In this document: piece after piece, positions 1 to 64,000 of the stretch
How positions within the stretch are numbered: the stretch's first letter is position 1
Layout: each line of letters opens with the position of its first letter
Assembly: GCF_037975245.1 (NCBI RefSeq)
Contig: NC_092576.1
Span: 13,153,611-13,217,610, forward strand
From: Apostichopus japonicus
Lineage: Eukaryota > Echinodermata > Holothuroidea > Aspidochirotida > Stichopodidae
Reading direction: 5' to 3'
Length of the DNA stretch: 64,000 nt
Program-made: the position numbers and the translations under genes
The notes under the pieces: model-generated
Told to the model about the DNA's origin: nothing
What the model saw: the letters and a program-made list of their open reading frames with translations, nothing else
The model's database searches: none

Positions 1-1040
1 TTTGTTATTGTTAATCAATACAATAGTGTTGGTCCATGCCAGCATTAAAGCAGCGTAGTGGAGCAAAATGTTCCACCCAGTTAGGACAAATTTCCTATAC
101 TGTAGTGTCATGTCCTGCTTCACAGCACTCGTATTGTGAGTACGAGTAATATGAATATCATGTTTCTATCAGATCAAGGTTAGGAACTGTTTGTCCCAGT
201 GCTTCGAAGCATGATATTGGAGTACAGTTTAGGGAGGTATTAGCATTAAGAAATTGTCCCAACTGGCTGAATGTTCTGTAACACTCCCGTGCTAGATGGA
301 ACAGTGCATATAAGCTTCGTGTTAAGAATTTATATGAAATAACATTTCTTCTATTCTTTAATTACTTCTTTAATTGCATTTCGATTGTTATATTGTAAAT
401 ATTTGTGTCAGGTTCAACACAGCTGTTACCAATCAATCGTTCAGAGTGCCTCCAGTCATCATTTTTTTCATTTTATTGTTAACATTAATTAGTTCATTGA
501 GAGAAGAGTTTAGTTCTGGGGTTTATGAGTGTATATGGTTGTTTTATCAATTATGCTACTTCCTAGTTCTATAGCAAGGTTAAAGAGTCAGTAATTGTCA
601 ATTATATATTCATATGTGGCTATGAATTAAAAATGAGGTGTTCAGTGTGAGGCAGATCTCCACAGTGTTAAAGAAGGTGTGTACCTTTAAGGTTAGGTTA
701 ACGATATTGTAGAACTTACATTGCTGTATTCTAATCATAATTTCTGCATAAATATCTATGTTGAGTTAGATATATGTTGGTATTCTGGTTTTTGGGCAGT
801 GCAGTGGAAAGTTAGTACTGTACAACGCGTGTCTTTGTTGGTCATAAATGTGTTAGTCCATGCCAGCATTAAAGCAGCAAATTGAAACAAAATGTTCTGT
901 AACACTTTTGTCAGTTTTGTGCTAGGATTAGCAGTGAATATGAGCTTCGTGTTAGGAATTTATATGAAATAAGCTGTTACTTCTACTCTTTAATTAATTC
1001 TTTAATTGTATTTTCATTATTCACTTTTTCTTGATTGTTG
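1..1040. repeat. Diverged direct duplication
   Basis: The block at about 25-400 recurs in diverged form at about 845-1040. Both copies carry the phrases CCATGCCAGCATTAAAGCAG and GAATTTATATGAAATAA followed by a TTAATT-rich run. I see no gene here; the 66-codon ORF at 374-574 lies in low-complexity sequence and has no recognisable motif. Confidence 0.6.
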
Positions 1041-1549
1041 CTGTAAACATTTTCTGTCAGGATTTGGAAACAGCTTGGTACTTTTGGCATAGCTGCAGGT
1101 TGGTGTCTGGTTGTGTTGTGGTGTTAATAGCTAGTACAACTGTTGGTTAGTATAATAACTTCTTTAGAGTAGATTCCTGATAGTTCAGAGGGTTCGTAGA
1201 CATAGCGTCTCATCGTAATACACCTACATTAGATTAGTTTACCTGGTTGTGGTCTGGTGTGTTGAGCATAGTCATGTCAGGGCATATTCTGATGTATTTG
1301 TCTTGTTGATGTCATTTAACCATTAACTTGTTAAGCTTAGTTGTAATTAAAGGGGTTGCTCTCTGGTTCTTATCATTTAAGCATTACCTTAAAGCAGTAT
1401 GCAGTACAGATACAAATTAGTGTACAGAGAATTTTATGTGAACTCATGCAAGTGAAGTAAGGGGATAACCGGCTTGTATTAAAGATCATTCTGGTGATGA
1501 ATAATGATTAAAGTGAAGGCAGAGTTGTTAATTGATTTGGTGTTCGTGT

Positions 1550-2413
1550 TTGGGCTATATCAATCATGGGCTATATCAAACAATCTTGTAATCAATGACT
1601 CAAAGACTGAAATCCTCCATGCTACCTCGCAATTTAAACCCACAACAATCAAATCTATTACAGTCAAAATTGATCAGACCACCATCACTCCGTCCACGCA
1701 CGTCAAGAGTCTAGGAGTTGTACTGGATCCCCATCTAAGCATGAAACAACAGGTCAATGCCGTTTGTAAATCATCATACAACGCCGTTCGGAAGATCAGC
1801 CGGATACGGAAGTTTTTAAGCAACGATATAACTACAAAACTTGTATGTTCCTTGATAATGCCCAGGCTTGACTACTGTAACTCCCTTTTATTTGGCCTTC
1901 CTGACCCTACACCGAAAAAACTTCAAACTGTTCAGAATTCTGCTGCCCATTTAATATCATGTTCATCGCGTCATGATCACATATCTCCAGTGCTTCAATC
2001 ACTCCATTGGCTTCCAGTAAAACAACGGTCAATTTATAAGCTCCTCCTCTTAACGTACAAATCACAATACTTTCTTGCCCCTGGTTACATTACAAATTTA
2101 ATTCCTCAGTGTCATCCTCAACGCCAACTTCGCTTGTCTACAAAGTGTCTTCTTGCCACCAGCCATACCCCAAACACAAAGTTTTATGGAGAAAGAGCCT
2201 TCATCTCTGCTGCACTCATCTCTGGAACAATCTACCATCTTCAATTCGCAATGCACCATCGGTTGACTGTTTTAAGCGTCTCTTAAAAACTCATTTATTC
2301 CAAAAAATTACAGTGATTTGACTTGCATATTTGTGTACTTGTTTAAGCGCTTTGAGGCCTTTGCATAAAGCGCTCTATAAATATTTGCTTATTATTGTTA
2401 TTATTATTATTGT
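1550..2413 (+). mobile_element. 5'-truncated L2/CR1-like LINE, C-terminal reverse transcriptase
   Basis: The reading frame at 1504-2286 encodes the end of a non-LTR reverse transcriptase: a SKTEIL block, a VKSLGVVLDPHLSM block, then PRLDYCNSLLFGLP, LQTVQNSAAHLI and LHWLPVKQR. These are hallmark C-terminal signatures of the L2/CR1 group. Near 2215 the frame shifts by one; the continuation HLWNNLPSSIRNAP..LLKTHLFQK is read in another frame up to 2321. The 3' end has the typical GCGCTCTATAAATA motif and an ATT-repeat tail (about 2387-2413). The 5' end, with the endonuclease and RT catalytic core, is missing. It is a dead copy and not a host gene. Confidence 0.85.
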
Positions 2414-2659
2414 ATTCATCATTGTTCTTACACTGGTTGACATGTGGTAATGCTTTCTCATGCATGGGTAGCAATGATCATTTGAAATCCATGTACATAG
2501 CAATTACATCCATTACACAGAGTGCTTGGTGACAGCTAATGAATGGGGATCTTTGTAATGCATATTTGTACTCATTTGTACTCATATATGAGACAATTGA
2601 GCAGGATATTGCGTATCATCACTTCTACAATGTGATGTCTATAATAGTTACTGTCACAA

Positions 2660-4065
2660 ATTGACTAGTATCCAAAGGCCAACATTTTTCATAAAACTTC
2701 CACCATTTTAACATAATAGTTGTAACAGTTGTGCTCTTATATTTACGCATTCACTGTTAACTAATTTGTAAAATTAGCAGCTTAGAAGCTCGGAAAATAA
2801 GACAAAATATTTTCCAAATTTAATGTGTTGCTCTAATATTGCAAAGGGCAACAAGCATCCAATGGCCTAAATTTATAATAACATTTTGCACTTACTTTTC
2901 CACCGTTTTGATATCCCTCTTAAGAAACAAGTAATAGTTCTGTTCTCAATAAAATAAAATTCCACATTCACTCATACCAAATTTGTCAAAATAAGCAGGT
3001 TGTAAGCTAAGAAAAGAAGGCAAAATATCTTCCAAATTTCGCATGTTGCTCTATTATTGCAACAGGAAACAAGCATCCAATGGCCTAAATTTAAAAAAAT
3101 GCACTTAATTTTCCACCATTTTGATCACCATCTTAGCAAACAAGTGATAGTTGTGTTCTTAAAAAAATCCGCATTCACTAGTAACAATTTGGTAAAAAAT
3201 AGCAGGTTGTATAGTCAGAAAATAAGAAAAAATATTTCCCAAATTTTGTATGTTGTTCTAATATTGCAACGGGCAACAAGCATCTAATGGACTAATTTTT
3301 TTTTTCTTAAATGCACTTATTTTCCCACTATTTTGATCTCCATCTAAACGAACAAGTGATAGTTGTGTTCTTCTCACTCAGCCTCAGGATGTGACCTAAC
3401 GGATATTTCGCTAACCGTTTAACCGGATCGCCTGCCGGTCGGTTAAACGTTTAAACGCCGTTTCCCGATCGCGGCATTTTCGACGCACCGTCACTCGACT
3501 TTTAATGAAAATATGACATCATGAGAAGAATAATTAAGGGTTTTTTTCAACAGGTAGCAATTCAGGCAACAAGACGACGATCAATGTATGATAATTACTA
3601 ATTAGGCCCAATGATATTGCGAACATTTCGTGTAATAATTGCTGAAAAGAAAAATAACAAATAACGCACGCACGTGTTGTGCGATGGGTTTTAAAAATCA
3701 AGTTGAAACTGATTTGAGCAGCCTCCGATTTAATTTTCTTACTCTTGTGTCACATTATACATGATACAGTACTATACAGTATTTGATACAAAAGCTACTT
3801 CAAAAACAACTATAATTATTTTGAACACATTATTCATGACTAAAACATAGTTTGCAGTACATTACTCAGTTCTTTACATATTTTTAAATAATTTTCATGT
3901 TTAAAATGTATTTGATTTTTTCCGTTTATACGATTTGTGATTTTCTAATAGGATAGTGAATTTTTGGTCGGTTACACGGTTAACCGTTTAAACGGTCACA
4001 CCCTCAAGTAAGTTCCGCATTCACCAGTAACAATTGTGTTTATTTTTTAAGCAATTAAAAATGAG
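2660..4065. repeat. About 205-bp tandem repeat, interrupted
   Basis: At least three diverged units occur between 2660 and 3380. Each holds AACAAGCATCCAATGGCCTAA-like sequence, a TTTTCCACCATTTTGAT block, GTTGTGTTCTT and CGCATTCACTAGTAACAA. The array resumes at about 4011-4050 with TTCCGCATTCACCAGTAACA, so 3385-4010 appears to be an insertion into it. The ORF at 3057-3287 only reads through the units and is not called as a gene. Confidence 0.7.
3385..4010. mobile_element. hAT-like non-autonomous element
   Basis: The sequence begins with AGGATGTGACC and ends with GGTCACACCCT, which are imperfect inverted repeats. Just inside both ends there are repeated AACCGTTTAA-type motifs. It splits a tandem repeat. 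I could not define a clean 8-bp target duplication, so the superfamily rests only on the ends. Confidence 0.5.
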
Positions 4066-4134
4066 AAAATAAAGAAAACCAATTTTACATTTACATTGAC
4101 AGTACAAAACACTTCCATGACAACCTTACCAGAA

Positions 4135-4311
4135 TCAACAAATTCCAAAGAAAAATGTGCCTGTATTTTTCATTACATTTTGCAAAGTAGATCTCAAAAC
4201 ATCTAAGAGTGTCTTCTCATCAATTGTTCGCATAGAATGATACCCAATTTGTTGAGCGTCAATCAGAGGATTGCTTTCATAAAGGCGATAAATATTCCTA
4301 ATTTTTACCAA
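4135..4311 (-). other. Unassigned open stretch
   Basis: On the minus strand about 57 codons are open without an ATG near the start, running from a KIRNIYRLYESN block through IDEKTLLDVLRSTLQNVM to a stop at 4135-4137. The composition looks protein-like. It lies 3' of the propeller exon, but its phase does not join to that exon by any splice I can see. I do not recognise the family. It may be a decayed exon or a transposon fragment. Confidence 0.3.
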
Positions 4312-4322
4312 AGGCCTTTATT

Positions 4323-5190
4323 TCATTTATTAGTACTTACTGTGTGATATTCATAGACTTTTCCAGTTATTTCAGTAACCAAAAACAATCTGTTTATGTT
4401 ATTATTAATCCTGATTCTCAAGGAATCATCAGGAACTTCAAAAGAATCCCGGATATGACCCCCAGAGCTGGAAGAATGGCCCCCAGAGATGGAAGAATGA
4501 CCCCCAGATAGAGAGTAAACAACAACTTGACAACCCTCACTACCAGAACCACTCCATAATATAAATATTAATCCTTTCTCTTCACTGACTGTTATACTAC
4601 GTGCATGTCTGTACTGTGTGTTTTTATATTCCTGTTCTACTTCTCCCTCACTATTATACATTAAAGCTCTCCTATCGACTGTACAGATAAACAGTTTTTC
4701 TTTACTAACTGTTATATCAAAGGGATAGTCTCCTACTTCTAATTTCTCTAAGGTGATTGTATGCATTATTCTCAATTCTCTCGCATCTAAGACAATCAAC
4801 TCACTGGAATCTAAACCGACATAGACTCGACCACCTCTGGTTGTCATACACCTGGCTTCACCGTTAAGCTTCCCTTGATTGACCAGACCGCCATTAGTAC
4901 TATCGTACAATGCTATCGTATTCTTACAACACGTTAAAAACAAACGATCATCCAGTAAACAAACAGACCGCCATTCTGAACCAAACTCGGTAAATTCCTG
5001 AGAAAAATAGGGCTCTGGCGTCAATTGTTTCTGAGAATAGGGATTCAAGTGAAACATAAACAAATCGATAAAAGAGTTCTTTTTCTTGCTGCTATATCCA
5101 GCGACTGCTAAACGGCCAGTATCGAGCACATCCATGCACAACGCCTGGTAGCCATCTTGTACAGTGAATCTTGGTACCGGTGTATGCACT
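4323..5190 (-). CDS. Terminal exon of a beta-propeller (WD40/NHL-like) protein
   Basis: A minus-strand exon of about 290 codons. It opens after a good acceptor (CTTCCACACACAG before 5190) and closes with TGA at 4323-4325; AATAAA-type signals overlap and follow the stop, so this looks like the last exon. The protein has about five or six blade-like repeats: DDRLFLTCCKNTIALYD, GGRVYVGLDSSELIVLD, KEKLFICTVDRRALMYN, KGLIFILW..VVVYS and NRLFLVTEITGKVYEY. Each is a short hydrophobic strand, a turn and a strand ending in a Y/D pair, as in the C-terminal propellers of TRIM-NHL or NLR-like proteins. Between the last blades a GGHSS-type hexamer is repeated three times. No N-terminal RING, B-box or NACHT part is present, so the upstream exons must lie at higher coordinates but were not found. 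A strong donor (GTAAGT at 4335-4340, minus) could give an alternative splice before the stop. Confidence 0.65.
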
Positions 5191-7504
<2,314 letters not shown>

Positions 7505-7621
7505 TATGACAGAGGTTTGCGTAAGACAGGTGCAGGTGAGGTACAGTTAATATTCTTCGAAAGGTCTTGGATATAATCTTGTTCCTGATATAAATCGATA
7601 CTATCTTTGTATGCTGAGTCG
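7505..7621 (-). CDS. Candidate internal coding exon, family unknown
   Basis: On the minus strand a 117-nt segment is open across its length between a strong acceptor (GACCTGCCAG before 7621) and a strong donor (GTAAGTAAAA after 7505). It enters and leaves in phase 2. The 38 complete codons start DSAYKDSIDLYQEQDY and end PVLRKPLS, an acidic, Tyr-rich sequence that could be a cytoplasmic tail. I do not recognise it. No partner exon with matching phase was found nearby. The call rests on splice-site quality and openness only. Confidence 0.35.
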
Positions 7622-8361
7622 CTGGCAGGTCTACGAAGCGTGCAGTGATGACACAGTTTTCAAACAGAGAGCCTTTTGAGATAATTGAAAAGATGACGAA
7701 CTGCTATGACTTCGATTAATGCATGAAAGAAGTTCTCAACTGAATGTTATATACTAAACACTGAAGCGTGGAGCACAACAGAGGTAATGGGTGGATAACT
7801 GCTATAGTAAGAGAACAGGCTCGATCTGAGCTGGTGACTAGTAAAAAATGAATAAAATAATTGATTACGCCCACTAACCCTTGACCTCTTAGATATAAAC
7901 CATATCGCGTGATATTTAAATCAATATTGAACTTATAGCAGCTATGTGATGTTTCCCTTTTTGTTTCATTGAACATATTTGAAGCTAGTTTCTTGAATGT
8001 TATGCCTTACTCTAGTAAATACATTGACGTTTATTCTCGAAAGGGGGGGGGGGGGGAGTGGGAAGGGTTGGCGTAAATTAATACAGGTCATCTGCCTGTC
8101 AAGTCTACAAATCATCGAGATAATCACATAACCTGAGATATCCCCTCCCTTTCCCTCAATCTAACTTCCATTGAGTAAGTGGGCCACTTTAATTTATCTC
8201 TCTCACCAGTCCAACTGTTTGTAAATTGCGAATAACACAATAGGCGTCTTTCATATAGTTACAGCCGACTTGCGTTGTCAACAGTCTTATCTAATAGCGG
8301 TATATTGGGAAAATTCTCAACGATTTCCCTTTATCATGAATAAAAAAAAACGTTGGGGAGT
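7622..8361. other. No gene seen; poly-G run
   Basis: Contains an uninterrupted run of about 13 G at roughly 8043-8056 and otherwise unremarkable AT-rich sequence. The ORF at 7716-7976 has no family features. Confidence 0.5.
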
Positions 8362-8560
8362 TCAGACGGGAGTAAACACAGTAACGAAATCAAGGAGTGC
8401 AATCACACCACCATTGCTTCCTTCTCCAGAGGGTACAATCTGGTCCGCTGGTATAGGACGAAACCGTTCTCTCCTGTATCTCGTAGTTCTACCACAAAGG
8501 TGTAAGTAGCGGCTGGTGTACTAGCGAACCCATAGTCATTACTTGCTCCAGACGCTTCAT
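8362..8560 (-). pseudogene. Terminal exon of an M14A zinc carboxypeptidase, frameshifted
   Basis: The minus strand, after the acceptor GGTTACAG, encodes DEASGASNDYGFASTPAA followed by TYTFVVELRDTGENGFV. In carboxypeptidases A and B this segment holds the substrate-pocket strand and the catalytic glutamate of the ELRDTG..GF motif; the Glu is present. Directly after GF the frame must change by one base to recover the expected end, PIPADQIVPSGEGSNGG then VIALLDFVTVFTPV and a stop at 8362-8364. In the uncorrected frame translation ends early, at a TGA about 50 nt beyond the shift. It is therefore either a pseudogene or carries a one-base sequencing error. No upstream carboxypeptidase exon (zinc ligands HxxE) was found between here and 12 kb, which favours a relic. 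The enzyme family removes C-terminal residues from peptides and is usually secreted. Confidence 0.82.
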
Positions 8561-9840
8561 CTGTAACCATAACAAAATGGAGAGACGCTGATATTGTGTG
8601 TGTTTTATTAGAAACCTTTCAGATGGGCCATGTGCATCCTAAACTCATTGGAATTTAATTTACTGCTAAATGATGCAAGGTTTTGCTCTCTAAATAAAAT
8701 GTATGTTATCTTAACGTTATTAAGTTGTATATTTGATTATGACTAATAATAAATATTAAAGTATTACACTCTGTTTGAGAAAGATAAGTTCTGTGACATA
8801 TGGCTCTAAAACCCTTTTATCAATTTAATGTTAGACCATTTTCCTTCAGTAACACTACAGAAAAGATGTGCTTAAAACAGCATGAATATAAGGGATGAAT
8901 ACTGACATCAAGTATACCATGCAAGATATCTGTGTTTTGCTTACTAAATAAACTTGTGGGAAATGCGGGAAGGTAGGGTGGGGAGGGGGAGGAAGTCGGT
9001 GAATTATTTTTTGTGGCTAAAAATTAGAAAATAATGCGCGAGATTATTTATCCAAACCATATTTGGCGGTGGCTAAAAATTCATCCAACAAATGCTTCAT
9101 GAGGTAAATGACTCTTCGTGGTCGTTTCTGTGACCGTATAAAGCATGTTGTCACTCAGGATTTTTATCATAATGTCTGTACATGTCTTGTGTATGAGTGT
9201 TAGTACGTACAATCATGTATATATATATATGATCGATATGGGTTCACTGGGTTCCATTTGGCCTGTGTCCTACAAGATTTCTAACCGCAGGCGCGTAGCC
9301 AAGGGGGGGGGGGGCAACCCCCCTCCCCACCCCATGTTTTTGTATTTCTTTCATGATATCGAAGTTTTATAGTAGCCGTTATAAGAGGTTTTAATATTTA
9401 TATACCAATAAATTAATTGTGTCTGAATTTTCGAAAATTCCCTGACCAACATTCTTCATAATACATTTCCCTACTCGTGCAATTTTGACCGGTCTGTTAG
9501 GGGTTGAAGTTTTTTTTTCTTTATTGGTTGTCCATAGATGAAATTTTGTGCAGCACTATGGGTATGTTTTGAAGTGAATTTATAATTCAAATTCTGAGCA
9601 AATAATGGGCTTAAAACCTTGAAAGGTGGGGCTGACGGGTATTGAGGGTCGTTACGTAGAATTACATACATAAGTAATGATCCACAGGGGATGCGATGAG
9701 GTCAAACATGATGTGTGACAATCTTGAAAAAGGTTATGGATGGAAAAAAAACTATTGGGAAAAACTTGGTTCTCAGGCAAAAGTGTACATCTGGTTGGTC
9801 ATTTTCAAGCTCGAGAAGTGCCATTTCCGGTGCTCTGGGG

Positions 9841-10400
9841 GGCTTCTCTTAAGGCAACCTTTGTTGGAGCGTCAAGGGCGTAGGAACCGGGGGGCTGGGG
9901 GCGCCAGCCCCCCCAGTGAAAAATGTGAAGGGGCGGAAGTATCATTCCCCCCCGCTTCGCAAGTCAGAAAACCCCTTTTTCATTTCCAAAGAGAAAAAAA
10001 ATCTCATTTGGAGCACCAAATTGCATCTAAGGCCAGGTGAAAATACAAAATTAAGTTTACAAAATGGAGTCGGTGTTGAAGTGTGCTATATTGCACCAAA
10101 TTGCATCTGAGGCGACCTGGAAATGTAAAAAAATTCAAAGGGGAGGGGGAACCCCCTTCCCTTAAACCCCTCCCCCAGGCCTGCCATCAGTCTTCAGCCC
10201 CCCCCCCCACTCAAAAGTACATTCCTACGCCACTGTGGAGCGTCCTCCTGGAGTGTTGCTACATGACCGAAAAATCTCAATCTTCTATGTGCGTCTATGG
10301 ATGACCATGGTGTTTGGTTGGTTTCATTGTAGAGCTCATCGTTCGATAACCAATTGTTATTCATAAATACAAAATATCACAAAGCGAACGAACAATATTG
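9841..10400 (-). mobile_element. Antisense LINE fragment, split
   Basis: Outside the nested element at 9873-10235, this sequence matches 30145-30300 over its length (a block reading CTCTTAARGCAACCTTTG, then CTACATGACYGAAAAATCTC). It is therefore the same LINE family, inserted antisense and now split in two. Confidence 0.65.
9873..10235. mobile_element. hAT MITE, family 'GGCGTAGGAA', copy 1
   Basis: A 363-bp element with ends CAAGGGCGTAGGAA and TTCCTACGCCACTG. It is flanked by an exact 8-bp duplication TGGAGCGT (9865-9872 and 10236-10243), the hAT signature. Just inside the left end a G/C-run hairpin surrounds GGCGCC. There is no transposase, so it must have been mobilised in trans. Confidence 0.93.
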
Positions 10401-10482
10401 GGCATGAAAGTTGTTACGCGCCTGCACCCAAGCAAATGCCCCCCCCCCCCCATTTTTGAAACAAATCGCCGCCCCTGCCCAG

Positions 10483-10975
10483 ATATGCAGATAAAGTTTT
10501 ATTTGGCTATACAAAGCCAGATATAACTGGATAAACAGTCAATCCCTATAAAGATTTATCTTGTCATATAAAGCCAGATATAACTAAGTAAACAGTCAAT
10601 CGACGTAAAGATTTATCTTGTTATATAAAGCCAGATATAACTGGAAATAAAGTCAATACACATAGTTTTATCTGGCCATATAAAGCCAGATGTAACTGGA
10701 TAAACAGTCAATCCAGATAAGGTTTATATGGCCACATAAAGCTAGATATAACTGGAAATAAAGTCAATACACATAAAGTTTTATTTGGCTATATAAAGCC
10801 AGATACAACTAGATAAACAGTCAATCCCTATAAAGATTTATCTTGTCATATAAAGCCAGATATAACTAAGTAAACAGTCAATCGACGTAAAGATTTATCT
10901 TGTCATATAAAGCCAGATATAACTGGATATGTAGTCAAATAAAGTTTTATCTGGCCCAGATATGGATGCCATAAT
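10483..10975. repeat. About 57-60-bp tandem repeat
   Basis: Eight or so diverged units each contain AAAGCCAGATATAACT, AAACAGTCAAT and a (GA)TTTATCTTGTCATAT or GTTTTATTTGGC variant. The array abuts the right end of the preceding hAT element. Confidence 0.85.
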
Positions 10976-11134
10976 TTTTGTCAGATAAAATTTATATGGG
11001 CTATATATTACTTCATTTTTTTATCAAGTTATATATGCCCAATTTCGGTTATTGTCACAACGGTTTGATGATCTTGTTGGAAGTCTAAAAGAAAAACAAA
11101 ATCATGTTTGCTTAGCTAGAATTTTGATACTTAC

Positions 11135-11304
11135 AGTTAGCCCGCCCTTGCGAAGTTTGGACTTTGTCGAGAGGCGTTTTATAACATAGAGACAGGTTAC
11201 CAGAAACTGAAGTATTTGGATTTGGTAACCTAAGGCTATGGTCATATTGCTGACTGTCAAGACACTCAGAGCTCATCACCCTAATATTTGATATGTATCG
11301 ACTT
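11135..11304 (-). CDS. Candidate internal coding exon, family unknown
   Basis: A 170-nt minus-strand segment is open from a good acceptor (CCATTCCACAG before 11304) to a donor reading GTAAGTATC. It enters in phase 2 and leaves in phase 1, with 56 complete codons. The product includes RVMSSECLDSQQYDHSLRL and NLSLCYKTPLDKVQTS. It is Ser/Asn-rich, without a motif I can name. It does not join in phase to the candidate exon at 7505-7621, nor to the carboxypeptidase exon. Confidence 0.3.
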
Positions 11305-12540
11305 CTGTGGAATGGAGGTGAAAATGTCACGAGTACTAGTCATACAACACTGTCATATAAGTAAATTCACTTATATTAGTTACAGAAAGGTGATGGGCAA
11401 TTCTCCAAATTAGGATTATCATATTGGGTGTATTAAAACAGTTTTCAATGCAGGGTATAACCAGTTATGGGTTCTTAATTTTGACAATGATTCCAACATT
11501 TTCATCATGTAATAATTATGATAAATTTCACAGATTTTAGGGGGGGGGGGGAATCATCTAGATTTCAGCATAATTTCTCAGAAGTGATCTTAAAGCTGAG
11601 GTATATTTGAATACTTGATATCCTTCTCATACTGCAATAGTTATTTAAAGAAAATTAAACTTTGACTACAATAATTTTTAACAGCAACCAACACTAAGGC
11701 ACATTCAGTAGTATTTTAGTGCCATCATTGTAGTTGTTACAACCTAGAAAGCCTGAACAAGTCCCCTTTACCAATTTATGAGAGTGACTTTCCAATCACC
11801 TGAGTTTTTAGACCCTTCAAGAACTGTATTGACACATGATACTCACACGTCTTACTTTTGTTTACATACATCCTTTTAATGTGATGTTCATATAAACTCA
11901 ATTCCATGCACTGCCTTCTTCAGGTAAGATGTTCTAGTTTATTAAAAGACATTTTACTGTTTAATTTCTTATTTTGTATAAACATACCAACTGTTTTCCA
12001 TGCAGAGTCTTCAACACAGTCGAGGTACTTGATTTCTGCCATGCCGCCAAGTTTAGGCAAACATATTTCGACAAAACTCATGACTTATACTTTATATTTA
12101 TTTAATTACATATGTCTTTCTTACATATTTTATGTGGCGTAAGTGTCGCTGAATTCCATCCATTTGCTTCCTCTTTATCATAAACTTCATGTTTTTATTC
12201 ATTGTAATGGTGAGCATTTGCTTTGATTCCTCCAAATTAAATATATATATATTCCAAGAAAATATATATCCTTTTTTTGGTATTGTGAATAGTGCTTCTA
12301 CTGTTCTACTGTACATCAATAGTTAAGCAATTTGCATTTAAATCTAACGCAGGTCTCACTGTAGCATTCACACAATTATTAGGTTACTATTTATGGCACT
12401 CAATTGTAAGTTAAGCGCAACGGGAGACCTGATACCGGGATTCCTGGACATATTGATACATACCAAAACATTGAGGCTTTGTATAGTCTATACTGGATAT
12501 TCAATTGATACTTGGGCCTATGCTCTGTGCTATATGAACT
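11305..12540. other. No gene seen
   Basis: AT-rich sequence with one poly-G run at about 11540. ORFs at 11906-12142 and 12098-12319 lack motifs and are not supported. Confidence 0.45.
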
Positions 12541-12544
12541 ATTG

Positions 12545-12862
12545 ATACAAAATGTGTTAAAATTGCACAAAGTCTGTGTAAAATGTACTAATAGTTGTGA
12601 ACATTACACTAATCAATTGTAAACAGGGTATGTATAATTAACACAACTGTTGTGTACTTTTCTTACACAAGATGTGCTAACATTGCAAAATGGTTGTGTA
12701 CAATTTACACAATTGTTGTGTACTGGGGTATGCACAAATGTGAGTAGATTTAACACAGCTGTTGTGTTAATGAAAACGTACACAACAGTTGTGTGGATTC
12801 TGCACAAGGTTGATATGTGCATTATAGTTACACAGCGGTTGTGTAGAATTTTGCACAACCTA
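12545..12862. repeat. Palindromic short repeat cluster (ACACAACNGTTGTGT)
   Basis: A series of self-complementary units such as ACACAACTGTTGTGTA, with spacers of 20-40 bp, runs through this stretch. Because the unit is palindromic, ORFs appear on both strands (12613-12912 minus and 12650-13135 plus); neither is credible. Confidence 0.75.
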
Positions 12863-12884
12863 TGTAAATGTTGTTTAGAGTGTA

Positions 12885-13260
12885 CTGCTGCACGGATTGT
12901 TACATTATCCAAAAAGTCTTGTCACACCAAACCTATTCTTGAAGAGCTACATTGGCTTCCAGTCTCTAACCGAATTATTTACAAGCTCATATTAATTACC
13001 TACAAATCATTAGCTCCGTCTTATATTACATGCTCCAGACATACACTCGGATGCGAAGTCTTTTCTCCATTAACACGCATTCACTCCAAGAACATCGGTC
13101 TAAACGTACATCGGGTGACAGATCAAACGAAGTAACTACTCCTAGCTCCACATATTGTGCATTCCTCATTTCGCTTAAAAAACTTCTGGAAATTCAGCTT
13201 ATGCGTCAAGCATTTCGTCCCCGTTTTCGTGTAGTGGGGGAAGTGTACTTTTGGCGAAAT
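12885..13260 (+). mobile_element. Decayed L2-like LINE fragment
   Basis: It encodes ILEELHWLPVSNRIIYKL and LITYKSLAPSYIT, the conserved LHWLPV..R block of L2/CR1 C-termini. Degenerate coding sequence follows. It starts directly after the palindromic repeats. Confidence 0.7.
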
Positions 13261-13264
13261 TGAG

Positions 13265-14061
13265 TTAAATATTGTTCTTACCTATTTGGAGGGTGAAGAA
13301 TCGGTTGAGCCGGGTTATAAGTTTTAAAACTGTCTATTTTGTTCGTTTTTTCTGACTCATTTCTGACGAATGTCCACCTAAGGCCCACTCTCGTTTTTAC
13401 ATATTGACGAATACTTTAGTCATCAGTACAACCACTCAGTAACACAATTTTTCTAAGGTTCATACATCTAACTGCCATTTGAAACACCCAGGATTTTGGG
13501 AAGGTAATATTTTTATTATTTCCGCCTTTAATTGCTTAATGCAGCATTTCATACCCGATAGCATAACTCGTGAAAACAGAATGGCCAGTGGGACAACAAT
13601 AATATACCTGAATAGTAGCCTAGTGCTATGATTGCATTACATTCGATTCTTGTGTCTGTTGCGCGAGTAGCTATACACAGTAGACTAGAGTAACGCTATT
13701 TATCTCTACTGAATCGGTGTAACAGTGTCGGTACAATTAATTAGAGCTGTGTGTAAATGAGGAAACATACGGTGTAAGTCACTGACGGACATTGATGACA
13801 ATGGGTGTAACTCGTATAAAAATGATGAATAAATCACTCAAATTTTAATTGTGACCGCGAAGACTACAATACCTAGACCAAGGTTAAGTAATTTAAGCCA
13901 GTCTTGGAGTTAGCCTAACCATACCTAAGGATTGAAGGGAAGGAATCCCAAGCCATCACAATGAACGTATTTCACCAAGATCCCGGTGATGAACTTTTTT
14001 TTCTGAAATATCTAAGTCCATTATCTTGCACGGTACGAGAGTAAATTGGTTTTTAAAAGTC
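13265..14061. other. No gene seen
   Basis: No ORF with family features, no splice-bounded exon and no clear repeat was recognised. Confidence 0.4.
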
Positions 14062-14069
14062 GTGGCATG

Positions 14070-14967
14070 CATGGGCGGCGATCATGGGGGGCATGACCCC
14101 CAACATTTAAGGTGGGGGATATAGTACCGTATCTAATACCCCCCCCCCCAATATTTGGTGGCATAGTTTTTTTTGGCTATAAATAGAAAATATTGCGTGA
14201 GATTATTTATCAAAATCATATTTGGCGGCGGCGGCGCCACAGGCGTAGAAGCCTTATTTGATTTGGGAAGCTGTAACGACTTGCCCGGAAAATATAACCA
14301 AATTTTTTGGCGCGTTCAACATGTTAATGTGCATATCATATAGGCATTCATCGGTTATTACATCACATGCCAATAACATACAATCATTTTCCGTGTTATT
14401 ACACATCACTTTTGTTTAGAATTATTGGGGAAATCGCTACAAAATAATGATAATATTAATACCAGTTTGACCGTTGAAAAACACATTGCAAAATTATTAT
14501 TTTTCAGTAGGTGCTCCAAAAATTCTCAGCATATTGCCCGAATTTTCACAAATACTTTTGGGCTGCGGCCCCCGCTTCCTACGTCTATGGCGACCGCCCC
14601 TCCTCGAGCATATTTTGTTTATGATATTGCTAGTAATTTCAAAATAGAAAATGCTTAGATGCAACTTACAAGGCATGGGAATTGCCAATTCCAGCGATCT
14701 GGGTGGCATTTTCTTTTACGCTTCGCGCCAACATATGGTGGCGCTTCGCTTAGATAGTTTGCTTATAATCTCCGCCCCTTCCTTTGGCGAATTCCTCGCT
14801 ATGCGCCTGTCTAACCGTGTCACAATTTGTTACTATAAATATCACTAAAAAACGTCACATACCGAAAGTAGTTTTTACTTTTTTTTCGAAATAAATTAGC
14901 TAACGGACCGCATCCGTTATGAAATTTGGTTTGCCGATAAAAAAATAAATTATAGCAACCAATAACC

Positions 14968-15057
<90 letters not shown>

Positions 15058-15077
15058 GAAACAAATCGCCGCCCCTG
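14070..15077. mobile_element. hAT element, family 'GGGCGGCGAT', copy A
   Basis: A 1,008-bp element with ends CATGGGCGGCGAT and ATCGCCGCCCCTG. It is flanked by the exact 8-bp duplication GTGGCATG (14062-14069 and 15078-15085). It carries a (TA)n tract at 14999-15052 and the shared internal palindromic module near 14725-14760. No transposase can be read, so it is non-autonomous. Confidence 0.93.
14999..15052. repeat. (TA)n microsatellite inside a hAT element
   Basis: A pure TA run within the element at 14070-15077. It produces a spurious Tyr-Ile ORF on the minus strand. Confidence 0.95.
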
Positions 15078-15085
15078 GTGGCATG

Positions 15086-15870
15086 TAGCTATATTTGGCC
15101 AATGTGTAGTGCCATTGTGCCACTTGGGATGATTTGGGGCAATATAATGTAATATATTGGTTTCCTGTCTCCTTTTCAATGTGAATGTAAACAGTTCAAT
15201 AAACAAATACCAGTATTATGACAAATTAAACCATGCAAACGCCAGCTCATTTCCACTTAAGACTTCCTCTTTCTTCAATTTCATATGTAAAGAAACGTTA
15301 AAAGTGTAACATCTCCCTAAAGAAGTACGGTTTCTCTTAGCTGTTGGCGGTTTGCTCATCGTGAGCAGTACTCTAGCCTAACTCAAAGTACCTTTATCTG
15401 GCTTAGTAATAGGCTTTCTAGTGACATATTTGAAGGTCATATATATTTACTTTTACATTAAACTTTGGAAGGTACTAGCATAGTTTATACTTAAGTAGTT
15501 ACTTTGCTAAAAGGACGAGGGGGGGGGGGGAGTTTAGACCGAATTACTAGAAAATGTGTATACCAACCAAAACCTTGGATGTTTTCTTCCACAGGCTAAG
15601 AAGTTCAGGATCATAGGGGAAGTTATACCAGACCTTTTGGAAAAATAAACCAAGTCATAATATGGACATAAAAACCAAATGAACATCACCAAACTGATAC
15701 ACCCTCAGCCCTGGTTTTCCATACATTGGGATTGTTAACCCTTAAGGTTGGTTGACATAAGAAAGGAGAAGGCACTTGCTGTTCCAGAACGGAAGTTGCA
15801 AGCCACTCGAAGAATCCATATCCATATCAAACGTTTGATTAATCCTTGATATTGTGTCTCATTAAGATTG
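15086..15870. other. No gene seen
   Basis: Ordinary AT-rich sequence with a poly-G run at about 15520-15531. Nothing else was recognised. Confidence 0.4.
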
Positions 15871-15874
15871 TAAG

Positions 15875-16515
15875 GAAAGAATTACAACAAAGGCGGGGTC
15901 TTTTCTTGACTTTTCAAGTGCGTTTAATACTGTCTTGTCTTGAGACTTTATTGCGTAACCCCAAAAATAAAGGAAATTTGTTTTGAAAATAATCCATAAA
16001 AGATGAAGGTCTCATTCTATCAAGATCGCAACGTATTATTATTGAGGGAGCTGAGGTGGCTAGAACCTCCAAAACTGAGTACTGGGTTTACACATCGACG
16101 ACAGTTTGACATTTTCTTGCAAAGCATCACGGTATTAATAAAAGTATATTATGTAGTATCTAGTGTGGCTTACGTTGTGTCTTTCTTTAACAAAAATGCT
16201 AAGGAAAATGTTTAAAAAAATAAATGCTGCTGCAAGACCTGAGTTTACAAGAATAGCTAGTAGGATTTACAGTGATCAGACGCACCCTTTGTATGCTTTA
16301 CTAAAAAGTCTCCTGCACAAATCGAGCAGAAATCTAAGGAATCCCCACAAAATACCGAACGTAAATTTACAGAAACTTATTTATTTACCGTGCTGCTTAA
16401 TACATTCTATTCTAGCACTTAGAATGTTTGTTGAAGTCTGTTATTTATATTGTTTTATGTATTTACTTTTGTTTGTGTATAGATGTATTTTATATGATAT
16501 CCTATCATCTTGACA
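15875..16515 (+). mobile_element. Degraded LINE (reverse transcriptase and C-terminal tail)
   Basis: Near 15910 one frame contains an LDFSSAFNT-like phrase broken by stops, a typical start of the reverse-transcriptase palm. Further on, 16220-16400 encodes RIYSDQTHPLYALLKSLL followed by SSRNLRNP. This resembles the HPL..ll....R.lR.P tail of several LINE ORF2 proteins. The copy is heavily mutated. Confidence 0.5.
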
Positions 16516-16613
16516 TTTTCTCCCCCATTTTATATTAGTTATTCTGGACTGTTTGTTATCCTATCGTCGAGTTATTCTTCTTGTTGAGGTATTATATGCC
16601 TCCTCTCTATAAA

Positions 16614-18165
16614 TTTTATATATATACTGGAGGCAAATAAAAAGAAGGAACAACATGCTGTAGCATGGGCGGCGATCATGGGGGGGACGGGGGGGACATG
16701 TCCCCCCCAATATTTTAGGTGGGGGGGATATAGTATCTAATATCCCCCCCAATATTTGGTGGCATAGTTTTTTTTAAGCATATGTTTTGTATTTTTTTAT
16801 GATATCGCTAGTAATTTCAAAATAGAAAATGCTTAGATGCAACTTACAAGGCCTGGGAAGTGCCATTTCCAGCGATCTGGGAGGCATTTTCGCACCAACT
16901 TATGGTGGCGCTACAATTAGAAAGTCTGGGTACAAGCTTTGCCCCTCCCTTGGCAAATTCCTCGCAAGGCGCCTGTCTAACCGTGTCACAATGTGTTACT
17001 ATATATGACCGAAAGTAGTTTTTACTTTTTTTCTCTCGAAATGAATAGCTAGACGGACCGCATCCGTAATGAAATTTGGTTTGCATCTTGTGTATGAGTG
17101 TAAGTACGTAAAATCATATATATGATCCACATCGATATGGGTTCACTGGGTTTCCATTTGGCCTGTTTCTTACAAGATTTCTAACCGCAGGTGCCTAGCC
17201 AACGGCGGAAGGGGGTGAAGGGGGAGACCGCCCTCCCCCCTCGATCATATTTTTTGGGTATTTTCTATGATATCGAAGTTTTATAGTAGCCGTTATAAGA
17301 GGTTTTAATATTTGTACACCAATAATTTAACTGTGTCTGAAGTTTCGAAAATTCCTTCACCAACATTCTTCATCGTACTTCCTTCTACTCGTGCAATTTT
17401 GACCGGTCTGTTAGGGGTTGAGGGGGGTTTTTCTATATTGGTTGTCCATTAGATGAAATTTTGTGCAACATTATGGGTATGTTTTGAAGTGAATTTATTA
17501 TTCAAATTCTGAACAAATAATGGGCTTAAAACCTTGAAAAGTGGGGCTGACGGGTATTGTGGGGCGTTACGTAGAATTACCTACAAAAGCAATGATCCAC
17601 AGGAGATGCAATGAGGTCGAACATGATGTGTGACTGGTGACAATCTTGAAAAAAGTTTATGAATGAAAAAAAAAACTATTAGGAAAAACTTGGTTCTCAG
17701 GCAAAAGTGTACATCTGGTTGGTCATTTTCAAGCCCGAGAAGTGCCATTTCCGGTGATCTGGGGGGTTATCAAAACCAAAAATTTTCTTGTACGCTGCGC
17801 GCCAACCAATGGTGGCGCTCCGCTTTGATAGTAATTCGCCCGCATCCAAGCAAATATCCCCCCCAATATTTGAAACAGATCGCCGCCCCTGTGCTGTAGT
17901 ACGACTTGGAAACACTTGAACAATGGCACAGTTGTTTCCTTCTTTGAATCTGAGGATTCACACGAGGTTGGGTTGGATATTATGACTGTGCTTGTGGACG
18001 TAAGAATTTTTTATATGTATACTGGAAGGTAATATAAAGAAGGAACAATATACTATAGTACGACTTGGAAATATTTGAACAATGGCACATTTGTTTCCTT
18101 CTTTAAATCTGAGGATTCACACGAGGTTGGGTTGGATATTATGAATGTGCTGTGAGCGTGACAAA
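16614..18165. repeat. About 160-bp tandem duplication, first unit split by a hAT
   Basis: A unit running ATACTGGAGGCAAATA ... GAAGGAACAA ... TACGACTTGGAAA ... CACACGAGGTTGGGTTGGAT appears twice. The first copy is split (16614-16663 plus 17892-18010) and the second is intact (18015-18165). The intact unit serves as a natural empty site for the insertion. Confidence 0.8.
16664..17891. mobile_element. hAT element, family 'GGGCGGCGAT', copy B
   Basis: A 1,228-bp element with ends CATGGGCGGCGAT and ATCGCCGCCCCTG. The exact 8-bp duplication is TGCTGTAG (16656-16663 and 17892-17899). Its internal sequence matches 9165-9840 and carries the shared palindromic module at about 17797-17830. It is non-autonomous. 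Confidence 0.94.
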
Positions 18166-18597
18166 AATTTCACATTTCCGTTCAAGGAGATAGTAGGCCT
18201 ATCGTGGAAAAGCTTCCCAAAGCGTTTGAAAGATACTTAGAAACTATTGTCAGAGACATTTCACGTAATACTCTAACTTGAAAATGAAGAATTGCACACA
18301 ATTTTCCATAGTCTGTGTGCTTTATAAGAGTTCCGACTTAACAGATTACGCCACTGAAACTATTATTTTTGCAACTGCATGTGTTCATATTTCATCATAT
18401 CCCTTCCCCTTTCTCTCCCCATGTGACAGTGAACATTCACGGTGTACCCTATGGCTACTACAAGAAAAAAAGTGACGAATACTAGTCTGTGACAGGACGA
18501 AACTTCAAAATTTAGTTCAAGCATACTGACGAATGTTTGACGACTATCTAAAATGAACTGAAAATGACATGACATAACGACGAATATGTTTACACTA

Positions 18598-18800
18598 AAA
18601 TTACTACACTCTAAAAACAGTTGGTTAAAAAATTAACCAATACCTTAACCAACACTGGGCACGTATGTCAAATTCGACTTATTGGTGATATTTTAACCAA
18701 CACCTGTTGGTTAACGGCTTTAACCAGCCGTTGGGTAACATTTTTAACCAATAAAATAACTATAAGTTTGTACCCAACAGTTGTTGGTTAAATTAATTGT
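18598..18800. repeat. Cluster of inverted TTGGTTAA motifs
   Basis: TTGGTTAA and its complement TTAACCAA occur about ten times in 200 bp, in both orientations, giving a foldback-like segment. It is probably a decayed MITE. Confidence 0.55.
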
Positions 18801-19855
18801 GTAAATTATGCCCATCATTGGTGAACTTACAAATGTAGGGATCATTAAATTGGGGAATTAAAAATCATTGAATTGGGCAATTACTACATTTAAATTGGGC
18901 AGTCGCTTTTACCATTACAAAAGGGTGGGGGAGTCAAATGAGCCTTCATTGCCCAATATATGTTGGCGAATGCAATATATTGGACAGTGATGGATGAGAT
19001 CCTCAGGGGATTTTACTTAATGTAGTTGAAAGACTCCTCACAAGTTTTGTTCATGCAGACCTAATTTGCAACAATCAGTTGAATATGGCAATGCAAAGAG
19101 TAAACAATTCCTTGAAAAATATTGAGAAATTAAACAAACAGTTACATTACAGAAGCCAGATGGATGACATTTTGAGAACTTGTTTTTATTGAAAACAATA
19201 ACCAGCTGAACCATGTGAATAAAATACAAACAAAACAAAACAAGACACAAATATGCTTGGATGTAACAACTTCTTTGTTGTGGTCTATCAGAACTTTAAG
19301 GTGACACAATATAAAAAACCTCTACTCTTCAAGAAGAACCTTATTCATAGAAAACTTGTAACACTAAATATCTCACATATGTAACTATAGATCAATTGAT
19401 ATATAAACAATCTATGAATCTAAACATCAATCATGATCTGACTAATCAAGGTTTACCTATACATACAGTTAACTAAGAGTTACATTGAGTATCACATACA
19501 TATGTGGTGTACATGATTACATCTAGAGACATATTTATGATATATGCAGTACATTGCAGCCAGTGCATTGTTCTTATTTCCAGTATTTGGATGTATAGTA
19601 TATATTTTCACCACATATAGAGATACATGTGTAGGTGAAATTTAGCTACATTAAACCTTACTCACTCATGAAAGATCAGTTGATCAGATCGGGATTCCAA
19701 TACAAATTAGTAAGGAAAGTTTTGATTTGTACCAGCATGGTATGTAAAAATATGTCATATCATAAGTTTTAATTAAATGTCCCTTCATGATGATGCTATC
19801 GGGTGTGTGAATTTTAAAATAGTAATATTATACAAACTTCTTGCTTACAATTATT
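18800..19855. other. No gene seen
   Basis: No recognisable coding or repeat structure beyond short A/T-rich motifs. Confidence 0.4.
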
Positions 19856-19955
19856 ATATGAGCTTCTTGCTTACAATTTCCTTTTAAGGCACTTCTTACT
19901 TTTCAGGGCCAAGAATGCTATAATACAACTTGGCATATGTGCTTCTTTGATTTCA

Positions 19956-20480
19956 TTAATCACATTTTGAATGAACTGCCAAACAAGACTGCATAAAGGT
20001 CGATAAGCCATGTCCAAAATGCACATTTGCCATGAAACAGAAATAGACAGCTTTTATAGAAGAGATTTGTAAGGAACTGACCTCTGTTCTAAAATAGCAA
20101 ATATCTGGGTTGGTACCAAGAGGGCTCCTTGCATACAAAAGTAGCTGCAGTATTTTTGTGGCATCAATATCCTTTGAACTTTGTAGAATATCAGCCATGA
20201 ATATCTTGCTTACAATTCTTTCCTTTTAAGCCACTAATTACTTTTAAAGGCCAAGAATGATCTAAGGTCTCTTATGCAACTTGGCATATGTGCTTCTTTG
20301 ATTTCATAAATCACATTTTGAATGAACTGCCACACAAGACAGCATGAAGGTTGGTAAGCCATGTCCAAAATGTACATTGCTTTGAAACAGAAATCGATAG
20401 CTTACAGTAGTGATTCTTGGGGGACTGGCCTCCGTTCTAGAATAACAAATGTTTGGGTTGGTGCCAAGAGTAAAAGTAAG
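19956..20480 (-). CDS. Tandemly duplicated terminal exon of an uncharacterised protein
   Basis: Two roughly 330-bp direct repeats (19856-20195 and 20200-20480) each encode, on the minus strand, a matching C-terminus. The first reads LGTNPDICYFRTE...NVHFGHGLSTFMQSCLAV..HSKCD and the second LGTNPNICYSRTE...NVHFGHGLPTFMLSCVAV..HSKCD, each closed by a stop. Amino-acid conservation between the copies suggests both descend from real coding sequence. The F/V..CF..N..F...L..FMQ pattern loosely resembles the C-terminus of SAMD3-like proteins common in fish and marine invertebrates; that assignment is tentative. The exon at 21409-21650 may belong to the same gene. Confidence 0.4.
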
Positions 20481-21408
20481 TATTTAACATTTATTGACAC
20501 ATGCTTTGAAAATATCTAAGAATACAGCTCAAAAATGTTTTTTTTCAAAATATTTTTTTAATGTGGTAGGGGGAAAATTTGAGTTGCAAAAATTCAATAT
20601 TTAACATTTGTGATATCATCACTGAACAAAAGCATATTCATGGGAATAATTTATCTTGTCTCCCTGTAACAAGATGATAGACAAGTTGTTAGATTGGACA
20701 CAATTGCAAGAAATGCAGAGCAAACATTGCACATAAAACCATAGCACCGAATGGCAAAGACACCATATTAAAACAAAAACTTTGTACAAATTGTAAACCA
20801 TATTATACCGCTTGAATCTGTACCTTTTTTCTACACTCAACATCAGCAACCTTTCTTAAAATCTTAGCTATAGCCTTGAATAAAGCAAGAGTTTCATCCA
20901 AAAATAACATTTATTCCCAATCTGGTCTTTATAATGCGTACTGATCTGCCAGATGCCTAAGGTTAAATTAAAAGTCAGTCAGTTTTCTTCACTGTGTGGC
21001 TGATTACTGTCATAAACTTCCAGGCATAAATTAAAAGAGATTTAAAATGTAATGCCATCATTTAAAAAAAGCAGTGAAACTAGTTCTTTCCAATCAAACT
21101 AGATATGTAGTCAATCAAAGTACTGTTTTTAAGTTGGCCAAATAGGCTTCAAAGTGAAATATAGTATTAACTTATCAGTGAGGTTAGTGACTTAATTAAT
21201 TTCAGTGTTTCTGCTAAATCAAAACCTCGCTAGTAATTTTTCCACTTCCTTTTTCAAGAGTAAAAGAATATGGTCTTGAATAGTATCTTCGTAATATGTG
21301 TATTCAGAGTTCGCTTCTTTAGTATTTTTGATGCAAAATCACCTACGTATTTCTCTTTAATTAAGCAGCAAAAATTCGAATTTGATAGTTACCATTCCAC
21401 GGTCTAAC

Positions 21409-21650
21409 AACTTGGGATACTCTTTCAGAATATCTGAAATGTTAGTTGAGTGGTCTTTGATCTGCTGTTGTCTGTAAACTGCAGTTTGCCCCATGAAGTC
21501 CAATACTTTCTCTCTTGGTTCCATGTTACATTTCAGCCAGTCATTCATCATCACCAATTCCTCTTTGTTCTCCAGATCAGCTTCTGGCAAGGACAATAAA
21601 AACATATATTTCCTACTAAATAGAGATGCCTTAACATCAAATTTTGAAGT
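21409..21650 (-). CDS. Exon of an uncharacterised (SAMD3-like?) protein
   Basis: The minus-strand reading contains LFSRKYMFLLSLPEADLE, KEELVMMNDWLKCNMEPREK and VYRQQQIKDHSTNISDILKE followed by YPKLLDRGM. It ends at a GTAACT donor. The pattern of a YRQQQI block, an I..IL.EYP.LL block and a hydrophobic end is what I recall from uncharacterised SAM-domain proteins. No clean acceptor was found, so the 5' boundary is approximate. It may be a gene or a gene fragment, with its end at 19956-20480. Confidence 0.4.
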
Positions 21651-21749
21651 TACCAATGGTTGTGGTAGTTACAACGTGTCCTAAGCCAGTCTTTGATCAT
21701 TGTCATGGCATGAGAGATAAGTCAAATCCTGAGAATAGTCTTATAGCTC

Positions 21750-22740
21750 TTATTTGAAACCATAACAGCGGATTGCGAAGAAGATAGATAGTGGTATCAC
21801 TTTTAGAACGTACAAATATGTGAATGCTAAGGTCTTTATGTGGATTCATCTTTGTGAAATAGCATGGAGGGGGGATTTGCTTATCCTATTAAGCTTACAT
21901 GCTGTTGCACATTCTAGATTTGTAGAGATTTGTCTAAGAAAGAACACATTGTACTATTACAACAAAGAGTTGATATCAGTTTAGATAAGACTGTGTTTTA
22001 TACATGCTGGATAAATGTATGTGTGTGAACACTTTCTGAACAGTCAAATATTAATTTTTAACATCTTATATTCGTGGGTTCATTTACCTTTGAAGTTTTT
22101 CAAATTTGGTTAATGTTGTATTTAAATGTATCAGTGTATACATAACCTTGTTTTTTACAGACCTAACTTTTATTTGGAATTATTGCCTGAGGCGGGGGTG
22201 GTTGGGGTGGTTGGGGGGTTGAGTTGGTCAAGGCAGCTGGGGAAGTAGGTACATAATATATTAGCTTTTAATTTTACAAAAATATTTGAAAGCTAAGGTT
22301 TTTTATTGGGATTCATCCTCATTGAATAGGTTGCAAGGGACGAGGAGAGGATGGGGGGGGGGGGTGTTGAGTTGACTTGGTAGCCGTATTAAGACCTATT
22401 GCTTTAGCAAAAGTTTGAGATGTTTCTTGAACAAGTATCTATACATTATTTCAGAGTTCATTGCATGAGGTATGGGTTGAGCTGCTGTGGAATGAGATAC
22501 ATTCAGAGTTAGACCATTCATAACGGCCAAATATTTTGATAGTATGCCTATATAATGCTTTGATGTTTTTCCAATTGTTAACTTTGATTGGGAAGTGGGA
22601 GGGTGGGGGGTTGCGGTTCAGGTGACTTGACCATACCATTAAGGCTAATTGCTTTTGCACATGCTGGATTTATACAGCTTGATATGTCTTGGAAAGTACA
22701 AGTTGTACACTATTAACCTTTTCTCCTATTCTTTGTAAAA
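21750..22740. repeat. Degenerate tandem repeat, about three units
   Basis: Three diverged blocks repeat the order: an AAGGTTTTTTATTGGGATTCAT-like phrase, a G-rich run, a TTAAGNCTAATTGCTTTTGCA-like phrase and a CTGGATTTATACAG-like phrase. G runs at about 22190-22215, 22345-22362 and 22600 fall at matching positions. No coding signal. Confidence 0.55.
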
Positions 22741-22741
22741 T

Positions 22742-25700
22742 ATTTGATCATATATAGTGTTTGTTTTTCTTCTCTCTTACAGACAGGGACCAGTTGGCAC
22801 TGCCATATAAATGTTCAAGTTGGTTAATCCATGCTGCTTGGTTCCATATTATATTATGTTATGTTGGGACCCCTGGACGTGCAATAAACATGTTCTTGGA
22901 TTTTGTCAGTTGGGTCGCTTTCAAGCAAACAATTTTTGCGTAGTAAATGTTAGCAGCACTATAGCAGTAGATCATACTGATTGGTGCAGTTCAGCCCTTT
23001 CCACAATATATTCATTATCATGAGAATCCTCGTTTCTTGTGTTCAGTTCTTTTCTGTGACTATCATACATTTTGAAGATCATCGAGCACTCTGTGTTACA
23101 TCACCAGGCTGCAGTTAACTATACGGATTTATCTTGATATCATGTTGATAATCCTTTTGATGTGAATGCTAAAGGAAATATTATGATGCGAGAGAAAGTC
23201 ATAACTAGAACATTTACAAAACATTGGTGAACATCATGCTTTGACAATGTCACAAGAATATAAGTTTGGTAGAACCAAAATACCATATTACACCAGTGAA
23301 AATCCTTTTTTTTGTAAATAAATTGATGTACTGATGATATTTTTCTTGTAACAGTTCCATATGTATGGAATAATTTGTTGCACTGTAGATCCATAGGGTA
23401 TAGCATATTCCAAGAGGTGTTAAAAACTCAGCAGACAAACTGAGGCACTTGTATACTTTATAGAATCATAGATGAAGATGGTATGGTGGATGTTAATATT
23501 TTATCAGCATTTTAACAGAATTTCTGTTACTGATTATTAAATGCAGCTGGCTCAAAACTAATTTACAAATTACCTCAAACAAGAAACCAGAGATCAAATT
23601 TGTGTGCTTGTAACTTATGAGCATAATTTGTGATATAACTATTAAATCCACTCGTTTGCTGTATTGTAGATATATGCACGGACGCAATGAATATGTTACT
23701 GTTGCGCACAATTATATGAAAGCTGGTTTTCTTTTTATGTGCTACAATAGGTACCGTATTTTATTGGGTACAAAGGTTGTTCTTTTGGTTGTCTTGAAGG
23801 TGGACCAGCCCCCCCCCCCACCTATTTTCCCACTTTCACCTCCTGCTGAAATTATCCCCCTATTTCGAATCAACATTAGTCAAGTGATAATGTCAAACAA
23901 CAGGGGTACTTGAACAGCAAGTTGGTTTTGGGTGTACAGTTCAATGAAAAGGAGACTTAAGTTTCCTCTCAACAAATAATGTAAACGTGGCCACTTAATT
24001 AAGGCTTGATAAAAATTGTAATGACAAATCTATATCCCCCCACCCTCCTCATTAATCCTCCACATCAGAACTTACTACCAATACTATTTGGAATATAGTT
24101 ACATTGGTAACGATTGAAATTATGTGACATGTTTTTTTTTAATTTTTTATATTAACCTTTGTGCAAAATCTAAAACTTGTCCTTATAGATCAAGTAGCAC
24201 ACCGTTGTCCTACCATATCACCTGCTGCCTCCCTGTAATGGACAATAAGCACTCTTCATTAACAGTTAGAAGTAGTCAATCACATGTCATATGTGAATTA
24301 ATTTGTTTGCCTCGTCATTCCCCCTACCCCCCCCCCCCTCGCCTTGCCCAGGACATACTGACAATGGAACAGAAGTATGTTACATATGAGTATATGACTG
24401 AAATTAACATAACTTCAAATTAAGTCCCCATAAACCAATTTAATGTATGTTAAGTCAGTACAAAGTCCCCGCAAGTAATTGAATTGATTTTGAACTTATT
24501 GTCCACAATCTGAAATGCGGCTTAAGAACCCCTTTTCCAGACGGTGGGTGGGGAAAACAATTAGGGTGTGGGGGCACTTATCTTGTTAGGGCTGGCTATA
24601 AAGGTTAGGGACAACTTCTCTATTAGGAAGTTGATTTAGATCAATAGGGTACAATATTTGGAATTGATAATTTTATAAAAAATTCCAAATATATGCAAAT
24701 TATAATATGCAAATTAGGTAGTAATTTAATTTTAATTGGAAAACACCAAAATACAATTAAATCTCTACGGACTTCAAAATTGACTTCAAATTGTATGATA
24801 AAGGTTCTTCTGGGCTGCTCTTTCAGATGATACCTTATTTTCTGAAATCTGTTGAGGATTGACAGAGTTATGACTGATTTAATTTAGTACAAATGTTGTT
24901 TACTTTGTTTACTTTCTACAAATACAGCCTAACGTTGGCATAACGTTAGGCCTAGCCTAGCCATTTTTGTAAAAAACGCTATTGAACTTACAATTTCTGG
25001 GTCCTCAAAGGACCGAACCTTGATAAACTGGTTCGACCAGAAGGTCCTGGACCTCATGAAGGTATCTGACCAATCGTCCCACATCTTTAGGGCCTATTGG
25101 GCCGTAATTTGGGACGCTGTGTGCAGCCACGACCTATTTGAAAATATCCACTACGTAAAAGTCCATTGAAATGTACATTAAACATACAATGACACAGTAT
25201 TGCGCAAGAACGGCGGTTGCTATCGACTTACAAAGGAATGTGAGGGCGCTATGTCATAACTATCAATTACAAAGAAGTGAGCGGCCTAAATATCTATAAT
25301 AGGGTAAAAAAAACACGTTCGTAGGTTGAAGCGTTCGGGAACGAGAATTTTCTCAAAAATGAACGGATTTGGACGATTTTGGTGTCAAATTACAGGAAAT
25401 TTCAAGGTCATTTGCATTTTTCCCAGAGCTCTTTATAGATATATTCCTGTTCAAAACATGTTCAAAACATGTTAGTGTTTATACCAAATATAATGGGGGG
25501 GGGGGAGGGGGGTTTCTTCAACTCTTATTTTCTGTCACGATTTTTATGAAGCGAACATCGATTTTTAGCCAAATTACGTCATTTTCAGATTGACCCTTGA
25601 CCTTTGAGCCCCACCCACTAAAAAAAATTACAGTGACCCCCCTTTTTATTTGTTTTATACACAAACGTATGTTCTTAGCTACATTTCAATACCTAAATGA

Positions 25701-26185
25701 CTGTTGTAGGATGTAAGATGGCTGAGTAATAATTTTTTTTAAATTCAAAGATTATTTGGGTCGATATCGACCCAAATCGCGGAGTTTGAAGTCCTTGTGA
25801 TAATTGTAACAATGGTCCTCATTATGACAGCAGCAAGTTCGATGCCCCATAAACCACCTTACGTCCTGTAGGTGTGTGTGTATGTTTGTGTATGATCGTT
25901 TCGCGAGTTCATGAAAGTGTTAATTTTTTATTAGTTCTTCCAAATATAACAATAAAATGGTAAGAAAACGATATTATGTTGTTTTATTTTTTTTTGCTAT
26001 GCAAACAAATTATATTTCCGACTGAACATGATCACGTTTATGTAATATCACGCCACTAATTCATGATATGAACATTTCGCTGAAACTAACTGCAATAGCG
26101 CATACTGTCCAGACGTTCACATTATTGTAGGCCTACTTTCATTTAGGAAGTGGCAATATCGGGGCAGCCATCCCCTGCAACCACC
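22742..26185. other. Gene-poor stretch
   Basis: Several poly-C/poly-G runs (about 23810, 24330, 25496). The frame following an acceptor-like TCTCTTACAG at 22782 is open for some 55 codons but has no motif. One unassigned open stretch at 24925-25169 is listed separately. No exon of the downstream receptor (its signal peptide should lie 5' of 27861) was identified here. Confidence 0.4.
24925..25169 (+). other. Unassigned 80-codon open stretch
   Basis: One plus-strand frame is open without an early ATG. It reads VKNAIELTISGSSKDRTL, then NWFDQKVLDLMKVSDQSSH and IFRAYWAVIWDAVCSHDLF before a stop. The composition is protein-like (Trp, Asp and Leu rich), but the opposite strand also has open stretches. 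No family was recognised. Confidence 0.25.
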
Positions 26186-27345
26186 AAGGTTTTCACAATG
26201 TGACCTCAAATGACCGTTGATCCCTACCAACGACTACAGGGTAATTGTAATCAATGTGGAAAACATACACATCAAATATGAGTTATGTCCAAGCTACTCT
26301 TCTTGAGAAGTTGTTTTTACAAGGTTTTAACTATTTAACCTCTGGTGACTTCAAGTGACTTTTGACCTCCACAAAAAACAACAGGCTTCTTAAATATAAC
26401 GTGTAACAACTACATTATAAATATTACATTGGTCCATGATTCCTTCCTTGAGGTATCGTGTTTACAATTTTTTTCACAATTGAATCCCTGATGACCCCAA
26501 ATTACCTTCAGCCTCCCTGAAAACTATAGGCTAATTTAACGTAATATGGTAATCAAAATAGACCTAATTCAATTTCACACTATTCATATTCCGGGCACCA
26601 AAATGGACAATTATTGTCTTCTTTTTGTTTTACAAGGTTTTCACAATGTGACCTCAAATGATTGTTGATCTCTACCAACGACTGCATGGTTCGTGTACTC
26701 AATATGGAATACATACACACCAAACACAAGTTATGTCCAAGCTTCCCTTCTTGAGATATCGGGTTTACAAGTTTCTCACAATTTGACCCCTGGTGACCCT
26801 AAATCAGATTTGTTCTCCACCAAAACGAAAGTCTACTTCTATTTAATGTTGTACTCCCACACACCTAAATATGATACTGGTCAAGCTTCTCTTGTAGAGC
26901 TATCGTGTTATCAAGGTTTTCACAATTTGACCCTTAGTGACCATTGACCTCTACTAAAAACAATATGGAAATTAAATTTAACATGTCACAATAAGATATT
27001 AAATATGAGATTGACTGAAGCTTACCTTCTTGAGCTACGTGTTTACAAGGTTTTCTCAATATGATCCTTGTTGACCCCAAATGACCTTTGCCATCCCCAA
27101 GAAACAATAGGCTATACTTCTACTTAATGTGGTAATTTTACAAACGAAACATGAGATATGCCCAAGCTTCGCTTCTTGAGACATCGTTTTTACAAAGTTT
27201 TAACAATTTGACCTCGGTGACCCCAAATAACCTTTAACTACATACAAAGACAAAAGCCTTCTTCATCTTGATATGATACTTCCACACGCCAAATATTAGA
27301 TTGTTCCAAGCTCCTCTTCTTGAGATATCGTGTTGTGAACAAGGT
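26185..27345. repeat. About 145-bp tandem repeat, roughly eight units
   Basis: Each diverged unit has ACAAGGTTTTCACAATTTGA, a TGACCCCAAATGACC block, an AACAATAGGCT block and CAAGCTTCTCTTCTTGAGAT. The last unit ends beside a short (CA)n at 27346-27365. ORFs at 26693-26947 and 27234-27578 only traverse units. Confidence 0.85.
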
Positions 27346-27860
27346 ATCACACACACACACACACATGCAACCATGCACACTAAAAGAGGAACCAAAACTA
27401 TATCGTATTCTATCGTGCATTGAAACAAATGTGATTTATTCTTGAAGCTCATTAATATGCATTCTATTATAAATACGACATGACGTATTACTGTCGCTTT
27501 TGGTACTATTGTGTAATAAATAATCATACAATGACAACGATACATATTTTTGCAAAATTTTGGCCACTTCAAAGACATTATTGCTACGGAAGCGTATAAT
27601 ATTTAGAGGGAGAGAAAGAGAGGGTGGGGTGGGGGGGGGGTGAGTGGTGATGTCTGCGACTGTCATTACATTGGAGAGTACGTAAACCATAGATGGCATC
27701 GGGTTAGGGTGAGCAATTTGTTATATTTGGCACATCTAAATACCCGGATGTGGTACTCTCTGACTTAATCCCCATCCCACCGAATTGCGGACGCCCGTGT
27801 CTATAATCAAGAATTGTTATTATTTATAATTTATTATTTATAACTATTTAATTTTACCAG

Positions 27861-30800
27861 GTTTGGAATGCTATCTTTGTGAAGGGGTAAGAAATTGTTC
27901 CTTGCCATTGAATCAACTAACTACCACTGCATGTAGCGATGGCTTAGTTTGTTCGGTAGTCAACGTCACGGTAATCAGCGGATCGGGTGAGTTTGCACAT
28001 ATCCAATATTGTCTGAGTCATACTATATCATCATTTCTCAGTTAAAGGATTGGTTCAGGTGTCTAACATGTCTAACTTGTATGAAAGAGCTTAAAAAGAC
28101 AAACAGAATAGTGAAGAAACTACCATGATAGCATTCTCTGTAAAGGAGATATCACACTTTGAAGATTTCAAAATTTCTTTGCAAATGACTGGTGTAGAAA
28201 GACTAACTATGAGGGTGTGATGTCACATCCTCACTTCCTTAACATGTGTCAATATATTTCATTAAAAAATAACAACATTTTTTGTCAAAAATCTAAAAAA
28301 ATATAATCAAACATTCTTCAGATGTTAATCTCAAATACTTCCCTTGACACATATGAGAACTCCTGACGTATCTTTTGGTTGTAAGTCATAAAATCTTACA
28401 AAATATTTTAATAAAATAACAAAGACTTTTCAGGACTGTGAGAATATGACGTCACAGCTAGTCTGATTTCAGCAGTTTCTACACAATCAGATAGAACTTA
28501 CAACTTGAATATCTCCTAAACGGAAAAAGATATTTGAATAATTTCTTCACTATTGTTTTTTTTTATTGTCTTCTTTCATATAAGATAAACATTTGTGACA
28601 CCTGAACTAGTCCTTTAAGCGTGAGTTCAGGCCTACATTTCGTTTTTGAATTAATTTGTTTTGGTTCTCAACCTTTTACTTATCTCGATGTATAGCAAAC
28701 AGATTAGGGAGGTTTGAAAATACAGTGGAGGAGAACCTTTTGAAAAATGCGGATAAATATTTATTGCCCTTGACACCCGATACACACAGAGTACACAGTT
28801 ACAACTGTAAATTGTAAAGTTTTTTACCACAGTAAAAACTGGATCGTGCTATAAATCGGTAGTATATGTGTTATAAGGATTACAGTAAGAACTGAGGATA
28901 TGTGTAATTCCAACAAATCAAGTTGTTGTTTTTTTAAAATTATTATTAAGATTACACATATCCTCAGTTCTTACTATAATCCTTGTAGCACATGCTACCG
29001 ATCTATCAGATTTATCAGCACGTTCCAGTTCTTTTCTGTGGTACAAAACTTTAAGATTTACAGTAGTTACTGTAATCTCTGCGTGAATCGGCTGTCCATG
29101 AAGGAAAACATTTTACCTTTAGTTGCCTACCCACATTTGCTCATTATAAAATGTACTTCTTGGCATGCGACCATTCTCGTGTGACCAGAAGACTGTTCTA
29201 TAAAATTGACAGGTGAACTGTTATACTACCAATTGAACACTGCTTTTTAATCCATAAACAAGTGCATTTCTTGTTTGTTAACTATGTAAGTTTTAGTCAT
29301 TGAGTTTACGCTGAATATTCATACTCGTATGCATACGCCACATATGAATATACATACGCGTATGCAGACGCCACCTTTTTTTAATATAACATTATTAGTA
29401 CATGATCGTATTTGTTTTGATGCACATCGTACGTTTGTAGTACATGATCCTATATGTTTAGAACATGATCGTATACTTTAAGTACACGATCGTAGATGTT
29501 TGGTACATGATCGTAAGTTTTCAGTACATGATCGTGTATTTCTAGTACATGATCGTAAGTTTTCAGTACATGATCGTATAAAATTAGATAATCATTAACA
29601 TCATCATATGTCGTGGTCCTTTTCGCGTTCCATAGTAAAGGTTGTGTAACAGGGGAGAACTATGTCCTCCGTAAAGTTGTTACTTTCGTTTATCTACAGG
29701 CTTCACTATGCAAGATAAATACTTATTACGCGGCTGTATATTTCCTATCAAAGAAGATAACTGCCTTAATTCAACTGATGTCCTAAACCAATACGTTCCA
29801 ACATTGGTCCCTAATATCAGTCAGATTTCATTGGACTCGGAATCATTTGTTTGTTTTTGTGGCACAAATCTCTGCAATGAGCAATTAACACCGGTTAGTT
29901 TAAGTAAGTACATTTTCGATACCTTAACTAAAACAAACGATAGTTAATATAGTAGTAGTAGTAGTAGTAAGTTGAGTCTCGTCTATCCGACATGCTCAGT
30001 GATTAACCTCCGCCAGGTATCACGATCTTGTGCAAGGTTTATTGCTTCCTCGAAATTGTTAATGTTAACGTCCTTAAATTGCGACTTTATTTTCCCAAGC
30101 AAGGTAGTCACGGGCCTTCCTACTGGTTAAGCAGTATGTCTCAATGCTTCTCTTAAAGCAACCTTTGCTGGAGCGTCCTCTTGAAGTCTTGCTACATGAC
30201 TGAAAAATCTCAATCTTCTATGTGCAGCTATGGATGACCAAGTTGTTTGGTTGGTGATTGGTTGTAGAGCTCATTGTTTGATAACCAATTGTTATTGGTC
30301 CATCTAATGTTGAGAATATTACGAAGTAGTCTCCTTTGAAAAGTGCCAATATGCATACTGTTAAATGACAATGACAACAAGTTTATTTTTAGCACATACA
30401 ACATATTTACAATCAGTGGCGTAGGAAGGTACTTTTGAGTGGGGGGCTGAAGACTGATGGCCGGCCTGGGGGAGGGGTCTAAGGATTTTTTTGCATTTCC
30501 AGGTGGCCTCAGATGCAATTTGGTGCAATATAGCACACTTCAACACCCACTCCATTTTTTAAACTTAATTTTGTATTTTCACCTGGCCTTAGATGCAATT
30601 TGGTGCTCCAAATGAGATTTTTTTCTCATTTGGAAATGAAAAAGGGGTTTTCTGACTTGCGAAGCGGGGGGGGGCGGAATGATACTTCCGCCCCTCCACA
30701 TTTTTCACTGGGGGGCTGGCGCCCCCCAGCCCCCCCGGTTCCTACGCCCTTGTTTACAATATTTACAGTAAATGAACTTGTAAACAAGTTCAACAGGAAA

Positions 30801-33800
30801 AAAGAAGATGTTCCAGAAAGGGAGGAAAAAAGAAGTAGAAAACTTATAAATGTTTTCCTCCGAATGATTCAAATTTCATAATAGTTTACAACTTAAGGTA
30901 CTAAAGCAAGGTTCATGTTATATTTGTAATGAAAGAAAATCATAATCAAAATTCAATACATTGTGACTTGGAAATAGAGAAAGTAAGTTTGCTTTGTAAT
31001 TGTATTTAAATGATGAAAGGGTTTTACTGTGATTAATACTTAAATCAATGCATTCCAAATAGTAACACCAGAGTAGGAGATACACAGCTGTTTTTTTTTT
31101 GTCCTTCTAGTTCTAATTTTTGGCAAACGAAAGTTTCCACAGTGTCTTTTATTATAGCTATTTGTTGATATGGTAAACTAATTTTGAATATCAGTATTTA
31201 TGAAATCAGTATTTTGGAAATCAGTATTTATGAGCAAAAACGCACAATTGTCAAATTCTGGATCTTGAAACTGTATTCTCTTTGAAGTTAATATTGTCGA
31301 TTCAGATGGCCTCATACCACTGACAGAACTCATGGTTCTAAATATAAGCAAGAACCTACACCATATAGGACGAAACTGTTTACCTTTCAGCAAAATTGAA
31401 AGTCATTTTGATGTATCTTTCTCAATTATATATATCTTTGTTTCTTATAATTCTTGTACCATAATGCATGGTGTGAACTGTTCTCCTGAAAGAGAGACAG
31501 GTTGGTTGCGAGGGTTAAAGTTTCTGATTAACAAAGTTTATCGATCCGTTGGGTAATCGCGAATGTTCCGAGAAGTTGGGTGTATGTTTGACTTCACCCT
31601 ATACACACAGAGAACACAGTTACTACTGTAAATCTTAAAAGTTTTGTACCAAAATGAAAACTTGGTCGTGCTCTATAATTCGGTAGCATGTGTTATTAGG
31701 ATTACAGTTAGAACTGAGGATATGTGTAATTACAACAATTGTAGTTGTTGGGGTCTGTTGGGATTACAGATAGCCTCGGTTCTTACTGTAAACCTAATAG
31801 CACATGCTACCGATTTATCAGATTTGTCAGCACAATCCAGTTTTTAGTGGGGTACAAAACTTCATGATTTACAGTAGTTACTGTAATCTCTCTTTGAATC
31901 GGTTGTTGAATTCGGAAAACAAATCCTAGTCAATCTCCTTCCTATCATTAAACTCATTACTGTTACCGATATTTGCATAATTCCTGTCATAACCTGTTTT
32001 TTAAAAAAGGATCTTTGTGATTCTAAATACTTCTCAGATAAGCCCGCTGAAGATCTCGAAACGATATTATCAGGAATCGCTTATGTAAGTCCACTTTCAT
32101 GGGAACAAATCTAATTTCTGATTTGATATTCAGGTTATCTCAACAAAATATGATAGTTTATAGGTACATCGTTTCCCTCATTGCATGCACGTAAATGTTA
32201 TATATAGAGAAAAGGATACCTAATGTTTTTTTATTTTGAAAAATATTCACGTAACGTGTTAGTTATTTTACTTTAACTATCTATTTCCTTGTAGACAAAA
32301 TTCCCATCAACAATGGCTTGTAAACTTTTTCTTGAGTCAGTGACTTGCTGAACACATAGGCTATGTGTAGGCACTGCATTTGAAAAAGGATCAGGTCTCT
32401 AAAACATGCTTATGATACAGGTCTAAAGCAACTAAAATGATCAATGTTGGATACATGCATACTTAATAATAATAAGAGAGATCAATATCAATAAATATCC
32501 TTTATTTTATCGTAACAAGTATTTACTAGACCCACCAAACACCTTGTTATAACAACAACAACAACAAAACATAATTCATAGATGTCAGGGCAATACTATC
32601 TCTGCTCTCAAATTTGAGATGTACCGTAAAGAATAAAATCACTTAATAATTTGACAAAATATTGTTTATTTTTTAGGACACAGGTGGAGACAACAGAACA
32701 GACGAGGAAGTTAAAATGTCAGCAGACGCTGTGCAGGAGGCAACTAGTGATGGCGAGTTTCTGGACGAGGATTCTGACAGGGTCGAATTAACAGTTTCTG
32801 CTTTAGAATCAGTTGTGGGAAGAGGTGTCTCTTCTATCGAGGTGAGAACAAGATTAATGTCCAAACGTTATAAGTATGTGTGTTAACTTTGCAGTACGTT
32901 AATAAGAGAACTGACACTTGACATGTAAATTGTATTCAAATAATATCAATTAAATTGTTTTACATTCTTTTCATCAGGTTACCGAATCAGTGATAAGAGC
33001 AGTCAATAATTTGATTGAAGCAGACGGCGATGTTAAAGATCATGTAATGGCAGTCGGTGGTAGATTAGTTGAAGCCTTGGAGAAACAACTCAGAAATTTT
33101 CAACAGAACGAAGGCAACTTTTCTCAGATTTATGGGAACATTGGCGTGGTCTCGATAAACGTTGTCCCGAGCAATGTCGGTGGCAGCCTAACTTTTGCTC
33201 ACGTACTCGAAGATGGTAGTAGGCGAAACGTTACCGGAGGCCTTAAAGGTGGAACAAATGAGATATACGGAGATGCCAGAGCAAGTGATCACATCAATAT
33301 CAGTACCAGCGAAGGTCCTCAAGTTACTTGATGGTAATACTTACTATTATCATTCCATTCTGACTAACAAAAATGACAAGTTCCTACCTAGACATGCTTA
33401 TATTTTGTCCTAAAATTTGAAATAAATTGAAACTTTCTTATTGGTAGAGTCTTTGATTCTATTATCTCAGCTTTACAAATGTTGTTCACGAGACTGACAC
33501 TAGAGCAATACAGTATAAAATACTTCACTTACGTTTTATTTTCTAAGGAAAAAATGGATATCACATTGTATATTAAGTAATATAATGATACGTGTTTTTT
33601 TTTTCAGGGATAACCACAGCTGAAAAATGTTAGTTAATTCGTTCTAGTAACTTTCACTTCAAGTTACTATCAGAAGGTTGTTACGTGTATTACATCTCAC
33701 AAATGGTATATGAAAATGAGTAACTCTGAGTCCAGTCCTAATGTTTATAACTCATGTAATAATCGAGTAAACAGAATTCGTTTTGATAACATTTTATAAA

Positions 33801-36800
33801 TGTAGGCAGAATTCATTTTATCTTTTAAATAGGTACAGGTGTGGAAGTTCCGATAAGCTTCATTATATATGATTCCGATACTCTATTTACCCCATCGAAG
33901 CCGACCAGGCGGAAGAGGGCAACTGAGAGGATAGTCAGTCACATCATATCAACCATTCAAGATGACGATCATGATAAAGATGACGATGAAGATAATGGAG
34001 ATCCAGTAGAATATCCAATCATATCGCAATTTTTCATATTGGAGGTAATAAATAAAGAGCTTTTGTGATACTCTTACATGTTAACTCGTGTTTATTTATT
34101 TTCACTCATAATAGTTTGTAATTGTTTTAAGATAATTTTGTAATTCATAGAAGTTTTGAGACATACAGGTGCTAAGCCTGCATGCTAAACTGTAAGTCCT
34201 TTTGTAGGTATATAATAAGTACATTAACGATAAGCATTTTCTATACATTTCGCTTTTCCGAACTATTTTAATATCTAGTACTACCTTCCTTTTAATAAAA
34301 GAAACTCCAATCAGAACTAACCTTGAATGACGATTTTTTAAATTTTTTTTTACAGAATCTTAACGAATCAGAAGAAAAACTGGACAGCTCTTGTGTCGTC
34401 TGGTTATATAACGAAGACACTGATGAAGGATTTTGGTCCGATGAAAGCTGCAAAATGTTATCGGACGATTCAGATCTTACCGTGTGTTCATGTAAACACA
34501 TTGGAAGTTTTGCAGTGTTAATTGTAAGTCACAAACTTCAAAGAAATTTGTAAATAATCATAGCAAAAACGTCAGTATAATTTAGACAACGGGAATCCTA
34601 CTCTTTCTAAGACAGGGTTCTATATTCTGTTGATATTGGAAATGATGAATATTGTCTGAACTTTCGTCGTTACATCTTCGCTTCGCTGTTATTCATCATC
34701 AACACTGAATCCCTATATCATTTGTGAAGAAATTATTAATAATGATTTGACATCTTGTTACTTCCAAGAGAATCTTACCGTAGCCAATTGACATGTATCA
34801 TATAAAGGAAAAAAAACACAAAATAAAGCTCATATCAGCTTGAAAAAATTGTAGTGCTCTTTTAGCATTGTATGTATGGCGTATGCCTTACTGGAATGAA
34901 TCGTGCTATAAAATGGTTTTGCATGCATGTACTCTTAGGATTACAGTAAGAACTGAGGATATGTGTAATTCCAACAAATACCTTTTGATGCATTTGTTGG
35001 GATAACATACATCCTCAGTTCTTACTGTAATCCTAATAGCACATGCTATGCTACCGATTTATCAGATTTGTCAGCACGATCCAGTTTTTACCGCGGTACG
35101 ATTTTTTTTAAGATTTACGGTAGTTTCTGTAATCTCTTTGTGAATCGGGTGCTAATGTCTATGTAAGTGAGTGTTATTTCATTTTGAAGGCTTGGATGAG
35201 AAACTTGTCCACACCTTTGTGAATCGATTGGGCACTAGTTTCAATTGTGGTGCCTAGATATCGCTTACTATTAATACTACAGAGACTCACCATTATTGAG
35301 AGGATATCTCTAGAAATCTTATCTCATAGAAATGAATGGTAGCCCACAGCATCACAAGGGTGAATCATGTGTTGTTTAAATGTGATGGTAGAATGATCAA
35401 TCTGCTAGTAATATCAGACCTACTTCCCTCGTCTGTAATCAATAAATGTTGAGTTATATTATTATTAAGATAAACGTAACCTTCGTTCTTTTACAGAGAG
35501 TCGGTCCTCTAGAACCAGAGATTGCTCTCTACTACATAACATTCATTGGATCAATAATATCTGGGATGTGTCTGATTTTCTGCATCGTAGCCTTTCTATC
35601 TATAAAGTAAGTACCGTCATTCTTTATTTATTATATACATTCAAAATTTGATGAATCTATACAGCACAAGATAACCCACACAACCATTACAGAGATACAA
35701 ATTGATAATGAACTAAAATACTGCTTTGATTTTACAAGAAAACAAGAATATAATTCCATTAAAATGCCGATACATGAAAATATCATGATTTCAAAGTCGA
35801 GACATTTTGCTCTGAGTTTAAGTTGTTTACAGTGGTGATTCAAATGGTCACAGTTCGTCTTTCAAGAAGATCCTGCTAGGAACAAGCATCCTGTCTCCCT
35901 GACGTTTATCTAAGATAATTGACAAAGAAACATCGCCATTAAAAATTGCTAAAAGAAGAAAAAAAAGTAACTGGTTGATAATATTGTTTGCTCTTTTTTT
36001 ATTATTATTATTTCAGATCACTTAGATCGAAGCATCCGACTCAAATCCATATCAACCTTTGTTTATCTCTTTTGGGTTTCTATATTGCTTTTCTGGTTGG
36101 TCCTCTCGCTGTAGGGAAGAAACAACACTGTGCCGCGCTCTCCGCGATCATTCAATTCTTCTGTCTGGCTACGTTGGCTTGGATGTCAGCAGAAGCTTTG
36201 AATATGTATTACTTGTTTCTCAAAGCTACGAAAGGGAGCATTCGTTACTTTACACCAATTTCATGCATGGTTGTCTATGGTAAATGTCTGTGTTACTGTC
36301 ACGTATGGAACTATAACAATCGGCGATAGGTGTTTATATGTACTACACGGAAAAGAGTCGTATAGCTCTAACCCAGGGTTGTCCAACGTACGGCCCGCGG
36401 GCCACAGTCCGGCCCGCCGCAGGGTTGAGTCCGGCCCGCCAGAGATGCTATACGGTGCGAAATTTTAGTGAGCAGATTTATTGATAACAATTTGAAGCTA
36501 TATAATCAATCATTCGAACCTTGTGGGTCCAAAAAACTGCATACAGGTCAGTTTGTGTGACACTCTCTCAGCGGAGGAGGGGGGGGGGGCGGCTGAACTT
36601 TATTAATCTGTTTTATCAGGAAGGAAAATAAATCAGTGCGCTCCGCGCAGTGCTCACATTTTGTTGCCTTGGGCTTCTGGCAAAAAAAATCGAAAAATCG
36701 AGTGTAGGGTTCATGCGGCCCCCTCCTTCATCATAATCATTCCATGTGGCCCTCCTCTGCAAAAGGTTGGACAACCCTGCTCTAACCCTTACTTGAACTC

Positions 36801-38763
36801 ATAGGTTTAAAAAGTACCGATGCTAGAAGTTCGCATCCTAATTGTGTTTCGGTCAAGCATAACGTTTACCTTCCATTCAACACTGTTTAATCAGGGAGTT
36901 GTTATGGAAAACAACTCCCTGTTTGAATGCAGTTCTCACCAACTTGTCGCAGAATCAACATAAAACTGGAAGGTTTCGGGAATAATAGGCTCTCACCTTT
37001 CTGTTTGTTTTGTTCGATCTCGTTAATAGATACATCAAACGTTAGACTAAGGTTCAATTCTCCTTTTGGTACTTTCCCGGTGGGGGGGGGGGGTCATTAG
37101 TGAGAAGCTTCTTTGACACATTTGTCCCGACCATACACGAAAATCATTTTACTTAATGTAAAGGTTGATACAACATTGATGAATTTCTCGCAAAAAAAAA
37201 AAAATGAATGGAGTGAATTAGACCCAGAGTATTAGGAAAGTTGCACCCCGAAACTACATATTTTTGTCGTCAATAAGTTCTGAATCATGTTAGCTAGGAA
37301 AGCTGTATATATCTACATACATTCCGTGGTCCAGTGTGTTCATATATATTGTGCTGGCGAGTACATTTCAATTATACATATATAATCTGCTTGATTTGGA
37401 TTTTCATAAAATAACTCCATAAATCACACAGAAACAAAACTTTACGGAAATCACACTCCGCTATTTGTGTATTATTTTGGACAGGTTCATCCTTAACATG
37501 CGCTATCCTGGTAGCTTTCCTTGACCGAAGCACAGATTATGAATCGGCTAACTAGTAAGTAATATATCTTTGGCAAAGAATTAAATTCATTTGTTCATTA
37601 ATCGCATAAAAACACCTTGTTTTAATCCTTGCCAGAGCACACCTGACTGGCCTCACCTGACCGGGACGTAGGCTGATTAACTCGTTTATTAACAGTAGTA
37701 CAAATGCTTGTTTTTTGTTTCTGTTTTTGTTTATATTTTTTGTTCGTTTCAGTGTGATACTTTACAGGATTACAAGTTCGTTCATTAATAGAGCCAATTA
37801 ATTGAATCAATTAAACAGCAAAAAAGAAAAGGCAGAAATACAACACACGAAGAATAACTCGCGTTACAAAACTTGACAAACAATTCCAGTGCAATATATA
37901 TCCCTTAGAGTTAGGATGATCCACAATAGTAACGTAGTAATATGCATTTAGTCTGAAATAACTCAATAGGCAAAGCAAACTATTACTTTGAAAGTTATAT
38001 TTGCATACATCTTGCTATTACGAAACTTGCACTGATGAATGTCTTAGAGCCATTTCCCACTCACATAATCAGAAACATTAATTGCATGTATGTAATGTTG
38101 AGTAAACGTAGTGCAGTATCTACCTCCGTTACATCATACAATAAAATAAAAATTGTGAATATATAATTACAAATGTCAAATTAATACAACGCATGACGCT
38201 TTGCATAATGTTTGTTTTATGTATTTAATACGAAAAATAGCACAAATTTTTATATTCTTTGTTTCCAAAGCTGTTTCATCCATCCTGGGTACGCCCTCTA
38301 TTTCGGATTCCTAGCAGAGGTCTGTGCGATGTTTTTATTCAATTTGATCATATTCGTGATGGTCATCCGGAAAGTCCTCTGTCGTCCAGTGATGGTCAGT
38401 AAAGCCAAGGAACATGCTAAGAGGAATGAAATCATCATAAGAATTCGACATGGTGTTCTCTTCTGGTTCGTTCTCGGCCTCTCGTGGATTTTTGGATTTC
38501 TTGCAGCTGTCGACCAATCAACTCTCATCTTTGACTATCTGTATTGCATATTCATTGCCTTGCAAGGTTTTCTGATGTTTTTGCTACTTTGTGTAGCAAA
38601 TCCTGACTTCAGAAAACGGTTTTCTGTGCAGAAAAGAAGCGAGAGCAGTCGAAGCCTTGGCACATCTAAACTTAGAAGTCCATCGACTGAAAAATCGACA
38701 TCGGAACCCAACCAGAGTGAGATCTCTGGAAATAAGAATATTATCAAAACATCTACTTGTTAA
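27861..38763 (+). CDS. Adhesion G-protein-coupled receptor with LU ectodomain, 11 exons (5' end missing)
   Basis: Exons: 27861-27986, 29700-29903, 32038-32084, 32677-32841, 32978-33314, 33833-34044, 34356-34523, 35497-35606, 36017-36279, 37485-37554, 38271-38763. All junctions agree in phase, giving about 730 residues plus a missing signal-peptide exon that should end in phase 1. Order: an LU (Ly6/uPAR) domain, residues 1-110; a GAIN domain, about 124-410, ending in a GPS; seven membrane helices, about 420-690; a Ser-rich tail. Family 7TM_2 features are the paired cysteines KKQHC (before helix 3) and NYCF (loop 2) and the helix-6 segment FVLGLSWIFGFLA. Such receptors sit in the plasma membrane and signal through G proteins via a tethered peptide. 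The donor of exon 5 (GTCCTC) is weak; phase supports it, but an RNA check is needed. Introns hold several MITEs. Confidence 0.93.
28046..28614. mobile_element. TTAA-flanked foldback MITE
   Basis: Ends AGGATTGGTTCAGGTG and its near-complement CACCTGAACTAGTCCT are flanked by TTAA (28042-28045 and 28615-28618). The inverted repeats continue inward for well over 100 bp, including a pair around TGTGATGTCAC and TGACGTCACA. TTAA flanks suggest piggyBac-type mobilisation. It lies in receptor intron 1. Confidence 0.8.
28774..29091. mobile_element. Palindromic MITE 'CACCCGAT', copy 1
   Basis: Left end CACCCGATACACACAGAG; the right end is the complement of CCGATTCACGCAGAG. The arms (ACTGTAAA..AAAGTTTT..GGATCGTGCT and their complements) lead to a central hairpin around ACTGAGGATATGTGTAAT. 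It lies in receptor intron 1. Confidence 0.85.
29397..29583. repeat. GTACATGATCGTA minisatellite
   Basis: About eight units of 22-24 bp built on (A)GTACATGATCGTA, itself partly palindromic (ATGATCGT), in receptor intron 1. Confidence 0.9.
29950..30390 (-). mobile_element. LINE C-terminus (antisense to the receptor)
   Basis: The minus strand encodes AAHRRLRFFSHVARLQEDA, then a GRPVTTLLGKIKSQFKD block and INLAQDRDTWRRLITEHVG before a stop. This is the R.RW.GH..R and AQDR..WR pattern at the end of many LINE ORF2 proteins. A (TAG)n tract at 29951-29969 forms the 3' tail. One internal stop marks it as dead. It is in receptor intron 2. Confidence 0.7.
30414..30752. mobile_element. hAT MITE 'GGCGTAGGAA', copy 2
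   Basis: Reverse orientation to copy 1: ends CAGTGGCGTAGGAAGG and CCTACGCCCTTG, with the exact 8-bp duplication TTTACAAT (30406-30413 and 30753-30760). It lies in receptor intron 2. The small ORFs at 30228-30536 and 30600-30881 are inside or across it and are not genes. Confidence 0.95.
31595..31902. mobile_element. Palindromic MITE 'CACCCGAT', copy 2
   Basis: Same arms and central hairpin as copy 1, starting CACCCTATACACACAGAG and ending TTTGAATCGG. It lies in receptor intron 2. Confidence 0.82.
33833..34044 (+). other. Receptor exon 6: basic cluster and Asp-rich loop in the GAIN domain
   Basis: After the strand VEVPISFIIYDSDTLF this exon carries TRRKRA, a match to the furin-type R-X-[KR]-R rule, and then IIST followed by an acidic run (QDDDHDKDDDEDNGD). 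Both lie between core GAIN strands, where most family members have a short loop. Proteolysis and metal binding are inferences from composition only. Confidence 0.6.
34386..34523 (+). other. GPS motif of the receptor, cleavage residue replaced
   Basis: The order SSCVVWL..GFWSDESC..CSCKHIGSFAVLI keeps the four cysteines, both tryptophans and the histidine of the GPCR proteolysis site. The family consensus at the cut is H-L-[ST]. Here it is H-I-G, with glycine where the Ser/Thr nucleophile should be, so self-cleavage is not expected. The hydrophobic tethered-agonist core (FAVLI) is kept. Confidence 0.85.
34897..35151. mobile_element. Palindromic MITE 'CACCCGAT', copy 3 (5'-truncated)
   Basis: Keeps the central hairpin and the right arm, ending TTTGTGAATCGGGTG. 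The left arm is lost before ATCGTGCTATAAA. It lies in receptor intron 7. Confidence 0.8.
36374..36779. mobile_element. hAT MITE 'CAGGGTTGTCCAAC', copy 1
   Basis: A 406-bp element with ends CAGGGTTGTCCAAC and GTTGGACAACCCTG, and the exact 8-bp duplication CTCTAACC (36366-36373 and 36780-36787). Its subterminal GGCCCGCGGGCC is a perfect palindrome. It lies in receptor intron 9 and is about 90 percent like the copy at 48354-48768 by eye. Confidence 0.96.
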
Positions 38764-39164
38764 AACACAGCAAACAAAAAAATCTATGAATTATCAGCCT
38801 AAGTGCTGATTTCAACTTCTAACTAGACAATTATATAGTTTAGATTATTAAGAAAAAATGAAACAACGACACTTTTCATGTGAACTTCAGATGATGACTT
38901 TATCCATTTAGCTCTTTCCAGATTTTTTACAATAGACCACAAATTTGGAAAAATTCATATCTTTGCGATACAAAATGCTCTGATAATTCAAACATTTTGC
39001 AGCAGTTTTGCTAAGCGATCAATGTTAGTCAGCAAAAGTTATATTTGAGCCGAATCAGATATAACCACACATGCATGTAATTAGCTGCTTCTAGAATGAT
39101 ACTTGGACTGATGGAATTGCTAATTGTTACCTAACATTGTCACAAGGTATCTATAGGACGAACC

Positions 39165-39170
39165 AATAAA
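39165..39170 (+). promoter_or_regulatory. Possible polyadenylation signal of the receptor gene
   Basis: AATAAA about 400 nt after the receptor stop codon and upstream of the satellite array. It is a plausible 3' end, but other AATAAA hexamers lie in the satellite. Confidence 0.4.
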
Positions 39171-39290
39171 GCCCAATTATACAAAGTATCACGGGGAAAA
39201 GAACATTTGGCAATGTAAATTTTAAGAGATTTACTCTGTTCCTCCAAGTGAATCACGAATGTTATGATACGCTTAAACTAATACTTATTA

Positions 39291-41980
39291 ATACAATATA
39301 TTTGTTTCCATTTTAGAGGAATTGATTCCATTTTTATTATGTTTTTATTAGACGAAAGGTGTTTCAAAATGTTTGACAATACAAATTAAAGTGGCATTGT
39401 ATGTCATTTTTGTCATTGAAATATACAAATCATGTACGAAATTTCGTCTAATAAATAGTCCATTTTTACAACAATTGGACGGATTATGAGATTATTATTG
39501 ACTGGCAGGTTATCGAAAGGGCGCCAAAGATCCCACCCATGATTTTGGAATGAAATAAAAAGTCACGATTTTGGCCAAAATTGAGAAAATCATAAGGGTA
39601 TAGCCTTACAAAATGATCAAATTTGGCCTAAAAATGACACTTCTCAAATTTCATTTGGAACGCATTTTTCGGATTCACGTGGCTTATAAGCTCCTTTTCT
39701 TGTAGATTAAAGTGGCATTTTATGGCATTTTACGCCCTAAAAATATTCAAATCATGTTCGAAATTTCGTTAAATAAGTAAAACATTTTTGCAACATTGGG
39801 ACGGATTATGAGATTATAATTGACTGGCAGGTAATCAGAAGTGCGCCAACGATCCCAAGCATGATTTTGGAATGAAATAAAAAAGTCACGATTTTGGCCA
39901 AAATTGAGAAAAATCATCAGGGTATATATCTTACAAAATGATCAACCTTGCCTAAAAATGACACTTCCTAATTTTCACTTGGACGCATTTTTCGGATTCA
40001 CGTAGCTTATAAGCTGATTTTCTTGTAGATTAAAGTGCCATTTTATGGCATTTTACGCCCTCTTAATATTCTAATCATGTTCGAAATTTCGTCATAATAA
40101 ATAGTGCATTTTTGCAACATTGGGACGGAATTATGAGATTATTATTGACTGGCAGCTAATCAGAAGTGCGCCAACGATCCCACGCATGATTTTGGAATAA
40201 AATAAAAAAGTCACGATTTTGGCCCAAATTGAGAAAATTCATAAGGGTATAGCCTTACAAAATGATCAAATTTGGCCTAAAATGACACTGCTCAAATTTC
40301 AGTTGGAACGCATTTTTCGGATTCACGTAGCTTATAAGCTGATTTTCTTGTAGATTAAAGTGGCATTTTATGGCATTTTACGCCCTTAAAATATTCAAAT
40401 CATGTTTGAAATTTCGTCATAATAAATAGTGCATTTTTGCAACAATGGGACGGATTATGAGATTATTATTGACTGGCAGCTAATCAGAAGTGCGCCAACG
40501 ATCCCGCGCATGATTTTGGAATGAAATAAAAAAGTCACGATTTTGGCCAAAATTGAGAAAATTCATAAGGGTATATATCTTACAAACAAATCAAGTTTGG
40601 CCCAATATGACACTGCTCAAATTTCAGTTGGGAAGCATATTTCGGATTCATGTGGCTTATAAGCTGATTTTCTAGAAGATTAAAGTGGCATTTTATGGCA
40701 TTTTACGCCCTTAAAATATTCAAATCATGTTTGAAATTTCTTCATTATAAATAGTGCATTTTTGCAACAATGGGACGGATAATGGGATTATAATCGACTG
40801 GCAGGTAATCAGAAAGGCACCAACGATCCCGCGCATGATTTTGGAATGAAATAGAAAAGTCACGATTTTGGCCGAAATTGAGAAAAATCATAATGGTATA
40901 ACCTTACAAAATGATCAACCTTGCCTAAAAATGACACTTCCTAATTTTCACTTGGACGCATTTTTCGGATTCACGTAGCTTATAAGCTGATTTTCTTGTA
41001 GATTAAAGTGGCATTTTATGGCATTTTACGCCCTTAAAATATTCAAATCATGTTTGAAATTTCGTCATAATAAATAGTGCATTTTAGCAACAATGGGACG
41101 GATTATGAGATTATTATTGACTGGCAGCTAATCAGAAGTTCGCCAACGATCCCATGTATGATTTTGGAATGAAATAAAAAAGTCACCATTTTAGCCAAAA
41201 TTGAGAAAAATTATCAGGGTATAGCCTTACAAAATGATCAAATTTCTCCCCAAAATGACACTTCTCAAATTTCACTTGGGACGCATATTTCGGATTCCCG
41301 TAGCTTATAAGCTGCTTTTCTTGAAGATTAAAGTGGCATTGTATGGCATTTTTTGCCCTTAAAATATTCAAATCATGTTAGAAATTTCGTCATAATAAAT
41401 AGTGCATTTTTGCAACAATGGGACGGATTATGGGATTATTATTGACTGGCAGCTAATCAGAAAGGCGCCAACGATCCCATGAATGATTTGGGAATGAAAT
41501 AATAAATTCACGATTTTGGCCAAAATTGAGAAAAATCATAGGGTATAGCCTTACAAAATGATCAAATTTGGCCTAAAAATGACAATTTTCAAATTTCACT
41601 TGGGACGCATATTTCGGATTCCCGTAGCTTATAAGCTGCTTTTCTTGAAGATTAAAGTGGCATTGTACGGCCTTTTTCGCCCTAAAATATTCAAATCATG
41701 TTAGAAATTTCGTCATAATAAATAGTGCATTTTTGCAACAATGGGACGGATTATGGGATTATTATTGACTGGCAGGTAATCAGAAGGGTGCCAACGATCC
41801 CACGTATGATTTGGGAATGAAATAAAAAGTCACGATGTTGGCCAAAATATTAAAGTTACATTGTATGGCATTTTACGCCCTCTTTATACAATATTTTTGT
41901 TTCCATTTTAGCGGAATCGATTCCATTTTTATTATGTTATATATTATATATTAGACGAAAGGTGTTTCAAAATGTTTGAC
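39291..41980. repeat. 323-bp satellite array between 90-bp direct repeats
   Basis: Seven full units of 321-325 bp begin at 39385, 39706, 40029, 40354, 40679, 41002 and 41327. An eighth (41651) is internally deleted, and a short ninth ends at about 41882. Each unit starts ATTAAAGTGGCATT and contains GGGACGGATTATGAGATTAT, GACTGGCAG and CACGATTTTGGCCAAAATTG. The array is bracketed by direct repeats (39291-39379 and 41886-41980) sharing TTTGTTTCCATTTTAG, GATTCCATTTTTATTATG and GACGAAAGGTGTTTCAAAAT. No coding signal. It lies 0.6 kb downstream of the receptor gene. Confidence 0.95.
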
Positions 41981-42154
41981 ACACTAATAAAACACAATAT
42001 AATACTCAGAAAATCATCATCTTTGACTTTTGATATGTGATTTATAACTTAAATCAATATTAGATACACTGTATTATGATAGTGGATGGTACTGTTATCT
42101 TTTCACAGATATAGTTATACTCTGTATATAGGTATCGTAGTATTCTGGTTGTGT

Positions 42155-42880
42155 ATGGATATAGTGTGTTCTTAAGTGATCTAACTTGGATATAAAATCA
42201 ATGATCATTCTTTGCCTATAGACAAAACAATTTCATGAATATATTTGGTACGTTTGAAACAACTGCGATATGTTGGTCCATGATGATGTACCATAGAACT
42301 GTGCATGAACAAGATGGGACAAATTGTTGATTAGCGTGTTAATTAACACCCGATACACACGGAGAACACAGTTACTACTGTAAAATGTTAAAGTTTTGTA
42401 CCACAGTAAAATCTGGATCGTGCCATAAATCGGTAGCATGTGCAACTACGTTTACAGTAAGGACTGAGGATATGTGTAATTCCAACAAATCAAGTTGTTA
42501 GGATTTTTTGGGATTACACGTATCCTCAGTTCTTACTGTAAACCTAATAGCACATGCTACCGATTTATCAGATTTGTCAGCACGATCCAGTATTTACTGT
42601 GGTACAAAACTTTAAGATTTACAGTAGTTACTGTAATCTCTGTGTTAATCGGCTGTAAATAAATAAGTGCTTTCTTTGATGTTTATAGGTTAGTGTGTTC
42701 TTAATTGATCTAACTTGGATATAAAATCAATCATTCTTTGCCTAGAAGAAACAATTTCATGAACATATTTGGTACGTTTGAAACAACTGCGATATGTTGG
42801 TCCATGCTGATGTAATATAGAACGTTACATGTATACAAGTTGACACAAATTGTTGATTAGCGTGTGAAATAAATAAATGC
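42155..42880. repeat. 195-bp direct duplication split by a MITE
   Basis: The block GATCTAACTTGGATATAAAA ... ATATGTTGGTCCATG ... GTTGATTAGCGTGT occurs at 42155-42340 and again at 42686-42865. The first copy is followed by the MITE at 42347-42652; in the second the flanks continue without it. Confidence 0.85.
42347..42652. mobile_element. Palindromic MITE 'CACCCGAT', copy 4
   Basis: Intact: left end CACCCGATACACACGGAG, right end TGTGTTAATCGG, arms and central hairpin as in copy 1. The neighbouring duplicate at about 42865 provides an empty site. Confidence 0.9.
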
Positions 42881-43027
42881 CCTCTTTGAACTAACATCGT
42901 CGATGACGAAAATTAATGTGATATCGATAGGGGTTATAGAACCAGCAGAGACCTCTAAGTATGACTGGAAGAAAAAGAGATGCATGTAATGATGTCTAAA
43001 TATGATATTCGAAATGATGGCGTGGAT

Positions 43028-43440
43028 TAATAATAATAATAATTTTATATAGCGCCAAACAAACTATAAAATATTCTCGTAGCGCTTAACATAATCATAA
43101 CAATTATAACATATGCTTTGATGAAAAGATACGTTTTGAAAGCTGATTTGAAACCGTTCACAGTGTTGCACATTTTTACATGTTCTGGAAGTGAGTTCCA
43201 CAGGCACGGTGCACTGGATGCGAACGTTCTCAAGCCGTAAGTCTGTGTTTTTACTCTAGGGATGAGTAACATCAGCGATGAATTAGAGCGAAGTGAACGT
43301 GTGGATGATGGTCGGAGCTGAAACAAGTTGATGAGGTATCTTGGTCCTACATTGTGCATACATTTGAACACCATCAGAAGTAGTTTGTAGTTACAAAGTT
43401 AATACAAGTTTCCAGAAACAGAACCTACCACACACAAACA
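43028..43440 (-). mobile_element. L2-like LINE 3' fragment
   Basis: The minus strand encodes GPRYLINLFQLRPSSTRSLR, then TYGLRTFASSAPCLWNSLPE and VNGFKSAFKTYLF, the usual L2 C-terminus. The 3' end (plus-strand TAATAATAATAATAA then TATAGCGCCA, from 43028) is the family's tail. Confidence 0.85.
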
Positions 43441-44825
43441 TTGAAAAAACGCTTGCAAATTGTTTTAAATAATTCAATGAAATAACTATTTCAAATAGTT
43501 TTCTTTTGTTGATTCTGCGACAATATCAGATGAAATTATTTCGCAAATATGATGTTACATGCGCTATATATTTTTTCAAATAACCTACATATTAGAAACT
43601 TTGCCTCCCATATTAAACTGAAATGTATAACTTGTTTGTCAACAATGGAAGTTTTGTTATAGTTGAACCAATCCGTGATATGTTGTCAGTATACGGTATC
43701 TTCTCAATATTACATTCTCTGTCAATGGTGTCGCTTTGTTTTCCAGAATTATCCAGAGATAGTTTCTTTAACATCTTCAATCTAAATAGACCCCAGACTA
43801 AGATGCTACAATCATCCCGTCTTTAAACAACTTGGGATGATTTGTTTTGCTTAACTTCCATTGTAATTGCTCGAAGCCATATTTTCTTTGTTGGAGTAGA
43901 GTGGTTGTTGAGCTAAAATGGAGTCTTTTCTCATGACTCCGTCCGTTTGTTGATCATTTGCCAAATATGCTCTTCTAAGATCAGCACATATATTAAGTAA
44001 AACACAAAAAAAATGCCGTGCTGTTTATATGCTGATCTGTTAGCGTGTCAACTGTTTTTACCCTAGTTTAGCAATTGTTATTAATAATGTGTTATGGATA
44101 AGATCTTCATATTTGCATCTTGTAAATCTAAATTAGATGGTTCGCAACAGCAACCCTTTACGCTGAATGAAGGAAACAAAACGGAATAAAAAGATTCATG
44201 TTAATCTATGTTATCTTTCTGCAAAAGTGAATGGATAAAAGTGATAAACATCTACTAAATGTTACTTTCTTCTGTTTGTCACAAAGAAGGGAAAGATTGT
44301 GTCCAATAATCCAGTGTAGTATAATAACGCAATGTCGATGTCGATGCCCCATTAATCGAGTTTCTAACTGGTTTTCTATGTTCTACTCATACGGGTACGG
44401 TGAGGTTTGGGGCTTTGATAAATTTGAGCCAAGTTGAAACATTTCATGAAACAAATCTGTAAACAAATGATAATACTCCACAAGTATACCTATAGAATTG
44501 CATGGCTTCGAAATCTAAAGTCGTTATTTATCCCAATTTAAGTCATTTTTGGAGGAAAGATAATAGAAACCTTCCCGATGTTCCGTCACAATTACCAGGA
44601 CTTACTGTAGTGCTGCTGCCACCATTATCGGTACTGCTCTCTGTAATGGATGTAATTAACATACCAATAAAACGTTTATGAATATGCATAAATGAATAAC
44701 AAGTTTATGCTTATAACTACCAATCATAATTCTCTGTAATCTTGTGTTATTACCTGCAGTCGAGCTTGTCAATGTATTTCTCTCGTGGCTGGCATCTGTA
44801 TTACCTTATTATATTAATTATTATA
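43441..44825. other. No gene seen
   Basis: Small ORFs (43623-43826, 44231-44437) lack motifs. I see no splice-bounded exon and no repeats. Confidence 0.4.
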
Positions 44826-46817
44826 TCTTGATTACATCACTCCTGTGTATACTCCGTTCATTGCACTGGCTTCCCATCTCTCAGCGCATCCAGTTTAAGA
44901 TCCTACTTCACACCTACAAAGCGATCAACGGGCTTGCCCCTCAATATTACTGACCTCTTACTCCTTTGCGTCGGTCAACTACAGTTACGCTTCCCTCTTC
45001 CAATCATGCGCACTTGCAATTAACTCCTGGTCCACGTACCCGCACCAGCGACGTAGCCAGGAATTTGAAAGGGGGGGGGGTGCACTTTTTGCGATTGATA
45101 TGGATTTTCAAAGTTGTAGGTACGACTATCTGAGCAGAGCGCCACCATCAGTTGGCGCGGAGCGTACAAGAAACTTTTTGGTTTTACAAACCCCCAAGAT
45201 GGCTGGAAACGGCCCTTCCCGAGTGTTCATTCTGGTTCCCTGGCCTCTTGCTAACTTGAGACACCTCATTCAATATCACTTTTAAACCCAAAAAACAAAT
45301 GAGTTAAAATAGTACGTAATTCAATACTACATAATGTATTTAAAATTAGCAAGGTACATGTACAGAGTAGTCTTACGTTTCAACTTCTGATACTTATAGA
45401 TACAAAGATAGGCCTGAAATGTCTTTGATATAACTATAGCCAGTAATTGTCTTTGATACAACTGTAGCTATTAAATGTTTAAGTTAGCCTAATAAGAGAA
45501 GGCGAGAGGTATCCGACGATTGCAATCTGATGCAAATTTCTCAACTGTTTTCTCAACTGAAATATTATCTGCGTAAACGGGTTCTTAACTACATGTTAAA
45601 AAACTGACAAGATCGGATCCTAGTCTTTTTCGGCGGGTAGAGTGTTGAATGAAACGGCACGCGATAGAAATGGCAACCTAGATGACAGAAGAATAGGTCA
45701 CCTAATTTAGCCATATTCTTGCTACGTTCATTTCAATAGTTTTTCCTGTCTATAGACTCTTAAACTCGTCCAGCAAGCTTATCGATTTGAATTATGGGTG
45801 TTTTTAAAAAAAAGATAACTTGGCCAAAACAAATGTAGGCCCGGGCCTACAGTGCTACATACTGGCTACGCCCCTGATCATATGATATCATAATCAGTAG
45901 ATTTTGTTTCCTGTTTGAATTCTTTTACATGTTCTTTTACATAATATATCAGAAAGACAAACATAGTGCTCTTTTACAAGTTTTCCAGTAGGATGATTCT
46001 TGTTTATTGTCCAATGTCTGGACTTTAATACATTTGACGAACTTAACTGATGGACAATATAAACTTTCATATTTTGTAATATTGCCGGATATGCAGTGGC
46101 CTAAAAACAAATATCGTTATCGCAGTGCATTAGCAGTGTAATAATTATTTATAGGAAGTGCGTACCACGTACGATTGCTAGCTTAGCTTCATAACATGCT
46201 GTTCGTGCAACACCTTAGGACGACTCATAGAACCAAGGTTGTCGACGTTGTTGTGCATACAGTTCGTGACATTCCATAGAGTGCGGTTAGGTAGGCAATA
46301 TGTATTTTATTACACAGTGGCCAACTGTAGGCTTGTAATTGGCTATCAGCTAAATTTAGCTAATTGCATCTGCCAAACTAAGTAAGTAGTTGAATCAGTA
46401 GGCGTGAATGTTACTACGATTACAATCGAGTTAACGGAGCTGACGAGTATTCAAGATCAAAAGAGCACTGACAAAATACCATGCTAAAAAACGACAGTTT
46501 AAAAAAAAATCGACACTGAAAGGGGGGGAGCGGTCGCTCCCTCTGCTCCCCCCTGGCTACGTCCCTGACCCGCACTCGTTATGGCGATAGTGCCTTTTCT
46601 GTCACTGCCCCTTCTCTTTGGAACAAACTCCCATTTCACGTTCGTGACTCTCCCTCCCTTTGTATTTTCAAGAGACAACTTAAAACATTTCTGATTAATT
46701 CCTAGTTTTTTCCCCCTTGGTTTCCTTTGTCTCTTTCCTACTTTGTAAAGCGCTTTGAAACGCTGTATTAAGCGCTATATAAGTGTAATTTATTATTACT
46801 ATTATTATTATTATTCT
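44826..46817 (+). mobile_element. L2-like LINE 3' end split by a hAT element
   Basis: Left part (44826-45045) encodes LRSLHWLPISQRIQFKILL and HTYKAINGLAPQYY. After the insertion, 46568-46705 continues TRYGDSAFSVTAPSLWNKL and FHVRDSPSLCIFKRQLKTF. Removing the insert and one target copy rejoins the frame across PRTRTRYGD. The 3' tail is AAGCGCTATATAAGT followed by ATT repeats (to 46817). One stop follows the QYY residues. Confidence 0.9.
45046..46567. mobile_element. hAT element 'GACGTAGCCAGG' inside an L2
   Basis: A 1,522-bp element with ends CAGCGACGTAGCCAGG and CCTGGCTACGTCCCTG. The exact 8-bp duplication is ACCCGCAC (45038-45045 and 46568-46575). The shared palindromic module is at about 45130-45185. 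An internal CTGGCTACGCCCCTG at about 45863-45877 may be the end of a further nested element. No transposase is readable. Confidence 0.95.
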
Positions 46818-47240
46818 CTTTGTTGTTGCATGTCAGTGTCTCTAATACCTCAATACATAAAGAGAAAAAAATAAACTGAAACTGAAACTACCACAATCAT
46901 TTAGATGTTTATGAATTAATTTAAATTGTTATCATGAAGGGTTTCTCTCTACAAAACGTTGTTATTCAGAGTATTAGAACTTAGGCGAACCCATCAATAA
47001 TCATGAATGATATACCACTGTGAAGTTCCTGAAAACCGTTGTTAAAGACATTTTCATTCATACTTAGTAAAGATTCCTGAATCCTATTGGTCCATTCAGG
47101 TCAGCTGACCGTGGTTAATCCTGTGAGTAACGCACGGTAAAATTACGGGGCATCACTTTAATAAATCTTTGGTTATATGTAACCAAAAATGTTTTGTTTT
47201 ATGATTTTTCCCCCACACAAATGGTAGTGTATGAATGAAC

Positions 47241-47406
47241 GGGGTTAATCAACGGTCTAGCGTGCGTTACTCACATGATTAATGCACTCCGGGTGTTAAT
47301 GCTATCGCTGGATGCACTCGGGCTCCGCCCTCGTGCATCGCTTGCATTATCCCCCGATCGTGCATTAATCCTGTGAGTAACGCACGCTAGACCGTTGATT
47401 AACCCC
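47241..47406. mobile_element. Near-perfect palindrome (foldback MITE)
   Basis: The left arm GGGGTTAATCAACGGTCTAG, CGTGCGTTACTCACA and GATTAATGCAC is mirrored by its complement at 47350-47406, giving a stem of roughly 50 bp. A half-copy of the arm (GGTTAATCCTGTGAGTAACG) lies at about 47113-47145. Confidence 0.85.
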
Positions 47407-47505
47407 TTATTTAAAAGACATGGATGGCAGCGGAAAAGTCAGACAATGCAGGAGTTAGTAATCCCCCAACTCTAATGAGACGCTGTGTAATACATACACA
47501 CAACG

Positions 47506-47887
47506 AGAGGGCGTTGTGGTCAAGTGGTTAAGGCAGTGGACCTGTGATCTAAGGATAACAGGTTCGAGCCCTGGCCAGATCATTGCGTTGTGTCCTTGGG
47601 CAAGGCACTTATTCTCCATTGCCTCTCTTCACCCAGGTGAATAAATGGGGACATTCGACGTGACTTGTAAATATAGTTGCGTGCGCCGGTTTGTGGCTGC
47701 ACCCTATGGGAAGTCCCCCAGGGGACACGTGGCTGTGGTGCACTGTGGTGCCCCAGGAGAGATTGTTTGAATTGTGCACACTTTGGTGTGTAGGTGTGAC
47801 AAGTTACCAATGACCAGGGTTAAGTACAGCGCGGCAAGACTTTATTGTAAGTTGCGCTATATAAGAACTGTGAATTATTATTATTTG
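47506..47887 (+). mobile_element. tRNA-derived SINE with L2-like tail
   Basis: The head reads TGGTCAAGTGGTTAAGGC (A box) and GGTTCGAGCCC (B box), as in a Ser/Leu-type tRNA. It is followed by a roughly 250-bp body and a 3' end GCGCTATATAAGAACTGTGA with an ATT tail. The tail resembles the L2 tails in this window, which suggests mobilisation by L2 enzymes. Pol III transcription is expected from the boxes. Confidence 0.88.
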
Positions 47888-48353
47888 TTTGCTATAAGCG
47901 CCGACAGAACTTGACAACACACCCTGTATGATAACTGCCAATGAACTAATTGATTTTATTCTTCAGTTATCGTTAAGGTAACACCTATGTTGTATGCTAT
48001 TATTATACATATGATGTCTGGATTGGGTCTCGGTCGACGCACATTGTCGGAGATAGTTAATACATATTAGTTAGAAAGAGTTCCACGTCGTCTCAGTTAC
48101 GTGTTTAGTTGTGTACATATATTTTAACTGTCTCGTACTACTAGCCGAATTAGCTGGTGATATGGCTATCGGTACACTAGCTATATCATTTCTGATCAAA
48201 CCATCATCATAATTAAGCAACAACAAAAAAATCCACATTGATTGCGATGGGTATAGTACTGATTTTTTTTCAAGTCATTTTTTCTGTTGTTACTCTATAT
48301 CCTTAAAGTTTTACGACACGTGATGTTATTGCACCATTGGCTATACTGTAAAC

Positions 48354-48768
48354 CAGGGTTGTCCAACCTACGGCCCGCGGGCCACAGTCCGGCCCACCGC
48401 AAGGTTGCGTCCGGCCCGCCAGAGATGCTTTACGGTGTGAAATTTAGTGAGCAGATTTATTGATAACAATTTGAAGCTATATAATCAATCATTCGAACCT
48501 TCTGGGTCCAAAAACTGCATACAGGTCAGTTTGTGTGACACTCTCTCAGCGGAGGGGAGGGGAGGGGGGCGGCTGGACTTTATTCATCTGTTTTATCAGG
48601 AAGGAAAATAAATCAGTGCGCTCCACGCGCAGTGCTCACATTTTGTTGCTTTGGGCTTAATTCGCGCACAAAAAAAAAATGAAAAATCGAGCGTAGGGTT
48701 CATGCGGCCCCCTCCTTCATCATAATCATTCAAAGTGGCCCTCCTCTGCAAAAGGTTGGACAACCCTG
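48354..48768. mobile_element. hAT MITE 'CAGGGTTGTCCAAC', copy 2
   Basis: A 415-bp copy with the same ends as 36374-36779 and the exact 8-bp duplication CTGTAAAC (48346-48353 and 48769-48776). Confidence 0.96.
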
Positions 48769-48776
48769 CTGTAAAC

Positions 48777-49550
48777 TATTCCCTTTCAACCCTGTATTTG
48801 GCTTTGTGTTGTACCGTACCTGTGTTCCAAATTATATGATTTTTCTCAATGATAATTGGATATTCCATTATGTTTCAACTATCCAAATATCCAAATCTTT
48901 GAAGACCTGTGTCGTTACAACATTTTAGATACTCCTTTTACTTACCAGGTATTCAAACTGCTCCAATATTGTCACGTTATGCTTATTCCTGCAAAATGAA
49001 TAATTATCAGCTAGATGTTAGCTAATTTTTACTTTGAGACATACCATCCTTTGAAGTACACGATTAACTCTACTGTGATCCATGGGCTAAATAAAAAGTT
49101 AATAAAAAAGAGTAAAGGTAACTTATATTTCAATGAACATATCACACAAAATATAACACACAATCATTTTTTTCTTTTATGTTACGTTACTAAGTAACTT
49201 CATTAGCAATTCTTGATGACCAGATTTAACCAGTTATAGACGGCTAGGTCTGCTTCAATAATCTCACAGGACGAACATGTAATGAACACATCCATTCATT
49301 TTGGCATACGCTGGTTTGGCAGATATCACTTGTCAATCTGGTCAATGAATATTCATTGCTGATGACGTAGAATACATTTCCGACGCAGTTTGCACAACTT
49401 CCAAAAAATAAGCCCTTTTGTTTTTATTTTCTCATCGCCAAAAAAAAAAAAAAAAAACATTGCTGATAACCTCATAGACTGCAATTCTCAAAATATTTAA
49501 TTTCTGATGTGAGAAAAGTACAAATAAGGCTGAATTTGCTACATTATTTT
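48777..49550. other. No gene seen
   Basis: AT-rich, with a poly-A run at about 49440. Nothing else recognised. Confidence 0.4.
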
Positions 49551-49554
49551 CTTG

Positions 49555-49935
49555 TGGTAAGACTAACGGTTGTCTTAACGGCATTGAAGACTCGCCCAAA
49601 CCGCGTGCCGCGCTCTGAAAAAGTTAACTTTCGGTTGCTTGCAAGTGAACTACTCTTCTTGTCGCTAAAAAATGCAGGCAGTAATGACACTTAATACCTT
49701 GCTATCTTTTATCTAGACCTGAGATGTCCATCGCTGATATGAACACTGTGTTGTGGGTATTGACCGTAGCTGTATGTTTTGACTGTACGCTAAGTAACGC
49801 TAGTGCCTAATTACCGACGGTAGCAAGCTGTGTGTGTATTTTCTGGGATCGATGGTGGTGTCTAACACTTCTGTTACACCTCATTCGAAACTATGTCAGA
49901 TTACCGGCATGAGACGTTTCTTTGTGCGCGAGTCT
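49555..49935 (-). repeat. Dispersed repeat R1, copy 1
   Basis: Reverse-complement copy of the sequences at 54000-54395 and 60606-60960. Shared blocks include GGCATTGAAGACTCGCCCAA, GAGATGTCCATCGCTGATAT and GGGATCGATGGTGGTGTCTA. No coding capacity. Family unknown. Confidence 0.85.
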
Positions 49936-49976
49936 TGACACCCTTTAGGCCCTGTGATCTTCCGGCCTATTCTTTG

Positions 49977-49978
49977 AT

Positions 49979-50062
<84 letters not shown>

Positions 50063-50064
50063 TG

Positions 50065-50148
<84 letters not shown>

Positions 50149-50154
50149 ATATAT
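49977..50154. repeat. (TA)n microsatellite
   Basis: A long TA tract broken by short T/A interruptions. It abuts repeat R1. The Tyr-Ile ORFs on both strands here are artefacts. Confidence 0.95.
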
Positions 50155-50802
50155 AATACACTGCAGAGAGCGGTCATGATTAACGTAATGAACCTGTTCC
50201 CTGTTGTCGGCAATTAGTCCTGAACATGACCCATTGTCGTGATTTGTGAGGCATCGTCTGACTCATAATCATTTATGTTTTCATGCTTGCATGTTCAAGA
50301 GGATGAAAATCTAATTTACTGATGGTCTGAAAAATCTGGAGGTTTGAAAGTGATTTAAAGACATTTTAGAAAATCCTGGGGCGAAACAAGAAGATTCCTC
50401 AGCGAGAGACTGGCAGATGGGTTGGGGAGCACTTTTGCTGCTAACCGTGGAGCTCTCCTAGCTGAAAACCTTAACGGTCATGTGTGGCAGAAAGTTGAAT
50501 GACGATAGCCGAAGCCATGAGCTATCATATGGTGGGTAGGACATGACAGTGGACAAACATCTATCTATGCTCTAGCGGCCTTGGAAAGTGACGAGTTTAG
50601 TGTGTAAGTCAATGGGAGCAATCAATTGTGGTATGTATTCATGTATTTTAGATCCTACTGCAAGCAGGAACTCGCGAAGAGGCCTCATTGGCTTATCAAA
50701 GCAGCAAGCTAACCGAAGTCAGTCTCATACAATCATATTTAACGTCCTTGATTATGAATTGTCAATTGTCAACAACTCTGTAACTGGACGACATACATTA
50801 AT

Positions 50803-50876
50803 CTTGGAGTGACTCGAACCGGGGACCTTATGATTGGAAGGCTCCGGCGTTAACCATTGAGCTAACCACTCGACAA
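50803..50876 (-). mobile_element. tRNA-like SINE head
   Basis: The minus strand reads GAGTGGTTAGCTCAATGGTT (A-box region) and, about 25 nt on, CCCGGTTCGAGTCACTCC (B box). No intact cloverleaf was completed and no CCA-type 3' acceptor pairing was seen, so it is called as a SINE remnant and not a tRNA gene. Confidence 0.65.
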
Positions 50877-51106
50877 TTTGTAAAACACCTGTATTAACAA
50901 TATAGGTGTTAAATATTGGGAGCAAGCAAATTGTGGTATGACACCTTTATTAACAATAACAATTACTAAATAGGAACAAGGAAGATGAATAGCTGTCGGT
51001 TCATTTAAAGTGCAGTTTAGTAAAGCCATGATCCTTCACAAGTATATAACACAAGTTTATATTAACATCGGCCAAACATTTTCTTGAAGCTTATCTCCGT
51101 CATCTC

Positions 51107-51108
<2 letters not shown>

Positions 51109-51203
<95 letters not shown>
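51109..51203. repeat. (TA)n(TG)n compound microsatellite
   Basis: A TA run to about 51172, followed directly by a GT run to about 51203. Confidence 0.95.
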
Positions 51204-51204
<1 letters not shown>

Positions 51205-51579
51205 CTTTAAATCACAGAACATTGTTAGTCATTGTATCTTCCAGAAAATGACAAAAGACAGTTTGGGAAAAAGGATTATTAGGGTTTAAAGTCCCTGCGT
51301 TACGTTATATAATGGAAAATGAATCATGGCAGATCTGTTCCTTCAAGTGCTTGATCTGTTCACAAGTGTGTGATATTATCTAGATTTTGTTGCAAGATTT
51401 GATATAATGAGACACATAGCAACATGAATATCACGAATAACGTGAATAACATGAATAACATGAATATTTTCATCTCGGTTATAAATTGTAATGAAGGTAC
51501 ACAATTACTTCACATATACGGTAGTTAACAACAAGAGTCCATTCGCCTCTGAAATAGAATGAGATACAACGGATAGTCA

Positions 51580-51668
51580 TTGTTGTGGCCGAGTAGATAA
51601 AGGCGGTGGCACTTTAAGCAATGAGGCTTAGCAATCAGGAGATTCCGAGTTCGATACCAGGCCGGGTC
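51580..51668 (+). mobile_element. tRNA-like SINE head
   Basis: TGTGGCCGAGTAGATAAAGGC (A-box region) and CCGAGTTCGATACCAGGC (B-box region) with a long variable segment between, as in Leu/Ser-type tRNAs. An unrelated body follows. Called as a SINE remnant. Confidence 0.7.
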
Positions 51669-51898
51669 ATATAGTAAGGTGGGTTTTTCATCCAAAAGCA
51701 ATCATACGGTTTTCCCATCTGAATTAACTTTCTCAATTAAAAAGATTCCAAATTTGAGTTAAAATGTTAAACTGGAAGCCAACCGACGTGAAAGTTGTAA
51801 TCTACAAGCCCTTGCGGGTATCTCCCATACAAACTTGTGTTCGCTTAAGCGTCGTAAATAATAGCTGCTGCGTATTATTATTAATAAAGAAAAAGAAT

Positions 51899-52364
51899 GA
51901 ACTGTTTGAATATGCACTAAGCGGTCTTTTGTTAGAATATTCACTAAACGGTCTTCTTTGAATATTCAATAAGCGGTCCTCTTTGAATTTTGACTAAGCG
52001 GTCTGCTTTGAATATTCACTAAGCGGTCTTGTTTGAATGTTCACTAAGTGGTCTTTTGTTTGAATATGCATTAAGCGGTTTTTTGTTTGAATATTCACTA
52101 AGCGGTCTTTTGTTTGAATATTCACTAAGCGGTCTTTTGTCTGAATATTCACTAAGTGGTCGTGTTAGAATATTCACTAAGCGGTCTCCTTTGAATATTC
52201 ACTAAGCGGTCTCCTTTGAATATTCACCATGCGGTCTCCTTTGAATATTCACTAAGCGGTCTTTTGTTTGAATATTCACTAAGTGGTCGTGTTAGAATAT
52301 TCACTAAGCGGTCTCCTTTGAATATTCACTAAGCGGTCTCGTCTGAATATTCACTTAGTGGTCT
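51899..52364. repeat. About 23-bp minisatellite (TTGAATATTCACTAAGCGGTCT)n
   Basis: About 19 units of 22-27 bp, each an AATATTCACTAAGCGGTC core plus a variable T-rich linker. In transcript orientation the array begins 14 nt after the stop codon of the ML-domain gene (52378), so it probably forms the start of that gene's 3' UTR. Confidence 0.93.
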
Positions 52365-52377
52365 TGATTTCTTCTTC

Positions 52378-55300
52378 CTAGAAGGGACAGTCATGGATAT
52401 AAAAGCCGAAAGCAAGATTGTAATCATCGTCGTATAACGATACCCAAGCTCTGTAGATTCCCTGCATGGCGAAAGAGAGATGTATACAATCCGATATTAT
52501 TATGATATTATATATGATATGATAATGTATGCAGAATATGTGATTGCTAATTGTAATTGCTAATTGCTAATTGTAATTTATACAGCGGGGTGGGGGAACA
52601 TCGAAGGAAAAGAAGTACATATAATTATATTTTATGGAAAGATATAGGGGAAGTCCTCTGCAATATAACGATAGATTCCGATGAAAGACACTACCTTTAA
52701 GCAGCTGAGATTCATACTATGGAAGCGGGATGAAATTCTTTGTTTAAACATGGAGCTATAACCGTTATAACTCCATAGTTTAAATAAGCGGACCATTGGT
52801 CAGTTCATCGGAAGTAAAACAAATCTCAATAGGAAAAAGTAGGATTTATGTGACTTCAATAAATACATCAGAAACAATATGTCAGACCTTAACAAGTTCT
52901 TGGACTATAACATATCAAAACTAACAGTACATTTCTTTCAATTCGAGTTTCTTCGTTTGGGCACATTCTTTACAATGCATTTTAGTAGCCTATTAATCCT
53001 AAACAACTAAAATAAGAAGAACGTCGCTCCTTTATTATTCCAATGTTGGAATTTTTGACTCCAACTTTGGGAGACGTCTATAGTGATAAAGTCTCGGATC
53101 GAAATGTTAAATCATCGATATCATGACTGGTAATAACTTATCAAAATGAAATGTGATTGAAAAAAAAAATTCACCCCCTTCAATCTTTTTGGCGGAATGT
53201 GCTGTAAATCAGTGACACAAAAAAAAAAGAGCCCGAAAAAGCGATGATTACTACTCTCACCTTTTCAAGGTACGGGGTTAGTGTGAGAACTGGAAACATG
53301 TATGATCTCTTTTCTGCATGGGAGAAAGAGAGATTAAGTAAGAGAGATTAAGTAAGAGAGATTAAGAAAGAGATATTAAGAAAGAGAAAGATAAAATTAA
53401 GAACCACAGTCGACACCAGTGTCATGAAACGGCGGTTACAGATAATTTCAAAAAAGGAGTTTTTAATCGTTTATAAATATTTTCCCCTTCTAACATCAAA
53501 CAAAATACTGTATGTAAGTACAGCAAAGAATTGTGTACAATTTGGATGTGTTAAAACTTCAAAGAATTGATTCACACCCCTGAAAACACTGTTTTGTAAG
53601 ATTAGCTAGTTTGAGTTTTAGCACATGATACCTGCTGTTCCTTCATGTTTTGACACGTAGCGGTTAACAAATTCATTACTTAAATGCAGTTTTAAACTGA
53701 TTTCTCAACAAAAATGAATTAGTTTTAAATAGTGAATAAAATCATCTTCTATAGTATCTTGAAACAGCATTTACACAAAGATCAAAATTTACAAGATATT
53801 GTATTATTTATTTATGTCTCCTTGTTCCCCTCCCCCACCGCCCCCCACCCATCCAAAAATGTTAAAAGCAAACATTTCTCGGAAAACCAACGTCAAAGGC
53901 AACGTCCAGAATATGTTAATGTGTAATAATGTGTAAGATTAACAATCAGTATCCTATACTGTGAGTATTGTGTATTGCAGCGAGTTATACTCCGATCCCT
54001 TTCGCCTCTATATCAGATTTAATGGGAGTGAAGACTCGCGCACAAAGAAACGTCTGATGCCGGTAATCTTGCCTAGTTTCCAATGAGGTGTAAAAGAAGT
54101 GTTAGACACCACCATCGATCCCAGAAAATTCACATACAGCTTGCTACCGTCGGTAATAAGACACTAGTGTATAGTCAATACATGCAGCTACGGTCAATAC
54201 CCACAACACAGTGTACATATCAGCGATGGACATCTCAGGTCTAGATAAAAGATAACAAGGTATCACGTTTCATAACTGTCTGCATTTTGTAGCGAAAAGA
54301 TTAAAACTTCACATGCAAGCAACGGATACTTAATTTTCAGAGGGCGGCACGCGGTTTGGGGCGAGTCTTCAATGCCTTTACAGATCGGGGTAAACTTTGG
54401 GACAAAGAATAGCACACTTCAATACCCACTCCATTTTGTAAACTTATGTAAAATTTCCAACTGGCCTAATTAGATGCAATTTGGTGCTCCAAATGAGATT
54501 TTTTTCTCATTTGAAAATGAAAAAGGGGCTTTCTGACTTGCGAAGCGGGGGGGGGGGGGGCGGAATGATACTTCCGCCCTCCACATTTTTCACTGGGGGG
54601 GGGGGCTGGCGCCCCCCAGCCCCCCGGTTCCTACGCCCTTGTGTAAATCTCATCCCGAGATCCGGCTTCAGGATTTCAGAAATGTTTTCGGATGTGCGTT
54701 TATCGTCTGCTTACCTCCCTCGATAATTGGGCAAAGGTTTTTTAAGTCACACAATACCCCATCGAATTGTTTACTCCACGTTCCATCGGTCTTGGTTAAG
54801 TTGGCCTTTATCGTAGGAAACGAAATGTTGTAGGCTAGAACACAAGCATGAGAGAACACAAGCATGTTTAATTAATGTTAGCAAGTCGGTAATTAGAAGT
54901 ACTTACATGAAAATCGCAATCGTAGATAAGTTACTCAATAACATTGGGAAATATTTGGGTGAAAAGCGATGTTCTAAACTAAAAAACAGTTTAGAGTTGA
55001 TCTATCATAGCAAATTAAACTCTTGAAATTTAAAAAGAAAAGAAAAGAAAGTACATTGCGTTTGTCCGTTATGGCATATGTATGGCATATGAAATTATGG
55101 GCATTACATCTCTTAACTTTAGCGTTACTCACTTCTTTTATAGCTTGATATTACATTGCGTGAAAACTTTCCCTAGAATGGTTTGTGTTTATGAGCGGAA
55201 TTACGATGACGCAGAACAATAAAAGGAATGCATTTTTGTAGGATAAAAGATCTTCATTCTTGAAACTGTTTCAAAATATGTCTAGGTTTGAGTGAAAGGA

Positions 55301-56216
55301 AACATACAGGAGTAAAGGCAAATTATTATATTACAGGCATGAGCTTTTTTCCGCGAATTCGCAGAATATCCGTGATTTCTTTTCTACCTCGGGGACAAAA
55401 ACTATTATCCTAACACACCGTATCATACGCAAACTGGAGCCTATACCGCAATATTTGCAAAGTTCCGTGATTTTTTTTTTTTTTACCCCAGGCTCATCCC
55501 TGTATATTAGGTTCTATGAGGGATATCTTATTAGACTTACAAACTAAAAAAGAAAAGATAAGAAAACAGACTTTAACACCTGCGTGAAAAGAGTAGGATT
55601 CGGAATTTTAAAAGTAGAAAAATAATGTAGTTAAATACAATCATTGCAATGTGATTCTTAGAGGGTCGGATTCGAATTTGCAAATTAGTCGATTGAGGGT
55701 TGTAATTATCATTTTCAAGTAGCTAGGCTAACAAATAACAAGGCCATTGCACGCGAGTGACAAAATATACATTTTCTGATAAACCTGAAAAGCCCCCCCC
55801 CCAAAAAAAAAAAAAAAGGAAAATAAAGTCAACAATTACATGGATAAAATCCAAACATAGCAAACAATGGTTCACCGCGTATAGGTGGATTTGGTGCGAA
55901 CGACATCGAAGCTCCGTCTGAAAAAATACCTGCAACAGAGAGGAACAAAATAACGAACCTCAGTCAGATATGGTTGGAACTAGAATTCATAGCTGCTACT
56001 GTTTGTCGTGCGAAACAATTCGACGCTTCGACATTTCGGCCAAATGTATAGGAGAGAGATATAGCATACGAATACTCATTCATGGAGCCCGAGTCAACAC
56101 TATTAACAAATATACGCATATTTACTAACTAACACCGACGAAGTTAGTAACTCCTTTAGTAGACCTAATTCTTTTTATTTGTTTACGTTGTTTGTGTGTA
56201 TAGCTATACATATAGG

Positions 56217-56257
<41 letters not shown>

Positions 56258-57270
56258 GCCTATATATATAGGCCTATATATAAATAGGCCTATATATAGG
56301 CCTATATATATATAGGCCTATATATATATAGGCCTATATATATATATATATGCCTATATATATATTGTCGTTTACCTCCATTGCATTAACATAAAGTCTG
56401 TTCAAAGTATCTCTTTCGAGATCCGGCTTTAGGAATCACAAATGATTTTTCGAGTTGGTTAGCATCATGTTTGATCTCTAGAGTAAGGCAAAATATGTCA
56501 CCAAAAACAGAACTAGTATTGTTCGATACAGGTGACAAACGCCTACAGTGGAATTACGACCTTCCTTACCGCTTTCGAACCTCTGGACATAAAATCAGCG
56601 TCCATAGCCCTAGTGGTTAGGGTGTCCGCGTACATTATTGTAATATATTGGAAGCTTTTGAAGGGGATTCAATTCAGCGTCCTACGAATCCCGAGTTCAG
56701 GAAGTCGTTTGCTAATATATGAGATCAATTGATTTGTTTAGATAGAGTATAGGTAACGCCCCGTCCAGACAGACATTCGTTACAGTGTTGTCTATTAGGA
56801 TTGACATTATTACGAATGATAAAAAGGAGTGGTGACTTCACCCAGGCGCACTGATTTTCTGGGTAAAATGATGTTCTTGATCCTGAAGTTTATTCGCAAT
56901 GTGCATTAGAATTCCTGAAACTAACATATAGGCCTAGCCTAAAAGAGCCTGCATGGTGCAATGAATGCATGGTTAAATCAATACAGACGTTAATTACACT
57001 TCGATTATCTGACACTTAAAATGGGGTCATAAGTTCGTCTTTCCCCCACCCCCCCCCCAGCCCTTACTCACCCCTCACATAATCGTTAATTAAGCTTGTT
57101 AACTTACCATATATAGAAAAGTTGCATGGTGTTGAGGCATTCAAAAAGCTCTCCGCTGATTCCATGGTTCTGTAAGGAACGGCCAGCGCAAATCCAATTA
57201 AAAACGGTAGAATCATAAATACGTCCATACTGGTGCGTAACATTGGCGTGGAGTGTTGTGTGAGTGTCAT
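52378..57270 (-). CDS. Secreted ML-domain (MD-2-related lipid-recognition) protein, complete, five exons
   Basis: Exons in transcript order: 57270-57108, 55929-55840, 54834-54715, 53289-53261 (29 nt) and 52461-52378. The first three introns are phase 1 and the last is phase 0; every junction agrees, giving 161 residues ending at TAG. The N-terminus has a hydrophobic signal segment (MILPFLIGFALA); initiation could be at 57270, 57243 or 57228. The rest matches the small ML fold of NPC2 and GM2-activator proteins: a Cys after the signal (TPCNFSIYG), a PIRGEPLFAMFGFYP strand region, LCDLKNLCPIIEG (the conserved CD....CP segment), TPYLEKGIY and a final strand ending FYIHDCPF. Members bind single lipids or lipid groups in the extracellular space or lysosome; the ligand cannot be told. 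Donors are all GTAAG or GTAAT, except GTGAG in exon 4. Confidence 0.85.
53325..53395. repeat. (AGAGAGATTAAGTA)n short repeat
   Basis: Four or five copies of a purine-rich AAGAGAGATTAAGT unit, just upstream of exon 4 of the ML gene. Confidence 0.75.
54000..54395 (+). repeat. Dispersed repeat R1, copy 2
   Basis: Matches 60606-60960 and the complement of 49555-49935. It lies in intron 3 of the ML gene, immediately beside a truncated hAT MITE. Confidence 0.85.
54410..54640. mobile_element. hAT MITE 'GGCGTAGGAA', copy 3 (truncated)
   Basis: Retains the CCTACGCCCTTG end at 54640 and the G/C hairpin. The CAGTGGCGTAGG end is missing, replaced at about 54400 by the junction with repeat R1. It lies in intron 3 of the ML gene. 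Confidence 0.85.
55337..55465 (+). repeat. Repeat segment R2, copy 1
   Basis: Nearly identical to 60487-60606: both contain GAATTCGCAGAATATCCGTG, GGGACAAAAACTATTATCCT and CATACGCAAACTGGAGCCTA. At 60.5 kb it is fused to R1, so R1 and R2 may be halves of one element. It lies in intron 2 of the ML gene. Confidence 0.85.
56217..56354. repeat. (TA)n with AGGCCTA units
   Basis: A TA tract interspersed with the palindrome TATAGGCCTATA about six times, in intron 1 of the ML gene. Confidence 0.9.
56600..56705 (+). mobile_element. Possible tRNA-like SINE remnant
   Basis: CCCTAGTGGTTAGGGTGTCC resembles an A box, and CCCGAGTTCAGG about 75 nt later resembles a B box. The match is weak. Confidence 0.3.
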
Positions 57271-57566
57271 GGCTTAATTATATATATTTGCTAATAAGGA
57301 AGCACTTTGCGGAAGTTTATTAGTAGTGAAGTAGCCCTAATGGATCTTACTTTTTCCCCCATTATATGGTGGAGTTTTGCGTGAGAGATATGGCTTAATT
57401 ATATATATATATATATACTGCTTATAAGGAAGCACTTTGCGGAAGTTCCGAGTACGTAGTTACCGTGTTTGAACATACAACTTTTGTGAAACGTTTTTTC
57501 TCTTGTATACTGTACTTTGAAGGTGTTTCACACACATTATGAACTATTGAACTTAAAAATGAATTT

Positions 57567-57822
57567 AAAACCCCTTTTTTATTTCCAAATGAGAAAAAAA
57601 TCTCATTTGGAGCACCAAATTGCAGATAAGGCCAGGTGAAAATGCCAAATTATATACAAAATGGAGTGGTTGGGTTGAAGTGTGCTATATTGCACCAAAT
57701 TGCATCTGAGGCCACCTGGAAATGCAAAAATTTCCAAAGGGGAGGGGGACACCACCTCCCCCAGGCCGGCCATCAGTCTTCAGCCCCCCCCCCCCACTCA
57801 AAAGTACCTTCCTAAGCCACTG
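57567..57822. mobile_element. hAT MITE 'GGCGTAGGAA', copy 4 (truncated)
   Basis: Retains the TTCCTAAGCCACTG end and the internal TGCACCAAATTGCATCTGAG block. The CAAGGGCGTAGG end and the hairpin are absent. It lies just upstream of the ML gene. Confidence 0.82.
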
Positions 57823-57861
57823 TCTTTATACTTATGTTTAAAGTTAAAGAACCTAACGGCT

Positions 57862-58150
57862 CAGGGGCGGATGCAGGATTTTTGACAGGGGGGGGGGGGT
57901 GTGACTGGTCCAGCCGCGCTTGATCGAAAGACTATCTAAGCGGAGCGCCACCATCGGTTGGCGCGGAGCGTACCAGAAAATTTTTGGCTTTACAAACCCC
58001 CCCAGATGGCCGGAAACGGCACTTCCCGAGTATTCTAAGCTGCATGTACCAAGCCTGAAAATATGGATCTCATGTCTGCAATTTCTCAATTGATGAGAAA
58101 AAAACTATCTATGAAATATGGTAATACATATCAGATGAGTTGAGATGATA
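57862..58150. mobile_element. hAT fragment 'CAGGGGCGGATGC'
   Basis: Left end CAGGGGCGGATGCAGG followed by a G run, then the shared module (CTAAGCGGAGCGCCACCATC and GGTTGGCGCGGAGCG) and the GGCCGGAAACGGCACTTCCC block. No matching right end with a target duplication was found, so it is probably truncated. Confidence 0.65.
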
Positions 58151-58526
58151 CAAAAATCATAATGCCTTTAGCCACCAATCCCCCTCCCGTTCCGTCACCA
58201 CTGTTTGATACAGGGCCGGATCCAGGATTCTGGAAGGGTGAGGGGTTTCGCCTCCAGTGATCCTAGGGTCTAAGGGGAGTGGGTTTCCCTCTATCCATTG
58301 TGAAATTCTTGGATATTTAAGTACAACAGGGAACCCCCTTCAATTAAGCCATTCAAAGCACCTACAAAAACTCACTCGAAATGTATCTGCATCAGTACGA
58401 GTTAGCTAGTTTTATTGATGATCTATTCATGGTAGATTGGAGAGAAAAAACGCCGTGGATGTTTCTCAATGAACTTTCGGACCACTTCGTCAGTGTCGAT
58501 AGAAGTGTTATAATACGTGTTCCAGA

Positions 58527-59622
58527 CAGGCGCGGCGGAACGGAAATATTATTGGGGGGGGGGGGCTAATGTGTGGAGACTATCTAAGCGGAGCGCCACC
58601 ATCGGTTGGCGCGGAGCGTACAAGAAAATTTTGGGTTTTTTCAAACCCCCAGATGGCCGGAAACGGCACTTCCCGAGTGTTTTATGCTGCGAATACCTGG
58701 CCCTAAAATATGGGTCTCAAGCCTGCAATTTCTCAGATTGCACGTAAAGTCTGTAAAAACATTGTAATTTGTATATTCGATGGTGTTTTAAGAGAGTAGC
58801 TATTACTCGTAGTGTACTCGCAAAGACGTTTTTGAGTGTAGTAAGGGCAGTGGCGGGGCTAGGGGTATTGGTCGGGGGGGGGCAAGAATGGTCTGTAGGG
58901 GCGCTTTCGACACTATCTAAGCGGAGCGCCACCACAGGTTGGCGCGGAGCGTACAGAAAATTTTTGAGTAAAGATACTCCCGAGATTGCAGGAAATGACC
59001 CTTTCCGGGGCCTTGCTAATTTGCAGATAAACGGAGAATAAATAGGTGTCGTCGCCATTTTGTCGGAAAATACACCGACAGAATATGACAAATGTCAATA
59101 GGTATATGAGAGCGCAATAAAATAGTCAAAAATCGCGAATAAGTAAAAAGTAGTGAAAAGCTGAAAAGGGCGCCAGCAGTCCATTTGAGTCCGTCGGGGG
59201 GGGGGGCATCCGCCCCTGACTGTATATATGGACGCTCGATCCGCCACTAAGTAAGGGGATGTTGGAGAACTGGCTGAAATGAGGCAAGTCATTGGCCTAA
59301 TACGAAGTTGTGTTACGCTTACCGGTACTCACACTCACTGCTTCTACTTTTCACGGGTCGTGAAGACGCGGTTGGGATGACAATGTGGTCTATAGCCAAG
59401 GGACGGGCCGAGGGTCCCCAGCAATTACTAAAATTATTACACCTATAGAGTATACGTGTGCATCGGACAGATCGACAAGTATGCATTGAAAAATGGGCAG
59501 ATGTACGTTTCGGAGCCTTGGTAAATATTGGGGGGGGGGGGGGCTAATCAAGCATTTTCCCCCTCAACTTTTCTATTGGGGGGGCTCAGCCCCCCCAAGC
59601 CCCCCCGGTTCCGCCGCCACTG
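58527..59622. mobile_element. hAT element 'GGCGGAAC'
   Basis: A 1,096-bp element with ends CAGGCGCGGCGGAAC and GTTCCGCCGCCACTG. The exact 8-bp duplication is GTTCCAGA (58519-58526 and 59623-59630). It contains the shared module at about 58576-58690 and is itself interrupted at 58848-59249. Confidence 0.94.
58848..59249. mobile_element. hAT MITE nested in the previous element
   Basis: A 402-bp element starting CAGTGGCGG and ending CCGCCACTA, with the exact 8-bp duplication AGTAAGGG (58840-58847 and 59250-59257). It again carries the shared module near 58911-58960. Confidence 0.9.
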
Positions 59623-60486
59623 GTTCCAGAGAACAAGAGCTGTGAGACGTTCCTTACCCATTGTTGATCGGAGAACAGTTTATGCCTTCTCACCGCAGAA
59701 AACGATCTCTCATGAAGAATTCGTCGGCGCATCCTATGCAGCCTACCGCTCTGCCACCTCACCGCCCAAAACAATTCGAACACCACCTCAATTTTGAAAC
59801 TTTTCGGTCTGAAAATTGAGATTTTTAGGCATTTTTTGCACGTGTAGCACGCGTGCACACTATAGTTCATTTGACGGAAAAGACACTACTGGCTGACTTG
59901 TAAGGATAACCGCCCTTCTGACGTCCTACATGTTTAAAATTGGCGTTTAATTAAATTATTTTTTCTCTCTTTTTTTTTTTTGGCCAAGAGCAGGGGGGTC
60001 CGGACCCCCTGGACCCCCCCCCCCCCCTGGATCCGCGCCTGCGGCTCTCACATGGATACGTTGGTCAAAAATTAGCATCGAAATCCCTTCCTCATGCTGA
60101 ATCGCTCCAACCAAGAAATCAAACAAACAAAAGGGAAACTGCGCCCTCCCCCCACCCCCTTTGAAAAATAAGAAAAGAAAAAAAGCACTGATAAACAGAA
60201 TTAAATTGTTGACAAGTTCTTGCCAAATTCGAAATGTATATAAATGTCCAATTAAGATCTTTTCGCAATTGACATTAAAATTTATAGAAACATTACGTCA
60301 CTGAGCATGCCTCGAAAATTGATGTTGATTTTAACTTGAATTTATTTGTGACTATTTCTAATACTATGGTTTGATCAAAACTTGTAACACAAAACAAGAC
60401 ACAAGTTAAATCTTACCATACAGATAGATCCATGCATCTCTCTCACCTAGTGAGTTATTCAAAAAACAAAAATCTTAAAGGGTGTG

Positions 60487-60960
60487 CTTTTTCCGAGAAT
60501 TCGCAGAATATCCGTGATTTCTTTTCTACCGCGGGGACAAAAACTATTATCCTAACACACCGTATCATACGCAAACTGGAGCCTATACCGCAATATTTGC
60601 AAAGTTCACACGTCTCATGTCGGTAATCTGACCTAGTTTCCAATGAGGTGCAACAGAAGTGTTAGACACCACCATCGATCCCAGAAAAAAAAAACACACA
60701 GCTTGCTACCGTCGGTAATAAGACACTAGTGTACAGTCAGTACATACAGCTGTGGTCAATACCCACAGCACAGTGTATAAACGATATAGCGATGGACATC
60801 TCAGGTCCAGCTAAAGATAACAAGGCATCACGTTTCATTACTGTCTGCATTTTGTAGCGACACGACCAAAAACGTCACTTGCAAGCAACAGAAAGTTAAC
60901 TTTTTCAGATGGCCGCACGCGGTTTGGGAGCGAGTCTTCAATGCCTTTAAAGATTTCTGT
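60487..60960 (+). repeat. Repeats R2 and R1 fused, copy 3
   Basis: R2 (60487-60606) runs directly into R1 (60606-60960). This is the longest version of the family in the window and suggests the true element spans both parts. Confidence 0.85.
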
Positions 60961-62639
60961 ATCCTTCCCTACGGTGGATGCCAGTAAGTGGTCTTTGGAG
61001 TAGATTTCACTTACCAATTTGTTGATCTATCCTTTTAAAATGTGATCAATTTTGAACGCTTGGCTTAGCTATCAATGTCCTTGATATTTGGGAATTTTCC
61101 TCAAAGTGTAACCTTCTTATTTTGGGGGTAAAGGTGTTAAACTTCCTCTGTGAATCATTCGAGTGGGGTAATATTATAAAGGAAAAAAAAAAAAGCTAAC
61201 AAACCTGAATTACCAAGAACACATCATTCAATCACAGCTATTGCTAGATGCATTCACAAAAGCATCACCCAATTTGAAAACAAAAAAATGCATACCTTTG
61301 CCACACAAACTAACATGTATGATGCATAACATTACAAGGATATTGTTCATACTTTTTATATATTTTATTTTAGAAATCAAATTCTGCTACATATCAGAAT
61401 GATATCTCTTTAATGGCTTTCTTCAAGGCACTGCTTATTTTGTGTTCCATCAATTAACATGCATCATATGCACAAACACTTGAAGCGATAGTTCCTACAC
61501 ATCATTAGACCAATGAAATTTCGTCTACCAACCTCAACAAGGGGCAATTTTCATTTAGACGACGGCTTTGAAAAATGTAGGGGCCAGGCATGATGTGTCT
61601 TTAGTTTTAATGTCCAATTTCAAAGACAAGAAGTGCCCCGATATGTCAATGAAAATTACCCCCTTTTTTCGTGAATAAGTGAGGTCGAGAACAAATCCCA
61701 ACCCCCCCCCCCCTTCACACTTTTCCAGTCATTCTAGCCTCATGACCTCATCTTCAAAAGTTACTACCCAACTTCCATTTTGGCTTGACACATATGTAGA
61801 TATAGCGCCCACAGTTTTTTAGTTATCCAGTGACTCATATGCTTGATGGGATTTCTTCCCTTTGCAACTACATAGCACCATCCCCCCCCCCCCCCCGCCA
61901 TACATACGACTCTAGTTCAATGCTTCATGTACATCAAAAATCTCCCGATCTGACGACCTCCTTTACAAGTGATATTTCTTTCATCTGAACATCTAGTCGA
62001 AGGCTTAAACGTATAACATTTCTTTCCTTCTATCTCTTGATAAGGAACAACTTTGATCTTAAGCAAACATTTGAAACTGTCGCCCTCATTTCTTTCCTTC
62101 TTGCCTTTTGAACAATCATGTCATTGTCCAAAGCCTAAGGTACACTGGTTTTCTCTTCTCTCGACTCTCTCACCCCCCCTATTTCAAGAAAAGTTAACCG
62201 TAAAATGGTGGGGCTCTTGCTATTTCTCTCTTTTACCTTTACAAGTTCTAAAACTGAGTTGAGTGCTAAATTTATGCGGGCCACATTTTTTTTTGGGGCC
62301 CTTTCCTGATATCTAAAGTGTTGGAAGCTCTCTTCTGGAAACTAGGCACTAAATGTCGCCCTCATCTTCTTTTCCTTCTAGTCATTACCACTCACTACTT
62401 GAGCTCAGATGTATATTCCGTCCTCTGCTTTGGCTTCCGGCATTTTTCAAGAGATCTCTCCTCCATCTGGCCCCGTAAATGGCACTCTTCAATACTCAAC
62501 TTTGAAAGTTCTTCGACTAGTCATCATCTCGATCAATGTTAAAACACAATACAACGTCTTCTTTCTGTCAGTTTCCATGACCGGTCTCAGGAGGACACTC
62601 GTCTCCGGACGTCAAACTGTCATTCCTTCTCCCGACGTA
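60961..62639. other. No gene seen; pyrimidine-rich
   Basis: Downstream (3') of the Nup62 stop codon in transcript orientation. Several poly-C runs (about 61700, 61880, 62175) and CTTTCCTTC-rich blocks from 62050 to 62400. ORFs at 62053-62262 and 62318-62654 follow this biased composition and are not called as genes. Confidence 0.45.
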
Positions 62640-63753
62640 CTAGTCAAAAGCTAGATGCACATTCCGTTCTTGGTCTCTCTTCACGAGTTCGTAGATCCTA
62701 GAGACGTCTTCTACTTTCCCCTGAAGAGAGTCTGTGGAAACAATTAATAATTATATTAACGATGATAATAGACATTTCGCATAGCACCCCGGGATTAGTC
62801 GGACAGTGACATGACCAGCGTGGAAAAGGCAGAGTTTGAGGCGGTGAAATAACAGGGTTAAAGCAGGGGTGGGCAACCTACCGCCCGCGGGTCACAAGCG
62901 GCCCGCTAGTGTTTTTTTTTTTTGCGACCTGTGAGATGTCTCAAGAGCTAGCTGCTTAGAATTTATCTGCACCAATGATGCTGTCAGGTAGGTCTATTTT
63001 CATGAATACAGATTAAAGTACACACACCTATTGCTTGAAAGTCCTCAGAATCAAAGGTTTGAAATCAACAGCAGGTCGTTGTTAGGTGCAGCCCTGTCAA
63101 TCTTTCACTCCTAAAATCTGGCCCATTCATTCAAAAAGGTTGCCCCACCCCTGGGTTAAAGGGAGCGAAACAGTCTGCTGGCAGCTATCAAGAAACAGAT
63201 CTGTGTTTTTGAGGTGGATTTGATAGATGACAGAGACTGACTTAGTGTGACGGATTCGGGTGGAATCGTTTTCAAAGATGGCGTGGCAGCAGAAGCAGAA
63301 CAACAAACAAGATCACTGCCCAATGGCAACTGTCCAGTATAATCTCTAGCTAATTTCATGCTTTAGAAATGGACAGCAGCACAAACTTGATATGGAATGA
63401 CCCATATATATATAGATCTGTCATACCCATTTGCTACACATTTACTTCTTATTAACAGCTTGTAGGGTTCCCAAATACATATACTACTACTGTATTATGT
63501 ACTTGCTCTACTTCTACGTATTCAGCACTTTTGATGGTTTGGTTCAGGTTGGGATGTGATCGGTCCAGGCAGTGTGCCGGCTTGAAAACATGACGTTTTG
63601 GTGTCTCCATTAACTCAAAATATAAAGAAGAAAGGGGGCGAGAGGGGGGGGGGGGGGGGAGGGGGGGTGGACAGAGAAATTCTTACTTGTTGTCTGGTCA
63701 ATCCACTGCAGTGAGTTCATGTGGGCATTGAGAATCTTGGCAATCTGAGCAAG
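62640..63753 (-). CDS. nup62: Nucleoporin Nup62, last two exons
   Basis: Penultimate exon 63753-63687 (67 nt, phase 0 in, phase 1 out) encodes LAQIAKILNAHMNSLQWIDQTT. The last exon, 62731-62640 (92 nt), completes N and then SLQGKVEDVSRIYELVKRDQ and ERNVHLAFD before TAG. The joined sequence matches the very C-terminus of vertebrate Nup62 (ILNAHM.SLQWIDQ, KVE.V and a final F-D) and belongs to the Nsp1-like coiled-coil region. That region assembles with Nup54 and Nup58 in the central channel of the nuclear pore. Acceptors (GTTTCCCCAAG, TGTTTCCACAG) and the GTAAGA donor are good. The remaining exons, including the FG repeats, lie beyond the right edge. The intron contains a hAT MITE and a poly-G tract. 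Confidence 0.92.
62864..63153. mobile_element. hAT MITE 'CAGGGGTGGGCAAC'
   Basis: A 290-bp element with ends CAGGGGTGGGCAACC and GGTTGCCCCACCCCTG. The exact 8-bp duplication is GGTTAAAG (62856-62863 and 63154-63161). The subterminal CCGCCCGCGGG resembles that of the CAGGGTTGTCCAAC family. It lies in the last intron of nup62. Confidence 0.96.
63636..63668. repeat. Poly-G tract
   Basis: An almost pure G run of about 30 bases with two interruptions, just inside the last nup62 intron. On the transcribed sense strand it reads as poly-C, close to the donor. Confidence 0.9.
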
Positions 63754-64000
63754 CTTGGGGAAACAAAAGGAAGAAAGCAAACTCAATGAATATTCATCAT
63801 GTAAATGAGCCAGTTTGTTGTCCACATATCTTTAGTTTTTAACCTTTGAAGCAAGCTGGATAAAATTTGAGGAAATACAAGAGCAACATAACAATTATTA
63901 AGGAAGGGTTACATAATATCCGATGGGGCTCTTTATACTCTTTTAACTATTTCAACCCTCGAATACATTTTGAAGATGCCTTGTACAATAACGAAAAGAA

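Follow-up and report, generated by a model that had tools for sequence, protein, structure and literature searches.

The window analysed here is a stretch of 64,000 nucleotides from Apostichopus japonicus (C16:13153611-13217610 of the 671.6-Mb assembly that was searched). It raises the question of whether a cysteine-rich domain of the LU (Ly6/uPAR) type is joined to an adhesion GPCR, and whether the gene in the window can still give such a receptor. A sequence-only reading had placed LU, GAIN, GPS and 7TM exons between 27861 and 38763. These exons were located as claimed, as eleven exon-like blocks on the + strand, all with AG/GT borders. They are hereafter called copy A and are listed with their phases.

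27861..27986, + strand: LU exon 1 (LU1), cysteines C1-C5; phase 1-1, from acceptor, donor and frame
29700..29903, + strand: LU exon 2 (LU2), cysteines C6-C10, ending CxC-4-CN; phase 1-1
32038..32084, + strand: small exon G0, 47 nt; phase 1-0, from borders and phase
32677..32841, + strand: GAIN exon G1; phase 0-0; present in copies A-F
32978..33333, + strand: GAIN exon G2; starts in phase 0, frame broken near 33277
33833..34044, + strand: GAIN exon G3; phase 1-0; contains RRKR and an acidic stretch
34356..34523, + strand: GPS exon; phase 0-0; ends C-S-C-K-H-I-G-S-F-A-V-L-I; Pfam GPS match
35497..35606, + strand: TM1 exon; phase 0-2
36017..36279, + strand: TM2 to TM4 exon; phase 2-1; also a 7tm_2 match in the genome search
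37485..37554, + strand: TM4/ECL2 exon (TM4b); phase 1-2
38271..38763, + strand: TM5-TM7 and cytoplasmic tail exon; the stop ends at 38763

Owing to the frame break in G2, the phases from G3 onward are those of the frames matching Pfam and ADGRL3. Passing from phase 1 to phase 0 ahead of G1 needs either the 47-nt exon G0 or an internal acceptor at about 32684, found by eye. G0 probably supplies the first GAIN helix; the 15 residues read from its complete codons are identical in copies A and B, the only copies where it was found (no match in copies C-F at E 0.05). Past the stop, an AATAAA was seen by eye at 39165-39170. A palindromic MITE-like element occurs three times, in three introns of copy A (28866-29110, 31595-31921 and 34925-35148), with a further match near 42343-42658.

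The GPS motif and the 7TM core of copy A both exceeded their Pfam cut-offs (GPS, E 2.9e-11, 44.1 bits against 22.5; 7tm_2, E 1.6e-30, 106.6 bits against 20.6). ADGRL3 (latrophilin 3) was the best PDB match of the GPS-7TM part, and the end of the GAIN domain, the GPS and the 7TM core align with it over query residues 34-453 (E 7.5e-43). The ectodomain of ADGRL3 is unrelated to that of the LU family described below. The GAIN profile PF16489 matched copy A below cut-off (E 0.0018 with one junction, 0.0023 with another), over profile positions 137-206 only and with both G2 frames read with X between them. When the frame-break stretch was skipped, PF16489 gave no match to copy A. Copy B, with an intact G2, also gave no PF16489 match at E 1, so that profile support for GAIN is weak and the assignment depends on the location ahead of the GPS and on the alignment with ADGRL3. 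Comparison of GAIN subdomain A with the PDB returned seven rows (best E 0.28), which were regarded as chance.

Typical GPS cleavage occurs at His-Leu/Ile-Ser/Thr, according to the available text of PMC13197933. At this point the sequence is HIG in copies A, B, C, E and F, RIG in copy D and HLT in ADGRL3; the Gly of copy A aligns with the Thr of the ADGRL3 motif. The lack of H-L/I-S/T is compatible with adhesion-GPCR membership, since some accepted adhesion GPCRs are uncleaved (PMC13197933, same text).

The nature of the cysteine-rich domain was assessed by its profile matches, its cysteine pattern and its gene structure. In copy A, both LU-type Pfam profiles matched over nearly their whole length and below cut-off (QVR, E 0.0014, 20.0 bits against 27.3; UPAR_LY6, E 0.49, 11.3 bits against 24.8). 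QVR was also the best Pfam match in 9/9 other LU domains tested, seven from the family on chromosome C16 and two from arrays on C2, all under threshold (16.3-26.3 bits against 27.3). The sequence-only reading had proposed this profile comparison and had named a missing LU match as evidence against itself; 7tm_2 and GPS came out over their cut-offs, while the LU profiles gave matches that all stay below theirs. All ten cysteines, and the C-N at the end, are shared by 10/10 domains (eight of the family, two of the C2 arrays), and the same set in LU order is present in six human LU domains. Moreover, the LU phases run 1-1-1 and the intron of copy A falls between C5 and C6, taken as loop 2, in line with the two exons, phase-1 introns and inner junction at the tip of loop 2 that PMC6600238, in its available part, gives for LU genes. 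Loose patterns for the first and second LU halves, composed after inspection of the sequence, each have a single match in the window, on one strand; among 300 dinucleotide shuffles the first was present in 17, the second in 9, and both in none.

On the other side, the domain might be another ten-cysteine module without the three-finger LU fold. Besides the sub-threshold Pfam matches, this would fit the comparison with six human LU domains, which was not significant: hhalign gave P 0.037 over 11 columns, and an ad hoc six-sequence HMM gave -2.5 bits, a score equalled or exceeded by 262/500 full shuffles and 226/500 shuffles with fixed cysteines. The MAFFT alignment of this human set put CD59 out of place. 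Neither the single sequence nor a profile of the domain found a match in the PDB, and the QVR profile, run exon by exon on the whole genome, gave one match (E 0.68, on C2) and none at the window. However, real LU proteins match each other poorly: LYPD6 barely finds LYNX1 (E 0.029, single sequence). Given this, and the invariant cysteines and C-N in LU order, QVR as best match in all nine other domains, and the two phase-1 exons divided between C5 and C6 in the manner of LU genes (PMC6600238, available part), we regard a non-LU module as very unlikely. Pattern and gene structure indicate with high confidence that the domain is an LU domain.

A second doubt is whether the two LU exons belong to the receptor at all. 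A protein search of the genome with the LU domain returned 44 rows, 36 of them with E 0.26 or less, located on C16 (12) and C2 (24); the remaining eight had E 3.4 or more. Besides copy A, five loci on C16 place one or two LU before GAIN-GPS-7TM exons.

C16:13127863-13140882, + strand: copy B, one LU, GAIN-GPS-7TM
C16:4254160-4229952, - strand: copy C, two LU, GAIN-GPS-7TM
C16:4277591-4258212, - strand: copy D, two LU, GAIN-GPS-7TM
C16:8514652-8532845, + strand: copy E, one LU found, GAIN-GPS-7TM
C16:8536105-8547836, + strand: copy F, one LU found, GAIN-GPS-7TM

The proposed union of LU and GAIN-7TM in one type of gene is thus borne out, with the order LU-GAIN-GPS-7TM repeated at five other loci. 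A Ly6-type gene of its own, made up of the two LU exons and adjoining an adhesion GPCR, would agree with the fact that LU domains mostly occur in single-LU proteins (PMC6600238, in the part available). We consider it extremely improbable, because five loci repeat the order, a simple scan of 29904-32676, between LU2 and G1, gave no signal-peptide exon, and a single weak tail-exon candidate, at 31391, follows LU2. In addition, LU2 ends in a donor, whereas GPI-anchored LU proteins carry their anchor signal in that exon (same part of PMC6600238), and the annotation of starfish proteins, as far as the available texts go, joins LU and GPCR.

Most exons have the same borders across the paralogues; the acceptors assigned to the a-type LU2 exons are provisional. 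Comparison of the copies revealed a signal-peptide exon in B, C, E and F, which codes for 23 residues including a split Gly and ends in phase 1. For copy D, no match to this exon was found at E 0.5 in about 8 kb upstream of LU1. Over G1, GPS and 7TM, copy A is 95% identical to copy B, 82-84% to C, E and F, and 53% to D. Ratios of dN/dS were computed with copy A trimmed in G2 ahead of the frame break and with copy D excluded, both here and from the G2 gap count, at about 53% identity to the others. They were 0.32-0.47 for GAIN-7TM (7 pairs), 0.30-0.46 for LU1 (5 pairs; A-B undefined) and, for LU2, 0.35-0.80 in 4 pairs and 0.19 for A-B. These values suggest constraint on the family overall, least clearly for the LU2 exon. 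A further locus at C16:13058222-13064067, copy G, holds a diverged adhesion GPCR whose GPS reads HAT; it gave no LU match and stands outside the family counts. The furin-like site RRKR at 33907-33918, in G3 ahead of the acidic run, is present in copies A and B and absent from C-F; to judge from this motif, it could give copy B a cut other than that at the GPS.

The LU had been proposed as the only N-terminal module. This agrees with copies A, B, E and F, as far as found, but copies C and D have two LU. Upstream of 27861, a Pfam search at E 0.1 for extra modules, on 7 of the 31 plus-strand frames of at least 60 aa between 8000 and 27860, gave no match.

The claim that the window copy gives a receptor is not supported: its signal-peptide exon is missing and its GAIN frame is broken. 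At E 0.5, nothing within the window matches the signal-peptide exon of B, C, E and F. Copy B is a 95%-identical gene lying 51 kb upstream of copy A, and the two share one segment.

27355..41850, + strand: segment common to copy B (C16:13129970-13142299), in blastn blocks of 91-96% identity

This segment measures 12-14 kb and extends past the 3' end of copy A. Its left edge is at a CA repeat inside intron 1 of copy B, and low-stringency blastn of B 13127000-13130700 against window positions 15001-28100 found only the block from 27355. The right edge is blurred near 41.8 kb by a 325-bp satellite. This satellite (window 39385-41848, just downstream of copy A) comprises 7.6 copies of the period, and related sequence is present in B. 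Copy A is thus without a signal-peptide exon because the copied block begins inside intron 1, and copy B would be the source of the segment.

The other lesion is in G2, which has 356 nt in copy A and 370 nt in B, C, E and F. A single run of 14 nt is absent from copy A alone and kept in 4/4 aligned copies (B, C, E, F). One frame of G2 is open up to 33328, with a stop at 33329-33331, and another is open from 33192 on. Only the second yields the strand VITSISVPAKVLKLLDG, of which the portion from TSISV on aligns with ADGRL3, and this frame splices in phase to G3. The exons had been described as phase-consistent; this description fits the LU exons, in phase 1-1, but not G2, which cannot be read in one frame. 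All remaining exons of copy A are open. Changes assigned to the two branches are few, 7 silent and 12 replacing in A against 7 and 11 in B, and at these small counts no extra relaxation is visible on the A branch. Either the damage arose lately, therefore, or such a test may lack the power to reveal decay.

Could copy A nevertheless work? The 14-nt gap might be an allele or an assembly error, or it might be bypassed, with a new first exon supplying the signal peptide. The open exons agree with this, as do donor scores of 5.6-9.9, an A-B dN/dS of 0.38 and the lack of A-specific relaxation. A weak in-frame donor inside G2, at 33249 (by eye), could bypass the break, at a cost of about 30 residues that include a conserved strand, and a weak candidate signal exon lies at 19544-19634. 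Nevertheless, the simple scan that gave such candidates found 10 weak ones upstream and 15 on the opposite strand, and an upstream signal exon was dropped on this basis. Two independent lesions and the fall of the shared-block edge in intron 1 also count against a working copy A, which we judge unlikely. Alternatively, the exons of copy A could be spliced as an alternative set to the first exon of copy B, about 53 kb upstream, which is on the same strand and ends in the matching phase 1. This is highly improbable: copy B has its own downstream exons, and the GAIN frame of copy A would remain broken. Altogether, copy A appears to be a pseudogene of recent origin; at best it could act as a gene only with a different first exon and with splicing that avoids the break. 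We find it probable that copy A is a broken duplicate within an LU-GAIN-GPS-7TM family whose intact members are non-cleaving LU receptors. The mapped exons of copy B are open and its signal-peptide exon is present. As it stands, copy A is unsuitable for modelling or expressing a receptor, and copy B or F is preferable.

The members whose mapped exons are free of lesions (B, C, E and F) would be surface receptors that use one or two three-finger modules to bind a partner, either soluble or on a cell surface. Below the LU, the GAIN domain would not be expected to self-cleave in this clade, because Gly rather than Ser or Thr follows the scissile bond. Binding to the LU, or pulling on it, would then uncover the tethered stretch GSFAVLI or shift its position, after which the 7TM core would signal to G proteins. 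With no self-cleavage, the N-terminal part would stay unshed, and signalling would proceed without its loss (non-dissociation mode). Such a cleavage-less mode has support in uncleaved receptors, according to PMC13197933 as available, where the tethered-agonist consensus is given as TxFxxLM. The stretch GSFAVLI deviates from it at the first and last residues. The Gly may also weaken the tethered agonist, since the +1 Thr is important for agonism in fly Cirl (PMC13197933, available text). With this Gly shared across the family, a naturally occurring clade would be at hand in which tethered agonism without cleavage could be tested directly.

The LU exons themselves differ among copies. Copies C and D carry two domains, LU-a and LU-b; E and F carry LU-a only, as far as found. 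The LU1 of copy A is 63% identical to LU1-a of copy C and 49% to LU1-b, while its LU2 is 57% identical to LU2-b and 21% to LU2-a. By these identities, the LU of copies A and B is taken to be a hybrid, with LU1-a joined to LU2-b at the tip of loop 2. In the introns of A and B, LU2-a-like remnants of 10-27 residues were detected (E 0.003-0.066), among them the following.

29640..29669, + strand: possible remnant of a lost LU2-a exon, 10 residues; tblastn with copy C LU2-a, 80%, E 0.019, a short match

Tentatively, these remnants may represent the lost LU2-a exon. Numbers and halves of LU appear to have been reshuffled, most simply via the phase-1 introns, and the direction of change would be from two LU to one. 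Loop 2 of QVR/SSS is required for target binding, according to the available text of PMC4735452. As the exon junction lies at the tip of this loop, the hybrid would alter a binding loop. A broader proposal, that the family exchanges its LU heads through recombination of exons at the loop tip and combines this with a cleavage-less, non-shedding GAIN domain throughout the clade, is possible and rather doubtful at present.

The combination of LU and adhesion GPCR had been thought unfamiliar, but this part of the sequence-only reading has to be given up: the architecture is already known from starfish proteins with an LU at the N-terminus of a GPCR-like sequence (PMC9410279, 2022, and PMC11595613, 2024, in their available text). 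Among these, LyAr2 (XP_033635706) and XP_033635539.1 of Asterias rubens and LyAp2 of Acanthaster planci have one N-terminal LU and are GPCR-like, and LyAr2 and LyAp2 carry NCBI annotation as adhesion GPCRs (same texts). Their likeness to the C16 family is one of layout as described there. Their LU is likened there to LYPD6/Lynx2, whereas for the C16 family QVR is the best profile. The text of both papers, where available, makes no mention of the GPS residue, exon phases, two-LU copies or a hybrid LU. The present analysis adds the phases, the two-LU and hybrid forms, the Gly at the GPS and the broken duplicate.

Among other known systems, Quiver/sleepless-type LU proteins (PF17064) give the best Pfam match, at nearly full length, with the family scores under cut-off. 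These are single-LU, membrane-tethered proteins, and Quiver has a terminal C-N. A C-x-C before the last C-N is common to them and to the LU of the C16 family. Amphioxus adhesion GPCRs likewise have cysteine-rich modules (Kringle, Somatomedin B, SRCR) shuffled before GPS-7TM, in the account of PMC2246102 at hand, where the words Ly6 and uPAR are absent. Neither word appears in the available text of a 2026 review (PMC13197933). In a literature search that took in few subscription papers, partly as incomplete texts, no further report of LU with adhesion GPCRs was recognised. LU has been called a 'proto-module', combined with other domains in few proteins only (PMC6600238, available part). The six-locus family on one chromosome presents it as a phase-1 module before a GPCR, in one-LU, two-LU and hybrid forms.

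Further LU exon pairs and 7TM relatives lie on C2. At C2:4900750-4952347 there is a tandem array of LU exon pairs, with 6 LU1 and 5 LU2 patterns in one 10-kb part. It is followed on the same strand by a further LU-like pair (E 0.03 and 0.009), then by a stretch resembling Fz (E 0.0028, below the Pfam cut-off) and by a HYR domain (E 2.8e-14); perhaps this is one large multi-LU gene. On the - strand at C2:10616523-10580612, two LU pairs are followed by HYR domains (E 3e-20 and 1.8e-24) and by GAIN-GPS (CSCDRLGSFAILI)-7TM exons. In this close relative of the C16 family the GPS reads RLG; the LU pairs, at 10.61 Mb, lie about 25 kb upstream of the GAIN exons, at 10.58 Mb, on the same strand and may belong to the same gene. 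This layout with HYR hints that larger receptors of many modules might include LU as well. A long HYR array (C2:11760320-11802649) lies upstream, on the same strand, of another 7TM relative (C2:11811798-11813429), which is 63% identical to the window gene in TM5-7.

Elsewhere in the window, a 299-aa open frame on the - strand (4326-5222) has a weak Pfam Beta-prop_EML_2 match under cut-off (E 1.5e-5). Five COX1-like pieces were found at C29:14745-31219, beside the mitochondrial contig C35, and may be extra or nuclear mitochondrial copies. The COX1 of the mitochondrial contig itself gave 923 bits with the best PDB chain when translated with code 9, the code of echinoderms and flatworms, against 882 with code 5.
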